A DNA stretch of 64,000 nucleotides from Anaeromyxobacter dehalogenans 2CP-1. GTDB taxonomy: Bacteria > Myxococcota > Myxococcia > Myxococcales > Anaeromyxobacteraceae. The translations under genes were made by a program, and so were the position numbers. The notes beneath the pieces were generated by a model. The model worked only from the letters and a program-made list of their open reading frames with translations. It ran no database searches and was not told the origin of the DNA. This document shows positions 1-64,000 of the stretch, one piece after another; within the stretch, counting starts at the first letter, position 1; every line of letters starts with the position of its first letter. The DNA lies in assembly GCF_000022145.1 (NCBI RefSeq), contig NC_011891.1, positions 4,136,501 through 4,200,500 of the forward strand, in the 5' to 3' direction.

Positions 1-212
1 ATGGCGGCGTCCACGCCGCGGAACGCGCCCTCGGCCGGCGCCGCCACCGGCAGCTCGGCCCCGGCGTGCTCGAGGCGTGTGCCGGCGGAGCGCGCCGACG
101 CGAGCAGCGTCAGGCGCGAGAGCGGCAGGCTGGACTCGCCCAGCGCGTCGAGCACCGCGCGGCCGACCAGGCCGGTGGCGCCGACGAGGGCGACGGAGAT
201 GGGCTTCGACAT
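1..212 (-). CDS. asd: Aspartate-semialdehyde dehydrogenase, N-terminal part
   Basis: The N-terminal 70 residues of an NAD(P)-binding dehydrogenase; the gene runs off the left edge. The start MSKPISVALVGATGLVGRAV shows the dinucleotide-binding GATGLVG loop right after the first beta strand, as in aspartate-semialdehyde dehydrogenases, which reduce aspartyl phosphate on the way to lysine, threonine and methionine. The start is backed by GGAGG 9 nt upstream on the minus strand. The related USG-1 branch cannot be excluded because the catalytic Cys region is outside the window. lysC, the preceding enzyme of the pathway, lies separately at about 11-12.1 kb. Confidence 0.8.
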   Translation of the reverse strand, partial: MSKPISVALVGATGLVGRAVLDALGESSLPLSRLTLLASARSAGTRLEHAGAELPVAAPAEGAFRGVDAA

Positions 213-277
213 GACGGCGTTCCTCCGGGAGGCAGGGGGGCGGAACCTAGCGGCCCGCCGCGGCGGCGGCAAGCGCG

Positions 278-1174
278 CTACCGCGCGAGCAGATCCGCGA
301 GCGCGGCGTCCAGGTCCGGGAAGCGGAACCGGTAGCCGAGCTCGAGCGCGCGGCGCGGCACCACCCGCTGGCTCGCCAGGACCACCTCGGCCATCTCGCC
401 CACCGCGAGCCGGATGGCGAGCTCGGGCGTGCGCAGGAGCGCAGGCCGGTGCAGGACGCGCCCGACCGCCTGCGCCAGGTCGCGGTTCCGCGCCGGCGCG
501 GGCGCGGCGGCGTTGAGCGGGCCGGCGGCGCGCGCGTCCTCGAGCGCGAGGAGCGCGAGGCCGACCTCGTCGTCGAGGTGGATCCAGGGCTGCCAGAAGT
601 CGCCGCGCCCGAGCGGCCCGCCCGCGAGCAGCCGGAACGGCTGCACCAGCCGCGGCAGCGCCCCGCCCTCGCGCGCGAGCACGATGCCGGTGCGCAGCCA
701 GACGACCCGCGCGCGCGCCTCGGCCGGCCGCGCCGCCGCCTCCCAGGCCTGGCTGACCTCGGCGAGGAACCCCTCCCCCGGCCCGGCGCCCTCGTCGAGC
801 ACCTGGTCGCCGCGCGCGCCGTAGAAGCCCACCGCGCTCCCCGACACGAGCACCCGCGGCCCGCCCGCCCGGAACACCGCGGCGATGCGCTCGGTGGAGC
901 GCACCCGGCTGTCGCGGATGCGCCGCTTCTTCGCGGCGGTCCAGCGCCCCTCCACCGGCTCGCCGGCGAGGTGCACGCAGGCGTCGCAGCCGGCCAGCAC
1001 CTCCTCCCAGTCGCCCGGCGCCGACGGGTCGCCCTCCACCACCCGCACGGCGGGCGGCAGCCCCGCGCGCGCGGCGGAGCGGGTGAGCGCGGTGACGGCG
1101 TGGCCGCGGGCGAGCAGCGCCGCCGCGACCGGCCGCCCGATGAGCCCGGTGGCGCCGGTGAGGAAGACGTGCAT
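278..1174 (-). CDS. TIGR01777-family NAD-dependent epimerase/dehydratase-like protein
   Basis: A 298-residue short-chain-dehydrogenase-type protein of the TIGR01777 (YfcH/SDR39U1) family. It starts MHVFLTGATGLIGRPVA with the nucleotide-binding GATGLIG motif. It has the family hallmarks GEPVEGRWTAAKKRRIRDSR near residues 70-90, SGSAVGFYG near 110, and a C-terminal DUF1731-like part with RVVPRRALELGYRFRFPD. The substrate is unknown for the family. The ATG at 1174 was chosen because it places the Rossmann strand at the N-terminus; the frame stays open further upstream, but that stretch is low-complexity Arg/Ala and not coding-like. It lies downstream of asd on the same strand with a gap of about 65 bp. 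Confidence 0.85.
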   Translation of the reverse strand: MHVFLTGATGLIGRPVAAALLARGHAVTALTRSAARAGLPPAVRVVEGDPSAPGDWEEVLAGCDACVHLAGEPVEGRWTAAKKRRIRDSRVRSTERIAAVFRAGGPRVLVSGSAVGFYGARGDQVLDEGAGPGEGFLAEVSQAWEAAARPAEARARVVWLRTGIVLAREGGALPRLVQPFRLLAGGPLGRGDFWQPWIHLDDEVGLALLALEDARAAGPLNAAAPAPARNRDLAQAVGRVLHRPALLRTPELAIRLAVGEMAEVVLASQRVVPRRALELGYRFRFPDLDAALADLLAR

Positions 1175-1290
1175 GCGGGGATTGTAGACGGCGGCGCGGG
1201 CGCGTGGCCCGCCGCCAGGCGGGGGGGCCCGCGCGGCAGGGCCGGGCGCCGCGAAGCTCCGCTTATGTGGCGGGGCGCAGCCCCGTCCGC

Positions 1291-2748
1291 TCAACTCAGC
1301 AGCTGCGCCGCCACGTTCGCGCCCGGGACGTGCGCCATGAAGTGCACGAGCGCGAGGAGCCCGCCGGCGAGGGCCGCGTAGGCGATCCCCCACGCGGCGA
1401 TCTGCCGCGGCGACATGGGGGCGGCGCGTGCCGCCTTCTCGAGCCGCTCCAGGCCGCGCAGCCACATGGGCTCGGAGGGCGAGCCGAGCGGCGGCCCGAC
1501 CACCGCGCGCAGGTAGCGGAAGTGCTCCGGCCCGAAGCGCGCGCGCTCGGGGAGGAGCCGCAGCGCCCGGCCGCCGGCGCGCGACTGCGCCTCGCCCATC
1601 AGCTCCATCGCGCCGAGCAGCGCCACCAGCCACACCAGCCCGTAGCCGAGCGCGCTCCCGACCGCCACCGCGCCGCCCAGGCCGAGCACGGTGAGCGCGA
1701 GGCCGAGCGAGGACGAGAACGAGTACGCGAGCGCCTGCATGAGCCGGCCGCCATCGAGCGGCGACACCGGGATGAGGTTGAACAGGTTGATGATCGCCCA
1801 CCAGGACGCGACCGCGGCGAAGATGGGCTGGCCCGTCCACAGCCACAGCCCCGCCGGCACCAGCGCGAACACGGAGCCCCAGATCGGCCCGGAGAGCGCC
1901 ACGTAGGCCTGCTGCCAGCGCGAGGTGAACGCGTCCTCGGTGACCGCCACCGCGCCGAGGAACGGCACGAAGTACATGCCGCGCACCTGCATCCCGGTGC
2001 GGCGCATCGCGTGGACGTGGCCGTACTCGTGCACGAAGAGCTGCAGCAGGAGCGCGAGCGCGAACTTCCAGGAGAAGATGACGCCGTACGCCGCGGCCGA
2101 CGCGGCCGCCCAGCCGAGGTTGGCGGTCTTGAGCGCCTTCAGCACCGTGCCGCCCAGCTTCGCGAGGACCCCCAGGAACCCGACGCTGGCGCGGCGGTCG
2201 CCGGGGCGCGCCGGCGCCGCGGCCGCGCCGGGCTCGGTCACGGGCTGCGGCGGCGGCGCGAGCAGGCTCGCGGGCAAGGCGAACCAGGCCGGCGCCCGCT
2301 GGACCACGAGCGCGAGCAGCAGCGCCGCGTCGCGGAGGTCGGTCACCTCCACGTCGTCGCCGTCGAGGCCGCGCACCGGCGCGCAGGGCGGCGCGCCGGC
2401 CAGATCGGCGAACGCGAACGAGCGGCCGCGCGCGTCGGCCAGGATGGCGTAGCGCTGCGGCGGGCCGACCGGGCGCGGGCTCTGCCCGAAGCCGACGCGC
2501 ACGTCCGACCAGCGGGCGTCGAGGCCGTCCTCGCGGCCGAGCACGCGCAGGCCCTCCTCGCTCGCCACCGCGCGCAGGCCGGTGACCTGGCGCACGCCGA
2601 GCGCGACCGCGGCGGCGGCGCCGCCGAACAGCGCCGCGAGCACGGGCGGGATGCCGGCGAGCAGGCCGACGAGCGCGCCGCCCACCGCGCCCAGCAGGAG
2701 GGACGGGAGCACGGCGCGTGCGGCGGGACGGAAGACGGCGGGTTCCAT
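1291..2748 (-). CDS. M50-family (site-2-protease-like) membrane metalloprotease
   Basis: A 485-residue multi-pass membrane protein with the zinc-protease motif HEYGH near residue 250 and the second metal-ligand motif NLIPVSPLDGG near residue 350, as in M50 intramembrane proteases. The N-terminal 180 residues hold two predicted membrane segments and a soluble PH-like stretch, the protease core lies in the middle, and a further membrane helix sits near the C-terminus. No PDZ domain is visible, unlike rseP at 3.6-5.2 kb. The ATG at 2748 is used; an in-frame GTG 9 nt upstream is possible. The substrate is unknown. It is separated from tsaB by 35 bp on the same strand and may be cotranscribed. Confidence 0.8.
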   Translation of the reverse strand: MEPAVFRPAARAVLPSLLLGAVGGALVGLLAGIPPVLAALFGGAAAAVALGVRQVTGLRAVASEEGLRVLGREDGLDARWSDVRVGFGQSPRPVGPPQRYAILADARGRSFAFADLAGAPPCAPVRGLDGDDVEVTDLRDAALLLALVVQRAPAWFALPASLLAPPPQPVTEPGAAAAPARPGDRRASVGFLGVLAKLGGTVLKALKTANLGWAAASAAAYGVIFSWKFALALLLQLFVHEYGHVHAMRRTGMQVRGMYFVPFLGAVAVTEDAFTSRWQQAYVALSGPIWGSVFALVPAGLWLWTGQPIFAAVASWWAIINLFNLIPVSPLDGGRLMQALAYSFSSSLGLALTVLGLGGAVAVGSALGYGLVWLVALLGAMELMGEAQSRAGGRALRLLPERARFGPEHFRYLRAVVGPPLGSPSEPMWLRGLERLEKAARAAPMSPRQIAAWGIAYAALAGGLLALVHFMAHVPGANVAAQLLS

Positions 2749-2783
2749 GGCGATCACCGGGGGCCGGGGGGGACGCAGGCCGC

Positions 2784-3554
2784 TCAAGGCCGCTGCGCGC
2801 CCGGCCCGAGGCCGTGGGGAAACTTGAGCTCCGCCTCGCTGGCGCGGACGTAGTGCGGCTCGAGCGCGAACAGCGCCTGCGCGTCGTACGGGCGGGAGCG
2901 GAGCGCGGGGGCGGCGAGCGCCGCGACGGCGCCCGCGGGCGGGGCGACCGGGGCGCCGGCGAGGCGGGCCAGGCGGCCCTCCAGCATCTCCGCGTACGCG
3001 GCGAGCCCCTCGCCGAGCGCGAGCGCGTCCGCGCCGCCGGGCAGCGTCGCGAGCCGCTCGAGGAGCGCGCCGGGGGCGAGCGCGGCGTCCGGCGCCACCG
3101 CCTCCACCGCGCCGCCCGCGACCCGGTAGAAGCCGGCGTAAACCTCGCCCTTCTTCGCGTCGAGCAGCGGCACGAGCAGCGCGCCGTCCGGCGCCGCGGG
3201 GGCCGCGCCGAGCGCGAGCGCCGCGAGGCTGGACGCGCCGGCGATGGGCCGCCGGCTCGCGTAGGCGAGCCCCTTCCACGTGGCGAGGCCGATGCGCAGG
3301 CCGGTGAACGAGCCGGGGCCGATGCCGATCGCGTAGCCCTCGACGTCGGGCAGCGTCAGCCCCTCGGCGGTGAGCAGGTCGGTGAGCGCCGAGGGGAGCC
3401 GCGCGCCGTGGCCGCCGGTCCGGCCCGGCGCGGGCTTCGTCGCGGCGTGCTCGGTGCGCTCGCAGCGGACGCGCACCGGCCCGCCGGCCGGGTCGAGGTC
3501 GACGAGGGCGCAGGACAGCGTGAGGGTGGCGGTGTCGAGGGCGGCGACGAGCAC
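2784..3554 (-). CDS. tsaB: tRNA threonylcarbamoyladenosine biosynthesis protein TsaB
   Basis: A 256-residue ASKHA-fold protein of the TsaB/YeaZ family, a partner of TsaD in making t6A37 of ANN-decoding tRNAs. It starts with GTG and the family N-terminus LVAALDTATLTLSCAL. It has IGIGPGSFTGLRIGLATWKGLA near residue 90, the TsaB signature. It is a little longer than typical TsaB (about 230 residues) owing to an Ala/Pro-rich C-terminal half. It lies 9 bp downstream of rseP and is probably in the same transcript. Confidence 0.93.
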   Translation of the reverse strand: MLVAALDTATLTLSCALVDLDPAGGPVRVRCERTEHAATKPAPGRTGGHGARLPSALTDLLTAEGLTLPDVEGYAIGIGPGSFTGLRIGLATWKGLAYASRRPIAGASSLAALALGAAPAAPDGALLVPLLDAKKGEVYAGFYRVAGGAVEAVAPDAALAPGALLERLATLPGGADALALGEGLAAYAEMLEGRLARLAGAPVAPPAGAVAALAAPALRSRPYDAQALFALEPHYVRASEAELKFPHGLGPGAQRP

Positions 3555-3563
3555 GGGCCGGTT

Positions 3564-5249
3564 CTACTCCATCGGCCGCATGAGGCGCACGATGTCGTTC
3601 TTGAACACGAACAGCATGAGCGTGAACAGCAGCACGATGCCGACGATGTTCGCGAGCTCGCGCGTCCGCACCGAGAGCGGCCGCCGGGTGACGCCCTCCA
3701 GCGCCGCCTGCGCGATGTGGCCGCCGTCGAGCACCGGGATGGGCAGCAGGTTCATCAGGCCGAGGTTCACGCTGATGAGCGCCATCTTGAACAGGAACGA
3801 GCCCCAGCCCTCCTCCGCCGCCTCCGAGGCGATGGAGAACAGCATGATGGGCCCGCCCACCGTCTTGAAGCTGATGTCGCCGGTGACGATGCGGACGATG
3901 CCGAGCACGGTGAGCCGCACCACCTCGTGGAGCTGCCGCCAGGCGAGCTGGAACGCCTCCACCGCGCCGCGCGCGAGCGGCACCTGCTCCGCCAGCAGCG
4001 CCAGCGGATCGACCGCGTCGCGCTGGTCCGGCTGGAAGCCCAGCACCAGGCGCTGCGCCGGCTCGCCGGTGATCTCGTCACGGTAGGTCTCGTTCGCCGG
4101 CACGAGCGCCACCGTGCGGCCGTCGGCGAGCCCGAGCTGCACCGGGGTCCCGGCCTTCAGGAAGTCGCGCCCGAACGCGTTCAGGTCCCGCAGGAACGAG
4201 CGGACCGGCTTGCCGTTCACCGAGGCGATGGCGTCGCCGCGGCGCAGCCCCGCCTTCTCGGCCGGGCTGCCCGGGACCACGGTGGCGATGAACGTGGACA
4301 CCGCCGGGTCCGCCACCGCGAACGTGCGCTCGCCGGCGGCGCAGGTGGGCACCTGCGGGAGCGAGACCGCGCGGTGGTCGGCGAGCGCGACGCCCGGGAG
4401 CGTCCGCGGCGACTCCCGCACCACCTCGAGGTCGAGCGGGCCGCAGCGCGCCGCGGCCACCGCGTGCTCGAGGTCGCCCGCGTGGCGCACCGCCTTCCCG
4501 CCGGCGGCGATCACGAGGTCGAACGGCTCGAGCGGGCCGGCGAGGCCGGGCCGCACCGGGGCCACCACCGCGCTCGGATACGTCGGCGTCACGCCGATCA
4601 CGCCGCGCCGCGTGGACTCGATGGGGTTCGACTCCTGCTCGCTCGCCGGGGTGATGGTGAGCGCCCGCTGCGCGCCGTCCCGCTCGATCCGGAAGGTGAG
4701 CGGCTCGCCGGGGTGCGGCGACACGAGGTCGCGCAGGTCGGAGAAGTAGCGCACCGGGTCGGCGGCCTGGCCGGGCGCGGCCACGCTCAGGATGCGATCG
4801 CCGGGCTGCATGCCGGCCTCCGCGGCCGGGGTCCCGGGCGCGACGGTGCCGACCACCGGGCCGGGGGCCGGCTCCCCGTTCTGGGCGAGCGCCAGCGCGA
4901 CGTAGATGACGCCGGGGAAGATCAGGTTCGCGGCCGGACCGGCCACCGCGATGAGCAGGCGCTTCCAGGGCCGCTGCTCGAGGAAGCCGCGGCCGGCGTC
5001 CTCCGGGGCCACCGCCTCGGAGGGATCGTCGCCGGCCATCTTCACGTAGCCGCCGAGCGGCAGCAGCGCGATCCGGTACTCGGTCTCGCCGCGCTGGACC
5101 CCGAACAGGCGGGGCCCGAAGCCGATCGAGAAGCGGACGACCTTCACGCCCATGAGCTTCGCGACCACGAAGTGGCCGAGCTCGTGGACGAAGATGAGCC
5201 CCCCGAGGAGGAGGACGATGGAACCGATCTTCAGGAGGAGGTCCGGCAT
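3564..5249 (-). CDS. rseP: RIP metalloprotease RseP (site-2 protease, PDZ)
   Basis: A 561-residue intramembrane zinc protease. The first membrane segment holds HELGH (residues 22-26) and the C-terminal segment has NLLPIPVLDGGH, which supplies the third metal ligand. Two PDZ domains lie between: the first has GTPAAEAGMQPGDRILSV near 135-155, the second has GSPAEKAGLRRGDAIASVNG near 330-350. The protein is about 110 residues longer than E. coli RseP because the inter-PDZ region is extended. The family cleaves anti-sigma factors and leftover signal peptides in the inner membrane. It sits in the common order dxr-rseP-tsaB, 85 bp downstream of dxr. Confidence 0.95.
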   Translation of the reverse strand: MPDLLLKIGSIVLLLGGLIFVHELGHFVVAKLMGVKVVRFSIGFGPRLFGVQRGETEYRIALLPLGGYVKMAGDDPSEAVAPEDAGRGFLEQRPWKRLLIAVAGPAANLIFPGVIYVALALAQNGEPAPGPVVGTVAPGTPAAEAGMQPGDRILSVAAPGQAADPVRYFSDLRDLVSPHPGEPLTFRIERDGAQRALTITPASEQESNPIESTRRGVIGVTPTYPSAVVAPVRPGLAGPLEPFDLVIAAGGKAVRHAGDLEHAVAAARCGPLDLEVVRESPRTLPGVALADHRAVSLPQVPTCAAGERTFAVADPAVSTFIATVVPGSPAEKAGLRRGDAIASVNGKPVRSFLRDLNAFGRDFLKAGTPVQLGLADGRTVALVPANETYRDEITGEPAQRLVLGFQPDQRDAVDPLALLAEQVPLARGAVEAFQLAWRQLHEVVRLTVLGIVRIVTGDISFKTVGGPIMLFSIASEAAEEGWGSFLFKMALISVNLGLMNLLPIPVLDGGHIAQAALEGVTRRPLSVRTRELANIVGIVLLFTLMLFVFKNDIVRLMRPME

Positions 5250-5334
5250 TCTTTTTTACTTAGCACCGGGACGCCGGACACGCTCGCCTGCCCGGTCGGC
5301 GGGGGAGGCGGCGGGGCGGATTGCCCCGGGCGCC

Positions 5335-6507
5335 CTATCGGCTCGCCGGAGCGTGCGCGCGCGCACCGACGCGCTTCTCGGCCTCGCGCCGGCCGTGCTC
5401 GCTCGCGGCGAGCGCCTGCTCCACCGAGCGCACCGGCTCGACCACGTGCGCCTCGAGCACGTCCGCGCAGACCTCGGCGATCTCGGTGAAGCTGCAGCGG
5501 CGCGCCAGGAACGCGGCCACGGCGGCCTCGTCGGCGCCGGAGAGCACCGCCGGCGCGGTGCCGCCCAGCTCGAGCGCGCGGTACGCCAGCGTGTAGGCCG
5601 GGAAGCGCGCCGGATCCGGCGGCTCGAAGGTGAGCTTCCCGAGCCGCCCGAGGTCGAGCGGCGGCAGGTCGAGCGGCATGCGCTCGGGGTGGCCCATCGC
5701 GTAGCTGATCGGCCCGCGCATGTCGGAGATCCCGAGCTGCGCCACGATGGAGCCGTCCACGTACTCGACCATCGAGTGCACCACCGACTCCGGGTGCACG
5801 ACGATGTCGATGCGCTGCTGCTCCACCCCGAACAGCCAGCGCGCCTCGATGACCTCGAGCCCCTTGTTCATCAGGGTGGCCGAGTCGATGGTGATCTTGT
5901 CGCCCATCGACCAGTTCGGATGCTTGAGGGCGCGCTCGGGCGTGACCGTGGCGAGCTCCGCCTCGGGCGTGCAGCGCAGCGGCCCACCGGACGCGGTGAG
6001 GATGAGGCGCCGCACCTCGCCGCGGTTGTGGCCGACGAGCGACTGGTGGATGGCGCTGTGCTCGGAGTCGACCGGCAGGATGGCGACGCCCTTCGCGGCG
6101 GCGCGGGCCATGAGCAGCTCGCCCGCGAGCACCATCGACTCCTTGTTCGCGAGCCCCACCGGCTTGCCCGCCTCGATGGCCGCCGCGGTGGAGCGCAGCC
6201 CGGCGCCTCCCGAGATGGCCGCGAGCACGAACGCGGCGTCGGGGTGGCTCGCGACCGCCACCGCGCCCGCGTCGCCGGAGAGCACCTCGGTGCCGGGGGG
6301 CGCCTCGGCGCGGACCGCGCGGGCGGCCGCCTCGTCGCACACCGAGACCACCCGCGGGCGGAAGCGGCGGATCTGCTCGAGCAGGCGCGGCGCGTTGCGG
6401 CCGGCGGCGAGGCCCACCACCTCGAAGCGGTCGGGGAAGCGCCCCACCACGTCGAGTGCCTGGACGCCGATGGAGCCGGTGGACCCGAGGATGGCGACGC
6501 GCTTCAC
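5335..6507 (-). CDS. dxr: 1-deoxy-D-xylulose 5-phosphate reductoisomerase
   Basis: A 390-residue enzyme of the MEP isoprenoid pathway that converts DXP to 2-C-methyl-D-erythritol 4-phosphate with NADPH. The N-terminal VAILGSTGSIG is the NADPH loop. The family metal and substrate motifs VDSEHSA and TASGGP are present, and the C-terminal helical domain is complete. The start is GTG at 6507. Its neighbours cdsA and uppS upstream are the usual partners; UppS consumes the isoprenoid precursors made here. Confidence 0.96.
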   Translation of the reverse strand: MKRVAILGSTGSIGVQALDVVGRFPDRFEVVGLAAGRNAPRLLEQIRRFRPRVVSVCDEAAARAVRAEAPPGTEVLSGDAGAVAVASHPDAAFVLAAISGGAGLRSTAAAIEAGKPVGLANKESMVLAGELLMARAAAKGVAILPVDSEHSAIHQSLVGHNRGEVRRLILTASGGPLRCTPEAELATVTPERALKHPNWSMGDKITIDSATLMNKGLEVIEARWLFGVEQQRIDIVVHPESVVHSMVEYVDGSIVAQLGISDMRGPISYAMGHPERMPLDLPPLDLGRLGKLTFEPPDPARFPAYTLAYRALELGGTAPAVLSGADEAAVAAFLARRCSFTEIAEVCADVLEAHVVEPVRSVEQALAASEHGRREAEKRVGARAHAPASR

Positions 6508-6559
6508 GGGCTCCTCTCTACCACGCCGGCCGGCCCCGCGCCGCCGCGGGCGGGGGGCG

Positions 6560-7405
6560 CTACCCGGACTGAAGGACGTGCGCGACCGCGTACACCCAGG
6601 GAGACACGAACAGGAGCGCGTCGATGCGGTCGAGCAGTCCGCCGTGGCCCGGGATGATCTTGCCCGAGTCCTTCACCCCCGCGGCGCGCTTCACCATCGA
6701 CTCGGCCAGATCCCCGAGCGGCCCGAGCACCGCGCCCCCCACGCCGATGAGGATCGCGTGGGCCACCGACAGGTCCGCGGCGAGCGCGGGCAGGAGCGCC
6801 CGGGTGACGAGCGCCCCGACGATCGAGCCCACCGCGCCGCCCGCGAAGCCCTCCCAGGTCTTCTTGGGAGAGATGCGCTCGTACATCTTGTGCTTCCCGA
6901 ACGCGTGGCCGGCGAAGTAGGCGAACGTGTCGTTCCCCCAGGTCACCACGAACGCCAGGATCACCCACTCCACCCCGAAGCGCAGCCGCAGCGCGACCAC
7001 CGAGGCGAGCAGGACGCCGCAGTAGAGCCAGGAGAGCGCGACCGCGGACAGCGAGCGGGGGATCTCCTCGAGCGGCCCCCGCCGGAAGAGGTGGAGCGTG
7101 AACAGCGCGACCGTGGCGCCGGCCAGCGCGAGCCAGGTCCAGCCCGGCATCAGCTCGCCGCCCTCGCCGAACGCGGCCGCGAGCGGGATCGCCCCGCCGA
7201 CCGCGATGCCGAACGCCTCGGCGAGGCCCAGCCCCGCGAACATGAGGATGAGCTCGCTCGACGCCACCGCGCCGGCGGCCGCCGCGAGCAGCGCGAACGG
7301 GAGGCCGCCGAGGATGGTGATCCACACCGCGAGCGGGAACAGCACCACCGCCGACGCGACGCGCAGGCGCAGGTTCTGGCGGTTCTTCGGGTCGAGGGCG
7401 CCCAT
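6560..7405 (-). CDS. cdsA: Phosphatidate cytidylyltransferase
   Basis: A 281-residue polytopic membrane enzyme that makes CDP-diacylglycerol from phosphatidate and CTP. The C-terminal CDP-alcohol signature is present as GDLAESMVKRAAGVKDSGKI, followed by PGHGGLLDRIDALL, the invariant end of the family. About eight hydrophobic segments precede and surround it. It lies 9 bp downstream of uppS, so the two are certainly cotranscribed. Its product feeds PssA, encoded at 31.8 kb. Confidence 0.95.
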   Translation of the reverse strand: MGALDPKNRQNLRLRVASAVVLFPLAVWITILGGLPFALLAAAAGAVASSELILMFAGLGLAEAFGIAVGGAIPLAAAFGEGGELMPGWTWLALAGATVALFTLHLFRRGPLEEIPRSLSAVALSWLYCGVLLASVVALRLRFGVEWVILAFVVTWGNDTFAYFAGHAFGKHKMYERISPKKTWEGFAGGAVGSIVGALVTRALLPALAADLSVAHAILIGVGGAVLGPLGDLAESMVKRAAGVKDSGKIIPGHGGLLDRIDALLFVSPWVYAVAHVLQSG

Positions 7406-7414
7406 CGCGACCGG

Positions 7415-8170
7415 TCACCCGCGCTCGGGGCGCGCGACCTGGGCGCCGGTGAGGCCGAAGCGCCGCTCGCGGGCCTGGAAGCTCGCGATGGCCTCGAGCA
7501 GCGCCGCGTCGCGGAAGTCGGGCCAGAGCACCTCCGAGAAGTAGAGCTCGGCGTAGGCGCACTGCCACAGCAGGAAGTTGGAGATGCGGCGCTCGCCGCT
7601 GGTCCGCACCAGCAGGTCCAGCTCCGGCAGCCCGCGCGTCCACAGCGCGGCCTCGAGGTCGTCGGCGTCCAGCGCCGGGCCGCGCGCGGCGGCGGCGGCG
7701 CGGGCCGCGTGGACGAGCTCCTGCCGCCCGCCGTACGAGAGCGCGAGCGTGAGCACCATCCGATCGTTGCCGGCGGTCTCGGCGCGCGCCGCGTCCAGCC
7801 GCTCGCGCACGAAGCCGGGCAGGCGGTCCAGCTCGCCGATGGCGTTCAGCCGGATGCCGTTCTGCATCATCTCGGCGCGCTCGCTCTCGAGGTAGTCGGC
7901 GAGCAGCTGCATGAGCGCGCCCACCTCCTCGTCCGGCCGCGCCCAGTTCTCGGCGCTGAACGCGTACAGGGTGAGCGCCTCGAGCCCGACCCGGCGCGCG
8001 GTCCGGGTCACCGCCCGGACCGCCTCCGACCCCTCCCGGTGACCGGCCACCCGCGGGAGCCCGCGGGTCTCCGCCCAGCGCCCGTTTCCGTCCATGATGA
8101 TGGCGACGTGGCGCGGCAGGGGGCGTGCGCGCACGCGTGCCTCGAGCTGTTCGACCGTGGGGTCCGCCAT
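7415..8170 (-). CDS. uppS: Isoprenyl transferase (undecaprenyl diphosphate synthase)
   Basis: A 251-residue cis-prenyltransferase. The N-terminal HVAIIMDGNGRWA holds the catalytic Asp and phosphate-binding residues; LTLYAFSAENWARP, ALSYGGRQE and the C-terminal DLLVRTSGERRISNFLLWQ with AYAELYF are all intact. It makes the undecaprenyl carrier for peptidoglycan and surface polysaccharides. It is the first gene of the minus-strand uppS-cdsA-dxr-rseP-tsaB block and is divergent from the kinase at 8274, with about 100 bp between them. Confidence 0.96.
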   Translation of the reverse strand: MADPTVEQLEARVRARPLPRHVAIIMDGNGRWAETRGLPRVAGHREGSEAVRAVTRTARRVGLEALTLYAFSAENWARPDEEVGALMQLLADYLESERAEMMQNGIRLNAIGELDRLPGFVRERLDAARAETAGNDRMVLTLALSYGGRQELVHAARAAAAARGPALDADDLEAALWTRGLPELDLLVRTSGERRISNFLLWQCAYAELYFSEVLWPDFRDAALLEAIASFQARERRFGLTGAQVARPERG

Positions 8171-8237
8171 CGCGCGCGCTTATAGCACGGCGCGGCACAG
8201 GGGCGAGCCCGGACGGGCGGGGGGTCGAGGGCGCGGT

Positions 8238-8273
8238 TTGACCCCTGCGACGCCGGCCCCTTATGCTCGATCG
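8238..8273 (+). promoter_or_regulatory. Predicted promoter of the kinase gene, leaderless arrangement
   Basis: TTGACC at 8238-8243 and TATGCT at 8262-8267 are separated by 18 nt and form a sigma-70-like promoter. Only six bases separate the -10 box from the GTG start at 8274, so transcription would begin at or next to the start codon. No Shine-Dalgarno sequence is seen. This is a sequence-based prediction. Confidence 0.6.
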
Positions 8274-9329
8274 GTGCCCCCGCACCGCGTCGGCTCGTAC
8301 GAGATCGTCTCCGTCGTCGGACGCGGCGGGATCGGCACCGTCTACCGCGCGCGCCACCTGGAGACCGGCGAGCTGGCCGCGGTGAAGCTGCTCGGGCCCG
8401 CACCCGCGGTGGACGCGACCGCCGCCCGGCGGCTGGCGCGCGAGTACGAGGTGCTGCGCACCCTGCATCATCCGAACGTGGTGCGCGTCTTCGACGCGGG
8501 GGTCACCGAGGGCTACTCGTACCTGGCCATGGAGCTGGTGGAGGGGCTCGACCTCCGCGCGTACCTCTCGCCCGCCCTCGACGCGGACCCGAGCCTGGCC
8601 GCCGACGCGGAGCCGTTCGCGCTGGACGCGATCACCGGCTCCACCGGCGAGCCCGGGCCCGACGCGATCCGCGCGCTCGCCGCCATGATGGACGAGCCGG
8701 AGACCGAGGAGCTCGGCGTGCTCGCGCCGCGCCCGGCCAGCGGCGACGACGAGGACCTGGCCGCCTGCGCCCGCGTCGCGCCGCTCTCGGAGGAGCAGCG
8801 GGCCGCGCTGAACCGGCCGGTGCGCGTGGCGCGGATGCGCGGCGTGCTGGAGCAGGTGGTGGACGCGCTCGAGTACGTCCACGGCCGGGGCCTGGTGCAC
8901 CGCGACCTGAAGCCGTCGAACGTGATGGTGGACGACACGCGGCGCGCGCGGCTCATGGACTTCGGGCTGGTGAAGCTGGAGGCGGAGCGGGACGTCGACG
9001 ACGCGCTCACCCAGGCCGGGCACATCGTCGGGACCTACCGCTACATGTCGCCCGAGCAGGCGCAGGGGCACCCGGTGGACGCGCGCAGCGACCTCTACAG
9101 CCTGGGCGTGATCCTCTACGAGCTGCTCGCGGGCGTGCCGCCGTTCTCGGCGCGCGACCCGGTGGCGCTGTGGCACGAGATCCTGGACCTGCCGCCGCCG
9201 CCGTTCGCGGAGGTGAACCCGGGCGCGGATCCGGCGCTGGTGCGCCTCGCGCTGCACCTGCTCGAGAAGGACCCGGCGCGCCGGCCGCAGACCGCGGCCG
9301 AGGTGCGGCGGGCGCTCGCCGCCCGGTGA
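8274..9329 (+). CDS. Serine/threonine protein kinase with acidic insert
   Basis: A 351-residue soluble Hanks-type kinase with no membrane helix. Visible motifs are the glycine loop GRGGIGTVY (16-24), Lys38 in AAVKLL, HRDLKPSNV in the catalytic loop, DFG, and SPEQ in the activation segment, with all catalytic residues present. Between the hinge (LDLRAYLSP) and the helix leading to the catalytic loop is an unusual acidic Ala/Glu/Asp-rich insert of about 75 residues (about 103-180), absent from standard kinases. The only in-frame start near the domain is GTG at 8274, right behind a -10 box. It is followed 38 bp later by a hypothetical gene. The target is unknown. Confidence 0.9.
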   Translation: MPPHRVGSYEIVSVVGRGGIGTVYRARHLETGELAAVKLLGPAPAVDATAARRLAREYEVLRTLHHPNVVRVFDAGVTEGYSYLAMELVEGLDLRAYLSPALDADPSLAADAEPFALDAITGSTGEPGPDAIRALAAMMDEPETEELGVLAPRPASGDDEDLAACARVAPLSEEQRAALNRPVRVARMRGVLEQVVDALEYVHGRGLVHRDLKPSNVMVDDTRRARLMDFGLVKLEAERDVDDALTQAGHIVGTYRYMSPEQAQGHPVDARSDLYSLGVILYELLAGVPPFSARDPVALWHEILDLPPPPFAEVNPGADPALVRLALHLLEKDPARRPQTAAEVRRALAAR

Positions 9330-9367
9330 GCGCTCGCTGACGGACGCGCGCGGTACCCTCCCCGGCG

Positions 9368-10045
9368 ATGTCGGACCTCCCCCAGGGCGCGCTCGGCTAC
9401 CACGCGGTGGTCACCGAGTACTTCCTCGGCCTCCGCGGGAACGGGCTGCTCGTGTCCCCGCTCGACGAGGAGCTGATCGCGCGCTGGGAGCGGCGCGGCG
9501 TCCCTCTGGCGGTGGTCTGCCGCGGGCTGCGCCGCGGGCTCGAGGACGCCGCCGAGCGTCGCGCGCCCGGCGCCTCGCCGCCGCGCTCCATCCGCGCGCT
9601 CCGCTTCGCGGTGGAGGACGAGTGGCGCGCGTACCAGGGCGGGCGCGTCGGCGACGCGCCGGCGCCGCCGGGCGAGGCCGAGGCCGCCGAGGCGCGCCTC
9701 CGCGCCGCGCGCGAGCTGGTGGCCGGCGCGGGGCGCGACGCCGACGAGGCGCAGCGCGAGGGGTACCGCGCCGCGTGGCGCGCGCTCGCGACCGCCGACG
9801 CGCACGAGGGGTCGCCGCTCGAGCGGGTGGAGGCGGCGCTCGCCGCGGCCGACGCGCGCATCCTCCACGCCTGGCTCGCCACCCTCCCCCGCGCGGAGCG
9901 GGCCGCGCTCGGGCCGCGCATCCGGCTGCTCGCCGGGCCGCGATCCCGCGGCGCGAGCCGGCGCGCGCACCGGGACGCGCTCCGGGCGCACCTCTCCGAT
10001 CTGGCCCGGAGGGCGGGGCTCACCTGCCTCCGGGGTTCGGTGTAG
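9368..10045 (+). CDS. Conserved helical protein linked to DnaC-like ATPase
   Basis: A 225-residue, mainly helical, Ala/Arg-rich soluble protein. The N-terminal 60 residues (YFLGLRGNGLLVSPLDEELI, then a WERRGVPLAVVCRGLRRGLEDA stretch) resemble a small conserved domain that I associate with genes next to DnaC-like ATPases; the rest is low complexity. The next gene, 12 bp downstream, encodes a DnaC-like ATPase, so a joint role in replication or DNA loading is possible but unproven. A TACCCT box ends 7 nt before the ATG, suggesting a very short or absent leader. Confidence 0.7.
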   Translation: MSDLPQGALGYHAVVTEYFLGLRGNGLLVSPLDEELIARWERRGVPLAVVCRGLRRGLEDAAERRAPGASPPRSIRALRFAVEDEWRAYQGGRVGDAPAPPGEAEAAEARLRAARELVAGAGRDADEAQREGYRAAWRALATADAHEGSPLERVEAALAAADARILHAWLATLPRAERAALGPRIRLLAGPRSRGASRRAHRDALRAHLSDLARRAGLTCLRGSV

Positions 10046-10057
10046 ACTCCCGCGCCC

Positions 10058-10957
10058 ATGCCGGACCCCGTGGACAACGCCAACGCCAGCGCCAGCGCCT
10101 GCGCCGACTGCGGCGGCTCAGGATACGTCGTGGAGCAGATCCTCGGCGCGACCGCCCGCGCGCGCCGCTGCGCCTGCCAGGCGAGCTGCCCGCGCTGCGA
10201 GGAGACCGGCTACGTTCTCGTGCCGCAGGGCGGCTCGACGGTGGCCCAGGTGTGCAGCTGCCGGCACCTCGACGAGCGGATCGCGGTGTTCAACCAGATC
10301 GCGATCCCGGCCGCGGTGGCGAGGGCCTCCTTCGAGACCTTCAAGAGCTGGTCGCCCGACCACGCCCGCGCCCGCGCGGTGGCGGAGGACTTCGCGCGCA
10401 AGTTCCGGCGCGACGCGCCCACCAAGGGCTACCTGCTCTACGGCCGCCCCGGCGCCGGCAAGACCCACCTGCTCGTCGCCACGCTGCGCTGGCTCGCGCT
10501 CGAGAAGGGCGTGTCCGGGCGGTACGTGGAGTTCATGCTGCTGCTGTCCGAGATCAAGGCCGGCTTCGACGCGAACCGCAGCCACATGGACATCCTGCGG
10601 CCGCTGCTCTCGGTGCCGGTGCTCGCCATCGACGAGCTGGGCAAGGAGCGCGGCACCGAGTGGGAGCGCTCCATGCTCGACGAGCTCATCAGCCGGCGCT
10701 TCAACTCCGGGCTCGCCACGCTCTTCGCCACCAACTACTTCCTGCGCCCGGACGAGAACCCGGTGCGCGAGGAGCCGGGCAAGCACGTCCGGACCGCGTC
10801 GCCCGAGTGGCGGCGCGACGCCGAGGCGATGACGCTCGCCCAGCGCGTGGGCGACCGCATCTACTCGCGCCTGAACGAGATGTGCACGTTCGTGAAGCTC
10901 GACCCCGGCCACGACCTGCGCAAGGACCGCGCCGGCTCGGGCGGCTTCTGGGGCTAG
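10058..10957 (+). CDS. DnaC/IstB-like AAA+ ATPase with N-terminal zinc ribbon
   Basis: A 299-residue ATPase of the DnaC helicase-loader type. The N-terminal 70 residues contain Cys pairs (CADCGGSG, CACQASCPRCEETG, CSC) that form a DnaJ-like or rubredoxin-like zinc-binding module. The AAA+ core follows: Walker A GRPGAGKTH near residue 130, Walker B VLAIDELG near 190, and a sensor-1-like LFATNY near 225. Known DnaC proteins load the replicative helicase, while IstB serves transposases; no transposase is nearby, so a chromosomal role is favoured. It converges with lysC, with only 9 bp between the stops. Confidence 0.85.
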   Translation: MPDPVDNANASASACADCGGSGYVVEQILGATARARRCACQASCPRCEETGYVLVPQGGSTVAQVCSCRHLDERIAVFNQIAIPAAVARASFETFKSWSPDHARARAVAEDFARKFRRDAPTKGYLLYGRPGAGKTHLLVATLRWLALEKGVSGRYVEFMLLLSEIKAGFDANRSHMDILRPLLSVPVLAIDELGKERGTEWERSMLDELISRRFNSGLATLFATNYFLRPDENPVREEPGKHVRTASPEWRRDAEAMTLAQRVGDRIYSRLNEMCTFVKLDPGHDLRKDRAGSGGFWG

Positions 10958-10966
10958 GCCCGGCGC

Positions 10967-12130
<1,164 letters not shown>

Positions 12131-12250
12131 TCGGGCACCTCCGGCGCGCGGAGGATGCCGCGACCCGGGGTCGCGGGCAAGTGGGCGCCCCGCGCCGCAC
12201 GGCCCGTCGCGCCGCTCGCCACCGCCCGGGCCCTGTGGCACGTTGCCCAG

Positions 12251-12856
12251 GTGTCGCGCCGCGCCCTCCTCCTGCTCGCCCTCGCGCTGGCCGTGCTCGC
12301 CGGGGCCATCGCGCTCATCGCCACCACCGGCGTGCGCCTGCGCGGCCGCGAGCGCGCGGCCGGCGGCACGCGCGGCGGGGCGGTGGTGGACCTCGCGCCG
12401 GGGCAGGTGATCGCGATCGAGGTCGCGGCGGGCGGGCGCGCCGTGCGCGTCGTCCGGCGGGGCGGCGGGTGGGCACGCGCAGGCGACGGCGCGGCGGTGG
12501 ATCCGTCGGCGGCCGGCGAGCTCCTCGAGGCGATGGGCGCGCTCCGCCGGCGCGCCACGCTGGGCCCGTCGGGCGAGCGGGGCGGGGTGTTCGATCCGTA
12601 CGGTCTGCAGGCGCCGCGCGCCCGGGTGGCGCTCGGGCTCGAGGGCGGCGGGACGGCGCGGCTGGAGCTGGGCGGCGGGACCGGCGCCGACGGCGCCGCG
12701 TTCGTGCGGGCGCCGGACGGCCAGGTGGTGGCGGTGGCCGACGATGCGGCCGCGCGCGTGGAGGCGGCGATCGGGCGGCTGCTCGTGCTCGGCGGGGCTC
12801 CCCCGCCCGCGCAGGCGCCGGCGCCCGCGGCGGAGCCCCGTCCCTTCCGAGGTTGA
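12251..12856 (+). CDS. DUF4340-like membrane-anchored protein
   Basis: A 201-residue protein that starts at GTG with an N-terminal hydrophobic anchor ([20 protein letters not shown]). One DUF4340-type repeat follows: [19 protein letters not shown], a [20 protein letters not shown] stretch and [18 protein letters not shown]4340 proteins often accompany gliding or ABC-transporter modules; this one is short and alone. The C-terminus is Pro/Ala-rich. It is transcribed toward rpoZ, 57 bp upstream of it, and the rpoZ promoter overlaps its stop codon. Confidence 0.6.
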
Positions 12857-12881
12857 CCCGCCCTCCCCGTCCGCTTATGTT
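12853..12881 (+). promoter_or_regulatory. Predicted rpoZ promoter
   Basis: TTGACC at 12853-12858 and TATGTT at 12876-12881 with a 17-nt spacer form a good sigma-70-type promoter. The transcript would start near 12888 and include the GAAGGAG ribosome-binding site ahead of the rpoZ ATG. Confidence 0.65.
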
Positions 12882-12913
12882 CCGCCCTTCGCGTCGAACC
12901 GAAGGAGAAGCGC

Positions 12914-13180
12914 ATGGCCCGCGTCACCGTCGAAGACTGCCTCCCCATGGTGGACAACCGCTTCGCGCTCGTGCTGCTCGCGACCAAGCGGACCCGCCAG
13001 CTCATGGCCGGCGCCCGCCCGCTGCAGGCGGCGAGCAAGAACAAGCCGCCGGTCCTGGCGCTGCGCGAGATCGCCACGGGCAAGGTCCGCTTCGACCGCT
13101 CGGTCCGCGACGCGCTCTCCGGCAAGTTCGACAAGGAGAAGGTCAACATCCCCGCCGGCCAGACGCGGACGCTGCGCTAG
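12914..13180 (+). CDS. rpoZ: DNA-directed RNA polymerase omega subunit
   Basis: An 88-residue omega subunit that helps fold and assemble the beta' subunit. The N-terminus [20 protein letters not shown] and the ATKRTRQL and [15 protein letters not shown] stretches match the family, and the length is typical. It has a clear GAAGGAG ribosome-binding site and its own predicted promoter at 12853. A strong hairpin follows 26 bp after the stop. In many bacteria rpoZ travels with gmk and spoT; here it stands alone. Confidence 0.96.
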
Positions 13181-13205
13181 CGCGACCGCCGCCGCAGGGA
13201 CTCCG

Positions 13206-13232
13206 AGGGGCGCGCCACGTGGCGCGCCCTTT
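13206..13232. terminator. Bidirectional intrinsic terminator between rpoZ and the convergent gene
   Basis: A perfect palindrome of 11 bp per arm (GGGCGCGCCAC/GTGGCGCGCCC), extended by GU and AU pairs and followed on the plus strand by TTTC, lies between two convergent genes. Confidence 0.7.
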
Positions 13233-13237
13233 CGCGT

Positions 13238-13909
13238 TCACTGGAGCGTGCGCGTGCCCAGGTACCCGAGCTTCTCGCCGCCGCCGAGCCGGTAGGAGCG
13301 GCGCAGCTCCCGCAGCAGGCCTTCCACGTCGGCCTCCTCCACGTACCGCCCCTCCAGCCAGCGCGCGTAGCCGCCGCCCAGCCGGTTCGCCTCGCGGTAC
13401 CGGTGCAGCTCCTCGCCCCCGAGGTGGGCGTGGTACGCGACGCGCTCGAACAGGCGGCGCCGCAGCGCCGGGCTCATCCGCCGCAGCCCGCGCCGCCACA
13501 GGTGCAGCACCAGCAGCGCGAACTTGTCCACCTCCGCCTGCACCTCGAGCTCGAGCAGCGACACCGGCCGGCCCTCGGCCGCGCGCGTCGCGAGGTAGAC
13601 GAAGTGCGAGACGCCCTCGGCCGCGCAGGCGAGCCGGCCGAGCGCGCCGCGCGCGGTGAGGCGCGGGCGCGGATCGTGCGGGTCCGCGGCGGCGGCGGCG
13701 CGCATCACCTCGTCCGCGAGGTACAGGCCGAGCGCGACGCCGTCCTGCTCCTCGACCACCAGCAGCTCCTCGGGCGCGCGTGGCGCGCGACCGGCCGCGC
13801 GCGCGGCCGCCTCGCCCATCACGAACGCGTGCACCCGGGGCGCCTCGACGCCGTAGATGGCCTCGAGCTCGTCCTGCAGGAACGCGAGCGTCTCGTCGGC
13901 GCGGCCCAT
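13238..13909 (-). CDS. Hypothetical protein, coupled to the upstream hypothetical gene
   Basis: A 223-residue soluble protein I do not recognise. Several long helices, an acidic N-terminus (DETLAFLQDELEAIYGVEAP) and a Tyr/Arg-rich C-terminus are seen; no enzyme motif or membrane segment. A GLYLADEV stretch near 75 and ELEVQAEVDKFALLVLHLW near 125 look like a conserved helical core. Its ATG overlaps the stop of the upstream gene (TGATG), so the two are translationally coupled and probably work together. Confidence 0.7.
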   Translation of the reverse strand: MGRADETLAFLQDELEAIYGVEAPRVHAFVMGEAAARAAGRAPRAPEELLVVEEQDGVALGLYLADEVMRAAAAADPHDPRPRLTARGALGRLACAAEGVSHFVYLATRAAEGRPVSLLELEVQAEVDKFALLVLHLWRRGLRRMSPALRRRLFERVAYHAHLGGEELHRYREANRLGGGYARWLEGRYVEEADVEGLLRELRRSYRLGGGEKLGYLGTRTLQ

Positions 13910-14523
13910 CAGTGCTTCAGCCCCCGCGGCGGCGCGCCCGGTCCGCCGAACAGGGCCACGCCGCGCGCGCGCAGCCGATCGGCGACGCGCTCGGAACGGG
14001 TCGCGAGGAAGCGCTCGTAGAGGCGCAGGAGGCCGCGGTTCGAGCGCAGGTCGGACAGCTCCGCGATCTCGGCGAACAGGTCCACGAAGTCGCCGAAGCG
14101 GCCCGCCAGCTCCTCGTAGAGCCCGTCGAGGCCGGGCCGGCGCTCGGTGCCGGCGAGCGTGCCGTACGCGCGCTCGCCCATGGCGATGTAGTAGTCCACG
14201 TCGACGAGCGAGCGCGCCAGCGAGTCGCCGAAGAACCCCGCGACGAACAGCGCCGTGTCCCCGAGGCGCCGGAGCTCCCGGGCGCGCGCGGCCCGGTCGG
14301 CCTGCAGCGCCTTCACCAGGATGAGCGCGAGCGGCTCGGCGCGGACGGCGCCGTCGGCGTCCTCCACGAACAGGCGCTCCTTCTCGAGGAAGCCGGTGAG
14401 GAGGTTCACCAGGTAGAACTCGGTGACCTCCTCGACCTTCATGCGGCGATGGGAGAGCGCATCGGCGATCGCCTCCCGGAACCACTCCTGCGCGGTCTTG
14501 CCGACGAGGATCGTGTCGCTCAC
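13909..14523 (-). CDS. Hypothetical helical protein
   Basis: A 204-residue soluble helical protein with no recognised domain, starting at GTG with GAGGAGGG 10 nt upstream. It reads VSDTILVGKTAQEWFREAIA and continues as long amphipathic helices to a Gly/Pro tail. Its stop overlaps the start of the next gene. It is divergent from groES across 400 bp that hold three CIRCE-like operators, so it might share heat-shock control, but no promoter for it is obvious. Confidence 0.7.
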   Translation of the reverse strand: MSDTILVGKTAQEWFREAIADALSHRRMKVEEVTEFYLVNLLTGFLEKERLFVEDADGAVRAEPLALILVKALQADRAARARELRRLGDTALFVAGFFGDSLARSLVDVDYYIAMGERAYGTLAGTERRPGLDGLYEELAGRFGDFVDLFAEIAELSDLRSNRGLLRLYERFLATRSERVADRLRARGVALFGGPGAPPRGLKH

Positions 14524-14670
14524 TGGGTCGCGGCCCTCCTCGGTGGGTGGCCCCGCGGGCGGCTGGACGGCTCGCCGCAGGGGCGCCCTCCTACCCTGAA
14601 CGGTAATCTCCGCCGCGCCGGAGGCGCAACCCCGCGCCGTGACGGCGCTTTCACCCACCCGGCCGCACCT

Positions 14671-14697
14671 GCGGCAGCCGGAGGATGCGACTGCCAG
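14671..14697 (+). promoter_or_regulatory. Variant CIRCE-like operator 1
   Basis: The left arm GCGGCAGCCG and right arm CGACTGCCAG are separated by 7 nt, the same architecture as the perfect copy at 14824-14850. The right arm is identical in all three copies; the left arm is degenerate (7 of 10 match). Confidence 0.5.
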
Positions 14698-14705
14698 CCG
14701 CACCT

Positions 14706-14732
14706 TCGGCACTCGATCGGGTCGACTGCCAG
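14706..14732 (+). promoter_or_regulatory. Variant CIRCE-like operator 2
   Basis: The left arm TCGGCACTCG and right arm CGACTGCCAG have 7 nt between them. The left arm contains GCACTC of the classical CIRCE element, and the right arm equals the other two copies. It starts exactly 35 bp after operator 1 and lies upstream of the predicted groESL promoter. Confidence 0.5.
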
Positions 14733-14785
14733 CCCCGAAATAAAACGTTCGTTATTCCGAAAGGATACGCATTCACCCCGCTCGC

Positions 14786-14813
14786 TTGACACCCCCGAGG
14801 CCGTGGTTAGGAT
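14786..14813 (+). promoter_or_regulatory. Predicted groESL promoter
   Basis: TTGACA at 14786-14791 and TAGGAT at 14808-14813 with a 16-nt spacer predict a start near 14820, immediately before the perfect operator at 14824. This vegetative-promoter-plus-operator layout is the one known for HrcA control. Confidence 0.7.
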
Positions 14814-14823
14814 ACGCGCGCCG

Positions 14824-14850
14824 CTGGCAGTCGGAGCACTCGACTGCCAG
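14824..14850 (+). promoter_or_regulatory. Variant CIRCE operator 3 (perfect inverted repeat) in the groESL leader
   Basis: CTGGCAGTCG and CGACTGCCAG form a perfect 10-bp inverted repeat with a 7-nt gap. Counted as 9-bp arms the gap is 9 nt, exactly the CIRCE spacing, and 6 of 9 arm bases match TTAGCACTC. It lies at the start of the transcript, where HrcA would block RNA polymerase. hrcA itself is not in the window. Confidence 0.7.
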
Positions 14851-14923
14851 CCGGCTCCAACGACCTTCGAACCCTCCCGCCGCGCGTTGGCGGGGGAGGC
14901 CAGAGCCACAAGGAGGACACACC

Positions 14924-15217
14924 ATGACGAAGATCCGTCCGCTGCAGGACCGCCTCATCGTGAAGCGGGTGCAGGAGGAGGAGAAGACCAAGGGCGGGAT
15001 CATCATCCCGGACTCGGCCAAGGAGAAGCCCATCGAGGGCAAGGTGATCGCCGCGGGCAACGGCAAGGTCCTCGAGGACGGCAAGGTCCGCCCGCTCGAC
15101 GTCAAGGCCGGCGACCGCGTCCTCTTCTCCAAGTACGCCGGCACCGAGGTCAAGATCGACGGCGAGGAGCACCTGATCATGCGCGAGGAGGACATCCTCG
15201 GCGTGATCGAAGGCTAG
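14924..15217 (+). CDS. groES: Co-chaperonin GroES
   Basis: A 97-residue Hsp10 that caps the GroEL ring. The N-terminus [20 protein letters not shown], the mobile loop [15 protein letters not shown] and the conserved end [10 protein letters not shown] are complete. AGGAGG lies 7 nt before the ATG. It is first in the groES-groEL operon, whose leader of about 100 nt contains the operator at 14824. Confidence 0.98.
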
Positions 15218-16900
<1,683 letters not shown>

Positions 16901-16926
16901 GCCGTCCCGTCCTCCCGGACGGAACC

Positions 16927-16963
16927 GAGGGGTCGCCGGTGCGCCGGCGGCCCCTCTTCTTTT
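16927..16963 (+). terminator. Intrinsic terminator of groESL
   Basis: The stem GAGGGG-T-CGCCGG pairs with CCGGCG-G-CCCCTC around a TGCG loop, followed by TTCTTTT. This is a textbook hairpin plus T-tract 27 bp after the groEL stop. Confidence 0.9.
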
Positions 16964-17027
16964 CGTGATGACGGCAGCTTCGCTCAGCGTGTGGACGCCG
17001 CGCGCGCGCGGTTGGTACCGTGGGTGG

Positions 17028-18545
17028 ATGCGCCACCCGCCCCTGCCGGCCACCGCGTGGGCCCCGATGGTCGCGATCGCGCTCGCCTCCCTCTCCGGCT
17101 GCGCCGGCGCCGGTTCGTTCCGCTGCCCGGAGCAGGGCGGACGGGACTGGCACGAGCTCCGGACCGAGCACGTGGTGCTCCAGACGGACCTCCCGTCGTG
17201 GAAGGCGAAGGAGCTCGCGGGCGAGCTCGAGCGCATGTTCGTCGTCGTGCGCAGCGGACTCTTCCGCAACCCGCCGCCCGCGCCCGGCCTGCTGCGCGTG
17301 GTGGCCCTCGTGTCCGAGAGCGACTTGAAGCGCTTCGCGCCGAGGGGCGCCGCCGCGTACTACCACCGGCCCGAGTTCTCCGGGCCTGTCGTGGTCATGC
17401 CCGGCACGCTCGGCGAGGCGCAGCGGAGGGTGATCGCGCACGAGGTCACCCTCCACCTCACGGCGCAGCTCTTCGCGCGTCAGCCGCCCTGGTTCCGGGA
17501 GGGGCTCGCCAGCTTCATGGAGTCGATGGGCACCGAGGGCTCGCCAACCCTGGGCGGCGCGCCGGAGCACTGGTCCTGGTTGGCCAGCGCCCACCACGGT
17601 CGAGGCATGCGGGCGGCCGACGTCCTCACCGCGAGCAGGTTCGACGATCGCACCGGCGCCGCGTATGCGGAGTCGTGGGCCCTGGTGCACTTCCTCGTGA
17701 ACCGGGAGCCGGAGCGGTTCCGCGCGCTGCAGGTACGCTTCGCGCGCGGGCAGGATCCCACCGCCGCATGGCGGGAGGTCTTCCCGGAGTGGGACCCCGC
17801 TGCCAAGGACCGCGCGCGGACGCTGGACGAGGCGCTGGACCGGTACCTGAACCACGGCGGGAAGTACACGTCTCGCCCGGTCCGGCTGCCCCCCGCGCCG
17901 CGGGCGACGGATCGGACGATGACCGCCGCCGAGGTGCACGCGGCGCGCCTCGCGCTGCTCTGGGAGGCAAGGTGGGTCCGGAACGACGCTTCCTGGATTC
18001 GCGCCGAGGCGGAGCACGCGCTCACGCACGACCCGGGTCATGTCGACGCCCTGGCGCTGCTCGCGGCCTCGGCGAAGGCCGGCGAGGCCCTCCGCCTGAT
18101 GGAGCGCGCCACCGCCGCGCACCCGGAGGACGGCCGCGCCTGGCTGGCGCTCGCCGCCTTTGTCCCCGCGGGCCAGGAGGAGCGGCGGCTCGCGGCGCTG
18201 CAGAGGGCGGTCGCGGCCGACGGCACGAGCGCCGCGGCGCTCAGCATCCTCTCCGCGGCGCTGCTCGCGGCCGGGCGCTCCGGCGAGGCGCTGCCGCTCG
18301 CCCGGCGGGCGGTCGCGCTCGAGCCCTGGAAGGGCTACGCGCTCGTCACGCTCTCCCGCGTGCTCGAGGACCTGGGCCAGTGCCCGGAGGCGCTCGCGCT
18401 GCAGCGGCGCGCGGTGGACGTGTCCCCGGAAGGCAGCGATGCGGCCGCGTGGAACGCGCTGGCCGAGCGGCGCGCTCGCCTGGAGTCCGCCTGCGGGACG
18501 CCGCCCGCGCCCGCCCCGGCGACTGCGCCTGGCGCGGCGCCCTGA
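17028..18545 (+). CDS. TPR lipoprotein with degenerate gluzincin (M48/DUF1570-like) domain
   Basis: A 505-residue predicted lipoprotein (lipobox LSGC near residues 23-26). Residues about 60-260 form a peptidase-MA-like domain: AHEVTLHLTAQLF followed by PPWFREGLASFMESMG. The usual zinc motif HExxH reads HEVTL, so the second His is replaced by Leu and catalysis is doubtful. Residues about 300-490 are TPR-like repeats ending in a Pro/Ala tail. The start at 17028 follows a -35/-10-like TGGACG/TACCGT pair with the -10 box 6 nt before the ATG, so the mRNA is probably leaderless. The next gene is a broken tandem paralogue with the same upstream sequence. Confidence 0.75.
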   Translation: MRHPPLPATAWAPMVAIALASLSGCAGAGSFRCPEQGGRDWHELRTEHVVLQTDLPSWKAKELAGELERMFVVVRSGLFRNPPPAPGLLRVVALVSESDLKRFAPRGAAAYYHRPEFSGPVVVMPGTLGEAQRRVIAHEVTLHLTAQLFARQPPWFREGLASFMESMGTEGSPTLGGAPEHWSWLASAHHGRGMRAADVLTASRFDDRTGAAYAESWALVHFLVNREPERFRALQVRFARGQDPTAAWREVFPEWDPAAKDRARTLDEALDRYLNHGGKYTSRPVRLPPAPRATDRTMTAAEVHAARLALLWEARWVRNDASWIRAEAEHALTHDPGHVDALALLAASAKAGEALRLMERATAAHPEDGRAWLALAAFVPAGQEERRLAALQRAVAADGTSAAALSILSAALLAAGRSGEALPLARRAVALEPWKGYALVTLSRVLEDLGQCPEALALQRRAVDVSPEGSDAAAWNALAERRARLESACGTPPAPAPATAPGAAP

Positions 18546-18612
18546 CCACGTGAGGACGGAATCTTCGCTGCGGGTGTGGACGACCCGCGAGAGCGGTTGG
18601 TACCGTGGGTGG

Positions 18613-19462
18613 ATGCGTCCCCTCCTGTGCAGGACCGCCGCCCTCGCTGCCGTCCTCGCCCTCGGCGCCACCGCCCGCGCGGACGACTTCCGCTGCCCGG
18701 ATCGTGGCGGTCCGGCGTGGCGCGAGCTCCGCACGCAATTCGCCGAGCTGCAGGGCCGCTTCCTCCGCGGACAGGCGCGCCGGGAAGTACAGCTACCGCG
18801 GCGTGCGCCTGCCCGAGGCGGCGCCGATCCGCGAGCGCCCCATGAGCGCCGCGGAGGCCCACACGATCCGGCTCTCGCTGCCCTGGATCGAGCGCGGTGA
18901 GAAGCCCGACCCGGCGCGCCTGAAGGCCGAGATCGAGGAGGCGCTCGCCCACGATCCCGGGCACGTGGCGGCGCTCGAGCGGATGGCCGAGGACCGTGCC
19001 GGCGACGCGCTCTCCCTCGCCGAGCGCGCCACGGCCGCCCACCCCGAGGACGCGCGTGCCTGGCGGTTCCTCGCGCGCAGCACCAGCGACGGCGAGCGGC
19101 GCATCGCCGCGCTCCGCAAGGCGGTGGAGACGGATGGGGCGAGCGCCGAGGCGGCGAACGAGCTCGCCTGGACGCTGCTCGAGGCGGGCCGCTCCGGTGA
19201 GGCGCTGCCGCTCGCGCGCCGAGCGGTCGCGACGGAGCCGTGGAATGCGGGGATCATCGACACGCTCGCCGGCGTGCTCGAGGACCTGGGGCAGTGCCCC
19301 GAGGCGCTCGCGCTGCAGCGCCGCGCCGTCGACGTGCTGCCGGAAGGCGTCAGCCCCGCCGCGCGGGCCGCGCTCGTCGAGCGGAGGTCGCGCTTGGAGG
19401 CCGCCTGCGGCCGGCCGCAGCCCGCGACGGCGCCGGCGCCGGCTCCCGCCGCGGCGCCCTGA
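18613..19462 (+). pseudogene. Broken tandem paralogue of the preceding TPR lipoprotein
   Basis: The first 50 or so codons (MRPLLCRTAALAAVLALG, then ADDFRCPDRGG and WRELRTQFAELQGR) match the start of the gene at 17028. The peptidase-like middle of about 230 residues is absent, and the rest continues in another frame (GKYSYRGVRLPEAAPIRERP onward) as the TPR half ending at 19462. The junction lies near 18775-18790. Deletion plus frameshift makes a full product impossible. A shorter TPR protein could start at ATG 18841 in the second frame, which remains open for about 205 codons. The 25 bp around the start codon are identical to those of the neighbour, so the duplication included the promoter. 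Confidence 0.7.
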
Positions 19463-19583
19463 CGCGGCGGAGCGCGGCCCCACGCCGCTGCGCGCGCCGG
19501 CGCAACTCCGTCCGGAGAGCCTCGCGCCGCGGAACCCGAAATCCGCCGCCCCTCCCCGGCTCCCGCGGGAGCACGATCCGTCC

Positions 19584-19898
19584 ATGACCAGGCGAACGAT
19601 GCAGCGGGCCAAGGTGGACCGGCCGGGCGACGTGGGCATCGACCTGCCCGCGGGCGCGGCGGCGGAGGCGCTCCGGCCCTCCGACTATCACCTCCTCGAG
19701 ATGGAGCCGGCGGAGCCGCGCCCCGTCCGCGCGCACCACGGGCCGCGGGCGCACGCCGCGGAGGTGGAGCGCCCGGGCGACGTCGGCATGGACCTGCCCG
19801 CCGGCGCGGCGGCGGCCGAGCTCCGCCCGTCCGACTACCACCCGGTGGAGATGGAGCCGACCACCGGCGGCCGGACGAAGCGGCGCACGCATCACTGA
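19584..19898 (+). CDS. Small repeat protein with internal duplication
   Basis: A 104-residue hydrophilic protein of unknown function made of two near-identical units: RPGDVGIDLPAGAAAEALRP followed by SDYHLLEMEP, and RPGDVGMDLPAGAAAAELRP followed by SDYHPVEMEP. They are 44 residues apart, with a His/Arg-rich linker between. There is no signal peptide or membrane segment. The identical PGDVG..DLPAGAAA and LRPSDYH words suggest a ligand or partner-binding repeat. It converges with the minus-strand membrane protein at 19908. Confidence 0.6.
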   Translation: MTRRTMQRAKVDRPGDVGIDLPAGAAAEALRPSDYHLLEMEPAEPRPVRAHHGPRAHAAEVERPGDVGMDLPAGAAAAELRPSDYHPVEMEPTTGGRTKRRTHH

Positions 19899-19907
19899 AC
19901 GTGTACG

Positions 19908-20342
19908 TCAGCGCGCGGCGCCGGGCGGGAGCGCGAAGAGCGCGTCCGCCGCGGCGCCGAACGCGCCGGCCACCTGCGCGGGGAACAGCAGCACCGGCAG
20001 CGCCAGGGCGGCGCCGACGACCACCGCCCAGGCGAGCGGGTGCGCCGTGTCGGTCTGCGTGGCCATGAACACCGACGCGCCGAACAGCAGCAGCGTGAGC
20101 GTGCCGCCCACCAGCAGCGAGGCCGGGCCGGAGAAGCCCAGCAGCCGCAGCGCGCCCGCGATCGCGACGAGGCCGGCCAGGTTGAGGAGGTCGCGCCCGC
20201 TGCCCGCCCACCAGGCCCGCCGCTCCTCCCGGAGCAGGCGGAGCCCGACCTCCTGCACCCACAGGAAGCCGGCCACCGCGACCACGTACGCCGCCATCGC
20301 CCCCGCGCGCGCCGTCCCGGCCGGCTCGACCACCGTCCACAT
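19908..20342 (-). CDS. Small membrane protein downstream of the usher gene
   Basis: A 144-residue hydrophobic protein with four likely membrane helices (near 15-32, 52-68, 75-92 and 102-122). No family is recognised. It starts 10 bp after the usher stop on the same strand, so it is likely the last gene of the chaperone-usher transcript. Whether it takes part in pilus export is unknown. Confidence 0.65.
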   Translation of the reverse strand: MWTVVEPAGTARAGAMAAYVVAVAGFLWVQEVGLRLLREERRAWWAGSGRDLLNLAGLVAIAGALRLLGFSGPASLLVGGTLTLLLFGASVFMATQTDTAHPLAWAVVVGAALALPVLLFPAQVAGAFGAAADALFALPPGAAR

Positions 20343-20351
20343 GAGAGGAGT

Positions 20352-22688
20352 CTAGCGCGAGGCGAGCAGCGCGCACGTCACCTGCCCGACGTCGAGCAGC
20401 GGCGGCGCCCCGGCCGGCACCTCGACCGCGAAGGTGCAGGTCTGGCCGTGCCAGAGCACGTGCGCCCGGTGCGTCCCGGCCGGCAGGCCGTCGAGCCAGA
20501 ACTCGCCCCGCGCGCCGACCGGCGACGTGAACACGCGCCGGCTCGCCAGGACCACCACGGTGCCGTAGGCCGGCACGGCGTCGTGGCCCGGCATCCGCAC
20601 CCGGCCCTGGACCGCGCGCAGGCGCTCCACGTCGAACACCACCACCGCGCCGCCGCGGCGGGGCGGGCCCACCACGCGCTCGGTCGCGCCCACCGAGTGA
20701 TCGATGGGGACGTCGGCGTCGGCGATGGAGAGCCGGTTGCCGCCGTAGGGGAGCAGGCCCGGCACGAGCAGGTCGCCGCCGCGGCCGGTGCGCCCCACCG
20801 GCTGGTTGTTGAGGTAGGCGTGCACGCCCGGGACGCCCGGGACGCGCACCACCGCGTAGCTGCCCTCCACCGGCCGCGCCGCGAACACGCGCCCATCCAT
20901 GAGGACCAGCGCGCCGGATGCCGTCGCGGTTCCGACCTCGCCGAAGCGGGTGCGGTCCCAGGTCAGCTCGTAGCGCCCGAAGGACGACTGCGCCTGGCCG
21001 AGCGCGGAGACGTCGGTCTGGCCGGCCCAGCGATCGGTGCGCACGCGGTAGCCGAACCCCTCGCCGAGCGGGAGCGGCCGCTGGAGCCCGGCGCCGGTCC
21101 GCGCCTGGCCGTCCTGGACCCGCGTGCCGGCGTCGAGCGTGATCGCGCGATCCGCGGTGATCGCCAGCCCGGCGGTGCCCGTCCACTGCGCGGTACCGCC
21201 CGCGCCGGAGACGCCGGTCCCGACCTGCAGGTGGACCCCCCGCGCCATGCGCACGTAGGCGGTGAAGTCGGCCGCCGAGCGGGCGCTCCCGTCCGCGTAG
21301 CGCGTGGTGGAGGCGGCGAGCTGTCCGGTGAGCCAGCCCAGCGGCGACCAGGAGAGGTTAGCGCCGCTGCGCCAGAGCATGCGCGGGAACAGCGCGTCTG
21401 AGGTGGTGGTGACGTAGGCGCGGGAGCTCCACGTGTGGTCGAGCCCGAGCCAGGCGCGGCGCAGGCCCAGGCGCCAGCCGGCGAGCGCCGCGCCCCCCAG
21501 CGCGCCGTCGTGGCCGCTGGCGGCGCCGCCCACCTGCAGCTCGCCCACCGGCAGGCCCAGCACCGCCGAGAGCCCGCCGCTCGCCAGGTCCGGCGAGGCC
21601 TCCACCCGCGCACCTGCAGTGAACCAGTCGGTCACGCCCAGCCGGTGGCTCCCCACCAGCACGGGCGGCCCGTAGCTCCAGCTCTCCAGGCCGAACGCGC
21701 GCCGCCGCGGCCCGGCGTACCAGGAGAACGCGTGGAAGCCCTGCGCGAGCAGGCCCTGGGCCTGGTAGCGCGCCGCGTCCACCTCCTCGGTGCGCCCGAA
21801 CGCGTCGCGCACCACCACCCGCACGTCGTTCTGCCCGGTGGTCACCGGCAGGTTGGAGAGATCGTACGTGCCCGGCGCCACCTGCATCGTGCGCACCAGC
21901 GCGCCGTTCACCCAGACCTCCACGGTGGAGGGGCTGGAGGCGAACGCCGAGACCTGCGGCAGCGGGCTGGTGCGGCGGTACGGATCGAGCGACGGCTCGC
22001 GCGAGATCCCCAGGCCGCCCAGGATCGGCGCGCCCCCGAGCGGCTGCGCCGGGACGATGGCGTCACCGAGCGTGAATCGGATCATCGGGCCCGGCTCCTC
22101 GCGGGTGAGCGCGGTGAGGCCGCGGATCACGCGGCCGTCCGGATCCACCGAGGCGCTCCCCAGCGCCAGGTGGCGCGAGAAGCTCACGCCGGCCTCGGCG
22201 AAGCCGGTCAGCTCGCGACCGCTGGTGCCGCGCGCCGAGTAGTTGAGGAAGGCGCCGGGCGACTCGCGCAGCTCGAGGCCGGACGGACGGCGGAGCGTGT
22301 CCAGGTCGAGCGCCTTGCGCCCCAGCAGCGCGGGGCCGGCGGTGAGCCGCAGCGTCAGCGCCGCCTCGTCCACCTCGAACTCGAGCCGCGGCGCGAGCGA
22401 GCGGAGCGACACCAGCTCGCGTCCGTCCGCGGTGCGCCGCGCGCCGTCGCCGGCGGCCACGCCCAGGCGCTCCAGGTCGGTCGGCGCGATCCAGGCGTCG
22501 CCGCCCTCCAGCACCACCAGCACCGGCTCGCCCTCGGCGTCGTTCACGATCGGCAGGAGGAAGGCCGGGCGCGGGCCGGCGGCCGGCTGGGCCGGGGACG
22601 CCTCGACGGTGGGTGACGGCTGGGCGCGAGCCCCGGCGGCGGCGGCGAGCGCCGCGAACGCCAGGGCCAGCGTCCGCGCGGCGGTCAC
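20352..22688 (-). CDS. Fimbrial outer-membrane usher (CsuD/FimD-like)
   Basis: A 778-residue usher that forms the outer-membrane pore for pilus assembly. It has a signal peptide (ALAFAALAAAAGARAQ) and a short N-domain. The family barrel and plug words follow: SGRELTGFAEAGVSFSR, PLGGAPILGGLGISREPSLD, VEVWVNGALVRTMQVAPGTY and FHAFSWYAGPRRR, and finally C-terminal plate domains ending VGQVTCALLASR. Of the two usher branches it fits the archaic/sigma (Csu) type, matching the spore-coat-U subunits next door. The GTG start overlaps the stop of the chaperone gene (GTGA), so translation is coupled. Confidence 0.9.
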   Translation of the reverse strand: MTAARTLALAFAALAAAAGARAQPSPTVEASPAQPAAGPRPAFLLPIVNDAEGEPVLVVLEGGDAWIAPTDLERLGVAAGDGARRTADGRELVSLRSLAPRLEFEVDEAALTLRLTAGPALLGRKALDLDTLRRPSGLELRESPGAFLNYSARGTSGRELTGFAEAGVSFSRHLALGSASVDPDGRVIRGLTALTREEPGPMIRFTLGDAIVPAQPLGGAPILGGLGISREPSLDPYRRTSPLPQVSAFASSPSTVEVWVNGALVRTMQVAPGTYDLSNLPVTTGQNDVRVVVRDAFGRTEEVDAARYQAQGLLAQGFHAFSWYAGPRRRAFGLESWSYGPPVLVGSHRLGVTDWFTAGARVEASPDLASGGLSAVLGLPVGELQVGGAASGHDGALGGAALAGWRLGLRRAWLGLDHTWSSRAYVTTTSDALFPRMLWRSGANLSWSPLGWLTGQLAASTTRYADGSARSAADFTAYVRMARGVHLQVGTGVSGAGGTAQWTGTAGLAITADRAITLDAGTRVQDGQARTGAGLQRPLPLGEGFGYRVRTDRWAGQTDVSALGQAQSSFGRYELTWDRTRFGEVGTATASGALVLMDGRVFAARPVEGSYAVVRVPGVPGVHAYLNNQPVGRTGRGGDLLVPGLLPYGGNRLSIADADVPIDHSVGATERVVGPPRRGGAVVVFDVERLRAVQGRVRMPGHDAVPAYGTVVVLASRRVFTSPVGARGEFWLDGLPAGTHRAHVLWHGQTCTFAVEVPAGAPPLLDVGQVTCALLASR

Positions 22689-23437
22689 GGCCCGCAGGCG
22701 CCCGGCGGGATCGGGGCCGACGCCTTCGCCTCGCCCGTGTCGAGCGTGGCGGTGACGGTGGCGGTGACCGCCGCGGCGCGCGCGGCGGCGCACACCGCCG
22801 CCCCGAGCGCGACCTCGTAGCGGCGCTCGCCGCCGGCCAGCACGTACCAGCCCTCCAGGTCCTGCTCGAGCAGCGGGCCGCCCGAGGCGCCGCGCACCAC
22901 CAGGCGGACGGCGCTGGGCCGGAAGCGCGCGTTGCCCTCGTTGCGCAGGAGCGCGGTGACCCGGCCCGCCGCGGCTGCGGGGGGTGCCACCACGGCGCGC
23001 ACCACCGGCACGGCCGGCGCCACGAACACCGGGATGCTGATGCGGGTGAGCACGCGCACCTCGGCGGCCGAGACGTCCGCGGGCGGCGGCAGCTCCTCGA
23101 GGAACACGCGGAAGCTCCGCTCGGCCGGGCCGGGCGCGAGCTCGGTGCCCACGCGCACGTTGCGGCTCGTCCCGGGCGCGATCTCGAGCAGCGGCGGGAA
23201 CGCGAGGAGCTCGGTGGTCGGCTCGACGCGCATGACGCCGGCCGCGTCCTGCGCCCAGCTCGCGGTCCGCACCTGCACGCGGAGCGGCGTCGTGCCGGAG
23301 TTGCGCACCTCGAGCAGCGCGGTGCGCCCGCGCGGCCCCAGCTCGACCAGGATCGGCTTCACGTCGATCTGGCCCGCGCGCGCGGGGGCTGCGGCGGCGA
23401 GCAGCAGGGCGAGGGTCGCGCGGGCGAGCAGGGTCAT
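22685..23437 (-). CDS. Periplasmic pilus chaperone (PapD/CsuC-like)
   Basis: A 250-residue periplasmic chaperone with a cleavable signal peptide (ALLLAAAAPARAG). The two Ig-like domains are typical: IDVKPILVELGPRGRTALLEV with VRNSG, then ERSFRVFLEELPPP and VLTRISIPVFVAPA at the domain hinge. It donates a strand to pilin subunits and hands them to the usher, encoded immediately downstream and coupled. The gene is divergent from the SCPU pilin at 23511, across 73 bp that must hold both promoters. Confidence 0.92.
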   Translation of the reverse strand: MTLLARATLALLLAAAAPARAGQIDVKPILVELGPRGRTALLEVRNSGTTPLRVQVRTASWAQDAAGVMRVEPTTELLAFPPLLEIAPGTSRNVRVGTELAPGPAERSFRVFLEELPPPADVSAAEVRVLTRISIPVFVAPAVPVVRAVVAPPAAAAGRVTALLRNEGNARFRPSAVRLVVRGASGGPLLEQDLEGWYVLAGGERRYEVALGAAVCAAARAAAVTATVTATLDTGEAKASAPIPPGACGP

Positions 23438-23510
23438 GGCGGTCGGGCCGTCCCGGCGGAGGATTTCCGGACGGCGGCCCGTCACGGTATACGAAACGAC
23501 GGACCGATCA

Positions 23511-23993
23511 ATGAATCGGCGGCTGCCACATCCCCCGACGTCCTGCGCGCTCGCGCGCCTCCTCGCGGTGGCGCTATCGCTCCTCGCGCCTGCGGCGGCG
23601 CGCGCCACGAGCTGCAGCATGACCATGGGGACCTCGATCGCGTTCGGCGCCTACGATCCCCTCTCCCCCGTCCCGCTCACCACCACCGGCATGCTGCAGT
23701 ACCGCTGCTCCCGCGGGCAGGCCATCCGGATCACGCTGAGCCCCGGCAGCTCCGGTGACTTCCAGGACCGCACGCTGCGCCAGGGGCCCTGGACGCTCGC
23801 GTACAACCTGTACGCCGACGCGGGCTTCGGGACGGTCTGGGGGGACGGCACGGGCGGCACCGCGGCCGCGCCCGCCGTCACCACGCTCTCGAACGGCCTC
23901 ACCGTGGCGTACGTGTTCGGGCGCATCCGCGAGCGGCAGGAGCCGCCCGTGGGGCCGTACTCCGACACGGTCGTGGTGACGTTCGAGTTCTGA
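23511..23993 (+). CDS. Spore coat U (SCPU) domain pilin subunit 1
   Basis: A 160-residue secreted subunit with a signal peptide (LAVALSLLAPAAARA) and a single SCPU domain: TSCSMTMGTSIAFGAYDPLS at its start, a YRCSRGQ middle and the C-terminal strand PYSDTVVVTFEF. Such domains are the subunits of Csu-type fimbriae and need the donor-strand chaperone. It is divergent from the chaperone-usher pair. A second SCPU gene follows at 24197. Confidence 0.85.
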   Translation: MNRRLPHPPTSCALARLLAVALSLLAPAAARATSCSMTMGTSIAFGAYDPLSPVPLTTTGMLQYRCSRGQAIRITLSPGSSGDFQDRTLRQGPWTLAYNLYADAGFGTVWGDGTGGTAAAPAVTTLSNGLTVAYVFGRIRERQEPPVGPYSDTVVVTFEF

Positions 23994-24196
23994 TCGCCCC
24001 TCCCGCGCGCGCAGGGATGCCGGGACGATATCGCGGACGAGCCGGACCCACCGTAGCGCCTGCGCGGCGACAGCGCCCCCGCGTTGACCACGGGTCACGC
24101 GCTCTTCACGTGGGATGGGGATGCCGGAGGGCCGGGACCCCGGGTAGCGTCTCGAGCCTCGCGCTCTCGCGAACGTTCACCCAAGGAGTCGTCCAC

Positions 24197-24691
24197 ATGC
24201 AGAAGCTCGCCCTGCGCCTCGCGCTCGCCATCGCCGCCCTCACGCTCACCGCCGGCACCGCCCGCGCCGCGACCGCGACCGCCACCCTCGACGTCACCGC
24301 CACCGTGGTCCCTTCGTGCACGATCGCCGCCACCCCGGTCGCGTTCGGCAACTACGACCCGCTCGTCACGAACTCGAGCACGGCCCTCAACGCGCAGGGC
24401 ACGGTGACGGTCACCTGCACGACCGGCACGGCCTACACCATCGGCCTCGGCGCCGGGAACAGCGCCAGCGGCAGCCGCGCCATGCAGCACGCGTCGCTCA
24501 CCGCGGAGCTTCCCTACGAGCTCTACCTGGACGCGGCGCGCACCACCGTCTGGGACAACACCGTGATGCAGACCGGCACCGCCGCGGGCATCACCCCGGC
24601 CCCGTACCCGGTGTACGGCCGCATCCCGGCCGCCCAGAACGTGCCGACCGGCAGCTACGCCGACGCGGTCGTCGCCACGGTCACCTTCTAG
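24197..24691 (+). CDS. Spore coat U (SCPU) domain pilin subunit 2, probable major subunit
   Basis: A 164-residue secreted pilin with a signal peptide (ALRLALAIAALTLTAGTARA) and an SCPU domain: VTATVVPSCTIAATPVAFGN followed by YDP, TVTVTCTTGTAYTIGL, PVYGRIPAAQNVPTGSYAD and a final VVATVTF. AAGGAG lies 8 nt before the ATG. The good ribosome-binding site and canonical CsuA/B-like sequence suggest the major rod subunit. It is separate from subunit 1 by about 200 bp and may have its own promoter. Confidence 0.88.
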   Translation: MQKLALRLALAIAALTLTAGTARAATATATLDVTATVVPSCTIAATPVAFGNYDPLVTNSSTALNAQGTVTVTCTTGTAYTIGLGAGNSASGSRAMQHASLTAELPYELYLDAARTTVWDNTVMQTGTAAGITPAPYPVYGRIPAAQNVPTGSYADAVVATVTF

Positions 24692-24713
24692 CCGCTCGCC
24701 GTCGCCCCCTCCC

Positions 24714-24749
24714 CGCGCGCCGGTCCGCACACCCGCGGGCCGGCGCGCG
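24714..24749. terminator. Hairpin between convergent SCPU and cyclophilin genes
   Basis: CGCGCGCCGG and CCGGCGCGCG form a perfect 10-bp stem around a 16-nt loop. It has no T-tract, so terminator function is tentative. Confidence 0.4.
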
Positions 24750-24843
24750 CCGTCTCCGGCCCTGCCGCGCCACGCAGCCGCGGCGCCCGGTGCCGGCGCG
24801 GCCCACCCGGTCGCTGGGCGTCACGATCCGTGAACGGTGTCGC

Positions 24844-25443
24844 CTACCGCTGCGCCGGCGCCGAGGCGCCTCGGCCGACGACCCTCGCGGCCAGGATCCG
24901 GATCGGCGGCGAGAGCGCCTGGCCCTTCACCGCTGCGCGGTGGATGCGCCGCACCACGTCCATGCCGCGAACGATCCGCCCGAACGCCGCGAAGCCCTGG
25001 CCGTCCGGGTTGCGCCGCCCCCCGAAGTCCAGGTCCGGCTGCGGGCCCACGCACACGAAGAAGTCGCTGGTGGCCGTGTCCGGCCCTGCGCGCGCCATCG
25101 CGATCGCGCCGTCCACGTGCCGCAGGCCGGTGTCGCGCGTGCGCTCGAGGCGGATGGGCGCGTGGTCGTGCTCCCCGTGCGCCGGCGCCACCCCCGCCTG
25201 CACCACGTCGATCTTCACCGCGTCGCCGGGCTGGTTGTCGGCGCGCACCGTCCGGTGGAAGCGGCCGCCGTCGTAGCGCCCCTCGCGCACGTAGCGGAGG
25301 AAGTTCGCCGCCGTCGCCGGCGCGCGCGCCGCGTCCACCTCGACCTCGAGCTCGCCGAGCTCGGTGGTCATCACCACGTGGACGCGGGCCGGGGCCGGTG
25401 ACGCGGCGCCGAGGAGGAGCGCGAGCAACGGGAAGGCGAGCAT
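24844..25443 (-). CDS. Cyclophilin-type peptidyl-prolyl isomerase, exported
   Basis: A 199-residue protein with a short signal peptide ([16 protein letters not shown]) and a divergent cyclophilin domain: [20 protein letters not shown] followed by [37 protein letters not shown] and [11 protein letters not shown]. The FMIQGGD core of classical cyclophilins is altered to [15 protein letters not shown], as in several periplasmic relatives. The likely role is proline isomerisation in envelope protein folding. The frame is open upstream, but that part is not coding-like. Confidence 0.85.
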
Positions 25444-25697
25444 CCGGGGAGCGTAGCGCCTGCGGGGCGCCGCAGCGAATTCGAGCCCGCGATCGCGCCG
25501 GACGCCCTTCTCCGGGCGACGCCAGCACCGGGCTGGCGACTGCGCGCGGTCTCGTTCCGATGCCGCCTCGAGCCCCTCCTTCGGCCGAACGATCGGGTCG
25601 CACCGCGCTCGGAGGCACTCGGATGAGCGTGCCTTCACCCCACACGCTTCGTGCTATCCCCGTCGCCGACGCGCACGCGCGCGCGGAGGTCGCGATC

Positions 25698-26435
25698 ATG
25701 CCCCTGGCACACCGGATGGCGGCGGAGGTCGTCGGCACGTTCTGGCTCGTCCTCGGCGGTTGCGGCAGCGCGGTCCTCGCCGCCGCCGTCCCGGGGCTCG
25801 GGATCGGCTTCCACGGGGTGGCGCTCGCCTTCGGCCTGACCGTGCTCACGATGGCGTACGCCATCGGGCACGTGTCCGGATGTCACCTCAACCCCGCAGT
25901 GACGGTGGGGCTCACGGTCGCGCGCCGCTTCCCGGCGGGCGAGGTCGGCCCGTACGTCGTCGCCCAGGTGATCGGTGCGATAGCCGGCGCGGGCGTCCTG
26001 TACCTCATCGCCTCCAGCAAGGCGGGCTTCGACGTGTCTGCGGGCTTCGCCTCGAACGGCTTCGCCGAGCACTCGCCCGGCGGCTACGCCCTGGGCGCGT
26101 GCTTCCTGACCGAGCTCGTGATGACGTTCGCGTTCCTGTTCGTGATCCTGGGCGCGACCGACGAGCGCGCGCCGAAGGGCCTCGCCCCGATCGCGATCGG
26201 CCTGTGCCTCACGCTCATCCACCTCGTAAGCATCCCCGTGACCAACACCTCGGTGAACCCCGCCCGGTCCACCGGGCCGGCCCTGTTCGCGGGCGGCTGG
26301 GCGGTGGCGCAGCTCTGGATGTTCTGGATCGCGCCGATCGTGGGCGCGGCGCTGGCTGGCATCGTCTACCCGCTCGTCGCCGGCGGCCGCGCCGCGCACG
26401 GACGCGCGACGGCCACGCACGCGAGCGCGACCTGA
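25698..26435 (+). CDS. aqpZ: Aquaporin Z-like MIP channel
   Basis: A 245-residue six-helix channel with both half-helix motifs (HLNPAVT near 62, SVNPARS near 190) and AqpZ-type [20 protein letters not shown] at the start, which indicates a water-selective pore. The ATG at 25698 gives the family's usual N-terminus and has GGAGG upstream. An in-frame ATG at 25623 also has GGAGG and would add 25 residues, so the true start needs N-terminal data. It converges with mscL; both genes serve osmotic responses. Confidence 0.93.
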
Positions 26436-26464
26436 GGCACCACCCGGGGGCCCGCTGTTCGCCG

Positions 26465-26493
26465 CCGGAGCCCCGCCCATGGCGAGGCTCCGG
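26465..26493. terminator. Hairpin between convergent aqpZ and mscL
   Basis: CCGGAGCC and GGCTCCGG form an 8-bp stem between the two convergent stops. The T-tract is absent. Confidence 0.4.
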
Positions 26494-26504
26494 GCGGACG
26501 GCCG

Positions 26505-26927
26505 TCACCGTCTCAGCGCGTCGCGGATCTCGCGGAGCAGGACGACCTGCTCCGGCGGCGCCGCCGGGGCAGGCGCCGGCTCGGCCCGCTTCATCCGGTT
26601 GAACTGCTTCACCATGAGGAAGATGATGAAGGCGAGGATGAGGAAGTTGAGGACGATGGTGAGGAAGCTGCCGTAGGCGAAGACCGGCACGCCCGCCTTC
26701 TTGACCGCGTCCAGGGCGTGGGGAACGCCCGGCGGGATCTCCTTCAGCGCGACGAAGTAGTCCTTGAAGTCGAAGCCGCCGAAGATCGCGCCGACCACCG
26801 GCATGACGAGATCGTTGACGATCGAGTCCACGATCTTCCCGAAGGCGGCGCCGATGATGACGCCCACCGCCAGGTCGACCACGTTCCCCTTCAGCGCGAA
26901 CGCCTTGAACTCCGACGCGAAGCTCAT
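26505..26927 (-). CDS. mscL: Large-conductance mechanosensitive channel
   Basis: A 140-residue MscL that opens under membrane tension on osmotic downshock. [20 protein letters not shown] with AAFGKIV is the conserved N-terminal helix and TM1. TM2 ([20 protein letters not shown]) is followed by the cytoplasmic helix ending [18 protein letters not shown] lies 4 nt before the ATG. Length and motifs are standard. Confidence 0.97.
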
Positions 26928-27188
26928 GGTTGCTCCCCCGGTTCGATGGATGGTTCTCCCCGGGCCGGTCCGACCCGGGCCGCGATGACAGTAGGACGCT
27001 GCGTCACCTTCGTCCATCAGGTGGGGAGGCGCGCCGGCTGATCCCGCCATACGGGTGGGCGGTTCCGACGCGCCACGACGGACGGAGGGTCCGGGCCAAC
27101 CAGGGGGCACCGACCGGTCACGCACGGTCGGTGAATGCCACGGCGAAGACGCGCGCGATCCCGGCCAGCGATCGGACGCGGACGTCCT

Positions 27189-27667
27189 TCAGCCCTGCCG
27201 CCGGACGCGCGCTCGGCACCGCGTGAGGGTCGAGGTCCATGCGTTGTCTCCCTGCGTTCCGGGAGGCGCCAAGCGACGCCAAGTGACCGCTCCACCCGCG
27301 ACGCCGTCCGCCTGGACACACGCCCTTCGATGGTACAGAACCTCGGTCGCGCTCATCCACGGTCCGAGGAGCGCAAAGTCGGTCTCGGTCACCGACCGGT
27401 GCGCGAACCCCTTCCGCTCCGACACGCGCCAGCCGCGGATGCACGGGGAGATCGCGACGGTGAGCCCCCTGCTGCCGACGTGGGCGTGTAAGACGACCAC
27501 CTCGCTCCTCTGGATCTTCTCGCGGCAGTCCGCCACGCAGATGCGCATCCGCAGGCCCTCGGCGCGGCAACTCGTGCAGCGTGACGATCTGCTGGACGTC
27601 CATCTCGGCGACCGCCCGGCGTCGGGTCGTTCACGACGAACCACAATTCTCCGGCCTGCTCGTTCAC
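27189..27667 (-). pseudogene. Possible decayed small gene
   Basis: On the minus strand three frames each carry a short protein-like stretch in order: NEQAGELWFVVNDPTPGG, then MDVQQIVTLHELPRR, then LRMRICVADCREKIQRSEVV with VVLHAHVGSRGLTVAI. Two frameshifts would be needed to join them. The family is unknown. It may be a pseudogene, or chance. Confidence 0.25.
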
Positions 27668-27727
27668 CCCAGGTCACGACGAAGGACGCATCTGGCTGCC
27701 CCGGCCGAACCCACCCTCCCCTAGCAC

Positions 27728-27775
27728 TTCGACGGAAAGTGTGTTTAACTGTCTGTCGTAGCACCTTCCGTCGAA
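27728..27775. repeat. Inverted repeat upstream of the FG-GAP protease gene
   Basis: TTCGACGGAA (27728-27737) and TTCCGTCGAA (27766-27775) form a perfect 10-bp inverted repeat, extended by GTG/CAC after one mismatch, around a relatively A/T-rich centre. It could be an operator or the edge of acquired DNA. Confidence 0.5.
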
Positions 27776-27962
27776 CCGAGCAATGAGCGATATGTGCCGC
27801 CGCCGGCGGCGCGAACGGGCTGTCATCCTGGGGGCGCGCGACTGCGGCTCGAGTGCGGCTCGACGAGGGAGGTGTGCGACGACCGTGATCGAGGCGCCGC
27901 ACACATGTGTCCGATCAGAACCCCGGGTCGAAGGCTCGCCCCGGTCTCAGCGGAGGGAAAGC

Positions 27963-29756
27963 ATGCACACGTTGAAGTCGAATCGAGGTGCTGCACTTGG
28001 AGCACGCGTGACCATCGCGCTCGCATTGCTCGGGATCGCATTCGCCGGGTGCGGTCCTGGCGCGGAAGGGTCGTCCCCAGCGAGTTCATCAGAGCCGTTG
28101 TACGTGGCTTCCTCGAAGATCTGGCGGCTCAATCCCATTCCGGTTTGCTGGACGAATCCCTCGGAGGCGAACGCCATCGAGCGCGGCTGGATGCGCGCGG
28201 CTGTCGAGCGGGAGTACGAGGGCCATTCGGCAGTGCTGTTCGAGGGATGGGGGGCGTGTGGGGTGTTTCAGCGAGGAATTCGGATCGCGATCTCCGACGA
28301 ACAACCGCACACGATAGGCCTGGGGACGGACATTGACAGTGCATGGATGTATTCAAGTCCAGGAATGTACGTCAACTTCACCTTCCAAAACTGGAGCCCG
28401 TCATGCGCCGCGGGCTCGATGAGGCGGTATTGCATCGAGGCGATCGGCGTGCATGAGTTCGGCCACGCTCTCGGCTTTTCACACGAGCAGAACCGGCCCG
28501 ACACGCCGCGCGATATCTGCACGGATGCTCCCCAGGGTACGAACGGGGACACTCTCGTCGGCGCCTGGGACCTAGAATCCGTGATGAACTACTGCAATCC
28601 GAACTGGAACAACGGGGGCGTCCTCAGCGCGACAGACATCTTCGGACTGAGGATCTTCTACGGGCCGCCGAACCAGCTGTCGCGCGAGGCATGGGCAAGG
28701 GCCTCCGGAGGATTCTGGAACGCGCAGAAGTGGCTCGCGGGCGACTTCAACGGCGACGGACGCGCCGACCTCGCGAACGTGTTCAACGACGGGGGCTACT
28801 CCACCGTGGACGTGCATCTGTCCACGGGCAACGGATTTGTGCAGACGATCTGGGCGACGCGCTCGGGCGGCTTCTGGGACGCGCAGAAGTGGCTCGCGGG
28901 CGACTTCAACGGCGACGGACGCACCGACCTCGCGAACGTGTTCTACGACGGAGGATACTCCACCGTGGACGTGCACGTGTCCACGGGCAGCGGATTTGTG
29001 CGGACGCGCTGGGCGACGCGCTCGGGCGCCTTCTGGGACGCGCAGAAGTGGCTCGCGGGTGACTTTAACGGCGACGGACGCACCGACCTCGCGAACGTGT
29101 TCAACGACGGGGGATACTCCACCGTGGACGTGCATGTGTCCACGGGCAGCGCGTTCGTGCGGAGGGTCTGGGCGACGCGCTCGGGCGACTTCTGGGACGC
29201 TCAGAAGTGGCTCGCGGGCGATTTCGACGGCGACGGACGCGCCGACCTCGCGAACGTGTTCAATGACGGGGGTCTCATGTCCGCCGATGTTCACGTGTCG
29301 ACGGGCATCAGCTTCGAGCGGCAGGCGTGGGTCAGGCGCTCCTACCAGTTCTGGGACGCGCAGAAGTGGATGGCAGCCGACCTGAGTGGCGACGGTCGGG
29401 CGGACCTCGTCAACGTGTTCAGCGACGGGGATCTCATGTCCGCCGACGTGAACGTCTCGTCCGGGGCCGGGTTCCGCCGCGAGCGGTGGGCGACGCGGTC
29501 CTACGGGTTCTCAGATGCGCAGAAGTGGATGGCGGCGGACTTCAGCGGCGATGGCCGAGCGGACCTGGCGAACGTCTTCAACGATGCAGGAAACATGTCT
29601 TCGGATATCCACGTCGCCGAGTGTCCGAGCGGGTGGCAACAGTGCTCAACAGCGAGCGGCAGCTGCGTCGACATGCAGCACGACGCCGCGAACTGTGGTT
29701 CGTGCGCGAACACGTGCGCGAGCGGTCTGACGTGCAATCACGGCAGTTGCGGGTGA
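27963..29756 (+). CDS. Lipoprotein zinc metalloprotease with six FG-GAP/VCBS repeats
   Basis: A 597-residue predicted surface lipoprotein (lipobox FAGC near 27). Residues about 45-240 are a metzincin-type protease: HEFGHALGFSHE near 164-175 and the Met-turn SVMNY near 206. Six tandem 53-residue units (WDAQKWLAGDFNGDGRADLA followed by NVFNDGG) fill about 245-555, each with a DxNGDG calcium loop, as in FG-GAP propellers. A Cys-rich tail (NCGSCANTCASGLTCNHGSC) ends the protein, a myxobacterial surface-protein hallmark. AGGGAAAG precedes the ATG. The DNA is visibly less GC-rich than its neighbours, which suggests acquisition or recent repeat expansion. A strong terminator follows. Confidence 0.85.
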   Translation: MHTLKSNRGAALGARVTIALALLGIAFAGCGPGAEGSSPASSSEPLYVASSKIWRLNPIPVCWTNPSEANAIERGWMRAAVEREYEGHSAVLFEGWGACGVFQRGIRIAISDEQPHTIGLGTDIDSAWMYSSPGMYVNFTFQNWSPSCAAGSMRRYCIEAIGVHEFGHALGFSHEQNRPDTPRDICTDAPQGTNGDTLVGAWDLESVMNYCNPNWNNGGVLSATDIFGLRIFYGPPNQLSREAWARASGGFWNAQKWLAGDFNGDGRADLANVFNDGGYSTVDVHLSTGNGFVQTIWATRSGGFWDAQKWLAGDFNGDGRTDLANVFYDGGYSTVDVHVSTGSGFVRTRWATRSGAFWDAQKWLAGDFNGDGRTDLANVFNDGGYSTVDVHVSTGSAFVRRVWATRSGDFWDAQKWLAGDFDGDGRADLANVFNDGGLMSADVHVSTGISFERQAWVRRSYQFWDAQKWMAADLSGDGRADLVNVFSDGDLMSADVNVSSGAGFRRERWATRSYGFSDAQKWMAADFSGDGRADLANVFNDAGNMSSDIHVAECPSGWQQCSTASGSCVDMQHDAANCGSCANTCASGLTCNHGSCG

Positions 29757-29794
29757 GCTCTCCTGCTCATCTCCAGACGGTAGGGATCAGTATT

Positions 29795-29829
29795 GAAGCC
29801 CAGCGGACTTCCCAGGTCCGCTGGGCTTC
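29795..29829 (+). terminator. Terminator after the FG-GAP protease gene
   Basis: GAAGCCCAGCGGAC and GTCCGCTGGGCTTC form a perfect 14-bp stem with a 7-nt loop, 38 bp after the stop. It is followed by a short CGCCGTTT stretch. Confidence 0.75.
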
Positions 29830-30178
29830 GCCGTTTGCGGATGCGCGTCGCGTCACGGCGGGTCGCCCCAGGTCGCTCGCAAGCTGATCGGCTACTAGCG
29901 CCGATGGCCCGTCGCGAGCGTGTCGGATCCGCGTCCACGGAACGATCCACATTTCGCCAGCCAGCGCACGGGCTCGTGCGCGAGGGAAGCCGCGGTCGGG
30001 TCGCGCGCCCGTCGGCGATGCCGAGGCGAGGTCCTCTCGCCGCCTACTACTACCCGTGCGTAAGCCTCCCGGGTGCGCGTCTGCCTGCCGCTCGACCGTG
30101 GGGGGAGCATCGATCTCAATAAACGACCGCGCCCAGGTCGAGGCGCCGCAAGTCGCGCGCACCTCCGATGACATCTCA
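29830..30178. other. No gene seen between the protease terminator and RNase P RNA
   Basis: Frames here overlap the 3' end of RNase P RNA on the other side and lack codon bias. No tRNA-like fold or clear promoter was seen. Confidence 0.5.
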
Positions 30179-30186
30179 GAAAAAAA

Positions 30187-30600
30187 GACCGGAGCCGCCC
30201 TGTAAGCCGGGTTCTGTTCCGCGGGAAACCCCGCGGCGACGAACATTCATCTCGGACGCGCGTTGCCGCGCGTCTCCAGCGAGCATACCCGGAGGCCTGG
30301 ACCGGGCCGGTCTTGCCCTCCCGCTCGCGCGGGTGGGACGCCTCCCTATTCGCTCTTGCACCGCGTGGGGTTTGCCGTGCCGCGCCGGTCACCCGGCGCG
30401 CGGTGCGCTCTTACCGCACCGTTTCACCCTTGCCACGCACGCCGGTCGCCCGGCGCCGTTCGGCGGTCTGTTCTCTGTGGCACTTTCCTGCGGGTCGCCC
30501 CGACCGGCCGTTGGCCGGCACGCTGCCCTCTGGTGCCCGGACTTTCCTCGGCGGCCCCCTTCCCTGCAGGACCGACGCGTTCGCCCGGGCGGCTCCGGCG
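30187..30600 (-). ncRNA. rnpB: RNase P RNA (class A)
   Basis: Catalytic RNA that trims tRNA 5' ends. The minus strand shows the universal blocks in order: GAGGAAAGTCCGGGC near the 5' end, CAGAGGGCAG, AAGGGTGAAACGGTGCGGTA, AGAGCGAATAG, and ACAGAACCCGGCTTA near the 3' end. Helix P1 pairs CCGGAGCCGCC (5') with GGCGGCUCCGG (3'), so the RNA spans about 412 nt. A run of seven T (30180-30186) follows P1 and makes it the terminator. The 5' end is set by P1 and may be off by about 10 nt. It lies just downstream of nth. Confidence 0.95.
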
Positions 30601-30639
30601 AGGCGGATGTAACACGCGGGCGGCGGGCCGGCAATGGGC

Positions 30640-31332
30640 CTACCGGCGCAGGGCGGCCGGGACCCCGCGCTTCGGGCAGAGGTCGGCCACCACGCAGCGG
30701 GAGCACGCCGGCGCGCGCGCGGCGCAGGTCCGGCGCCCGTGCCACACGAACAGCTGGTGGCCGCGACCCCAGCGCGCCTCGGGCAGGAGCGCCATGAGGT
30801 CCCGCTCCACGCGGTCGGGATCCTGCTCGCGGGTGAGGCCGAGCCGTCGCGAGACGCGGCCGACGTGCGTGTCCACCGGGAACGCCTCCGCCGCGCCGAG
30901 GTGCACGAGCACCACGCCGGCGGTCTTCCGCCCGACCCCGGGCAGCGCCTCGAGCGCCTCGCGCGTGCGGGGCACGCGGCCACCGTGCTCGCGCGCGATC
31001 GCGCCCATGGCGGCCACGATCGCCTTCGCCTTGTTCCGGAACAGCCCGAGCGACCGGAGGTACGGCCAGAGCTCCTCCGGCTGCGCGCCGGCGTAGGCCG
31101 CGGCGTCCGGAAAGCGCGCGAACAGCGCGGGCGTCACCTTGTTCACGCCGGCGTCGGTGCTCTGCGCCGAGAGGATCACCGACACGAGGAGCTGGAGGTC
31201 GTCCTGGAACGCGAGCGCGATGCGCGCCTCGGGCATCTCCGCGTCGAGGCGGTCCACGATCTCGGCGGCGCGCGCGCGAGCCTGCGCGGTGGGCGCGCGG
31301 GGGCGTGCGCGGAGCCGGGAGCGGGGCGGCAT
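30640..31332 (-). CDS. nth: Endonuclease III
   Basis: A 230-residue HhH-GPD DNA glycosylase/AP lyase that removes oxidised pyrimidines. LPGVGRKTAGVVL holds the helix-hairpin-helix and catalytic Lys, and VDTHVGRVSRRLGL holds the catalytic Asp. The 4Fe-4S cluster loop has the right spacing C-X6-C-X2-C-X5-C at the C-terminus (from CAARAPAC). The start ATG at 31332 gives a normal length with a short Arg-rich N-terminal extension. Confidence 0.96.
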   Translation of the reverse strand: MPPRSRLRARPRAPTAQARARAAEIVDRLDAEMPEARIALAFQDDLQLLVSVILSAQSTDAGVNKVTPALFARFPDAAAYAGAQPEELWPYLRSLGLFRNKAKAIVAAMGAIAREHGGRVPRTREALEALPGVGRKTAGVVLVHLGAAEAFPVDTHVGRVSRRLGLTREQDPDRVERDLMALLPEARWGRGHQLFVWHGRRTCAARAPACSRCVVADLCPKRGVPAALRR

Positions 31333-31814
31333 GCGGGCGCGGATGCTAGCACCGGCGGCCGCGCCGGCGGGACGCCGGAAGAAAGAAGGCGCCCCGGCGC
31401 GGCGGCCAGGGCGCCTTTCCCACACCCTCCCCCGCGGAAGGCGGCGCCGGATGCGGCGAGACGATGGCGAGAGGGTGCGCCGGGAGCCGGCGCGGGGTCA
31501 AAGCCCCGGACCGGACGTCACGTACAGTGAACGCGCCGGCGCCCCGCTCCCGGCCCGGCCTCCCTGCCGCCGGCCGATCCCCCGGGGCCCCGGGAGATGT
31601 GCGTGCGTGCAGGGAGATGCAGGGAACTCCGGGAGGATCCCCGCCCCTCCTCCGCCGGGCCCGCCGGCGGCGCCGTGTCCCGTCCTCACTCGACAAATGG
31701 GGCCGCCCGTGCCAGCCTCTGCGCTCGCATCGGGTCCCGCGGGGGGCGGGCCGTCGCTCGGCACGCCGCTCCAGGGAAAGGCCCTCGTCGCGCGCCATTG
31801 GAGGATCGCGCTTC
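31333..31814. other. Intergenic region upstream of pssA
   Basis: 482 bp between divergent nth and pssA. A 9-bp inverted repeat (AAGGCGCCC/GGGCGCCTT, 31386-31417) followed by TTTCC is the only structure noted. Open frames here have no coding character. The pssA ribosome-binding site (TTGGAGGA) lies at the right edge. Confidence 0.4.
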
Positions 31815-32669
31815 ATGCAGATCAACCTGCGCAAGGCGATGTTCGTGCTGCCGAACCTGTTCACGGTCAGCTCGATCTTCCTGGGCTTCTACGCGCTCAC
31901 GCTGTCCGCCGGGGACGCCACCCCCGCCCAGCTCTACCAGGCGGCCCTGGCCATCTTCTTCGCCATGTTCTTCGACGCGTTCGACGGCCGCGTCGCGCGC
32001 ATGACGAAGACCCAGTCCGACTTCGGGGTCCAGCTCGACAGCCTGGCCGACGTCATCTCCTTCGGCGCGGCCCCGGCGCTGCTCGTCTACAAGTGGGCGC
32101 TCGCCCCGCTGGGCTTCATCGGCCTGTTCTTCTCCTTCGCCTTCGCCGCCTGCGGCGCGCTCCGCCTGGCGCGCTTCAACGTGCTCGCGCAGCGCGGCGA
32201 CAAGGGCTCGTCCGCCTTCTTCGTCGGGCTCCCCATCCCGCTCGCCGCCGGCACCATCACGGCGCTCGTCATCGCGCACTACAAGGAGTTCGGCGCGGCC
32301 ACCAACCCGGCCACCCGCGTGCCGGTGCTGGTGGTGGTCGCCCTGCTCTCGTTCCTGATGGTCTCGACCGTCCGTTACCGCACCTTCAAGGACGTGCACC
32401 TGTCCGCCCGCAGCCTGTCCGCGTTCGTGCTGGCGAGCGCGGTGGGGCTGGCGGTCGCGTACGCGACCCGCGCGTCCTTCGCGCTCGTGGTCTACATGGG
32501 CGCGTACATCGCCATGGGCCTGGCCGAGTCGCTGTTCGAGAAGGCGCGCACGCTGGATCGCAGCCGGCTGCCGCCGGACGTGCGCGCCGAGCTCGACGCC
32601 GACGAGGCGCTCGAGCCGGGCCCCGAGGACGTGGACGGGGACAAGGCGGAGCAGGACGAGTACATCTAG
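31815..32669 (+). CDS. pssA: CDP-diacylglycerol-serine O-phosphatidyltransferase
   Basis: A 284-residue integral membrane enzyme that makes phosphatidylserine, the precursor of phosphatidylethanolamine. The CDP-alcohol phosphotransferase signature D-G-x2-A-R-x8-G-x3-D-x3-D is present as DGRVARMTKTQSDFGVQLDS, continuing LADVISFG (near residues 53-80). About eight hydrophobic segments are present, and the C-terminus is an acidic cytoplasmic tail. GGAGG precedes the ATG. It lies 3 bp upstream of pgpA, giving a phospholipid operon. Confidence 0.94.
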   Translation: MQINLRKAMFVLPNLFTVSSIFLGFYALTLSAGDATPAQLYQAALAIFFAMFFDAFDGRVARMTKTQSDFGVQLDSLADVISFGAAPALLVYKWALAPLGFIGLFFSFAFAACGALRLARFNVLAQRGDKGSSAFFVGLPIPLAAGTITALVIAHYKEFGAATNPATRVPVLVVVALLSFLMVSTVRYRTFKDVHLSARSLSAFVLASAVGLAVAYATRASFALVVYMGAYIAMGLAESLFEKARTLDRSRLPPDVRAELDADEALEPGPEDVDGDKAEQDEYI

Positions 32670-32672
32670 CGC

Positions 32673-33296
32673 GTGACCACGCCGCCCTCGCCCGCGCCCG
32701 GCCCGGCCATGCCCGCGCCGGGCGCGTCCTCCCCCGGCCTCCTCTCCCGCCTCCGCCGCCGCGGCCTGAAGCGCGGCCCGAGCCCGAAGGGCCCGCCGGG
32801 CCCGGCGGTGCTGTTCGCCGCGTGGGGCCCGTGCGGCTACGCGCCGGTCGCGCCCGGCACGTTCGGCACGCTCGGCGCCATCCCGCTCTACTGGGCGCTC
32901 ACCTGGCTCACCTGGCCCGCGTACCTCGCGGTCACCGCGGCGCTCACCGCGCTCGCCATGGTGGCGGCCCAGCGCGCCGGCCGTTACTGGGGAGTGGCCG
33001 ATGCCTCGCCCATCGTGGTGGACGAGGTGGCCGGGTACCTCGTGACCATGGCGCTCGTCCCGTTCTCCTGGCCCGCGGCGATTGCCGGCTTCGTGCTGTT
33101 CCGGATCTTCGACGTGCTGAAGCCCTGGCCGGCCTCCGCGTTCGACCGCGTGAAGAACGGCTTCGGCGTGGTGATGGACGACGTGGCGGCCGGGGTGTTC
33201 GCCTGGTGCACGCTGCAGTTCGTGCAGCTCGCGCTGCGGCTCCTCGCCGGCTGCGGGACCGTGTTCCACTGGTGGTGCGTGGAGGTGGGGTCGTGA
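32673..33296 (+). CDS. pgpA: Phosphatidylglycerophosphatase A
   Basis: A 207-residue membrane phosphatase that makes phosphatidylglycerol. Family motifs: GYAPVAPGTFGTLGAIPL, then VVDEVAGYLVTM, then FRIFDVLKPWPASAFDRVKN with GFGVVMDDVAAG. The start is GTG at 32673 and the first 40 residues are a Pro/Ala-rich extension, so a later start is possible. The stop overlaps the cinA ATG (TGATG), so the two are translationally coupled. Confidence 0.92.
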   Translation: MTTPPSPAPGPAMPAPGASSPGLLSRLRRRGLKRGPSPKGPPGPAVLFAAWGPCGYAPVAPGTFGTLGAIPLYWALTWLTWPAYLAVTAALTALAMVAAQRAGRYWGVADASPIVVDEVAGYLVTMALVPFSWPAAIAGFVLFRIFDVLKPWPASAFDRVKNGFGVVMDDVAAGVFAWCTLQFVQLALRLLAGCGTVFHWWCVEVGS

Positions 33297-34522
33297 TGCA
33301 GGTGGAGATCCTCGCGACCGGCGACGAGCTGCTCACCGGCCAGGTGGTGGACACGAACTCCCCGTGGCTGATGGACCGGCTGTGGGACCTCGGCCTCATG
33401 GTGCGGCGCAAGACGCTGGTGGCCGACGACCGCGACGACCTGCGCGCCGCCATCCTCGAGACCACCGCGCGCGCCGACCTCGTCGTCATGAGCGGCGGGA
33501 TGGGCCCGACCGAGGACGACCTCACCTCGGAGTGCGTCGCGGCGGTCCTGGGCGTGCCGCTGGAGCGCCACGAGCCGTCGATCGAGGTGCTGCGCGAGCG
33601 CTTCCGCAAGTTCGGGCGCGCGCTCACGCCGAACAACGAGAAGCAGGCCTGGTTCCCGCGCGGCGCGGAGGTGATCCCGAACCGCTGGGGCAGCGCGCCG
33701 GGGTTCACGGTGCCGGTGGGGCGCGGGCGGGTGGTGTGCCTGCCCGGCGTGCCGGTGGAGTACCGGGGCCTGTGCGAGGAGTGGGTGCTGCCGCACGTCG
33801 GCGCCCGGCTGAGCGAGGTGCCCGCGGCGGGCCTGGTGAAGCTGTTCGCCGTGCCCGAGTCGCACGCCGACCACGCCATGCGCCCGGTGATGGACGACCC
33901 GGCCAACGCCGGCGTCCGCTTCGGCTACCGCGCCCACTGGCCCGAGACCCACGTGAAGTGGACCGTGCCCGGTCCCGACGCGGCGGGCCGCGCGGCGCGC
34001 ATCCGCGAGCGGGTGCTCGGGATCTTCGGCGAGCAGGTGTTCGGCGAGGGCAAGGACGAGCTGCCGGATCTGGTGGTGGCGCGCCTCGCCGCGCGCGGCG
34101 AGCGGGTGGCGCTGGGCGAGTCCTGCACCGGCGGGATGGTGGCCGAGCTCCTCACCGCGGTGCCGGGCGCCTCGGCGGTGCTCGACCTCGGGGTGGTCGC
34201 CTACGCGAACGCGGCCAAGGAGCGGGTGCTGGGCGTGCCGGCGGAGCTGCTCGCGGCGCACGGCGCCGTGTCGGAGCCGGTGGCGAGGGCGCTCGCCGAG
34301 GGCGCGCGCCGGGCCGGCGGCGCAGCCTGGGGCGTCGGCATCACCGGCATCGCGGGGCCGAGCGGCGGCACGCCGGAGAAGCCGGTGGGCACCGTGCACC
34401 TCGCGGTGGCGGGCCCGTCGGGCACCGAGACCGTCGCGCGCGCCTACCGCGGCGACCGCGACCGCGTGCGGCGCCAGGCCGCCTACGAGGCGCTCAACCT
34501 GCTGCGGCTCGCGCTGCGCTGA
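33296..34522 (+). CDS. cinA: CinA family protein (nicotinamide-nucleotide amidase)
   Basis: A 408-residue two-domain protein. The N-terminal MoaB-like domain (VEILATGDELLTGQVVDTNS, GGMGPTEDDLT, PGFTVPVGRGRVVCLPGVPVE without its N-terminal Gly-rich loop) has COG1058 ADP-ribose pyrophosphatase-type features; the C-terminal PncC domain (LGESCTGGMVAELLTAVPGA, GITGIAGPSGGTPEKPVGTV) deamidates NMN in NAD recycling. In some bacteria cinA is competence-induced and cotranscribed with recA; here recA is separate. It is coupled to pgpA by the TGATG overlap. Confidence 0.94.
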   Translation: MQVEILATGDELLTGQVVDTNSPWLMDRLWDLGLMVRRKTLVADDRDDLRAAILETTARADLVVMSGGMGPTEDDLTSECVAAVLGVPLERHEPSIEVLRERFRKFGRALTPNNEKQAWFPRGAEVIPNRWGSAPGFTVPVGRGRVVCLPGVPVEYRGLCEEWVLPHVGARLSEVPAAGLVKLFAVPESHADHAMRPVMDDPANAGVRFGYRAHWPETHVKWTVPGPDAAGRAARIRERVLGIFGEQVFGEGKDELPDLVVARLAARGERVALGESCTGGMVAELLTAVPGASAVLDLGVVAYANAAKERVLGVPAELLAAHGAVSEPVARALAEGARRAGGAAWGVGITGIAGPSGGTPEKPVGTVHLAVAGPSGTETVARAYRGDRDRVRRQAAYEALNLLRLALR

Positions 34523-34534
34523 GCGACGGGCGCG

Positions 34535-34993
34535 TCACGCCGCCGGCGGGGCGGCGGGCTCGAGGCAGAACGCCTCGACGAAGCGATCCCAGGTGACCTG
34601 CGCGGCGCCGCTCGCCATCAGCGCCTCGTAGGTGCGCGTGGCCGCCTCGAGCAGCTCCGGCAGCGGCCGCGGCGCGTAGCGGGCGGTGAGCCCGCCGTCC
34701 TCGAGCACGCGGCGCACCAGCGCCTGCACGTTCACCGCGCGCCCCTCCAGCTTGCCCTGGCGGTCGATGAGCCACCCGACGAGCTGGCCGATCCGCTCGC
34801 GCACCGCCACCCGCACGCCGGCGCCGCCGGCGGCGAGCGCCTCGTTCACGGCGTCCGGCGCCGCGTCGCGGACCACCACCCAGGTGAGCGAACGGTCCGC
34901 GGCGTACCCGGCGCGCTCCAGCGCCGCGCGGCAGCGGGCCTCTTCCTCGGGAGGGCAGCGGATGCGGACCACGGGCTCGGTGCGGGGGCTCAC
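34535..34993 (-). CDS. Hypothetical protein
   Basis: A 152-residue soluble protein without a recognised family. The N-terminus (PVVRIRCPPEEEARCRAALE) looks like a small alpha/beta fold with two Cys, and the C-terminal half is helical. It is convergent with cinA, 12 bp apart. Codon use is like the backbone, so it is probably a real gene. Confidence 0.6.
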   Translation of the reverse strand: MSPRTEPVVRIRCPPEEEARCRAALERAGYAADRSLTWVVVRDAAPDAVNEALAAGGAGVRVAVRERIGQLVGWLIDRQGKLEGRAVNVQALVRRVLEDGGLTARYAPRPLPELLEAATRTYEALMASGAAQVTWDRFVEAFCLEPAAPPAA

Positions 34994-35082
34994 GGGCCCC
35001 GTTCGTACCCTCGCGCCGGCCGGCGCGCAACGGCGTCCACGCGCGGCCCGCGCCGGCAGCCCGGGCGCGCTATCCTCCGGGC

Positions 35083-35571
35083 GTGTCCGAGGGCCCTCCC
35101 GACCCCGCCGCGCTGGAGCTGCTCCGCTCCCGGAGCGGCCTCTCCATCGACCCCGAGGGCCGGTTCCTGCACCGCGGCGAGCCGATCACCCACGCCCGCA
35201 CGCTGGAGGCGCTGTGGCGCTCGCTCTCGCGCACGCCGGACGGGCGCTACGAGGTCGCGATCGGCCGGGAGCGCGCCTACGTGCAGGTGGACGAGGCGCC
35301 GTACGCGGTGCGCGGCGCCACCGAGGACCCGCGCGGCGGACCGCCGCTCCTGCACCTGTCCGACGGCACCGCGGAGCCGCTCGACCCCGCCACCCTGTCC
35401 GTCGGCGCGGACGGCGTGCTGCGCTGCGCAGTGAAGGGCGGGGCCCACCGGGCCCGATTCACCCGCGCGGGCCACGTGTCGCTCGGCCTGATGCTGCGTG
35501 AGGACCCTCCCGGGTCGGGTGGCTACGCACTTTTCGTGAATGGCGCGCGCTGGCCGGTGACGGTGTTGTAG
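35083..35571 (+). CDS. DUF1285 family protein
   Basis: A 162-residue soluble protein of the DUF1285 family: SGLSIDPEGRFLHRGEPITH near 20-40, a GRYEVAIGRERAYVQVDEAP stretch continuing YAVRG, and a DGVLRCAVKGGAHRARFTR strand pair. The function is unknown; the fold is a small beta barrel. TATCCT ends exactly 6 nt before the GTG start, so the mRNA is probably leaderless and the GTG is confirmed indirectly. Confidence 0.75.
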   Translation: MSEGPPDPAALELLRSRSGLSIDPEGRFLHRGEPITHARTLEALWRSLSRTPDGRYEVAIGRERAYVQVDEAPYAVRGATEDPRGGPPLLHLSDGTAEPLDPATLSVGADGVLRCAVKGGAHRARFTRAGHVSLGLMLREDPPGSGGYALFVNGARWPVTVL

Positions 35572-35647
35572 TCCGCACGGACGGTGCCCGGCGCGGTATC
35601 CTTCCGGTTGCTCGCCCGGCGGCGGGCCCGACCGTTACCTTCCGCAA

Positions 35648-38600
35648 ATGAGAAGACTCGTCGCGCTCTGCGCGCTCGCCATCCCGCTCGCGGCCGCGCC
35701 CCAGGGGTTCCAGCTCCGGGCGCCGTCGCTGGCCGACGCGTTCCAGACCATGGACCGCATCGAGGCGCGCCAGGTCGAGGGACGCGTCGAGGACGGGCTC
35801 GAGCAGACGTACATCCTCCCGGAGCGCCCCGGCCAGAACCAGGTGGCCTGGTACGGCTTCGACTGGCACTACCTCGACGTCCCGCCCCCGGGCGGCGGCA
35901 AGGGCGGCATCCGCCTCTACTACTACGAGACCGAGCTGGCCCAGGCGCGGCGCGCGCTGCCCGCGATCCGCAGCGCCTACGCGCGGCTGGTGGACGCGTT
36001 CCACTACAACCCCACCCGCCGCATCCCGTACATCCTCTACGCCACCCAGCGCGAGTTCCAGACGCAGAACGTGTTCGCGGTGACCGAGTCGGTGCTGGGC
36101 GTGACCTCGCCCGAGGACCTGAAGATGACGGTCCCGTACTTCGGCGATCACTCCCGGTTCACCGAGGTCTCCACGCACGAGATGGTGCACCAGTTCACCA
36201 TCCAGAAGCTGATGGAGGCCGCCGGCGCCGAGGACATCGGCTCGCCCATCCAGTACCTGCCGCTCTGGTTCATCGAGGGCATCGCCGAGTACTACACGAA
36301 GGGTGGAATCGACGTCGAGACCGACCTGTACCTGCGCGACCTGGTGTGGAACCCGGATCCGCGGCGCGGGTACGAGATCCTCGCGTTCCAGGACGACCGC
36401 TACCGCGGCTACATCCCCACCTACAAGCTGGGCCAGGCGCGCGTCGCCTTCATCGCCGAGGAGTACGGGCGCGAGAAGATCCAGGGCTTCCTGGAGAGCG
36501 CGTACCTGCTCGCCGACGACGGCGGCCGGGGCGGCGGCGGCGGCGGGCGGGGCTTCTCCGCGCTGGTGCGGCGGGTGCTGAACGAGCCGGTGGAGCAGGT
36601 GGACGCGCGCTGGAAGGCGTGGCTCAAGAAGCGCTACTACCCCGCCTACCTCGCGGCGCGGCAGGACCTCTCGGCGGTGCGGGAGCTGCGGCAGCTCCCG
36701 GGCGAGCCGGAGGACTTCACCACCTCGCACGACGGCACGCTGGTGCTGTACCGCGCCATCGACCGGCGCCGCGGGCGCGCAAGCCTCTACCTCATGGACG
36801 TGCGCAGCCCGCGCAGCGCGGTCGAGGTCGCGACCGACAGCCAGCCCGGGCTCGAGTCGCTCCACCCCATCGACTACTCGGTCGGCGCGGTCGCCGACGG
36901 CGTCCTCGCGTTCTCGGCGCAGGACGGCATCGGCGACGCGCTCTATCTCCAGCGCTTCCGGCACAAGTTCACCGAGGGCCGCACCGCCCGCTTCCAGCTC
37001 GGCAAGCGCCGCAAGCTCGACGTCCGGCCGCCCGACGGGCGCCGCTTCATCACCATCGCCGACCCGACCTTCTCCGCCGACGCGAGCCACCTCGCGTTCG
37101 TGGGCGTGGCCGAGGACGGCCAGCAGGACGTGTACGTGGTGCCGGTGACCGGGGGCGTCGCCCGCCGGCTCACCAACGACGGCTACACCGAGAAGGACCT
37201 GCACTGGGGCGCCGACGGCCTCTACTGCGCGTCCGACGCCACCGACCACGGCCGGCTCAACCTGTTCCGCATCGACCCGGCCACCGGCGCGCGCACCCGG
37301 CTCACCACCGCGGCCTCGACCGACCGGCACCCCTACCCGCAGGCGGACGGCTCGGTGCTGTTCTCGTCGGACGCGCGCGGCAAGCCCGACCTCTACCTGC
37401 TCAAGGACGGCGCCATCCAGCGCCTCACCGACTTCACCACTGGGCTCACCAGCCCGGCGGTCGCGCCCAAGGCGCGCGGCGTCCTCGCCGCCACCTTCAA
37501 CGGCGGCCTGTTCCGCATGGTGGAGGTGCCGCGGGTCGCGTGGCTGGAGGAGCCGCCCACGCCGGTGGCGCCGCCGGCGGGCGACGTGCTGGAGATCCCG
37601 TCCGCCGACTTCCCGGACTCGGTGCCCTCGTACCGCGCCACCTCCATCCGCAACTGGCGGCCGGAGGGCGGGTTCGTCTACGGCGGCGGCGCCGGCAGCA
37701 ACGTGGCCGGCCGGGCCGCGGTGCTCTTCTCCGACCTGCTGCGCGACCACGTGCTGTTCGTGGACCTGTCGATCTACGGCTCGTTCGACTACACGCAGGC
37801 GATGGTGCTGTACGAGAACCGGTCGCGGCGCCTGAACTGGGCGCTGGGCGGGTTCCACTTCGTCCAGCAGCAGATCGACCGGCTCGACTACAACCTCGCA
37901 TACTACCAGCGCGACTTCGGCCTGGTGGGCGCGCTCCGCTACCCGCTCGACCGGTTCCGCCGCGTCGAGCTGGAGCTCACCGTCGGCGGCGTGCAGCGCT
38001 ACTGCCTCACCGACTTCTCCGGCGCCGGGTTCCTCGTCTGCAAGGGGATCCAGCTCCAGGGCGGCGTCTACCGCGACACCGCCGACTGGGAGCGCCAGAA
38101 CGGCGGCGTGAACCTCACCGTCAACCCGGCGGTCCGCTACGGCTTCGACACCATCCGGTACGACGCGTACACCGGTCCGCTCGCCGGCAGCTCGCTGCTG
38201 CTCGAGCTGGGCGGCGGCTACCTGCCGGGGCGGAGCGCGGTGCACGGGTCGGCGCGGCTCGACGCGCAGAAGTACTGGCAGCTGGTGGGCCGCTCCAACT
38301 TCTCGTTCCGCTTCGCGGGCGGCACCACCTTCGCGCCGAGCGGGAAGAGCGAGGTCTGGCAGCGGAGCTGGTGGCTCACCTCCGGCGACAACCTGCGCGG
38401 CTTCTCGCCGTTCGACCTCGCCTACCTCATCGGCCAGCACTACTACGTCGTGAACGCCGAGCTGCAGTTCCCGCTCGACCCGCTCATCCGCCTGCTCATC
38501 TTCGACTACCTGGAGGGCGTGGCCGCGCTCGACTTCGGCAGCGTGTTCAACCGCTTCGAGGACCGGGTGGACGCCTCCGGCGCCATCCTCGAGCCGGGCG

Positions 38601-38773
38601 CCTGGGAGTCGCGCACGCTCACCGGCGTGCTGGGCGTGAACGTGCTGTTCGGCCCGCTGCTCCTGCGCGTCCACTTCGGCCACCCGTTCGACATCGGCGG
38701 CATCAAGACCCCGGCGATGCAGGAGGGGACGAAGTGGGTGACGAACGTGACGCTCCGGTACTTCTTCATGTGA
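35648..38773 (+). CDS. Exported protease-propeller-outer membrane barrel fusion protein
   Basis: A 1041-residue exported protein (signal peptide ALCALAIPLAAAP). Residues about 60-330 form a peptidase-MA-like gluzincin domain with THEMVHQF near 176 and WFIEGIAEYYTKG, which supplies the third ligand. About 335-620 are TolB/WD40-like blades (FTTSHDGTLVLYRAIDRR, DASHLAFVGVAEDGQQDVYV, LFSSDARGKPDLYLLKDG). About 660-1041 are a BamA/Omp85-like barrel with alternating aromatic strands, ending in TNVTLRYFFM. A poly-Gly stretch lies near 295-302. TACCTT ends 6 nt before the ATG. The likely place is the outer membrane. The pairing suggests an envelope protease or processing platform (inference). Confidence 0.8.
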   Translation: MRRLVALCALAIPLAAAPQGFQLRAPSLADAFQTMDRIEARQVEGRVEDGLEQTYILPERPGQNQVAWYGFDWHYLDVPPPGGGKGGIRLYYYETELAQARRALPAIRSAYARLVDAFHYNPTRRIPYILYATQREFQTQNVFAVTESVLGVTSPEDLKMTVPYFGDHSRFTEVSTHEMVHQFTIQKLMEAAGAEDIGSPIQYLPLWFIEGIAEYYTKGGIDVETDLYLRDLVWNPDPRRGYEILAFQDDRYRGYIPTYKLGQARVAFIAEEYGREKIQGFLESAYLLADDGGRGGGGGGRGFSALVRRVLNEPVEQVDARWKAWLKKRYYPAYLAARQDLSAVRELRQLPGEPEDFTTSHDGTLVLYRAIDRRRGRASLYLMDVRSPRSAVEVATDSQPGLESLHPIDYSVGAVADGVLAFSAQDGIGDALYLQRFRHKFTEGRTARFQLGKRRKLDVRPPDGRRFITIADPTFSADASHLAFVGVAEDGQQDVYVVPVTGGVARRLTNDGYTEKDLHWGADGLYCASDATDHGRLNLFRIDPATGARTRLTTAASTDRHPYPQADGSVLFSSDARGKPDLYLLKDGAIQRLTDFTTGLTSPAVAPKARGVLAATFNGGLFRMVEVPRVAWLEEPPTPVAPPAGDVLEIPSADFPDSVPSYRATSIRNWRPEGGFVYGGGAGSNVAGRAAVLFSDLLRDHVLFVDLSIYGSFDYTQAMVLYENRSRRLNWALGGFHFVQQQIDRLDYNLAYYQRDFGLVGALRYPLDRFRRVELELTVGGVQRYCLTDFSGAGFLVCKGIQLQGGVYRDTADWERQNGGVNLTVNPAVRYGFDTIRYDAYTGPLAGSSLLLELGGGYLPGRSAVHGSARLDAQKYWQLVGRSNFSFRFAGGTTFAPSGKSEVWQRSWWLTSGDNLRGFSPFDLAYLIGQHYYVVNAELQFPLDPLIRLLIFDYLEGVAALDFGSVFNRFEDRVDASGAILEPGAWESRTLTGVLGVNVLFGPLLLRVHFGHPFDIGGIKTPAMQEGTKWVTNVTLRYFFM

Positions 38774-38790
38774 CGACGGCTCGAACGCGG

Positions 38791-38822
38791 GGCGGCGCGG
38801 GCCTGCATCATCCCGCGCCGCC
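38791..38822. terminator. Hairpin between convergent barrel-protein gene and recA
   Basis: GGCGGCGCGGG and CCCGCGCCGCC form a perfect 11-bp stem with a 10-nt loop. There is no T-tract, and the hairpin serves both directions. Confidence 0.55.
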
Positions 38823-38845
38823 GCCGCGCCTCGCCGGTCGCGTGC

Positions 38846-39814
38846 CTACCCCGCCGCCTCGGCCGCGACGACCGCCAGCGGGGTCGGTGCCCCCGGCGCC
38901 TTGATCCGCTCCACCAGCCGCTCGAAGGCTGCCGGGTTCGCGCGCAGCCACTCCGCCGCGCGCTCGCGACCCTGCCCGATCCGCTCGCCATCCATCGAGA
39001 AGTGCGCGCCGGACTTCTCCACCGCCCCGCGCTCGACGCCGAGGTCCACCGCCTCGCCGAAGCGGTCCACGCCCACCCCGTAGCGGATGTCGAACTCGGC
39101 CTCGCGGAACGGGGGCGCGACCTTGTTCTTCACCACCTTCACCCGCGTGCGGCTCCCCACCACCGCGTCGCCCTCCTTCACCTGGCCGATGCGCCGGATG
39201 TCCATGCGCACCGAGGCGTAGAACTTGAGCGCGTGGCCGCCGGTGGTGGTCTCCGGGTTCCCGAACATGACCCCGATCTTCATCCGGATCTGGTTGATGA
39301 AGACGACGAGGGTCTGGTTGCGCGAGACGACGCCGGTGAGCTTCCGGAGCGCCTGGCTCATGAGCCGCGCCTGCACGCCCATGTGCGCGTCGCCCATCTC
39401 GCCCTCGATCTCGGCCTTGGGGACGAGCGCCGCCACCGAGTCCACCACGATGACGTCGCAGGCGCCGGAGCGGACGAGCTGCTCGGCGATCTCCAGCGCC
39501 TGCTCGCCGGTGTCCGGCTGCGACACGAGCAGCTCGCCCAGGTTCACGCCCAGCTTTCGGGCGTAGCCCACGTCGAGCGCGTGCTCGGCGTCGAGAAAGG
39601 CGGCCACCCCGCCCGCCTTCTGCGCCTCGGCGATGGCGTGCAGCGCGAGCGTGGTCTTGCCCGACGACTCCGGCCCGAAGATCTCCACCACGCGGCCGCG
39701 AGGGAGCCCGCCCACGCCGAGCGCCAGGTCGAGCCCGATGGAGCCGCTCGGCACCACCGGCATCGCCGCCGGCTCCTCCGCCTCCCCCAGCCGCATGATG
39801 CTGCCCTTCCCGAA
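38846..39814 (-). pseudogene. recA: RecA, 3' part (codons 23 to end), split by a mobile element
   Basis: All of the RecA ATPase core is here: [20 protein letters not shown] (Walker A), [40 protein letters not shown] and the C-terminal domain. The first 22 codons are missing; they lie at 44.8 kb, beyond the element, with the FGKGS codons repeated at both ends. Upstream of FGKGSIM the reading frame meets a TGA at 39826-39828, so the only start left is ATG 39796, giving 316 residues with GGGAAGG just before it. Such a product lacks the N-terminal helix that RecA uses to contact its neighbour in the filament and is probably inactive (family knowledge). Excision would restore 343 residues. Confidence 0.92.
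39799..39814 (-). repeat. Left att repeat of element 1 (16 bp, in recA)
   Basis: TTCGGGAAGGGCAGCA on the minus strand, coding FGKGS(I) of RecA, is repeated exactly at 44774-44789. These two copies mark the crossover region of a serine recombinase element. Confidence 0.85.
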
Positions 39815-41411
39815 GCTCTGAACGGATCACCGCGTCCGATCGCTCCGCCTCCGCCGCCGCTCGTGCCACCCGACGTCACCACGCCGTTCACCTCCAGCCA
39901 ACCGTCCGGGAAGAGGAGGATCTCGCCGCCCGGCCCCACGAGCCACTCCAGGATCCTGCGCCACGACGCCTTGACGTTCTCGTAGACGGCGGCCTCCTCT
40001 GCGTCACGGGGGGCACCGAAGGCGCTGTCCGGCCAGCCGTACGAGAGGCCCTCGCGGATCTTCTCGACCGTCTGTTCCATCTCCTCCTCGTTGATCGGTG
40101 CCGCCTCGGCCGCGGCCATCCGCGCGTGGGCAGCGTCCCGAGCCGCCTCCGCCGCGTTCTGCTGCGCCCGGATGCCCTTCAACTCCGCCTCGAAGATGCG
40201 CTCGCGCACCTGCCCGAGCGTCCGCATGTGGACGAGCGTCCGCTCCTGCCGGTCCAGGGTGCGGAGCTTCTTCTCGGCGGCGGCGACCTCCTGCTTCGCA
40301 TCGTCACGCCCGGCTCGCGAGCGCTCCGCCTCGGCCTGCCTCCGCAGCCCCTCCCGCACGATCCTCGGATCGGAGAAGGCCCTGGTCAGCGAGGCCACGA
40401 GTCGCGCGTCCACGTCCGCGACAGCGATGCGCGGCTTCCCCCGCCCGCACCCGCGCGGGCAGAAGTACTTCCGCTCCCGGCGCCCGTCTCCGCCACCCGA
40501 CAACGCTGCGTAGATGCGCGGCCGCACTCGCCACACGAGGCGAGCTTGCGCAGCAGGGTGAACACCTTCGGCCGCGGACCCGAGAGCTTGTTGTTCAGCG
40601 TGAGCTGGGCGATGGCCCGCCGCTGCGTCACCTGATCCACGATGGGTTCGAGCTGGGTCGTGGCGCCGTACGTCGTGTAGCGCCCCACCGCGCCCGGCGA
40701 GTGGATGAGATGCGCCACCGTGCGCTTCAGCCACCGCCGATCCCCTCTGCCCAGCGGGCTCGGGATCCCCTTCGCGTTGAGCACCTCCGCGATCTCCCTG
40801 AGCGACATGCCGGCGAGGCACATCTCGAAGATCGACCGGTAGACCTCGGCGCGCTCCGGGTCGAGCGTCCACCCGTGCATCTTGTCGAAGCGCCGGCCGT
40901 ACGGCGGAAACCCGATGATGAGGCGCCCCTCCTGCGCTGCCCGCCGCTTCCCGGCCACCGTACGCTCCACGATCTTCCGGCGCTCCTCCGCTGCGCCCTC
41001 TGCCCGGACGATGGCCAAGATCCGGCCGGTCATCGTGCGCGGGTCCGTGATGGATCCATCGGCCTCCACGATGACAGCGTGGGCGCGGCGGATGATGCCG
41101 AAGACAGCCTCCTGCTCGTCGGGGTCGGCGTGCCGAGTCAGGCGATCGAGATGCCGGACCCGCACCTCATCGAAGCCGACTTCGTCCGCGAGCTGGGCGA
41201 GCCGCCGGATGTCCGGCCTGTCCGCGGTGGCCTTGGCGCCGCTCACGGCGAACTCGATCGTCTCCACGAGCATCCCGGGCCGGGCGAGACGCAGGCGCTT
41301 CAAGGCGGCGCGCTGGTCCTCGGGCGTGTCTCGGTCCGCCTGAGCGGAGGTGGACACCCTGATCAGCTCTATGAACCTCGGCCCCGTGCTCGGGGCGGTC
41401 GCGATCGTCAC
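39815..41411 (-). pseudogene. Large serine recombinase (frameshifted)
   Basis: The protein starts at GTG 41411. Its N-terminal resolvase domain has RVSTSAQ (nucleophile Ser20) and HLDRLTRH; the recombinase domain follows (GFPPYGRRFDKMHGWTLDPE) and then the zinc-ribbon start LASCGECGR. There the frame breaks near 40510-40520: one base is missing, and the rest continues in the next frame with IYAALSGGGDGRRERKYFCP, then CGRGKPRIAV, a coiled coil and a final LVGPGGEILLFPDGWLEVNG. As written the first frame ends at 40386. The second frame runs through the att repeat and stops at 39544 inside recA antisense to nothing else. A sequencing error is possible; otherwise the element is locked in place. 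Confidence 0.85.
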
Positions 41412-41620
41412 GATGCACCTCCGTCGTTCTGGCCCTTCCCCCAGCGCGCCTGCGCTCCCTTGCGGCCGGCGCCCGAGCGAACGGCGGCACGGATCGCCTG
41501 AACAACCTCCGGCCCGCGCACACGAGATGCAACCGCGAGCGGCAGGATCTCACCGCCCGCGCGTACCGCGACCGCAACGGCGTGAAGGCGCTGCCGCCCT
41601 CGCGCGAGCAGCGCCGGCAT
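41408..41620 (-). CDS. Small ORF coupled to the recombinase
   Basis: A 70-residue basic protein: PALLARGRQRLHAVAVAVRA, then VVQAIRAAVRSGAGRKGAQA with a RWGKGQND end. Its stop TGA overlaps the recombinase GTG (GTGA), so translation is coupled. The helical, Arg/Lys-rich sequence fits a small DNA-binding or recombination directionality protein, but no family is recognised. Coding status rests on position and the overlap. Confidence 0.4.
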   Translation of the reverse strand: MPALLARGRQRLHAVAVAVRAGGEILPLAVASRVRGPEVVQAIRAAVRSGAGRKGAQARWGKGQNDGGAS

Positions 41621-41809
41621 GACGCGGCGGTGGAGGGTGCGCTCTCCGTCGCGGCCCTCCTCGTCATCATCGCGATCGGGGTGCCCTGGCTGCTCGCGAA
41701 GCTGGCTGGGCGCGCCGTCCCGACGTCGGTGTAGCCGCAGCCCCGGCCGCGGCGCTGGACGACCAGCGGGAGAGGATCGCTCCGCCGGCCGGCTAGAAGC
41801 GTCGTCGGG

Positions 41810-41846
41810 TTGGCTCGCTTCGAGACGGCGCGTTAGGATGCGCACC
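41810..41846 (+). promoter_or_regulatory. Predicted promoter of the sce7726 gene
   Basis: TTGGCT (41810-41815) and TAGGAT (41834-41839) with an 18-nt spacer lie 7 nt before GTG 41847. The -10 box overlaps the upstream ATG 41838, so that ATG cannot be in the transcript if this promoter is used. Confidence 0.55.
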
Positions 41847-42428
41847 GTGCGCGACCTCGACGTTCGCCTTGCGCTACATGAGACGGTACTCGCGCGGCAT
41901 CGCGACGACCCGGAGACGATCGTCATCGACGAGTTCGGGTTGAACTGGGGCGTGGTCCGCGTGGACGTCGCGGTCGTGAACGGGACCATCCACGGCTACG
42001 AGATCAAGAGCGACTCGGACACGCTCGACCGGCTTCCCGTGCAGGCCGAGATGTACGGCCGCGTCCTCGACCGAGTCACCCTGGTCGCCGGCCGCCACCT
42101 CGCGGCTGCAGAGCGGCAGGTGCCGGACTGGTGGGGGCTCTGTGAGGCCATCGAGGTCGCGCCCGGGCAGGTAAGGCTCCGGTCCGTCCGGCGCGCCCGG
42201 TCGAACCGGAACCTCGACCTGAAGGCCGTCGCGATGCTGCTGTGGCGCGACGAGGCCCTGGCCATCTTGGAGGAGATGGGCTGCGCGGCAGGGCTCAGAG
42301 GCAAGCCCCGCCGCGCTCTCTACGGCGCCCTCGTGGAGCGCCTTAGTTCGACGCAGCTCCGCTCGCGGGTGCGGCGGGCACTGAAGCGCCGAGGGCCAGC
42401 TTGGAGAGCTGGTCCACCACGAACGTGA
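41847..42428 (+). CDS. sce7726 family protein
   Basis: A 193-residue protein of the sce7726 family, named after a Sorangium cellulosum gene. The hallmark words are visible: DVRLALHETVLARHRDDPET, then VIDEFGLNWGVVRVDVAVVN, HGYEIKSDSDTLDRLPVQ, VTLVAGRHL and VPDWWG. The E-x-K core (EIKSDSDTL) after a VDVA strand resembles a PD-(D/E)XK nuclease site (inference). GTG 41847 is preferred over ATG 41838 because the -10 box covers that ATG. It converges with, and overlaps by 86 bp, the beta-family gene, its usual partner. A defence role is suspected but unproven. Confidence 0.85.
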   Translation: MRDLDVRLALHETVLARHRDDPETIVIDEFGLNWGVVRVDVAVVNGTIHGYEIKSDSDTLDRLPVQAEMYGRVLDRVTLVAGRHLAAAERQVPDWWGLCEAIEVAPGQVRLRSVRRARSNRNLDLKAVAMLLWRDEALAILEEMGCAAGLRGKPRRALYGALVERLSSTQLRSRVRRALKRRGPAWRAGPPRT

Positions 42429-43476
42429 TGTGGTGGTTGGTCGCGACCCGCCGCCACGTCTCGTGGTTGCCCGACCCGACGGTCCCGCTGGCGCACGCCG
42501 CGATGTAGTCGTCGCCCGCGCTGAACGCCGACCCGCAGTACGCCGGGTGCTTGACCACCAGCTTGCTCAGCGCGGTGAACTGGCCGAAGCCGTAGTTCTT
42601 GACGTTCCGGCCGCGGAAGATGACCCACTCGTCATCGCTCGTGTACCGGATGCTGGCGCTGATGAGGATGACGCGCGGGTCCAGCTCCTGGAGGTCCCAG
42701 TGCGCGACGGCGTAGTCGCCGTAGGTGGGCCGTCTCGGGAGGGAGCCGAGGGCCTTCCAGAGCGCCCACTCCGCGCGAGGCAGCGTGTGGACCCCGGGTG
42801 CGATGCCGCTCAGGTTCAACGGGAACGCCGTGGCGACGATGGTGAACGTCCGCCACGCCTTCAGGTTCGGGACCTTGCCGATGGCGCTCGCCGCCAACGC
42901 GGCGTTCACGGTCGTCTTGTTGGCCGACACGTCCTGCATGTCGATGACGACGTCAGCCGTCTTCTGCGTGACGCCGGTGGCCAGCAGCGCCTTGCTCACG
43001 GCCACCGGGAACGCGGGCGCCATCACCGCGTCGAGGCCCTCCCGCAGGCAGACGCCCCGCCGGTCCTTCTTGTGGATGCCGGCCGCGGCCTGGAGGATGT
43101 CCTGGGTCGCGCCGGTCGAGATGACCGGGATGGCGAGGATGGCCGCCGCACGGAGCCGGTCGAAGAGCCCGGTGAGCGTGGCCCCCGTCGCCTGGTTCGG
43201 CGGCAGGAGGCGGATGTCCACGAAGACGGGGTGGGCCGTGCCCCAACTCGACTTCATCTCCGCGATGGCGTCGTCCAGGTGCTTGGACAACGTCTTCTTG
43301 GCGGCGCCGGTCTCGGGGTCGGTGGGGACGGGAACGACCTCGACCAAGGGCGTGCAGGCCGCCTTCACGGCGGGGTCGAGGTCCTTCAACGCGCGCGCCT
43401 CCCCGCGCTTCCACTTCAGGACCGGGACGTAGTGCTGCTCGGAGAACTCCATGTTGAACTTCTGATCTGCTTCCAT
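42343..43476 (-). CDS. Beta family (sce7725-like) protein
   Basis: A 377-residue protein of the beta family (T4-beta-like), often found next to sce7726 genes. It starts with EQHYVPVLKWKRGEARALKD and then has a TIM-barrel-like series: CTPLVEVVPVP, AHPVFVDIRLL, IPVISTGATQDIL, ADVVIDMQDVS. TFTIVATAFPLNL, WALWKAL and a YGDYAVAHWDLQE stretch continuing with LDPRVILISASIRYT close the domain. AGGAGAG lies 8 nt before the ATG. It is convergent with sce7726, with tails overlapping by 86 bp, so the pair can be coregulated by antisense. No signal or membrane segment. Confidence 0.85.
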   Translation of the reverse strand: MEADQKFNMEFSEQHYVPVLKWKRGEARALKDLDPAVKAACTPLVEVVPVPTDPETGAAKKTLSKHLDDAIAEMKSSWGTAHPVFVDIRLLPPNQATGATLTGLFDRLRAAAILAIPVISTGATQDILQAAAGIHKKDRRGVCLREGLDAVMAPAFPVAVSKALLATGVTQKTADVVIDMQDVSANKTTVNAALAASAIGKVPNLKAWRTFTIVATAFPLNLSGIAPGVHTLPRAEWALWKALGSLPRRPTYGDYAVAHWDLQELDPRVILISASIRYTSDDEWVIFRGRNVKNYGFGQFTALSKLVVKHPAYCGSAFSAGDDYIAACASGTVGSGNHETWRRVATNHHITFVVDQLSKLALGASVPAAPASGAASN

Positions 43477-43796
43477 AAGCTACTCTCCTCATTAAGGACG
43501 CTGGTGCGCGGCTTACACCCAGCGCGAAATGCGCGGGTGGGCCCACACCGGATTTCGGCCGCGGGACTAAGTGTTCGCGCCTGCGGTCGATTCAGGCGAA
43601 ACGCGCAGTCTTCCCGTTCTCGGCAGGCCAGTGTCCGTGCCGTTCCAGGCAGCCGCTTGTTCCGGGGTCCTTGACGAGGAAGGCGGAAAGTACGAAATTC
43701 CGCCCGTTCACCCCACGTCGTCGGATCGAGACTGGGCTGCTGATGTCTCCGAGGGCCTGCGGCTGCAACCGCGGGCCCTCACCGTCTTCCCTGCTA
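43477..43796. other. Region between wHTH and beta-family genes
   Basis: 320 bp on the minus strand with no gene. It holds the hairpin at 43751-43780 and another inverted repeat GGCGGAA/TTCCGCC (43681-43703), and must carry the beta-gene promoter. Confidence 0.4.
43751..43780 (-). terminator. Hairpin after the winged-helix gene
   Basis: GAGGGCC-T-GCGG pairs with CCGC-G-GGCCCTC around a 6-nt loop, 17 bp after the stop of the gene at 43797. No clear T-run follows. Confidence 0.5.
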
Positions 43797-44234
43797 CTAG
43801 TTCCTCTTCATCACCACCTCGCACTGATGTTGCCGCGAGCAGAATTCGCCGCGACCATGGGACAAGATGCTCCCGTCCTGTCGGAGCCGGTGCAGCGCAA
43901 CTCGCACGGCGGAGCCGGCGCGCGGGAGTCCCAGCGCGCGTGCGATCGTAGACGGCGAGAAGGTTTCGTCAGGGTGCTCGTCCAAGAGTTTGACGATCTG
44001 GGTCGCGACGGAGACCTCCCGGGCAGCACCACCTCCGAACGCACGAGATGGATGGTAGAGCACCTCCACGTCTCGCGCCGAGAGTGCGGGAAGCTCCTTG
44101 GACACGACAGCGGGCTCCTGAGCCCGATCTTCGCCGTGGAGCAGCGCGTCGAGTTGACGCTCCAGTCGCGCCACCTCGTCTCGCGCCTTCGCGATCTGCA
44201 TCGACAACTCGATGACCTGCTCACGTCGCCCCAT
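43797..44234 (-). CDS. Small coiled-coil and winged-helix DNA-binding protein
   Basis: A 145-residue protein. Residues about 3-38 form a coiled coil (EQVIELSMQIAKARDEVARL), then a linker, then a winged-helix fold: IVKLLDEHPDETFSPSTIAR followed by ALGLPRAGSAVRVALHRLRQ and DGSILSHGRGEF. It is a likely transcriptional regulator of the element. Its promoter carries a 10-bp palindrome between -35 and -10, which suggests autoregulation. The start codon follows the -10 box by 10 nt, so the leader is very short. Confidence 0.7.
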   Translation of the reverse strand: MGRREQVIELSMQIAKARDEVARLERQLDALLHGEDRAQEPAVVSKELPALSARDVEVLYHPSRAFGGGAAREVSVATQIVKLLDEHPDETFSPSTIARALGLPRAGSAVRVALHRLRQDGSILSHGRGEFCSRQHQCEVVMKRN

Positions 44235-44244
44235 GGTGAAGTCG

Positions 44245-44272
44245 ATACTAAGCCCCGTAACGTTACAGTCAA
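44245..44272 (-). promoter_or_regulatory. Promoter with internal palindromic operator of the wHTH gene
   Basis: On the minus strand TTGACT (44272-44267) and TAGTAT (44250-44245) are 16 nt apart. The spacer contains the perfect palindrome GTAACGTTAC (44257-44266). A repressor bound there would cover the promoter. Confidence 0.6.
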
Positions 44273-44427
44273 TCTGAGAAACGTTCCGCGTAACACGTCC
44301 AGCTCGAAAACCCCTCTGCCGTCAAGAGGTTGCGCAGGATCGCGGCATGTTGTCGCGGACGTAACTCGTTACCGGACTCCTGGACACTCCGAGCACCTGC
44401 GCGCCAGGTACACTGGCTGGTTCACAT

Positions 44428-44720
44428 CTAACCACGATGGTCTGACATCGAGGGAGGGCGGCGCCGTAAGTCCATCGAACTGCTGCAGATTTTAGCCCCG
44501 CTTCGGTCGACTTCATCACGCAGGGTGATGGTGCCGTCTGGGCTCGTGTCGGCGCGCCCGACAAGCAGCGCCCAGAGCACCTGGTGCGGGTCGCGCCCGC
44601 GGCAGAGGTCGGCCGCGATCTCCCACAGCTCCTCTGCTCCCAGCGTGCGACGTTCACCGCCGACGGCGCCGTCGTGGGCAGCGCCGTCGGGAACACCAGC
44701 TCGGTCTTCTTCGCCTTCAT
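44428..44720 (-). pseudogene. Short broken ORF at the element end
   Basis: It starts MKAKKTELVFPTALPTTAPS in one frame and continues in another with LGAEELWEIAADLCRGRDPH, then QVLWALLVGRADTSPDGTIT. The slip is near 44665. Both parts look coding, so this was probably one small gene. In the circular element its ATG would overlap the recombinase stop (ATGA), which makes it the next gene of the recombinase operon. Function unknown. Confidence 0.4.
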
Positions 44721-44773
44721 GGCGCCGAGCGTGGAACGACCAGCCGGAGCGGGAACCCGCGCGCGGGAATCCG

Positions 44774-44789
44774 TGCTGCCCTTCCCGAA
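44774..44789 (-). repeat. Right att repeat of element 1 (16 bp)
   Basis: An exact second copy of TTCGGGAAGGGCAGCA, here at the end of the recA 5' fragment. The bases on either side differ from those at 39799-39814, so the repeat is exactly 16 bp. Confidence 0.85.
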
Positions 44790-44852
44790 CTGCTTCTCGA
44801 TGCCGGCCACGGCATGGCCCAGCGCCTTCCACTTCTCGCTCAGCTTGCTCAC
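44774..44852 (-). pseudogene. recA: RecA, 5' part (codons 1-26)
   Basis: The start GTG at 44852 gives VSKLSEKWKALGHAVAGIEK followed by QFGKGS, the N-terminal helix and linker of RecA. After the repeat the frame enters the element (TDSRARVPAPAGRS). The rest of recA is about 5 kb away at 38846-39814. The 5' end lies 58 bp downstream of the comM stop, so comM-recA was a tandem pair. The native recA promoter stays with this fragment, so the ATPase part has lost it. Confidence 0.9.
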
Positions 44853-44910
44853 GTCCTGCCTCGCTTCTCCCGCCGGCGGCGGGGGTGGTGCCGCCCGCGG
44901 GCGGCGTGGA

Positions 44911-45612
44911 TCACAGGAGCGGGCGGTCCAGCGCGCGGTACTGGATCGCCTCGGCCACGTGCGCCGCCTTCACGGCCTCGTCGCCCTCCAGGTCGGCGAT
45001 GGTGCGCGCCACCCGCAGCACCTTGTCGTGCGCCCGGGCGGACAGCCCGAGCCGCGCCACCGCGTCGTCGAGCAGGCGCCGCCCCGCCGCGTCCGGCGCG
45101 CAGATCCGGCGCAGCGCCGCGCCGCGCAGCCGCGCGTTCACCGGCGCGGTGCGGGGCCGGCCCGCGCCGCCTGCCGCTCGCGGGCCCGCGCCACGCGCGC
45201 CCGCACCTCGGCGCTCGGCACCCCGGGCGCGCCGCCGGACAGGAGCGCGGGCGGCACCGCCGGCACGTCCACGTGCAGGTCGATGCGGTCGAGCAGCGGG
45301 CCGGAGATCCGGCGCCGGTACGTCACCAGCTCGTGCGCGGTGCAGTGGCAGGCGCGGGTGCGATCGCCGTGGTGGCCACACGGGCACGGGTTCATCGCCG
45401 CCACCAGCATCACCTGCGACGGGTAGGTGACCGAGCGTCCCGCGCGCGCGATGCACACCTCCCCGTCCTCCAGCGGCTGGCGCATCGCCTCGAGCACGTG
45501 CCGCCGGAACTCGGGGAGCTCGTCGAGGAACAGGACCCCGTGGTGCGCGAGGGAGATCTCGCCGGGCCGCGGCGCGCTGCTGCCGCCCACCAGCCCGGCG
45601 TCGGAGATGGAA
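44911..45612 (-). pseudogene. comM: ComM/YifB Mg-chelatase-like ATPase, 3' part (frameshifted)
   Basis: The C-terminal half of the branch-migration helicase Com[41 protein letters not shown] (Walker B), [31 protein letters not shown] and, in another frame, the end [20 protein letters not shown] with [11 protein letters not shown]. One base is missing near 45145-45160. The 5' part is at 51782-51979. About 165 residues in between, including Walker A, are not found, so the gene is dead. In known transformers ComM extends recombination joints; in Acinetobacter comM is an island hotspot. Confidence 0.88.
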
Positions 45613-45930
45613 GCGTACCGCCTTCGCGGAGCAGCTTCGCGAGGCCTGCGCCGCGATGGCGGGATTCCTCTGCCTTCTAGCGACGACCGCTACGACTGCG
45701 TTGGCCGTGAGCGCGTCGACTTCGTGGTCGCGGACGTGGCCACATCCATCGCAGATTCGCTGATGACTGGCGCTACGGTCGATGCGATGGTGCTCAGTCT
45801 CTTGCAGTGCGTCATCGACGCCCGGAGGCGAGTGCCTTCACAAGACGTCGCGACGTCCTAGTCATGTCGATGTGTCCCTGGCGAGTATTCGTTCCCGCTG
45901 CACGGGACCCGGCGGGGAAACCAGCACGAA
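45613..45930. other. Left edge of the comM island, no confident gene
   Basis: About 320 bp after the comM junction. An 84-codon plus-strand frame starting at ATG 45607 (ending in [20 protein letters not shown]) is open but has no family or good ribosome-binding site. This is probably the remnant of a deleted element end. Confidence 0.3.
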
Positions 45931-46491
45931 CTACTGTGGCCTGGTCGCAGACTGCTTGCCAGCATCCTCGTCGAGGGACGTGAACCACACATCGAGGTTC
46001 TGCTTGATCTGTAGGAGCGACACTAGGAGCAGAACGATAGTGCCACCCGCGAACGACAGGCACGCTGCCGCCGCCCACCAGCGCGGGATAAGCCCAACCG
46101 TCAACTGAAGCGCTGACGTTACAAGAGCGGCAAGGATGGAGAAGAACAAGAGATGACTTAGCCGCCTCAGCGGTGCGTAGTGTGACTCGGTGTGTCCGAA
46201 CGCTCGAGCCCGTTCCGCGTGCTCCTTGTAGGCGGCGGAGTCGTACAGCCCCTCCTTCATCTTCACGAGCACGAACGTCTTCAGCGACAGCATGAAGCCG
46301 CCGATTGTTAGGAATCCGGCGAAGAAGCTACCGCGCATGTTCTTCGTAAAGAACTCGAAGACTGGGTCAACTTGCCCAGAACCAGGCGCCGGCAGAGCGT
46401 GATGGAACCACCACGCGGCGACTGCCGCCGGCAGAGCGCCCACCGCAAACACGCCAAAGACGAACACCCAGACGAACAGGGACCGCATCAC
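45931..46491 (-). CDS. Four-helix membrane protein, second gene of an island operon
   Basis: A 186-residue protein with four membrane helices (about 4-28, 54-76, 111-135, 138-162) and a charged cytoplasmic loop (KMKEGLYDSAAYKEHAERAR) between helices 2 and 3. Unknown family. It starts at GTG 46491, overlapping the stop of the upstream gene, or at the next ATG. The DNA is less GC-rich than the backbone. A membrane effector partnered by a soluble protein is a common layout of defence or toxin pairs (inference). Confidence 0.65.
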   Translation of the reverse strand: MMRSLFVWVFVFGVFAVGALPAAVAAWWFHHALPAPGSGQVDPVFEFFTKNMRGSFFAGFLTIGGFMLSLKTFVLVKMKEGLYDSAAYKEHAERARAFGHTESHYAPLRRLSHLLFFSILAALVTSALQLTVGLIPRWWAAAACLSFAGGTIVLLLVSLLQIKQNLDVWFTSLDEDAGKQSATRPQ

Positions 46492-47399
46492 TGCACCTCA
46501 AAGATGTCCTTGTTCTTCTTCGCCGCGTCCAACAGCGCCTTGATCATCGCCGACTTCGCAAACTCTTCGACCTTCAGGTTCATCGTCTTAGCTGCTTGGC
46601 CGAACTCGACGTCGCCGAACTTCTCGTAGTTGTTCAGCAGGTTGATGATCTGCTCGTGTCCATCTTCGTCGTCGCCCACGATTCTACCCTTCGCGTCGGA
46701 CAAACCCTTCAACACGGAGAGTACCGCAGCCTTCACCTTGCTCTGGCTCTTGTCTCGGTCGAAGACGTACTCCTCTCGCGCGAGCGTGATGAGGTCCTTC
46801 ATGACAGGAGCAAACAAGGGCGCTTGCTGAGCCTTTAGAGCGCCGAAGTCAATGCGGAGCCGCTTCACACGACTCATCGCCTCGACCAGTTCGGGGACGT
46901 CCTCGTTACGAACGAGTTGGGTCAGCTTCAGCCTGCTCGACAGCCCCGCCCGAATGGTCTTCTTCTTCTTCTCGGTGACCTCGCCGCTGGCCTCGGCTGC
47001 CGAGATCGCGCTCTCAACCTCGCGCCGCACCAGCTGCTTGAGGTGATGGTCGAGGTACTCGCCGAACTTACGAACCCCCATCGACTGATGGTAGTGCTGG
47101 TACAGACCTCGACGCGTCGCCTCGTTGATCACGAAGAAGTTGAAGTCGATGACGGCGCGTCCAGCGGCGACCTCTCTGACTTCGATGACCAGGTTCTCCT
47201 TGGCGAGTTCGCACACCTGCCGCTGATCCTTGGTCGACAGGACTAGGCCAACGAAATAGCCGTCCTTCTTCGCTACGCGGATGATCCGGTCATAGAGCGC
47301 AAACCGCGCTGGCGAAGCCTTCTGGAGGAAGGTGGTCAACTCCGGAAGGCCCAGCGGCCCTTCACCCTCGAGCGCGAATCCAAGATACCGAATCTTCAC
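46488..47399 (-). CDS. Unknown soluble protein, first gene of an island operon
   Basis: A 303-residue soluble protein of unknown family, starting at GTG 47399 with GGAGG 5 nt upstream. The N-terminal 110 residues are mixed alpha/beta (VKIRYLGFALEGEGPLG, GYFVGLVLSTKDQRQV, AVIDFNFFVINEATRRG), the middle has a Lys-rich turn (EVTEKKKKTIRAG) and the rest is helical, with a NLLNNYEKFGDVEFGQAAK segment. No enzyme motif is seen. A TATATT -10 box lies at 47440-47445. The stop overlaps the start of the membrane-protein gene, so a two-protein system is likely. Confidence 0.65.
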   Translation of the reverse strand: MKIRYLGFALEGEGPLGLPELTTFLQKASPARFALYDRIIRVAKKDGYFVGLVLSTKDQRQVCELAKENLVIEVREVAAGRAVIDFNFFVINEATRRGLYQHYHQSMGVRKFGEYLDHHLKQLVRREVESAISAAEASGEVTEKKKKTIRAGLSSRLKLTQLVRNEDVPELVEAMSRVKRLRIDFGALKAQQAPLFAPVMKDLITLAREEYVFDRDKSQSKVKAAVLSVLKGLSDAKGRIVGDDEDGHEQIINLLNNYEKFGDVEFGQAAKTMNLKVEEFAKSAMIKALLDAAKKNKDIFEVQ

Positions 47400-47713
47400 A
47401 TGTCCTCCGCTAGGCGAGAGGGTGCCGACATCCGGCGGCAATATACCGGGCGAACCGCTCTCGGAGTAAACGTCTCCACTGGAACGATGACGTCTCTCGG
47501 CTACGGCAGAACGCGAAGTCCCTGCGATGTGACCCCAATGTGTGTCCGACCGTGCGCCCGACAGCGTCAGCTGTCGCCTGTTCACGGTACGTCGCGGCGA
47601 CGCTGGGTGAGACGGTTGACGGTCCGCGCGGAGACGCTGCTACCGCCACGCACACGCCGCGACAGCGAGACGTCACCCCCACTCGGCCCCACGTTCAACT
47701 CTCCCGGGGCTCC
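47400..47713. other. Divergent promoter region in the island
   Basis: 314 bp between the two-gene operon and the HNH gene. On the minus strand TATATT (47445-47440) is a good -10 box. On the plus strand GACAGC-GTCA-GCTGTC (47560-47575) is an inverted repeat. No gene is seen. Confidence 0.4.
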
Positions 47714-48148
47714 ATGACCAGGACCACGGTTGCGCTGGTCGCCGCGCTCGCTGCTGCTCCGCTGCTGGTGCCGACGGCCGCTGACGCGGGCACCCACGTC
47801 CGCGGCTACTACCGGAAGAACGGGACGTACGTCGCGCCGCACTACCGGAGCTCGCCGGGCTCGGGCGCCGTCCGCAGCCACCCGCCGCGGACGTACCGGC
47901 GAACGCCGACGCCCTCGTACACGCCGCGCGATCATCACGGGAAGGTCAAGCGGAGCAGCTCGGCGAAGGCCGCGTTCCGGCGTTCGCACCCCTGCCCATC
48001 GACGGGCCGCAGCTTGGGCGCGTGCCCGGGCTACGAGGTGGACCACGTGACGCCGCTCGCCTGCGGTGGCTCGGACGCCGCCTCGAACATGCAGTGGCTC
48101 ACCACGCGAGAGAACCGGCGCAAGGGTGCCGCGGGCTGCCGGCGCTGA
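47714..48148 (+). CDS. Exported HNH endonuclease
   Basis: A 144-residue protein with a signal peptide (TTVALVAALAAAPLLVPTAA, cleavage after ADA). A basic Tyr/Pro-rich linker follows, then a compact HNH domain: CPGYEVDHVTPLACGGSDAA followed by SNMQWLTTRENRRKG. The His of VDH and the Asn of NMQW are the expected catalytic and metal residues. Export suggests a periplasmic or secreted nuclease, for instance against incoming DNA or competitors; the target is unknown. Confidence 0.75.
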   Translation: MTRTTVALVAALAAAPLLVPTAADAGTHVRGYYRKNGTYVAPHYRSSPGSGAVRSHPPRTYRRTPTPSYTPRDHHGKVKRSSSAKAAFRRSHPCPSTGRSLGACPGYEVDHVTPLACGGSDAASNMQWLTTRENRRKGAAGCRR

Positions 48149-48404
48149 CGCGCCTGATGGTCGGTTCGGTCACGACGGGCCGACGCCACGCACATCGCCG
48201 CACAGCAGTTGCCTACCCCTGCGCGGAAGCGATCCCTTACACTCGGTCCGCCTCGCGCGCCGGGTCGTTGAGCGGCCACACCCCCCGGACCGTTTCGGCC
48301 CCGCGCGCGCTGGCACCTGCCGCAGATCGCGGCCGGGTGATTGCGGCGCCCGACCCCGCAGCGCGTCGTGCAGTAGGTCGCGCTTCCATGCGCGCAGGTT
48401 CACT

Positions 48405-50204
48405 TCACCGCTTTCCCTTTGTTCGCAGAGGCTGCCCGATGGCCTCCTCAGACGGTCGTCCCGCCTGTTCACGTATTAAGGGCGTGGCCGTTTCTGACGA
48501 GTGCTCAGGAACGGTAACAAGCATCCCTCGGCGCGGAGGCGGCGCGGGTAGCGCCATGCCCGGCAGCACCAAGGTGCCACCGGCGGGCGGCGTGGTTTCG
48601 GTAATTTCGACGCCGGGATAGTCGACCCGCCGCCCGGCAAAGATGTCTGACGCGGATACGATCTGAAGCCGAGGGTACTTGCGCCCGGTATGAGGGTCTT
48701 TCCACATGCCCGCACGCGCCGCCTCGACCCGCATCTCCTGCGTCGGATCCTGCATCGTGACAAGCACGCCCATCGCGGCCTTTTCTCGCTGAACTGTGCC
48801 GTGAAGTTCTCGTACGTTGGCTGGCGTAACTGTGCGTCCGCCCTTCACGGAGACAACAATTTCGTAGACTCGCCCGTCAGCGCGGAACTTGATCATCCCG
48901 TCGATTCCGCGATCGCGTCCGCGCCTGCCCTCGCGCCGTCCCGGGACACCACCTACTGGGTGCGCACCGATCCGATGCACGGCCCACCACTGGAATTGGT
49001 ACTTATCCGTCTCGGCCAGATCCCGGGCGCTCTCCAGGTCCTGCGGCTCGCCAGCAAGTTCGTACTGAATCCCAGGGAACCCGCTCGCGAGCCGGTCTCT
49101 GATCACCCGGATCGCCAAGTACGTCACATCGATACCGATCCATTCACGGCCTAGGCGCTGAGCCGCTTCCACCGCGGTGCCGCACCCGCAAAAAGGATCA
49201 AGAACAACGTCGCCGGGACAGGAGGAGGTCGCGATGATGCGCTCGAGCAGTGCGAGCGGTTTTTGTGTCGGGTACCCCAGTCGCTCCGCTGCCTGGGAGT
49301 TCACGGGAGGGATATCGTCCCAGAGGCTTTGAACCTTCACGCCCTTCGACTCATCGAGATACATCTTCAGGCGAAGTTGACCGCCGCGTTTCGTCGGGAA
49401 ATGGAGGCGCCCGGCGGTGTCGTACTGCCGCATCCTCTCCGGATCGCAGGACCACCCGTTACGATGCGGCTGGTACGTCACCCCGTTGCTCGCGTGATAC
49501 GCGTAGTGCAGGTTCGGCCGCGGCTTCGGGCTCCGCAGCGTGACCGACTGCCAGACGCGACCGTCCTCGTCCTTCCCGCTAAAGCGCTTCGCCGCGTACT
49601 CCGCCGTGAACGGGCGATACTGACAGTGGAACTGGTACTCGGGAGATCGCGTGTAGAACAAGATGGTGTCGGTTACCGCACCGAAGTTTCGCCGCGGGTC
49701 ACCGTGGCTGTGCGTTCGCTTCCATATGATCTCGTTTCGGAATTGCTCTGGACCGAAGATGGCGTCCATGAGCAGTTTCAAATAGTGGCTGGCGGTCGGA
49801 TCGCAGTGCAAGTAGATGGAGCCGCTCCGTGCGAGCACGCGCCGCAACTCGATCAACCGAGGCGCCATCATCACCAGATACGCCGCCATGTCACTTCTCT
49901 GCGGAAGCGCCTTGTAGAACGCTTCGATCAGCACGGACACCGCAGGCGGGATACCGTGGTTCACGGAGTCTGGCCCGGTCAGCTCCTCGTATGTCTCCTG
50001 CGCCTGCTGGTCCCAGTGCCAGCAATCCTCAAACGCCCGGAGTTGCGCGACTGACGACGAGAGGTCGTGCTCCTTGAAGAGCACGTTGTAGTCCTGGTTG
50101 GAGTTGAAGGGAGGGTCGAGGTACACGAGATCGACGCACTCATCCGGAACGAACTCGCGCAGCATTGGCAGGTTGTCGCCGTAATAGAGCTTTCCGGGTC
50201 GCAT
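48405..50204 (-). CDS. DNA methyltransferase fused to a PD-(D/E)XK nuclease-like domain
   Basis: A 599-residue protein. Residues 30-33 are DPPF (motif IV, followed by [10 protein letters not shown]) and FCGCGT near 337 is motif I; this order marks a beta-class N6-adenine or N4-cytosine methyltransferase. After about residue 400 comes a second domain with [20 protein letters not shown], then VKGG (K near 453), and a [10 protein letters not shown] helix, the core of a PD-(D/E)XK fold. Its usual E or Q is Ser. This suggests a one-protein restriction-modification enzyme or a relative. It has no partner gene nearby. The start follows a clear break in coding at 50204. Confidence 0.85.
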
Positions 50205-50268
50205 AAATTACGCCTATCACTCAGCGTAATCCGTTCTCAAACTTATCGACCGATTCCAGGCGATATCG

Positions 50269-50640
50269 CTAACGGCGCGAGACGCCGAGGCGCTCGAGGT
50301 TCCGCCTGCGCGCCCGGGCGATCCCGCACTCCGGCGAGCAGGTCCGGGCGCGCCGCCGCATTAGCTCGCGCAGGCCGCGCGCGCGGCGCCGCTCGAGCGC
50401 CTCGCCCCACCCGACGCCGCACTCGGAGCAGCTCCACGCCGCCCCGCGTGGCTCCCGGATCCGGACGCGCTTCGCGCGCGCCCAGCGCGCCTCGGCGAGC
50501 CGGCGGGCACGGGCCCTCGAGCAGGTCGGGGAGCAGGTCCTCGCCGCGATCGTCAGCGGCGGGAGGCCGGCCCGCCGGCGGCGCCGGTCGGCCGTCGTCC
50601 ACGGGCACCGGCACTCGGAGCAACGCCACCAGGAGGGCAC
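50269..50640 (-). CDS. Duplicated Zn-ribbon (CSEC/ARTCSP) protein
   Basis: A 123-residue basic protein made of two similar units: WRCSECRCPWT with ARTCSPTCSRARARRL, and WSCSECGVGWG with ARTCSPECGIARARRR. Each has C-x2-C and C-x3-C, so two zinc sites are likely. The Arg-rich linkers suggest nucleic-acid binding. The start is GTG. An overlapping frame on the same strand lacks such order and is rejected. Unknown family. Confidence 0.6.
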   Translation of the reverse strand: MPSWWRCSECRCPWTTADRRRRRAGLPPLTIAARTCSPTCSRARARRLAEARWARAKRVRIREPRGAAWSCSECGVGWGEALERRRARGLRELMRRRARTCSPECGIARARRRNLERLGVSRR

Positions 50641-50749
50641 GAGGACAGCCTACGCGATTGTGGCGGGCATGCGATCGACTCTAGGTGTTCTCACTGGTTG
50701 TCAGACCCTCATGGATCCGTGTCCGCACCCGCAGGAGGAGGAGATCACC

Positions 50750-50938
50750 ATGTCGAACTCGAAGAAGCTGATCGTGGCCGGGTACGTCGCGGAGATGTTC
50801 ACGCGGACGGACGTTCCGACGCTGGGCGGATCGGTGACGCTCAAGGGCTTCCGGTGCAAGATGTGCGACCTCACCGTGCTAGCGGAAACGAAGGAGCAGG
50901 TTCCGCCGCATGAGTGCGACCGCGGATCGGTGCTCTAG
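50750..50938 (+). CDS. Small putative zinc-binding protein
   Basis: A 62-residue protein: SNSKKLIVAGYVAEMFTRTD, then LKGFRCKMCDLTVL and PPHECDRGSVL. CKMC and HEC may bind one zinc ion. GGAGGAGGAG lies 6 nt before the ATG. Its stop is directly followed by the GTG of the next gene. Confidence 0.55.
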   Translation: MSNSKKLIVAGYVAEMFTRTDVPTLGGSVTLKGFRCKMCDLTVLAETKEQVPPHECDRGSVL

Positions 50939-51130
50939 GTGGACCCGCTCGTCCTGCTCCTCGCGGTCCCGGTCGGGCTCGCGCTGACCTGGGTGTCGTT
51001 CTACGTGGCGGCGCACGCCGTGCTCAAGGCGTGGCGCCGGTCCCGGATGCGCCAGGTCGCGGCTGAGGAGGACCTCGCCGACGCCCGTGCCGAGGAGCGC
51101 CTCGCGCGGATGCGGACCGGCCGCGGCTAG
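50939..51130 (+). CDS. Small single-pass membrane protein
   Basis: A 63-residue protein with one N-terminal membrane helix (LVLLLAVPVGLALTWVSFYV) and a charged cytoplasmic coil (RQVAAEEDLADARAEERLAR). It starts at GTG immediately after the stop of the previous gene, so it is cotranscribed. Function unknown. Confidence 0.55.
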   Translation: MDPLVLLLAVPVGLALTWVSFYVAAHAVLKAWRRSRMRQVAAEEDLADARAEERLARMRTGRG

Positions 51131-51480
51131 AACGCCGCGCCGACCAGCAGCACCGCGCCGCCCGGCCCGCCGGCGACGGTGGCAACGCCCTCCGCCTGCC
51201 ACCGCCAGAGGCTCACGCGGCGCGTGGCGACGGCGCCGGCGAGCCACCCCGAGGGCGAGACCACGCCGAAGCGGCTGGGGCGATCCTCGTGCGCCTGGCA
51301 GGGCTCCGCGGGAGGCGTCCGCGCGGCGAGCGTCGCCGGCGCCGAGAACAGCTGCCGTGTCACCAGCGCGCCGCTCCCCTCGAGCCGCGCCCCGAGCGTG
51401 CCGGTCAGCCGGTACTCGCCTGCGGCCAGGCCGCGCTCGAGCACCAGGTCGGTGCCGAGCAGGAGCTCGCCGCCGCCCGG
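51127..51480 (-). pseudogene. Truncated coding remnant opposing the recombinase fragment
   Basis: The minus strand reads RPGGGELLLGTDLVLERGLA then GEYRLTGTLGARLEGSGALV and ends GGPGGAVLLVGAAF, a beta-rich protein end. Its beginning runs into the opposite-strand recombinase fragment, so the 5' part is gone. It converges with the membrane-protein gene and overlaps its stop. Confidence 0.35.
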
Positions 51481-51762
51481 GCGCGGGCCGAGTCGGCCGA
51501 GCGGCGGAGCGCCGTCGCGGCCGAGCTCGAGGTGAAGGTGGCCGCGCTCCGCGAACGCCTCGCCGACGCGACCGACCAGGACTGGCGCCAGCTCGTGGAG
51601 ATCCTGTTCCCGCGCACCGCGGCGACCGGCATCCGCGTCTTCCCGGACGGCCGGATCGACCTGCGCGGCGCGCTCTCGCTGGACGACGGCGGCGAAGCCG
51701 CGCTCTCGCGCGCCGCGCGCGACACCTCGCGCGTGCTGGTCCGGCTCGCGACGCGATCGTAG
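51470..51762 (+). pseudogene. Serine recombinase, C-terminal remnant
   Basis: About 97 residues: a coiled coil (ELAAARARAESAERRSAVAA, ELEVKVAALRERLADATDQD) and the end WRQLVEILFPRTAATGIRVF continuing PDGRIDLRGALSL. The FPDG..xxxxG pattern also ends the recombinase of element 1. The catalytic domain is missing. It stops 19 bp before the comM 5' piece, the same place relative to an att site as in element 1. Confidence 0.6.
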
Positions 51763-51781
51763 GCCGGCGGAGGGTTCTCCG

Positions 51782-51979
51782 AACCGTCACCCGCTTCGAC
51801 GGGAGCTTCACCCCGAGGTTCCGGATGGCGGCGAGCACCCGCACCTCGGCCTCGCGCACCGGCCCGGCCGCGAGCCCGACGATGTAGAACCCGGGCAACC
51901 CGACCGTCGCGTCCATCTCGACGTCCACCGGGACGGCGTTCACGCCGAGCACCGCCCCGGATCGCACGCGCACGAGCAT
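51782..51979 (-). pseudogene. comM: ComM/YifB ATPase, 5' part (66 codons)
   Basis: MLVRVRSGAVLGVNAVPVDV, then GLPGFYIVGLAAGPVREAEV and LGVKLPSKRVTV are the N-terminal Lon-protease-like domain of ComM. After KRVTV the family continues NLAPADL, but here the DNA changes to unrelated sequence. The partner 3' part is at 44911-45612. It lies downstream of the UDG gene on the same strand. Confidence 0.88.
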
Positions 51980-52150
51980 GCACGCGCGTTCAGCAGCCCG
52001 CGTGCCAGCGGCGGGCGCCCGCCGCGCCCCGTGGATCCGCGGGTCCGGGCCGCGCGGCAGGCGCGGCGAGCGGCGATCGGGTCCGGGGAACGTCCGCCGC
52101 GGCCGGCGCGCGGACGCACCGGGCGCCGGCGCTCGCGCCGGGATCGGCGC

Positions 52151-52831
52151 TCAGCGCGCCAGCGCAATCGCGCGCGCGAGGACCGCGTCGATCATGGCCG
52201 CGGTGAGCCGGCCGGTCTGCGTGTTCTGCTGCGAGGGGTGGTAGCAGCCGAGCACCGCCGGCAGCCCGGCCAACCGCAGCTCGGCGCCGTGCCCGAAGCG
52301 CGGCCGCGGGCGCGGGACCTCGCGCCCGGCGCGCCGCAGCGCGGCCAGGATCGCGTCCCATCCGACCGACCCGAGCGCGACGAGCACCCGAGGGCGCAGC
52401 AGCGCGAGCTCGCGGTCGAGGAACGGCGCGCAGCGCGCCAGCTCGTCGGGGGTGGGCCGGTTGTCGGGCGGCGCGCAGCGGCAGGCCGAGGTGATCCAGG
52501 CGCCGTCGAGCGCGAGGCCGTCGTCGCGCGCCCGCGAGGTGGGCTGGGTGGCGAGCCCGGCGCGGTGGAGCGCCGCGTAGAGGAAGTCGCCGGAGCGGTC
52601 GCCGGTGAACATGCGCCCGGTGCGGTTCGAGCCGTGCGCACCCGGCGCCAGCCCCACCAGCGCGATGCGCGCGCGGGCGTCGCCGAAGCCGGGGATGGGC
52701 CGGCCCCAGTAGACCTCGTCGCGGTAGGCGCGCCGCTTCTCGCGGGCGACCTGCTCGCGCCACGCCACCAGGCGCGGGCAGGCGCGGCAGCGGACGACCT
52801 CGGCGGCGACGGCGGAGAGCGTATCGGCCAT
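52151..52831 (-). CDS. Uracil-DNA glycosylase family 5 (UDGb)
   Basis: A 226-residue Fe-S glycosylase that removes uracil and hypoxanthine. GLAPGAHGSNRTGRMFTGDR is motif 1 of family 5, and HPSQQNTQTGRLT near the C-terminus is motif 2. Cysteines in CRACP, CRCAPP and ARCAPF suit the 4Fe-4S cluster. It lies upstream of comM in a repair/recombination group. Confidence 0.92.
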   Translation of the reverse strand: MADTLSAVAAEVVRCRACPRLVAWREQVAREKRRAYRDEVYWGRPIPGFGDARARIALVGLAPGAHGSNRTGRMFTGDRSGDFLYAALHRAGLATQPTSRARDDGLALDGAWITSACRCAPPDNRPTPDELARCAPFLDRELALLRPRVLVALGSVGWDAILAALRRAGREVPRPRPRFGHGAELRLAGLPAVLGCYHPSQQNTQTGRLTAAMIDAVLARAIALAR

Positions 52832-52917
52832 GCGGGAGGGTGGAAAAGGTGCGGCCCGGTCCGGCGGGTTCGTCCGCCGGCCGGGCCGCGTCCATGGCGG
52901 GCTCGCGCCCGGCGCCG

Positions 52918-54468
52918 CTACTTCTTCAGGCGCCGCTTCGCGTCCTCGACCTGGCTCTTCGCCACGGTGTCGGTGACGCCCTGCACGGCGACCGCGGCCG
53001 CGAACGCCTCCTGGGCCTTGGCGTTGTTCTTCGCGAACGAGAACAGGGTGCCGGCGCGGTAGAGCGCGCGGGCGGCGAAGTTCGGGTCGCCCTTGGCGCA
53101 GGTGGCGTCCTTGCCGAACACCAGGTAGCGCTCGGCGGCGTCGGCGGTCTTCTTCGCGGTGTCGAGCTCGGCCGCGACGTTCTGGAGCGCCACGCAGCGG
53201 TTCGGATCGCCCGGCCACTTCTCCACGAACTCGGAGTACATGCGGGCCGCGCCGGCGTGGTCGCCCTTCTTCGAGTGCTGGGCGGCGAGCAGCAGCGCGT
53301 TCTGCGGCGCCACCTTCGACTCGGGGAACTCCTTCAGGATGCGCTGGCGAAGCGCGCTCGCCTTGGCCGCGTCGCCGGCCTTGTCCCAGGCGATGGCGGC
53401 GTTGTGGAGCGCGCCGGCCACGTCGCCGCTCGACGGATCCGCGGCGAGCGCCTCGAACGCCTTGGCGGCGTCGGCGGCCTTGCCGGCCTCGAGCAGCTTC
53501 TGCGCCTCGGCGAAGCGGGCGCCGGCCTCGGAGCGGCCGAGGTCCTGGAGGACCTTCTCGTAGGACGCCTTGGCCTTCGGGTCGGTGGCCTTCTGCTGCT
53601 GGGCGGTCACCAGGTCGCGCACGCGCTTCGTGGCGGCCTCGTGCCCGGCGGCGTCCTTCGCGAACGCGAACGTCTGCAGGTAGAGCGGCGCGGCCGCCTC
53701 GACCACGTCGGCGTCGTCCGGCCAGCGCTGCAGCACCACCTCGAAGCGGCGGCGCGCCTCCTCCATGTTGTCGAACGCGTACTGCACCTCGGCGGCGATG
53801 AGCGCGAGCTGCTGCGCTGGGACGAGGCGCCGCTCGGCGGCAGGCTTCTGCTGCTCGGGGTCGGCGTCGATGTTCGCGAGGTACACGTCGGTCGTGTCCA
53901 CGAAGCGCTTCCAGGCGCCGGGCGGCGTGCGCGGCTTCAGCGCCTCGCCCTTGCGCTGCTCGACGTAGGCCAGCTTGATGGGCTCGAGCTTGCCGCTCTT
54001 CACGTCCGCGTTGGCGGCCATGAGCCAGGCCTGCGCGGCGAGGTGGCCCGCGATCGCCTTCGTCTTGGGGCCGGCGTGCTGATCGGCCGAGGTCCGCTCG
54101 GCCGCCTGCGCCGCCTTCTCCCACTGCTGCGCCTGCATGAACAGCTCGGCGGCGTTGTAGCGGATCGGGATCTGGTACTCGTTCGCGCCGAAGCGATCGT
54201 TGAAGTTGCCGAGCCCCTCGGCGGCCGTCGCCCACTCGGCGCGGGCCTGGTCCATGTTGCCGGCCTGGGCCGCGATGTCACCGCGCCGCTTGTGGTCGAG
54301 CACGTCGGAGTAGAAGGCGCGCTCGGCGTCCTCCTGGATCGCGCTCGCGCCCGGCATCTTCTCGTCGGCCTGCTTGAAGCGTTCCGACGGCCCCCTGGCC
54401 GCGCCGCCGCCCGTGGCGCACGCGGTCGCGAGGAGCAGGAGGGCCGCCATCCGGATCTTCGATGTCAT
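52918..54468 (-). CDS. TPR lipoprotein
   Basis: A 516-residue predicted lipoprotein (lipobox ATAC near residues 13-16) built of tetratricopeptide-type helix pairs: GDIAAQAGNMDQARAEWATA, WEKAAQAAERTS, and C-terminal HSKKGDHAGAARMYSEFVEK. Ala and Lys are very frequent. It may be a scaffold in the outer-membrane periplasmic face. An upstream in-frame GTG three codons earlier is possible. No defined partner; the neighbours are mglA and the UDG gene. Confidence 0.75.
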   Translation of the reverse strand: MTSKIRMAALLLLATACATGGGAARGPSERFKQADEKMPGASAIQEDAERAFYSDVLDHKRRGDIAAQAGNMDQARAEWATAAEGLGNFNDRFGANEYQIPIRYNAAELFMQAQQWEKAAQAAERTSADQHAGPKTKAIAGHLAAQAWLMAANADVKSGKLEPIKLAYVEQRKGEALKPRTPPGAWKRFVDTTDVYLANIDADPEQQKPAAERRLVPAQQLALIAAEVQYAFDNMEEARRRFEVVLQRWPDDADVVEAAAPLYLQTFAFAKDAAGHEAATKRVRDLVTAQQQKATDPKAKASYEKVLQDLGRSEAGARFAEAQKLLEAGKAADAAKAFEALAADPSSGDVAGALHNAAIAWDKAGDAAKASALRQRILKEFPESKVAPQNALLLAAQHSKKGDHAGAARMYSEFVEKWPGDPNRCVALQNVAAELDTAKKTADAAERYLVFGKDATCAKGDPNFAARALYRAGTLFSFAKNNAKAQEAFAAAVAVQGVTDTVAKSQVEDAKRRLKK

Positions 54469-54726
54469 GTTGAGCACCTCGTTCCAGTGTCTCGCTCGCC
54501 CCGTCGCATGCCGTGGGCGGCGCACGTCGCACTCGCACTCAACCGGGCGGGCCGGTGGTCGACCGGTCGAACGGTTGGAATCCCGAGCAAATACGCCATC
54601 CCGGCGCGCACCGCCAGAACTAATGTCGTGTCCGCTGGGGGGCGCGCGGCCCGCGCGGGCGCACGTCGGCCGCGCGCGTCGCGGCGCTCGGGTCGCTGCG
54701 CGCGGGCGCGCGGGTGCGGGTGCGGG

Positions 54727-55314
54727 CTACCCGCCCTTCTTCAGCTCGGTGAGCACCAGCTTCGCGACCGACTTCAGCGTGTCGAACACGCCCACGCCGG
54801 TCGGCGCGACGGCCTGGAACTCCGGCACGCCGCGCGGGTTGAGCAGGCGGCGGAGCTCGTCCACGGTGGCGGTGTTGGGCAGGTCGCGCTTGTTGTACTG
54901 GACGACGTACGGGATCTTGTTCAGGTCGTAGCCCTGCTCGGCCAGGTTCACGCGGAGGTTCTCGACCGACTCGAGGTTCGCCTCCATGCGCTCGATCTGC
55001 GAGTCGGCCACGAACACCACGCCGTCCACGCCCTTCAGGATCAGCTTGCGGGAGGCGTCGTAGAACACCTGGCCCGGCACCGTGTACAGGTGGAAGCGGG
55101 TCTTGAAGCCGCGGATCTCGCCCAGCGACAGCGGGAGGAAGTCGAAGAAGAGGGTCCGCTCGGTCTCGGTGGCGAGCGAGATCATCTTCCCCTTCGCGTC
55201 GGGGTTGGTCTTCGCGTAGACGTACTGGAGGTTGGTCGTCTTCCCGCACAGGCCGGGCCCGTAGTAGACGATCTTGCAGTTGATCTCGCGCGAGCTGTAG
55301 TTGATGAAGCTCAT
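54727..55314 (-). CDS. mglA: MglA, polarity/gliding Ras-like GTPase
   Basis: A 195-residue small GTPase nearly colinear with myxobacterial Mgl[21 protein letters not shown] is the family start; GPGLCGKTT is the P-loop, [16 protein letters not shown] is switch 2 with the Thr/Val-Pro-Gly form typical of MglA, and NKRD is the guanine motif. MglA marks the leading pole and drives motility in Myxococcus. Its GAP MglB is encoded 2 bp upstream in the same operon. Confidence 0.96.
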
Positions 55315-55316
55315 GA

Positions 55317-55796
55317 TCACTCGCTGAACAGATTGTCGATGTCGTCGTCGGTGATCTCGGCGAACGGGCTCGCCGCGCCCGGCGCGGCCTGCTTCCTGGC
55401 CAGCGCGTCGAAGACGCGGGCCAGCTCCTCCCCGGCCTTCTTCACCCGGAGGCGCACGAGCCCGAGCGAGCTCTTCGCGTCGAAGATGACGACCAGCACC
55501 ACCCGGCCGCCCACGATGCTCATGTGGAGCGATTCCTTCTCGCCCTCGTGGAACTGGTTCGGGAACTCCTTCTCGCCGATCAGCTTGGCGAGGCCGCCCA
55601 TGGCCGCGACGTTACCCGCGGTGAGGGACGCGAGCGAGGTGGTGTCCAGGTTCTGCGCCTGCCCGCTCGACGCGATGAGCTGGCCGTTCTTGTCGACGAG
55701 GAAGACGACCTTGGCGTTCGCGTCGCGCGTGAGCCGGTCGCAGATCCCGGCGATGAGCCGGAACTCCTCCTCGTACATCACCAAGCCGGAATTCAT
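55317..55796 (-). CDS. mglB: MglB, roadblock/LC7 GAP of MglA
   Basis: A 159-residue roadblock/LC7 protein: [57 protein letters not shown] and [20 protein letters not shown]. It is the GTPase-activating partner of MglA at the lagging pole. The acidic tail ends [13 protein letters not shown]. It is followed immediately by mglA, the standard mglBA order. Confidence 0.95.
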
Positions 55797-55936
55797 GGGC
55801 CGTCGCTCTCCGCGAAGATCCGAGTGATGGGCGAATACCAGGGAACCGTGCCGCGTTCAATCGGGGCCGGCGCGTGTAGCGCGATATCGCACCGGGGAGG
55901 CGATGCGGCGCGGCCCGGGACCGGCGCCCGTCGCGC

Positions 55937-56533
55937 TCAGAGCTCGCGGCGGCCGGCCAGCGCGCGGGCCAGCGTCACCTGATCAGCGTATTCGAGATCC
56001 CCGCCCATGGGAACACCTTGGGCGATGCGGGTGACCTTGAGCCCCATCGGCTTCAGGAGCTTCGTCAGGTAGAGCGCGGTGGCCTCGCCCTCGACGTCCG
56101 GGTTCGTCGCCACCACGATCTCGTCGGCCGGCTCGCGCTCGAGGCGCACCAGCAGCTCGCGGATCTTCAGGTCGGACGGGCCCACGCCGTCGAGCGGCGA
56201 GAGCGCGCCGTGGAGCACGTGGTAGCGGCCGCGGAACTCGTGGGTGCGCTCCACCGCCAGCAGGTCCGGCACGCCCTCCACCACGCACAGCGTCCGGGGG
56301 TCGCGCTCCGGGTCGCGGCAGATCGCGCAGGGGTCCTGGTCGGTGAGCGTCTGGCAGGTCGAGCAGAGCCGCACGTCCCGCACCACGCCGGCGATCGCGG
56401 CGGCGAGGTCGCCGGCGTAGCCGGCGCCGGCCTTGAGGATGTGGAACGCCAGGCGCTGCGCGGTCTTCTCCCCGATGCCGGGGAGCCTCGCCAGCTCCTT
56501 CACCAGGCGCGCGATGGGATCCGCGACGGCCAT
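55937..56533 (-). CDS. recR: Recombination mediator RecR
   Basis: A 198-residue RecR. It has a helix-hairpin-helix (LARLPGIGEKTAQRLAFHIL), the C4 zinc finger (C-STC-...-C-AIC in CSTCQTLTDQDPCAIC), a Toprim domain (LCVVEGVPDLLAVERT, VVATNPDVEGEATALYL) and a Walker-like end. It loads RecA on gaps with RecFO. It sits in the classical dnaX-ybaB-recR order, 3 bp after ybaB. Its partner recA is split in this genome. Confidence 0.97.
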   Translation of the reverse strand: MAVADPIARLVKELARLPGIGEKTAQRLAFHILKAGAGYAGDLAAAIAGVVRDVRLCSTCQTLTDQDPCAICRDPERDPRTLCVVEGVPDLLAVERTHEFRGRYHVLHGALSPLDGVGPSDLKIRELLVRLEREPADEIVVATNPDVEGEATALYLTKLLKPMGLKVTRIAQGVPMGGDLEYADQVTLARALAGRREL

Positions 56534-56536
56534 CGA

Positions 56537-56848
56537 TCAGCCGGCGATGCCCGGGATCTTGATGCCGCCGGTGGCCTTGCTCATCGACTCGTCGGCCGCC
56601 GTGCGCGCCTTCTCCACCGCCGCGTTCACCGCCGCGGTGACGAGGTCCTCGAGCAGCGCCTTGTCGTTCGGGTCGACGGCCTTCGGGTCCACCGTGAGCC
56701 GGGTGATCTCGCACTTTCCGTTCATGGCGACCTTGACGAGCCCGCCGCCGCTCTCGGCCTCGACGGCGATCTCGGCGAGCTTCTCCTTCGCGTCCGCCAT
56801 GGCCTTCTCCAGCTTCTTGGCCTGGCGCATCAGGTACTGGATGTCCAT
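56537..56848 (-). CDS. ybaB: YbaB/EbfC nucleoid-associated protein
   Basis: A 103-residue DNA-binding protein: [40 protein letters not shown] and [20 protein letters not shown]. It dimerises and bends DNA. Its ATG overlaps the dnaX stop (TGATG), so it is coupled. Confidence 0.95.
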
Positions 56849-58653
56849 CACAGCTCCTCGATCCGGTCGATGGCGCCGTCCAGCACGCGGACGGCCTCCT
56901 GGATGTTGGGGTGGGCGCGGGCGGTCTCGCGCACCCGGGCCGAGCGGGCCGTCCGCTCGGCGGCGTCGCTCGCGGCGATCGACGGCGCGGCCGCGCCGGG
57001 GGGCGCCGCCGCCGCGGCGGGCGCCGCCGGCAGGGCGGCCACGGTTAGCGCCAGGCGGGTGGGACGGCCGAAGAAGCGGCCGAACACGGCCTCGATGTCG
57101 CCGCGCTTCCGCTCCGCGCTCTGCGCGTGGAAGCCGGGCGGGAGCTGGACGCGCACCTCGCCCTCGCCGAGGCCGAGCAGCGCCGCCTGCTTGAGCGACG
57201 CGGCCGCGGTCGGGCTCTCCTGCTCCACCTGCTCCACCACCGCGCGCCAGCGATCGGCGGCGCTCGCGGCCGCGCCGGGGTCGGCCGCGGGCGCGGCGGG
57301 CGCCGGCGGCGCGGGCCTGGGCTCGGGCTCGGGCTGGGCGGGCGCCGAGCCGGCGGCGCACCCGGGCGTCCCGAAGGCGGGGAGGTCGCGCCAGCCGGAG
57401 GCGGCGGCGGCGCCGCGGGTCGGCGCGGCGGGCGGGGCCGGCGGCGCGGAGCCGGAGGGCGGCGCGGCGGGCGCGGCCGGCGTGGCCGGGCCGGCGGCGC
57501 GAGGCGGCGGGAGCGGCGCGCCGCGGGCGAGCGCCTCGACGCGCGCGACCAGCTCGGAGACCTGCGCGCCGGGGGCGAGGAACACGCCCTCCAGCAGCGC
57601 GACCTCGAGCGCGTAGCGCGGCTGCTCGGCGAGCTTCACGTCCACCACGGCGCGCTGCGCCAGATCGAACAGCCGCGTGAGCTGCGCCGCGTCGGCGGCC
57701 GCCGCCTGCGCGCGCACCTCAGCGAGCTCCGCGTCGGGCAGGTCGATGGGCGCCTGCGGCACGAGCTTCGCCACCACCACGTTGCGCAGGTGCCGGACCA
57801 GCTCCTCGGCGAGCCGCTTCACCTCGAGCCCGCGGTCGTGGAGCGCCTCGATCTCGCGCAGCAGCGCGGCGCCGTCGCGGCCGACCAGCGCCCCCGCGAT
57901 GCGCGACACCGCGGCCGCGTCCACCGCGCCGAGCGCCTCCGCCACCGCGTCGTCGCCGGGCGCGTCGCCGCAGGCGGCCCGCACCTGGTCGAGCAGCGAC
58001 AGCGCGTCGCGCATGCCGCCCTCGGCCTGCCGAGCCACCAGCGCCAGCGCGGCCGGGGAGAGCCGCATCCCCTCCTCCGCCGCGACCTTGGCGAGCTGGT
58101 CGGCGATCTGCTGAAGGGTCAGCCGCCGGAAGTCGAAGCGCTGGCAGCGCGAGAGGATGGTCTCGGGGACCTTGTGGACGTCGGTGGTGGCCAGCACGAA
58201 CTTCACGTGCGGCGGCGGCTCCTCCAGCGTCTTCAGGAGCGCGTTGAACGCGCCCTGCGACAGCATGTGGACCTCGTCCACCACGAACACCTTGAAGCGG
58301 TCGCGGGCCGGCCGGTACTTCACCGCCTCGACGATGTCGCGGACGTTGTCCACGCCGTTGTTGGACGCGGCGTCGATCTCCACCACGTCCACCGCGCGGC
58401 CCTCGGCGATCTCGACGCAGGGCGTGCAGACGCCGCACGGCTCGGCCGTCGGGCCCTTCTCGCAGTTGAGCGCCTTCGCGACCAGGCGGGCGGTGGTGGT
58501 CTTGCCGACGCCGCGCGGCCCGGTGAACAGGAAGGCGTGGGCGAGCTGGCCGGTCTTGAGCGCGTTCGACAGCGTCCGGACCACGTGCTCCTGGCCGGAC
58601 ATCTCGCCGAAGCGCTGCGGCCGGTACTTGCGGGCGAGGACGAGGTAAGCCAT
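56848..58653 (-). CDS. dnaX: DNA polymerase III subunits gamma/tau
   Basis: A 601-residue clamp loader subunit. GPRGVGKT (45-52) is Walker A, the C4 zinc module [16 protein letters not shown] follows, [20 protein letters not shown] is Walker B, and LSRCQRF is the sensor/SRC motif. Residues about 370-480 are Pro/Ala-rich linker and the C-terminal tau part interacts with alpha. It is the first of dnaX-ybaB-recR, with the SRP RNA directly upstream. Confidence 0.97.
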
Positions 58654-58704
58654 TGGGATCGGTCACCGCGGGGGCGTGGCGCGCCTCACCTTCCAGCAAA
58701 AAAA

Positions 58705-58810
58705 GCCGGCCCACAATCCCCGGGCGCACGGAGGACCACCTACCGTTGCTCCCTTCCGGGCCTGGCGGGGTTCGATGGCCCCCACGTCGCCCGAGGATTC
58801 TGGGCCGGCT
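58705..58810 (-). ncRNA. ffs: Signal recognition particle RNA (4.5S type)
   Basis: About 106 nt. The minus strand shows the Ffh-binding hairpin with CAGGCCCGGAAGGGAGCAAC and the GGTAGG turn, with long complementary ends (AGCCGGCCC at the 5' end and GGGCCGGCT at the 3' end). The 3' end is followed by seven T (58698-58704) as terminator. It directs inner-membrane protein targeting with Ffh. It lies upstream of dnaX. Confidence 0.95.
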
Positions 58811-58870
58811 CGCCCGGCGTGACGCCGGCTCGCGGGTCCCAACTCCTTAACGTCCTGGGACCTGCAATGC

Positions 58871-58960
58871 TGGCGGAGAGGGTGGGATTTGAACCCACGG
58901 TACCGTTCCCGGTACACACGATTTCCAGTCGTGCACCTTCAACCGCTCGGTCACCTCTCC
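58871..58960 (-). tRNA. tRNA-Ser (anticodon GGA)
   Basis: 90 nt with encoded CCA. The acceptor GGAGAGG pairs with CCTCTCC, the anticodon loop is ACTGGAAAT within the CACGA/TCGTG stem, the long variable arm is TACCGGGAACGGTA-like, and the T loop reads TTCAAAT. It reads UCC and UCU codons. Confidence 0.96.
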
Positions 58961-59238
58961 TTATACCTGGGGGAATGCTCGGCTCCCCTGTGCTTCGCCA
59001 GGGGAGCCTGCGCTCCCCCAGCCCCCCTGCTCGCTACGGCCCACGCTACCGCGTGGGCCTGCGCTCGCTGAGGTTACCGCTTCCAACTCTCCAGGGAGTG
59101 CTCTGCTCCCTCCCTGGCGGTGGGGCCGAACGGGCCCCGTGATGTCTTCTCGGGAGCTCTCTATGCCTCTCCCCTGACCTCGGCTCCGGCCTCGTCTGTT
59201 CTCGCCGCAGCGAGCGAGCCCGCAGTCGTGGTCCAAAT
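58961..59238. other. Spacer between the two tRNA-Ser genes with several hairpins
   Basis: No gene. Inverted repeats are GGCTCCCCTG/CAGGGGAGCC (58981-59008), GGCCCACGC/GCGTGGGCC (59038-59059, 4-nt loop) and a CCAGGGAG/CTCCCTCCCTGG pair near 59090-59120. They may end transcripts or act as processing sites. Confidence 0.5.
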
Positions 59239-59329
59239 TGGCGGAGAGCGAGGGATTCGAACCCCCGGTACCGTTGCCGGTACACCTGATTTCGAGTCAG
59301 GCGCCTTCGACCAGCTCGGCCAGCTCTCC
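59239..59329 (-). tRNA. tRNA-Ser (anticodon CGA)
   Basis: 91 nt with encoded CCA. GGAGAGC pairs with GCTCTCC; the anticodon loop is ACTCGAAAT in the CCTGA/TCAGG stem; the variable arm is TACCGGCAACGGTA. The T loop TTCGAAT is canonical. It reads UCG. Confidence 0.96.
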
Positions 59330-59379
59330 GCGGGCGGGTTTAACCGATCTCCCGGGGCGTGCCAAGGGGGAAGGCTTGG

Positions 59380-59862
59380 CTACCCCTCGCCGCCGTTGCC
59401 GTTTCCGTTCCCGGCGCCCCGGCGGGCCCGGAAGAAGGCTCTCAGGAGCTCGCCGGACTCCTCGGCCAGCACGCCGCGCTCCACCGGGAAGCGGTGGTTC
59501 AGCCGGGGGTCGGCGGACAGGTCCTGGAGCGAGCCGGTGCACCCGGCCTTGGGATCGCTCGCCCCGTAGACGAGCCGGTCGATCCGGGCGAGCACCATGG
59601 CGCCGGCGCACATGGCGCAGGGCTCGAGCGTCACCACCACCGTCACGCCGGTGAGGCGCCAGCGCCCGAGGGTGCGCGCCGCCTCCTGGATGGCGAGGAG
59701 CTCGGCGTGGGCGGTGGGATCGCGCGCCGCCTCGCGGGCGTTCGCGCCGCGGCCGACCACGCGGCCCTCGAACAGCGCCACCGCGCCGACCGGCACCTCG
59801 CCGCGGGCCGCCGCCTCGCGCGCCAGCCCCAGCGCCTCCTGCATCGCCTCGCGCTCGTCCAC
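59380..59862 (-). CDS. tadA: tRNA-specific adenosine deaminase TadA
   Basis: A 160-residue zinc deaminase that converts A34 to inosine in tRNA-Arg(ACG). HAELLAIQEA and PCAMCAGAMVLARIDRLVYG hold the zinc ligands and catalytic Glu; GCTGSLQDLSADPRLNHRF is the tail signature. The start GTG 59862 gives VDEREAMQEALGLAREAAAR, the standard N-terminus; a later ATG would cut the first helix. It is upstream of the tRNA-Ser genes. Confidence 0.94.
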   Translation of the reverse strand: MDEREAMQEALGLAREAAARGEVPVGAVALFEGRVVGRGANAREAARDPTAHAELLAIQEAARTLGRWRLTGVTVVVTLEPCAMCAGAMVLARIDRLVYGASDPKAGCTGSLQDLSADPRLNHRFPVERGVLAEESGELLRAFFRARRGAGNGNGNGGEG

Positions 59863-60115
59863 GCGCCCTACATACCCCGACGCCGGCCGCCCGCGCACGC
59901 GCGCCGCGGCGCCGCAGGGGTCGCCGCGCACCCGAGGTGAACCCCGCGGGTGGCCGGCCGGACCCGCACGCCGCGTCCGGACGCGCGCGCCCGGCCTCCA
60001 CTTCCGGTCACGTCCGCGCGCGCCGGCGTTCCGTGGTGTGGAGCACGTTCACCAGAAGTCGCAGTCACCGCCGGCGAAGGCCGGCCTCCGCCACCCTCGC
60101 CGACCGGAGCCCTCC

Positions 60116-62962
60116 ATGAAGCCCACCCGCCGTCCCATGCTCGCCCTGCTCCTCGCGGCGGCCGCCTGCTCCGGTGGCGGCGGCGACGACACCCCGGTCG
60201 CCCTGCCGGTGACGGTCTCCGCCACGCCGGCGCTCGTGAAGGCGGACGGTGCGGCGACGGTCACCGTCCACGTGCGCGCCGGCAAGGGACCGGTCGCGGT
60301 GGTGGCGAGCCGCGGCACGTTCCTCGGCACCGGCACCAGCACCGCCACGCTCGCCGCGGCCGAGGGCGACCTCACGCTCGTCACCTGCGACCAGCGCCTC
60401 GACCCGGCGTGCTGGGGGCCGGTGTCGGTGACCGCCTCCGACGCGTCGCTGGCGTACGGCCTGGCGCAGGTCACGTTCGTCGGCGCCGAGGTCTGCGACA
60501 ACGGCGTGCCGGACGCCGGCAACCCGGCGGCGGACTGCGCCGCGGCCGAGTGCGCGGGCGCGACCTGTCGCACCGGCACCGGGGCGGTGGGGACCTGCGC
60601 CGGCGGCGCGTGCACGTGCACGCCCGACGCCGGGCAGGCGGGCGGCGAGACCGCCTGCGACGACGCGCGCGACAACGACTGCGACGGCGGGGTGGACTGC
60701 GCCGACACCGGGTGCGCCGGGCGCCGCTGCCTGGCCGCGGGCGGCGCGGTGGGCGCCTGCGCCCAGGGCGCGTGCGTCTGCACGCCCGCGTCGGCCAGCG
60801 AGGTCGCCTGCGGCGACGGGCGGGACGACGACTGCGACGGCCGGGTGGACTGCGAGGACGCCGACTGCGGCGGCGCCACCTGCGCCACCGCCGACGGACG
60901 GGCGGGCGCGTGCGCGGGCGGCGCCTGCGCGCCGGTCGCCTGCGACGCCACCGAGACGGCCGAGGTCTCCTGCGCGAACCGGCTCGACGACGACTGCGAC
61001 GGCCTGGTGGACTGCGCCGAGGCCGCCTGCGACGGGCAGGCGTGCGACGCGGCCGCCGGCGCGCGCTGGGCCTGCCGCAACCGCCGCTGCACCGACCTCG
61101 CCTCCGGCGTGGCGCTCGGGCTCGCCCCGGCGCGCACCCGCATCCCGGCCGACGGCCGCGCCACCACCGCCGTCACGGTGACGCTCGCGCGCGACGGCGT
61201 GCCCGCGGCCGGCGAGCAGGTGGTGCTGTCCACCACGCTGGGCGCGTTCCGGGCCGAGGCCGGCCCGGCCGCGACCGTGACCGTGATCACGGACGGCGCC
61301 GGCGTGGCGGCGGCCACCTTCGTCTCCGCCGCGCAGGGCGGCACCGCGCTCCTCACCGCCCGGCTGGCGGCCGCACCGGTCGAGACCACCGCGTCGGTGC
61401 GCATGCCGGCGCTGGCGCAGATCTCGGCCCAGCCCGCGCCGGCCTACCCGGTGATGGGCGTTCGCGACTCCGGCTGGAACGAGGCGAACGCGGTCACGTT
61501 CACCCTGACGGGCGACGACGGCCTCGCCTACCCGGACGGCCTGGAGGTCTACCTGGAGCACCCGCGGCTGGGCGGCTCCGACCTGCACGGCGCGATGCCG
61601 TGCGCCGTGCCCGGCCCGGCGTGCAGCGCGGTGCACACCGCGATCATGTCCGGCGGCGCCCCGCCGGACACGCTCGGCCAGGCCCGCGTCACGCTGCAGT
61701 CCGGCACGGTGGCCGGCACGCTCACGGTGACCGCGACCGCCACCGCCGGCGGCCAGACCCGCTCGGCCCTGCTCCAGCCCGGTGTGGCCGTGGTCGGCGC
61801 GCGCGCCAGCGCCGGCGCGTTCACGCTGGTGTGCAGCCCCCACAACGTGGAGGCGCTCGCCGCCACGGACTGCGGCGCGTCGCTGGTGGACGCGGCGTTC
61901 ACCTGCGTCGCGGTGTTGCAGGACCGCTACCAGAACGTGCTCGGGCGCGAGACCGCGGTGACGTTCCTCTCGGAGGCGAGCCGCGCCGCCGTGGCGCGCA
62001 CCACGCCCGCGTACCAGCCCGGCATGGACCCGTCCGCCCAGCGGGACCTCGGCCTCGCGTCGGGCCTGTTCGCGACGCTGGGCGGCTACCTGCCCGAGGA
62101 CGTGGCGCCGCGCCCGGACGAGCCGTCGGTGACCTACGCCGACGCCTGCGGCACGCGCACCCACAACCCGCGCGACGGGCTCGTCGCGGTGATCGCGGTC
62201 GCCGACGGAGAGGAGGCGTTCACCGACCTCGACGGCGACGGCCGCCACGGCGCGGGTGAGCCGTTCGTGGATCTGCCCGAGCCGTTCGTGGACGCCGACG
62301 ACGACGGGCAGCACGATCCCGGCGAGGCGTTCGTGGACGTGGACGGCTCGGGCGACTGGACCGCGGCGAACGGGCGCTGGGACGCGCTCACGAAGATCTG
62401 GACGCAGACGGTGGTGCTGTTCACCGGCGCCCCGCTGCCGGCCGTCCCCGCGCCGGGCGGCGCGGGCCTGCTCGGCACCCGCTGGGCGGCGCTCCCCGCC
62501 GCCGGCGAGGGGGCGTGCACGCCGACCGCCCCGGCGGCGCCGTTCACGCTCACCGCCGGCGACCCGCCCTCGCGCGCCACCTACGCGGTCTACGCCGCGG
62601 ACGTGAACCTGAACCTGCTCCCGGCGGCCACCTCCTACGCCGTCGCGGTGCGCGCCCCCTCCAAGATCTCCGCCGCCTACCGTGGGCTCGACGCCTACCC
62701 GGACGGCCGCGGCCTCGAGTTCACGTACCAGCCGTGCAACGCAGCCAGCGCGTGCGGGACGCGCTGCCCGGTGGGCAGCGTGGGGCCCTGCCGGATGGTG
62801 GCGCGGCTCGGCGGGTTCACCTGCGGCGTGGGCGCGTCGGTGACGCTCACGGCGGGCAGCGAGGCGGACCCCTACGCGCCGAGCGAGGTGGACTGGATCG
62901 TGGATGCCCCCATCCCGCTCCCGCTGGAGCTCCCGATCACCGGCACCAGCGCCGCGCCCTGA
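60116..62962 (+). CDS. Large Cys-rich (MopE-type) lipoprotein with Ig-like domain
   Basis: A 948-residue predicted lipoprotein (lipobox AAACS near 16-20). Residues about 120-340 hold three Cys-rich metal-binding units with DNDCDGGVDCADTGC, DDDCDGRVDCEDADC and DDDCDGLVDCAEAAC, as in MopE-type surface proteins. About 345-450 is a Big-1/Ig-like domain (RIPADGRATTAVTVTLARDG, GEQVVLSTTLGAF). Later come EF-hand-like loops DLDGDGRHGAGE and DADDDGQHDPGE near 705-735. It is likely cell-surface. The function is unknown; calcium or copper binding is possible. A GCCGGC hairpin precedes the ATG. Confidence 0.8.
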   Translation: MKPTRRPMLALLLAAAACSGGGGDDTPVALPVTVSATPALVKADGAATVTVHVRAGKGPVAVVASRGTFLGTGTSTATLAAAEGDLTLVTCDQRLDPACWGPVSVTASDASLAYGLAQVTFVGAEVCDNGVPDAGNPAADCAAAECAGATCRTGTGAVGTCAGGACTCTPDAGQAGGETACDDARDNDCDGGVDCADTGCAGRRCLAAGGAVGACAQGACVCTPASASEVACGDGRDDDCDGRVDCEDADCGGATCATADGRAGACAGGACAPVACDATETAEVSCANRLDDDCDGLVDCAEAACDGQACDAAAGARWACRNRRCTDLASGVALGLAPARTRIPADGRATTAVTVTLARDGVPAAGEQVVLSTTLGAFRAEAGPAATVTVITDGAGVAAATFVSAAQGGTALLTARLAAAPVETTASVRMPALAQISAQPAPAYPVMGVRDSGWNEANAVTFTLTGDDGLAYPDGLEVYLEHPRLGGSDLHGAMPCAVPGPACSAVHTAIMSGGAPPDTLGQARVTLQSGTVAGTLTVTATATAGGQTRSALLQPGVAVVGARASAGAFTLVCSPHNVEALAATDCGASLVDAAFTCVAVLQDRYQNVLGRETAVTFLSEASRAAVARTTPAYQPGMDPSAQRDLGLASGLFATLGGYLPEDVAPRPDEPSVTYADACGTRTHNPRDGLVAVIAVADGEEAFTDLDGDGRHGAGEPFVDLPEPFVDADDDGQHDPGEAFVDVDGSGDWTAANGRWDALTKIWTQTVVLFTGAPLPAVPAPGGAGLLGTRWAALPAAGEGACTPTAPAAPFTLTAGDPPSRATYAVYAADVNLNLLPAATSYAVAVRAPSKISAAYRGLDAYPDGRGLEFTYQPCNAASACGTRCPVGSVGPCRMVARLGGFTCGVGASVTLTAGSEADPYAPSEVDWIVDAPIPLPLELPITGTSAAP

Positions 62963-62976
62963 TCCGATGGTCCGCT

Positions 62977-62998
62977 CCGGGCCCGTCCGCGGGCCCGG
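62977..62998. terminator. Hairpin between convergent genes
   Basis: CCGGGCCCG and CGGGCCCGG form a perfect 9-bp stem with a TCCG loop. There is no T-tract. Confidence 0.5.
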
Positions 62999-63010
62999 GG
63001 CGGGCGCCGG

Positions 63011-64000
63011 TCAGGAAGGGCGGGCCGGCGCGGCCAGCTGCACCACCGCCGGCTCGAGCTCGGGGTGATCGGCGCAGTCGAGGCCGCAGGCGCGGCAGGT
63101 GTCCACCGCGCACTTGGGCGTGAGCTTCGAGCCCACGCCGCGGCGGAGCTCGCGGGCCAGGAACCGCTTCTCGAGGCCCTGGTCGATGAAGTCCCAGGGC
63201 AGCGTCTCCTCGACGCCGGCCTCGCGCAGCACGAAGAAGTCCGGATCGTGCGGCCAGCGCGCCAGCGCCTTGCGCAGGTCGCCGCCGGTCTCGCGGTGCG
63301 CCAGCTCGAGCAGGTCCGCCACCCGCCGGTCGCCGCGCGAGAGCAGCGTCTGGAGGTACGCCTCGCGCGGGCTGAAGAAGTCCACGTCGATGCCGAGCGG
63401 CCTCAGCGTCCGCTCCAGCAGCTTGCGCTTCGCCTCCAGGCACTTGCGGTCGTGCATGGGCAGCCACTGGAACGGCGTCCACGGCTTCGGCACGAACGGG
63501 TTCACCGAGAGCGAGATGCGTCCCATGCGCCCGCGCTTGCGGGCCCACGGCAGCATCACCTCCTCGCGGATGCGCACCGCGATCCGCGCCATCCCGAGCA
63601 CGTCGTCGTCGGTCTCGCCGGGCAGGCCGCACATGAAGTACATCTTCACGTGCTGCATCCCCTGCGAGAGCGCGTTCTCCGCCGCCTGGACGATCTGGTC
63701 GTCGGTGAAGTCCTTGTTGATCACCCGGCGCATCTTCTCGGTGCCGGCCTCGGGCGCGATGGTGATCGACCGCTCGCCGCCCTCGGCCATGCGCCGGGCG
63801 AGCGGCCCGGTGATGGCGTCCACGCGCAGCGACGACGGGCTGAACGTGCCGCCCTGCTCGCCGATGAAGCAGGTGAGCGCGTCGAGGCCGGTGTAGTCGC
63901 TCGTGTCCGGGCCGATGAGCCCGATGCGCTGGCCGCGGGCGATCCCCTCGCGCACCTCGGCGCGGAGCCGCTCCAGGTCCACCTCGCGGTACGGGCGCTG
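63011..64000 (-). CDS. B12-binding-type radical SAM protein, C-terminal part
   Basis: The last 329 residues of a radical SAM enzyme; its beginning lies beyond the right edge. Visible parts are GLIGPDTSDYTGLDALTCFI, SPSSLRVDAITGPLARRMAE, TIAPEAGTEKMRRVINKDFT and MYFMCGLPGETDDDVLGMA, as in the TIGR03960/YgiQ-like group, plus a C-terminal Cys-rich tail (CAVDTCRACGLDC). The CxxxCxxC cluster motif would be in the missing half. The function in vivo is not known; such enzymes act on tRNA or cofactors. Confidence 0.85.
   Translation of the reverse strand, partial: QRPYREVDLERLRAEVREGIARGQRIGLIGPDTSDYTGLDALTCFIGEQGGTFSPSSLRVDAITGPLARRMAEGGERSITIAPEAGTEKMRRVINKDFTDDQIVQAAENALSQGMQHVKMYFMCGLPGETDDDVLGMARIAVRIREEVMLPWARKRGRMGRISLSVNPFVPKPWTPFQWLPMHDRKCLEAKRKLLERTLRPLGIDVDFFSPREAYLQTLLSRGDRRVADLLELAHRETGGDLRKALARWPHDPDFFVLREAGVEETLPWDFIDQGLEKRFLARELRRGVGSKLTPKCAVDTCRACGLDCADHPELEPAVVQLAAPARPS

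Follow-up and report, generated by a model that had tools for sequence, protein, structure and literature searches.

The window analysed here, a stretch of 64,000 nucleotides of the soil bacterium Anaeromyxobacter dehalogenans 2CP-1 (G000; contig NC_011891.1, positions 4,136,501 to 4,200,500), holds a copy of the DNA-repair gene recA in two pieces with foreign DNA between them. This raises the question of how the gene came to be split, whether the split could be reversed, and how the cell lives with it. A sequence-only reading of the same DNA had proposed that a serine-recombinase element of about 5 kb had entered recA behind codon 26, with the same 16-bp core at both junctions.

Junctions of the split gene and its empty sites

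Our analysis confirmed this arrangement, placing both pieces of recA on the minus strand and fixing the size of the insert behind codon 26 at 4,959 bp. The features of the split locus are as follows:

38846..39814, minus strand: recA1 tail, a 316-aa open frame from the ATG of codon 28 (39796), with its stop at 38846
39799..39814, minus strand: attR core TTCGGGAAGGGCAGCA, an exact 16-bp copy
39815..44773, no strand: inserted element between the cores, 4,959 bp, without counterpart at the orthologous site of G002-G006 and G008
39815..41411, minus strand: serine recombinase gene, broken, adjoining attR, both halves matching phrog_95 (integrase)
41838..42428, plus strand: sce7726-family protein (NF033832; PADLOC 'cll'), convergent with the Beta gene
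42343..43476, minus strand: Beta-family protein (PF14350; PADLOC PD-Lambda-2_C and 'beta')
43797..44234, minus strand: 145-aa protein, possible winged HTH, with sub-threshold DUF3253, HTH and AbiEi matches only
44774..44789, minus strand: attL core TTCGGGAAGGGCAGCA, an exact 16-bp copy
44774..44852, minus strand: recA1 head, codons 1-26, with a GTG start at 44852 and ending in the core on the attL side

The head comprises 79 bp, that is 26 codons and one base, and the tail scores 429 bits against the Pfam RecA model and 498 bits against NCBIfam TIGR02012, the latter match beginning at model position 23. The core occurs exactly twice in the whole window, once at each junction, as against a mean of 0.02 matches in shuffled sequence (100 shuffles, up to two mismatches allowed), with none of the 100 shuffles containing two. 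A search of related genomes for an empty site, which the sequence-only reading had recommended, recovered an uninterrupted recA1 with the site in place in six of the eight other Anaeromyxobacter genomes searched (G002, G003, G004, G005, G006 and G008). In these relatives the recA1 flanks join directly across the core, where between 0 and 3 bases differ from the 16-bp sequence of the window. The search of G007, a 66% complete genome, found no recA1-type gene, and G001 proved to be a second carrier, with an identical head-insert-tail order and both cores. An assembly or strain-mixture artefact, which would have undone the entire proposal, has next to no probability, because the window sits within one contig of 5,029,329 bp, the split locus lies on a single contig in G001 too, and G001 repeats the structure amid flanks that are ~4.8% divergent; an assembly artefact was accordingly rejected.

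Recombinase and attachment sites

The serine recombinase encoded by the insert combines the PF00239 and PF07508 domains with a C-terminal extension. When the ends of the element are rejoined, the reconstructed attP displays a dyad in which 17 of the 25 positions agree and which has the GG of TTC-GG-GAA exactly at its middle; this is the best centre in the reconstructed region, and 0.04% of window centres reach its level. Such a dyad around the central dinucleotide is as expected for the attP of a serine integrase, and the crossover most likely took place at this GG. The attB dyad is weak (12/25, with 6.6% of window centres reaching as much). The direct core repeat at both ends, the single-copy empty site in relatives, the attP dyad and the recombinase gene beside attR all support the view that a serine recombinase integrated the element site-specifically, close to where recA begins. 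The sequence-only reading had called an insertion at this end of a gene unusual; the position near the 5' end stands, and the oddness was overstated, as the preference for 3' ends is mainly that of tyrosine integrases, and serine integrases commonly enter coding sequence.

The recombinase of G000 carries a frameshift in a region that the cysteine pattern suggests to be a zinc ribbon, and that of G001 has an in-frame stop at another place; the frameshift could be a sequencing error, from which the stop in G001 is separate. No second match to the N-terminal 276 aa of the recombinase was found in G000 or G001 (E <=0.001; scoring covered 12 of the 28 first-look candidates in one genome and 12 of the 21 in the other), and a scan of genome contigs with the recombinase gave one distant match, at 29% identity. 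The intact recombinase expected of a mobile large-serine-recombinase element is thus seen in neither carrier. Because the gene is broken differently in the two, the element looks locked in, and, judged from its sequence, it looks like the relic of a large-serine-recombinase integrative element rather than an active one.

These observations also bear on the idea of a programmed switch, in which the element would leave recA1 in certain circumstances and so restore it, like skin in sigK. Serine recombinases do excise and restore genes in skin-like elements, and recombination between the exact direct repeats would give back an uninterrupted recA1 frame. However, elements of the excision-regulated skin/nif type depend on a working recombinase to put the gene back together. 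Here each carrier has its recombinase broken, at a different place; the search found no other match to its N-terminal part in either genome, and the adjacent comM is short of ~0.6 kb. We consider a switch very improbable.

The broken comM gene, the shared block and the second recA

comM, the neighbour of the split recA1, is broken as well: it holds a 6.2-kb insert in which part of a related recombinase survives. Both disruptions fall within a block common to the two carriers, with these features:

39597..52096, no strand: near-identical block of G000 and G001, bounded by ~4.8% divergent sequence
44911..45611, minus strand: comM (YifB) C-terminal fragment, within the shared block, with a frame change in G000 relative to G001
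45612..51793, no strand: second insert, lying within comM, about 6.18 kb long and replacing about 0.6 kb of that gene
51523..51696, plus strand: remnant of the C-terminus of a related serine recombinase, matching the G008 relative at 50% across 58 aa (E 2.6e-9)
51794..51979, minus strand: comM N-terminal fragment, about 62 codons

At the DNA level, 51631-51670 is an inverted match to 39882-39921. The 12.5-kb block with both inserts differs by ~0.2% between two species that are ~4.8% apart around it: its 500-bp bins (n=23) show 0.0-0.6% divergence, and the 49 bins outside it have a median of 4.8%, two of these also being low (0.0 at rnpB and 0.8% at 36001). Given this difference between inside and outside, the block most likely moved between the species by homologous recombination in its flanks. 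We rejected two separate insertions of the element, one per species, since the comM and recA-head DNA lying between the inserts is just as similar in the two genomes as they are; the recA1 element and the comM insert would instead have travelled together as one block.

The history that we strongly favour is one in which a small integrative element that encoded its own serine recombinase would have entered codons 22-26 of recA1 by attP x attB recombination, the host being an Anaeromyxobacter ancestor and the target the comM-linked recA paralogue. The recombinase gene would later have been broken separately in both carriers, leaving the element probably fixed, and the 12.5-kb block would have passed between species.

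The sequence-only reading had seen in this event the disruption of a key housekeeping gene. That part did not survive: a second full-length recA lies at G000:C1:4592950, 417 kb away on the same contig, and a cell devoid of any recA could be dismissed. We typed the split gene as the comM-linked paralogue (the recA1 type of M. xanthus), and the intact one as the recA2 type, because of the comM linkage and the agreement in pI with the M. xanthus proteins. In G121, G041 and G047 the recA that adjoins comM is of this type. The G121-like second RecA type, taken from G124, G134 and G136, has a theoretical pI of 7.08, and the other RecA type, taken from these three genomes and G121, one of 6.50, the published values being 7.04 for M. 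xanthus RecA1 and 6.5 for RecA2 (PMC7029660). The second paralogue is a host gene found across the order, and the cell would survive the cut in recA1 owing to its intact recA2-type gene.

Integration would have divided recA1 into a head of 26 codons and a tail cut off from it, with very probable loss of RecA1 function. Complete loss is unproven because the tail ORF is undamaged and its omega is 0.13: the 316-aa frame is free of frameshifts and stops in both carriers, and omega between them is 0.134 for codons 94-344 and 0.141 for the whole tail, constraint before and after the insertion not being separable in these values. Against G006, omega is 0.11 for each carrier. An N-terminally truncated RecA might hence still be made from codon 28, with reduced function or as an interfering product, and the core itself supplies an SD-like GGAAGGG ahead of the ATG. 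Yet the N-terminal helix of RecA is required for subunit contacts, the divergence of the tail may mostly predate the insertion, and the lower omega of four intact recA1 pairs (0.017-0.063, first 300 tail codons) hints at relaxation in the split gene rather than function, all of which leaves such a product improbable. For recA2, which is intact in both carriers, comparison of G000 with G001 gives an omega of 0.355 from about 20 changes.

Related recombinases and known systems

A search of the phylum with the recombinase N-terminus returned some match in 63 of 195 genomes, mostly at 25-37% identity, and eight relatives at 40-51% identity, with lengths of 486-634 aa. One of the eight, 46-50% identical, lies inside comM in another myxobacterium (G156), and in G039 another is found ~1.1 kb upstream of a comM-recA1 pair that is uninterrupted; neither comM nor recA was found near the recombinase in six of the eight flanks examined, several of which are short contigs. 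These placements bring to mind the 'intragenomic conflict' proposed by Croucher and colleagues: the recombinase family would aim at recA1/comM so that transformation-driven homologous recombination of the host cannot delete the element. The parts of their article used here (PMC4774983) document insertions of mobile genetic elements (MGEs) in comM and other competence genes, two related recombinases have struck two adjacent recombination/competence genes in one lineage, and G000 has a ComEC gene. Against this, no comM or recA was found in the flanking stretch of the six relatives, RecA2 remains in the host, the block itself seems to have been moved by homologous recombination, and comM and recA1 are adjacent, so that two insertions may reflect one permissive locus. 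Adaptive targeting is therefore possible though unlikely. That a lineage of small myxobacterial serine-recombinase elements specialises on comM-recA1, disabling a homologous recombination/transformation branch, protecting the element from curing, and being tolerated only through the second recA, we regard as a doubtful proposition.

Competence-gene disruption by MGEs affects comM, comYC, comFA, comK and radC, with recA not named among the disrupted genes in the portion of the article on which we draw (Croucher et al. 2016, PMC4774983). Relative to that portion, the Anaeromyxobacter locus is alike in having comM broken by an insert and an insertion in recA1 that strikes the same process; it differs in the serine recombinase family involved, in that recA1 itself is struck, and in the loss of ~0.6 kb of comM. 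Membership of this class would call for a naturally transformable host that depends on the disrupted gene for transformation.

Within the element, the Beta and sce7726 genes match the PADLOC beta, PD-Lambda-2_C and cll models and NF033832, supplying the beta and cII genes of a gop-beta-cII system. Four further element ORFs gave no PADLOC match at E <=1, and hence no gop toxin gene, for which PADLOC includes a model; the HigB-like and Xre-peptidase (HigA-peptidase) partners of PD-Lambda-2 were not found among the ORFs scanned, the C-like component alone being recovered. Set beside the available portions of the descriptions of P4 gop-beta-cII (PMC9122126) and PD-Lambda-2 (PMC9519451), the element is alike in having a Beta/PD-Lambda-2C-like gene next to a cII/sce7726-like gene; it differs in its missing partners and in the convergent orientation of the pair. 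By sequence similarity the cargo pair is related to the P4 defence genes, and its role may be phage-defence-like.

Serine-integrase elements inside genes include A118 in comK, SP-beta in spsM and skin in sigK. The present element shares with them a serine recombinase, an att core in coding sequence and a recombinase gene adjoining one att site; it differs in its target, recA1, in its broken recombinase, and in the want of a structural PHROG match for any of its ORFs, of which five were scanned.

Among the matches listed, the closest precedent is that of the Vibrio recA islands, from which recombinase, site and rescue all differ here. As far as the consulted sections describe it, the recA mobile element (RME) of V. 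cholerae S24 lies inside recA by site-specific recombination, 494 bp into the gene, with 'phage integrase' and XerS genes, 9-bp inverted repeats, a length of 32.8 kb and a recA of its own (PMC4405046), and V. parahaemolyticus VP156 has a 19.5-kb recA island (PMC7820670). On these partial accounts the cases share an island inside recA with recA still available from another copy. In contrast to RME, the Anaeromyxobacter insert is 5 kb long, has a serine recombinase, sits in codons 22-26 with a 16-bp direct core, and brings no recA (the insert does not match PF00154), the rescue coming from a host paralogue. What is new here is the broken comM with a second insert next to the split recA1, and the 12.5-kb block common to two species; the sequence-only reading had missed both of these, and the break in the recombinase as well. 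With recA1 and comM both disrupted in nature and recA2 kept, the division of labour between the two myxobacterial RecA proteins becomes addressable in natural strains, and recA1 joins the recombination genes interrupted by mobile elements, by a type of recombinase unlike that of the Vibrio precedent.

Interruption of recA and state of the inserted element

The claim of the sequence-only reading that recA is split after codon 26 by a serine-recombinase element was confirmed. The two parts of the gene are separated by 4,959 bp, and a 16-bp core, TTCGGGAAGGGCAGCA, is present at both junctions, with no further copy in the whole window when up to 2 mismatches are allowed:

44852-44774, minus, recA head, 26 codons
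39814-38846, minus, recA tail

The window sits within one 5,029,329-bp contig. By its Pfam match (PF00154, 429 bits) the tail is clearly RecA, and it also matches TIGR02012 starting at model position 23. A search of relatives for an empty site, which that reading had proposed, found recA uninterrupted in six of the nine Anaeromyxobacter genomes searched (G002, G003, G004, G005, G006 and G008) and split in two, namely the window's own genome (G000) and G001 (5,013,479 bp); in G007 (66% complete) no gene of the split type was found. The intact protein as query had matches in 142 of the 145 genomes of the order, and among the matches listed the alignments begin at query residue 1-6, except in the two carriers, where they begin at 20.

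When the element ends are joined, the resulting attP has dyad symmetry at 17/25 positions, and its centre falls exactly at GG in the TTC-GG-GAA of the core; this is the best centre in the reconstructed region, and 0.04% of all window centres reach that level. The empty site, attB, has 12/25 matches, a level reached by 6.6% of window centres. The recombinase frame (39544-40872 and attR) crosses the core without a stop, and integration therefore alters the recombinase C-terminus; the free and integrated elements would encode different C-termini. The G000 recombinase has a frameshift in a region that we take, from its cysteine pattern, to be a zinc ribbon, and that of G001 has an in-frame stop at a different place. 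No second match to the recombinase N-terminal part was found in G000 or G001 (E <=0.001; 12/28 and 12/21 first-look candidates scored). On these features the element looks locked in both carriers.

The element encodes the serine recombinase (PF00239, PF07508; both halves match phrog_95), a Beta-family protein (PF14350; PADLOC PD-Lambda-2_C and beta), an sce7726-family protein (NF033832; PADLOC cll) and a 145-aa protein with sub-threshold HTH matches only. In E. coli, the gop-beta-cII locus that satellite P4 carries acts against phages (PMC9122126), and the P4-antitoxin-like PD-lambda-2C is required for defence (PMC9519451). Since the element ORFs scanned include neither a gop nor a HigAB partner, we can only infer a defence role for the Beta/sce7726 cargo.

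Identity of the split paralogue and selection on its tail

The wording of that reading, in which a key housekeeping recA is disrupted, was not supported as it stands: G000 keeps a second, full-length recA at C1:4592950 (L001), with 72% identity to the split-recA tail over the aligned part. As in G000, comM precedes the split-type recA in G121, G041 and G047. Both recA types co-occur, 67-75 kb apart, in four Myxococcus-like genomes of another family; the split-type RecA has a pI of 7.08 in three of these (G124, G134 and G136; G121 was left out, its start being untrimmed), and the other type a pI of 6.50 in all four. The published M. xanthus values are 7.04 for RecA1 and 6.5 for RecA2 (PMC7029660). 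From comM linkage and pI, we infer that the split gene is of the recA1 type. M. xanthus deleted for recA1 is reported to survive UV less well and to be impaired in recombination and in SOS induction through LexA, with growth unaffected. A published statement gives Anaeromyxobacter a single recA (PMC7029660), which is contradicted in six of the eight other members of the genus searched, each with two uninterrupted copies. G002 additionally has a partial C-terminal copy (L023, C1:1745692-1745934; 81 aa, 72% identity) about 2 kb from recA1.

Both carriers keep the tail frame open. Between G000 and G001, omega over codons 94-344 is 0.134; four pairs of intact recA1 genes give 0.017-0.063, and the carriers' own intact recA2 genes give 0.355. 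The carrier branches have 5 nonsynonymous and 13 synonymous, and 4 and 10, codon changes, respectively. Together these values neither show decay nor prove function.

The broken comM and the block shared by the carriers

A single comM match (PF13335) was recovered in each of eight of the nine genus genomes and none in G007. In both carriers comM is broken, with about 62 N-terminal codons followed by an insert and then the C-terminal part, so that ~6.18 kb of foreign DNA replaces ~0.6 kb of the gene. The insert (45612-51793) possibly carries defence or modification cargo, judging from its genes:

48405-50204, minus, DNA methyltransferase with Mrr-like domain
47540-48148, plus, HNH protein, weak sub-threshold match
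46488-47399, minus, gene without family match above cut-off
45931-46491, minus, gene without family match above cut-off

The insert also holds, next to the comM N-terminal fragment, a 58-aa recombinase remnant that shares 50% identity (E 2.6e-9) with the C-terminal end of the G008 recombinase related to the one in recA1. Eight relatives of the recombinase (40-51% identity) were examined with their flanks: that of G156 ends within comM at about codon 220 (4.4-kb contig, one side visible), that of G039 is located ~1.1 kb upstream of comM and recA1, which are neighbours and intact there, and for the remaining six neither comM nor recA occurs in the stretch examined.

Across 39599-51990, which spans both inserts, 20 substitutions plus 2 single-base indels separate G000 from G001, with 0.0-0.6% divergence in 23 bins of 500 bp; the median of the 49 bins outside is 4.8% (one at rnpB 0.0, one at 36001 0.8%). 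The nearest flanking differences are at 39596 (~200 bp past attR) and 52097 (~300 bp past the comM insert). The simplest cause of this sharing is homologous recombination between flanks, with transfer in one direction or the other. Near-continuous matching to G001 starts at 30184, where the RNase P RNA gene (30187-30596, minus) has its 3' end, and 1-30183 is mostly without a collinear counterpart in the compared G001 region, which suggests a strain-specific island adjoining rnpB. At 58709-59329 a gene for small SRP RNA lies close to two tRNA-Ser genes, all on the minus strand.

Comparison with known systems

Among the open-licence papers listed, none was seen to describe this locus or an insertion of a serine-recombinase element into recA. 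Competence genes, comM among them, are known to be interrupted by elements, which have been proposed to evade curing by transformation in this way (PMC4774983). Islands within recA are likewise known in Vibrio; these bring their own recA, unlike the G000 element (PMC4405046, PMC7820670), and the Vibrio RME differs from it in both recombinase and insertion site (PMC4405046).

Follow-up and report, generated by a model that had tools for sequence, protein, structure and literature searches.

Two genes of Anaeromyxobacter dehalogenans 2CP-1, one of the sce7726 family and one of the beta family, face each other on a small insertion and share their 3' ends, which raises the question of what such a pair does and whether the overlap itself has a meaning. 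We addressed this question in a window of 64,000 nucleotides (contig NC_011891.1, positions 4,136,501 to 4,200,500), the whole stretch of DNA that was analysed, and in related loci from other bacteria and phages. In our reading, to which we give a probability of roughly two in three, beta and cII/sce7726 represent the two-gene core of the gop-beta-cII/PD-λ-2 family, carried here as physically interlocked cargo, with a nuclease as effector, beta as sensor or restraint, and antisense tuning between them. The gene families are already known, as is the published defence role of the P4 trio and of PD-λ-2. New here is the overlap itself, which is conserved and dual-coded. Neither this feature, nor the embedded terminator, nor beta-cII as a core is reported in the openly licensed literature that we searched.

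The gene pair and its carrier element

The sce7726 (cII) gene is located on the plus strand (41838..42428) and encodes a predicted PD-(D/E)xK nuclease of 196 aa (E32, D43, E55-x-K57, Q69xxxY73), while the beta gene on the minus strand (42343..43476) encodes a protein of 377 aa with the PF14350 domain, a predicted TIM barrel. Both genes lie where the first-pass annotation had placed them, except that its start for sce7726, 41847, is an in-frame GTG nine bases downstream of the best start, the ATG at 41838. Its convergent overlap of 86 bp between the two 3' ends was exact (42343..42428). Matches to NCBIfam NF033832 for sce7726 (E 6.6e-43, 146.8 bits, curated cut-off 70) and to Pfam PF14350 (Beta_protein) for beta (E 4.3e-100, 336 bits, curated cut-off 27) exceed the curated thresholds. 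PADLOC labels sce7726 as 'cll' (E 2.9e-25) and gives beta its best score with PD-Lambda-2_C (PDLC03983, E 2.6e-49). In satellite P4, the homologues of the two genes are cII and beta. Upstream of sce7726, at a distance of about 100 bp, a small plus-strand ORF (41582-41734, 50 aa from a GTG) encodes one hydrophobic helix; P4 Gop has hydrophobic N-terminal stretches too, and the likeness consists of this feature alone, without evidence of sequence similarity.

The pair is the cargo of a small serine-recombinase element, a 4,975-bp insertion in recA flanked by 16-bp direct repeats. The left copy, TGCTGCCCTTCCCGAA on the plus strand, lies at 39799..39814 and the right copy at 44774..44789; read on the minus strand, the repeat is TTCGGGAAGGGCAGCA and comprises the recA codons for F-G-K-G-S. 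The insertion splits the minus-strand recA into a 5' fragment (44774..44852) and a 3' part (38846..39798), and joining the flanks over one repeat copy restores an uninterrupted RecA frame. The earlier suggestion that the genes sit on a mobile element is thereby borne out. A second, intact recA is present elsewhere in the genome (G000:C1:4592950), thanks to which the split of the first may be tolerated.

A sister genome (G031) has the same insertion with both repeat copies, at 98.8% identity over 7.2 kb. The cargo genes have remained intact, beta being 99.7% and sce7726 100% identical between the two genomes. The serine recombinase (40386..41411, minus strand; Resolvase and Recombinase domains, PF00239 1.3e-20 and PF07508 1.5e-11) is truncated in the window by a frameshift, a 1-nt difference from the sister copy, and the remainder of its frame continues towards 39.8 kb. 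For the sister copy, one in-frame stop (TAG) is reported. Since the recombinase is damaged in both genomes, the element has probably lost its mobility. The element also encodes a coiled-coil, HTH-like protein of 145 aa (43797..44234, minus strand), 320 bp upstream of beta, whose family was found only in the window genome and G031. Adjoining recA, a comM-like gene also looks split (44911-45590 and 50879-51979). Its guessed junctions gave no direct repeat of more than 9 bp, and the approximately 5 kb between its parts encode a phrog_2802-like protein, an HNH-like protein and a methyltransferase with an Mrr-like domain.

The convergent overlap in related loci

Using sce7726 alone as query, we fetched 160 loci from genomes and viral contigs and added a Myxococcota survey and phage records; hence, the survey of orientation was not selected for beta. 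Wherever a beta gene lay within 1.5 kb of sce7726, the two were tail to tail (162 of 162 rows, duplicates included). Removal of duplicates at 80% cII identity left 107 pairs. The claimed recurrence of the pair in other bacteria is confirmed, and it is wide. The genes overlap in 102 of these 107 pairs, by 8-179 nt, and 89 of the 102 overlaps are in phase 2 mod 3, although p-values for this phase overstate independence because the loci are related. In L018/L036, L073, L164 and others, the overlap reaches 135-179 nt, and a tail of about 40 residues of one protein is encoded fully antisense to the partner.

Two near-invariant residues serve as anchors, an Arg of cII (HMM column 188, 106 of 107) and a His of beta (column 354). 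Of 105 loci, 80 have exactly 39 nt between these anchors, six, the window included, have 42 nt, and nine of alphaproteobacterial type have 44 nt. By record titles, the 39-nt group spans about a dozen phyla, with 29-70% G+C: Myxococcota, Pseudomonadota, Acidobacteriota, Planctomycetota, Bacillota, Bacteroidota, Nitrospirota, Actinomycetota, Patescibacteria, Chloroflexota, Gastranaerophilales and others. A gene-calling artefact was considered and rejected, since the stops were taken from raw ORFs and the choice of start is irrelevant. The overlap exceeds what chance would give, and the first-pass annotation had missed that it dates far back in the family and is not a local accident. Outside the overlap, the identities of cII and beta correlate across loci (Mantel r 0.50, permuted maximum 0.12). 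As the overlap is nearly unchanged across many phyla, beta and cII have probably been locked together for a very long time.

The shared bases are constrained by both reading frames, as codon use shows (p 1e-22 to 1e-44). These p-values, which come from related loci, measure codon bias and not independent events. Within the 39-nt loci, the third base of cII Arg192 is A in 62 of 64 cases, compared with 33% for other cII Arg codons (p 3e-26), because the same base is the second base of the hydrophobic residue 362 of beta. Of 56 four-fold codons at cII column 193, 50 have T as third base (27% elsewhere, p 3e-22), since this base is also the second base of beta Gln361. Conversely, 73 of 75 codons at beta column 363 have C as their third base (23% elsewhere, p 5e-44), as required by TGG for cII Trp191. 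The window follows all three rules in its dual-coded core (42402..42411), where W189-R190-A191 of sce7726 (TGG AGA GCT) is antisense to Q356-L357-S358 of beta (CAG CTC TCC). We rejected beta as the cause of the W-R conservation in cII, since solitary sce7726 genes without beta keep W-R as well. In the phase-shifted group, cII mostly keeps the W and the beta tail changes.

On the beta strand, an intrinsic terminator embedded in cII was found in 13 of 41 AT-rich loci; the named loci are Bacillota. It falls on the same cII codons, K-G-L-[QH]-[KR]-G-x-x-[SG]-K-P, mostly 65-105 nt past the beta stop, whereas synonymous reshuffling of the cII codons gave a mean of 0.72 such loci and a maximum of 3. 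In 16 sequences, 92.4% of the cells of the hairpin pair, three base pairs have changed on both sides, and the shuffles gave 0/500 for the cell count as well as for the covariation score. Of the 12 wobble pairs, every one is G-U when read on the beta strand, with no A-C, and on the cII strand the G-U count would be zero (p 5e-4), so that the selected RNA is that of beta. On the nuclease strand, only 3 of the 41 AT-rich loci have an intrinsic terminator inside beta. As a group, the GC-rich loci showed no enrichment of antisense folding where the hairpin lies; we therefore claim the embedded terminator for Bacillota-type loci only.

In the window itself, the Bacillota hairpin is not clearly present. 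A 14-bp stem inside sce7726 (42283..42316, on the minus strand, that of beta) lies near the corresponding place, but it has no U-tract and is weakly supported in the window genome, where 4 of 300 synonymous shuffles were equally stable. No terminator-like sites were found in the window.

Predicted proteins and relation to known defence systems

Structure prediction gave sce7726 a model (pLDDT 93.9) with the element order H6-20 E28-35 E40-47 E51-57 H66-76 E79-84, which corresponds to the alpha-beta-beta-beta-alpha-beta core of PD-(D/E)xK enzymes with D...ExK. Its fold matches (3dnx Z 10.4, PaqCI 9.0, VC1899 8.4, EndoMS 7.5, BamHI 6.4) reach the level of the superfamily, and none is a close relative. 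The E-x-K strand that had been read from the sequence alone is real (E55-I-K57), and the nuclease fold expected with it is likewise supported by the model. All 20 aligned homologues, P4 cII among them, share E32, D43, E55, K57, D61, R65 and Q69. The protein is thus a predicted PD-(D/E)xK nuclease in which all catalytic positions are kept. With EndoMS, PaqCI, VC1899 and BamHI it shares the fold, the order of active-site residues and the ExK motif, but it has no close sequence relative of known structure, as no solved structure was matched by sequence. A solitary sce7726 gene without beta was seen in Myxococcus phage Mx4 (3995-4564), and several Myxococcota genomes have similar beta-less genes, for which a partner was searched for and not identified.

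The beta protein was modelled as a TIM barrel (pLDDT 84.7), with Z scores of about 12-13 to many proteins (TGT, aldolase, MTHFR). Naming its function from these matches was rejected, since TIM barrels all score alike, and a sequence search of solved structures gave chance-level matches only. K21, D87, R145, D179, R234 and D254 are invariant in a ten-member alignment; in the model, these residues are placed at the ends of strands or close by, and they may form a ligand-binding or active site. The full beta alignment had no stretch conserved enough for scanning.

The gop-beta-cII locus of satellite P4 gives E. coli protection from λ and P1, and in the absence of beta its Gop protein is toxic (Rousset 2022, PMC9122126, where Ghisotti 1990 is cited as an earlier source). 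In P4 (NC_001609), gop (247-648, +) and beta (651-1718, +) face cII (1746-2540, -), and the annotation as 'beta family' and 'sce7726 family' gives the same convergent order as in the window. Thus, both loci have adjacent, convergent and mobile-element-borne homologues of beta and cII. However, the P4 proteins are very diverged (about 17-23% identity), and P4 is an outlier with regard to the overlap, its genes being separated by a 27-nt gap with an annotated terminator. Moreover, the window has no gop; the next gene upstream of beta, 320 bp away, is that of the unrelated 145-aa HTH-like protein. No ORF related to gop was found in its locus set (phmmer E<=1) or in the other 106 non-redundant loci (same threshold; one match at E 0.054 was not significant), and none among 50,697 phage records besides P4.

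PD-λ-2 shares with the window its component C, which is beta-like and required against λvir (Vassallo 2022, PMC9519451), whereas the HigB-like A and the XRE-peptidase B located upstream of C are missing here. No A/B genes were found between beta and the element end, and no toxin gene was recognised next to beta. Directly 5' of beta, 18 other loci have an abutting XRE/IrrE-type gene, with sce7726 convergent downstream; on an Agrobacterium plasmid, a hypothetical-XRE-beta unit faces sce7726. Near this unit (pAt1D1460, 1256-6627), a reverse transcriptase gene was noticed, which suggests that the region is a defence island.

A gop-less convergent pair is also present in the lambdoid prophage Rac-SA53 of Escherichia (KU052037), where the 3' ends overlap by 41 bp and identity with the window proteins is about 31% for beta and 43% for cII. 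Among 5,426 E. coli genomes, the P4 trio occurs in 39 and the gop-less Rac-SA53 type in 93. Besides this prophage, the pair occurs in Gordonia and Mycolicibacterium phages and on plasmids. As gop was found only in P4-type loci and an XRE/IrrE-type gene takes the place next to beta in 18 others, beta-cII looks, by gene content, like the core, to which exchangeable upstream genes seem to have been added. The literature searched gave no statement, for or against, on a need for cII in the defence by P4. The assignment of the window pair to defence, as proposed in the first-pass annotation, gains homology to two tested systems, gop-beta-cII and PD-λ-2, which supports a putative defence role; the accompanying gop and A/B genes of these systems are absent here.

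Possible role of the interlocked arrangement

In a survey of long prokaryotic gene overlaps, it was concluded that only convergent ones may be genuine and that conservation of most is limited to very close species (PMC2478687). In contrast, the dual-coded overlap described here retains its fixed spacing in phyla as different as Patescibacteria and Myxococcota. A functional arrangement would add a physical and possibly RNA-based layer to a family that has been tested only as gop-beta-cII and PD-λ-2, and cII, which is usually overlooked, would then be a predicted core component. Antisense control of a defence nuclease would become directly testable by synonymous recoding.

We propose that the sce7726 nuclease would most likely act as effector or co-effector attacking phage or host nucleic acid, while the beta TIM-barrel protein may sense infection, keep the system in check, or both. 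The two strands of one and the same stretch encode the conserved C-terminal codons of both genes; by comparison of the loci, the pair therefore remains convergent and is retained, transferred or lost as a unit. From the anatomy of the overlapping stop codons, each mRNA must run into the coding end of the partner, which makes complementary 3' RNA unavoidable if both are made. In Bacillota-type relatives, the beta mRNA would end at the hairpin inside cII. Mutual antisense RNA or collision of polymerases probably tunes the ratio of beta to nuclease. The earlier idea that the overlap could limit expression is plausible, and the beta terminator inside cII in Bacillota-type loci lends it indirect support.

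A stronger version holds that the 3' antisense overlap itself is the regulatory device of an ancient, obligately interlocked core: the beta mRNA would end inside the nuclease gene, the nuclease mRNA would run against beta, and a phage-induced change in transcription or termination would shift the balance and release the nuclease, with gop and PD-λ-2 A/B as later add-ons. We regard this version as tentative and rather doubtful. The main rival, a serious candidate that we rate somewhat below an even chance, is that the overlap is a frozen accident with no regulatory role, where separation by mutation would damage both genes. The mutual constraint of the dual-coded bases fits this explanation, and so does the conservation of cII W-R independently of beta, which makes the A/S-N tail of beta look like a by-product that is tolerated. 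The phase would be preserved by vertical or unit inheritance alone. However, alphaproteobacterial and gammaproteobacterial subgroups have left the original phase or overlap, so that separation is possible, yet their genes are still convergent and close. Moreover, the beta terminator of Bacillota-type loci was built inside cII under extra selection.

Two further explanations leave out the defence effector or the function altogether. The occurrence of the genes on phages, plasmids and integrative elements, together with the solitary sce7726 genes of myxophages, would suit a nuclease that serves the mobile element in processing or maintenance, with beta as its regulator. We consider this unlikely, given that the P4 trio is a tested defence and that the carriers are unrelated (P4, a lambdoid prophage, actinophages, plasmids and a serine-recombinase island), which fits cargo better than core machinery. 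Even less probable is that the window pair is a decaying, non-functional remnant on an immobilised element. The broken recombinase frames in both genomes point in this direction, but the cargo genes retain all catalytic and invariant residues and have stayed nearly identical in G031 despite the loss of the recombinase frame.
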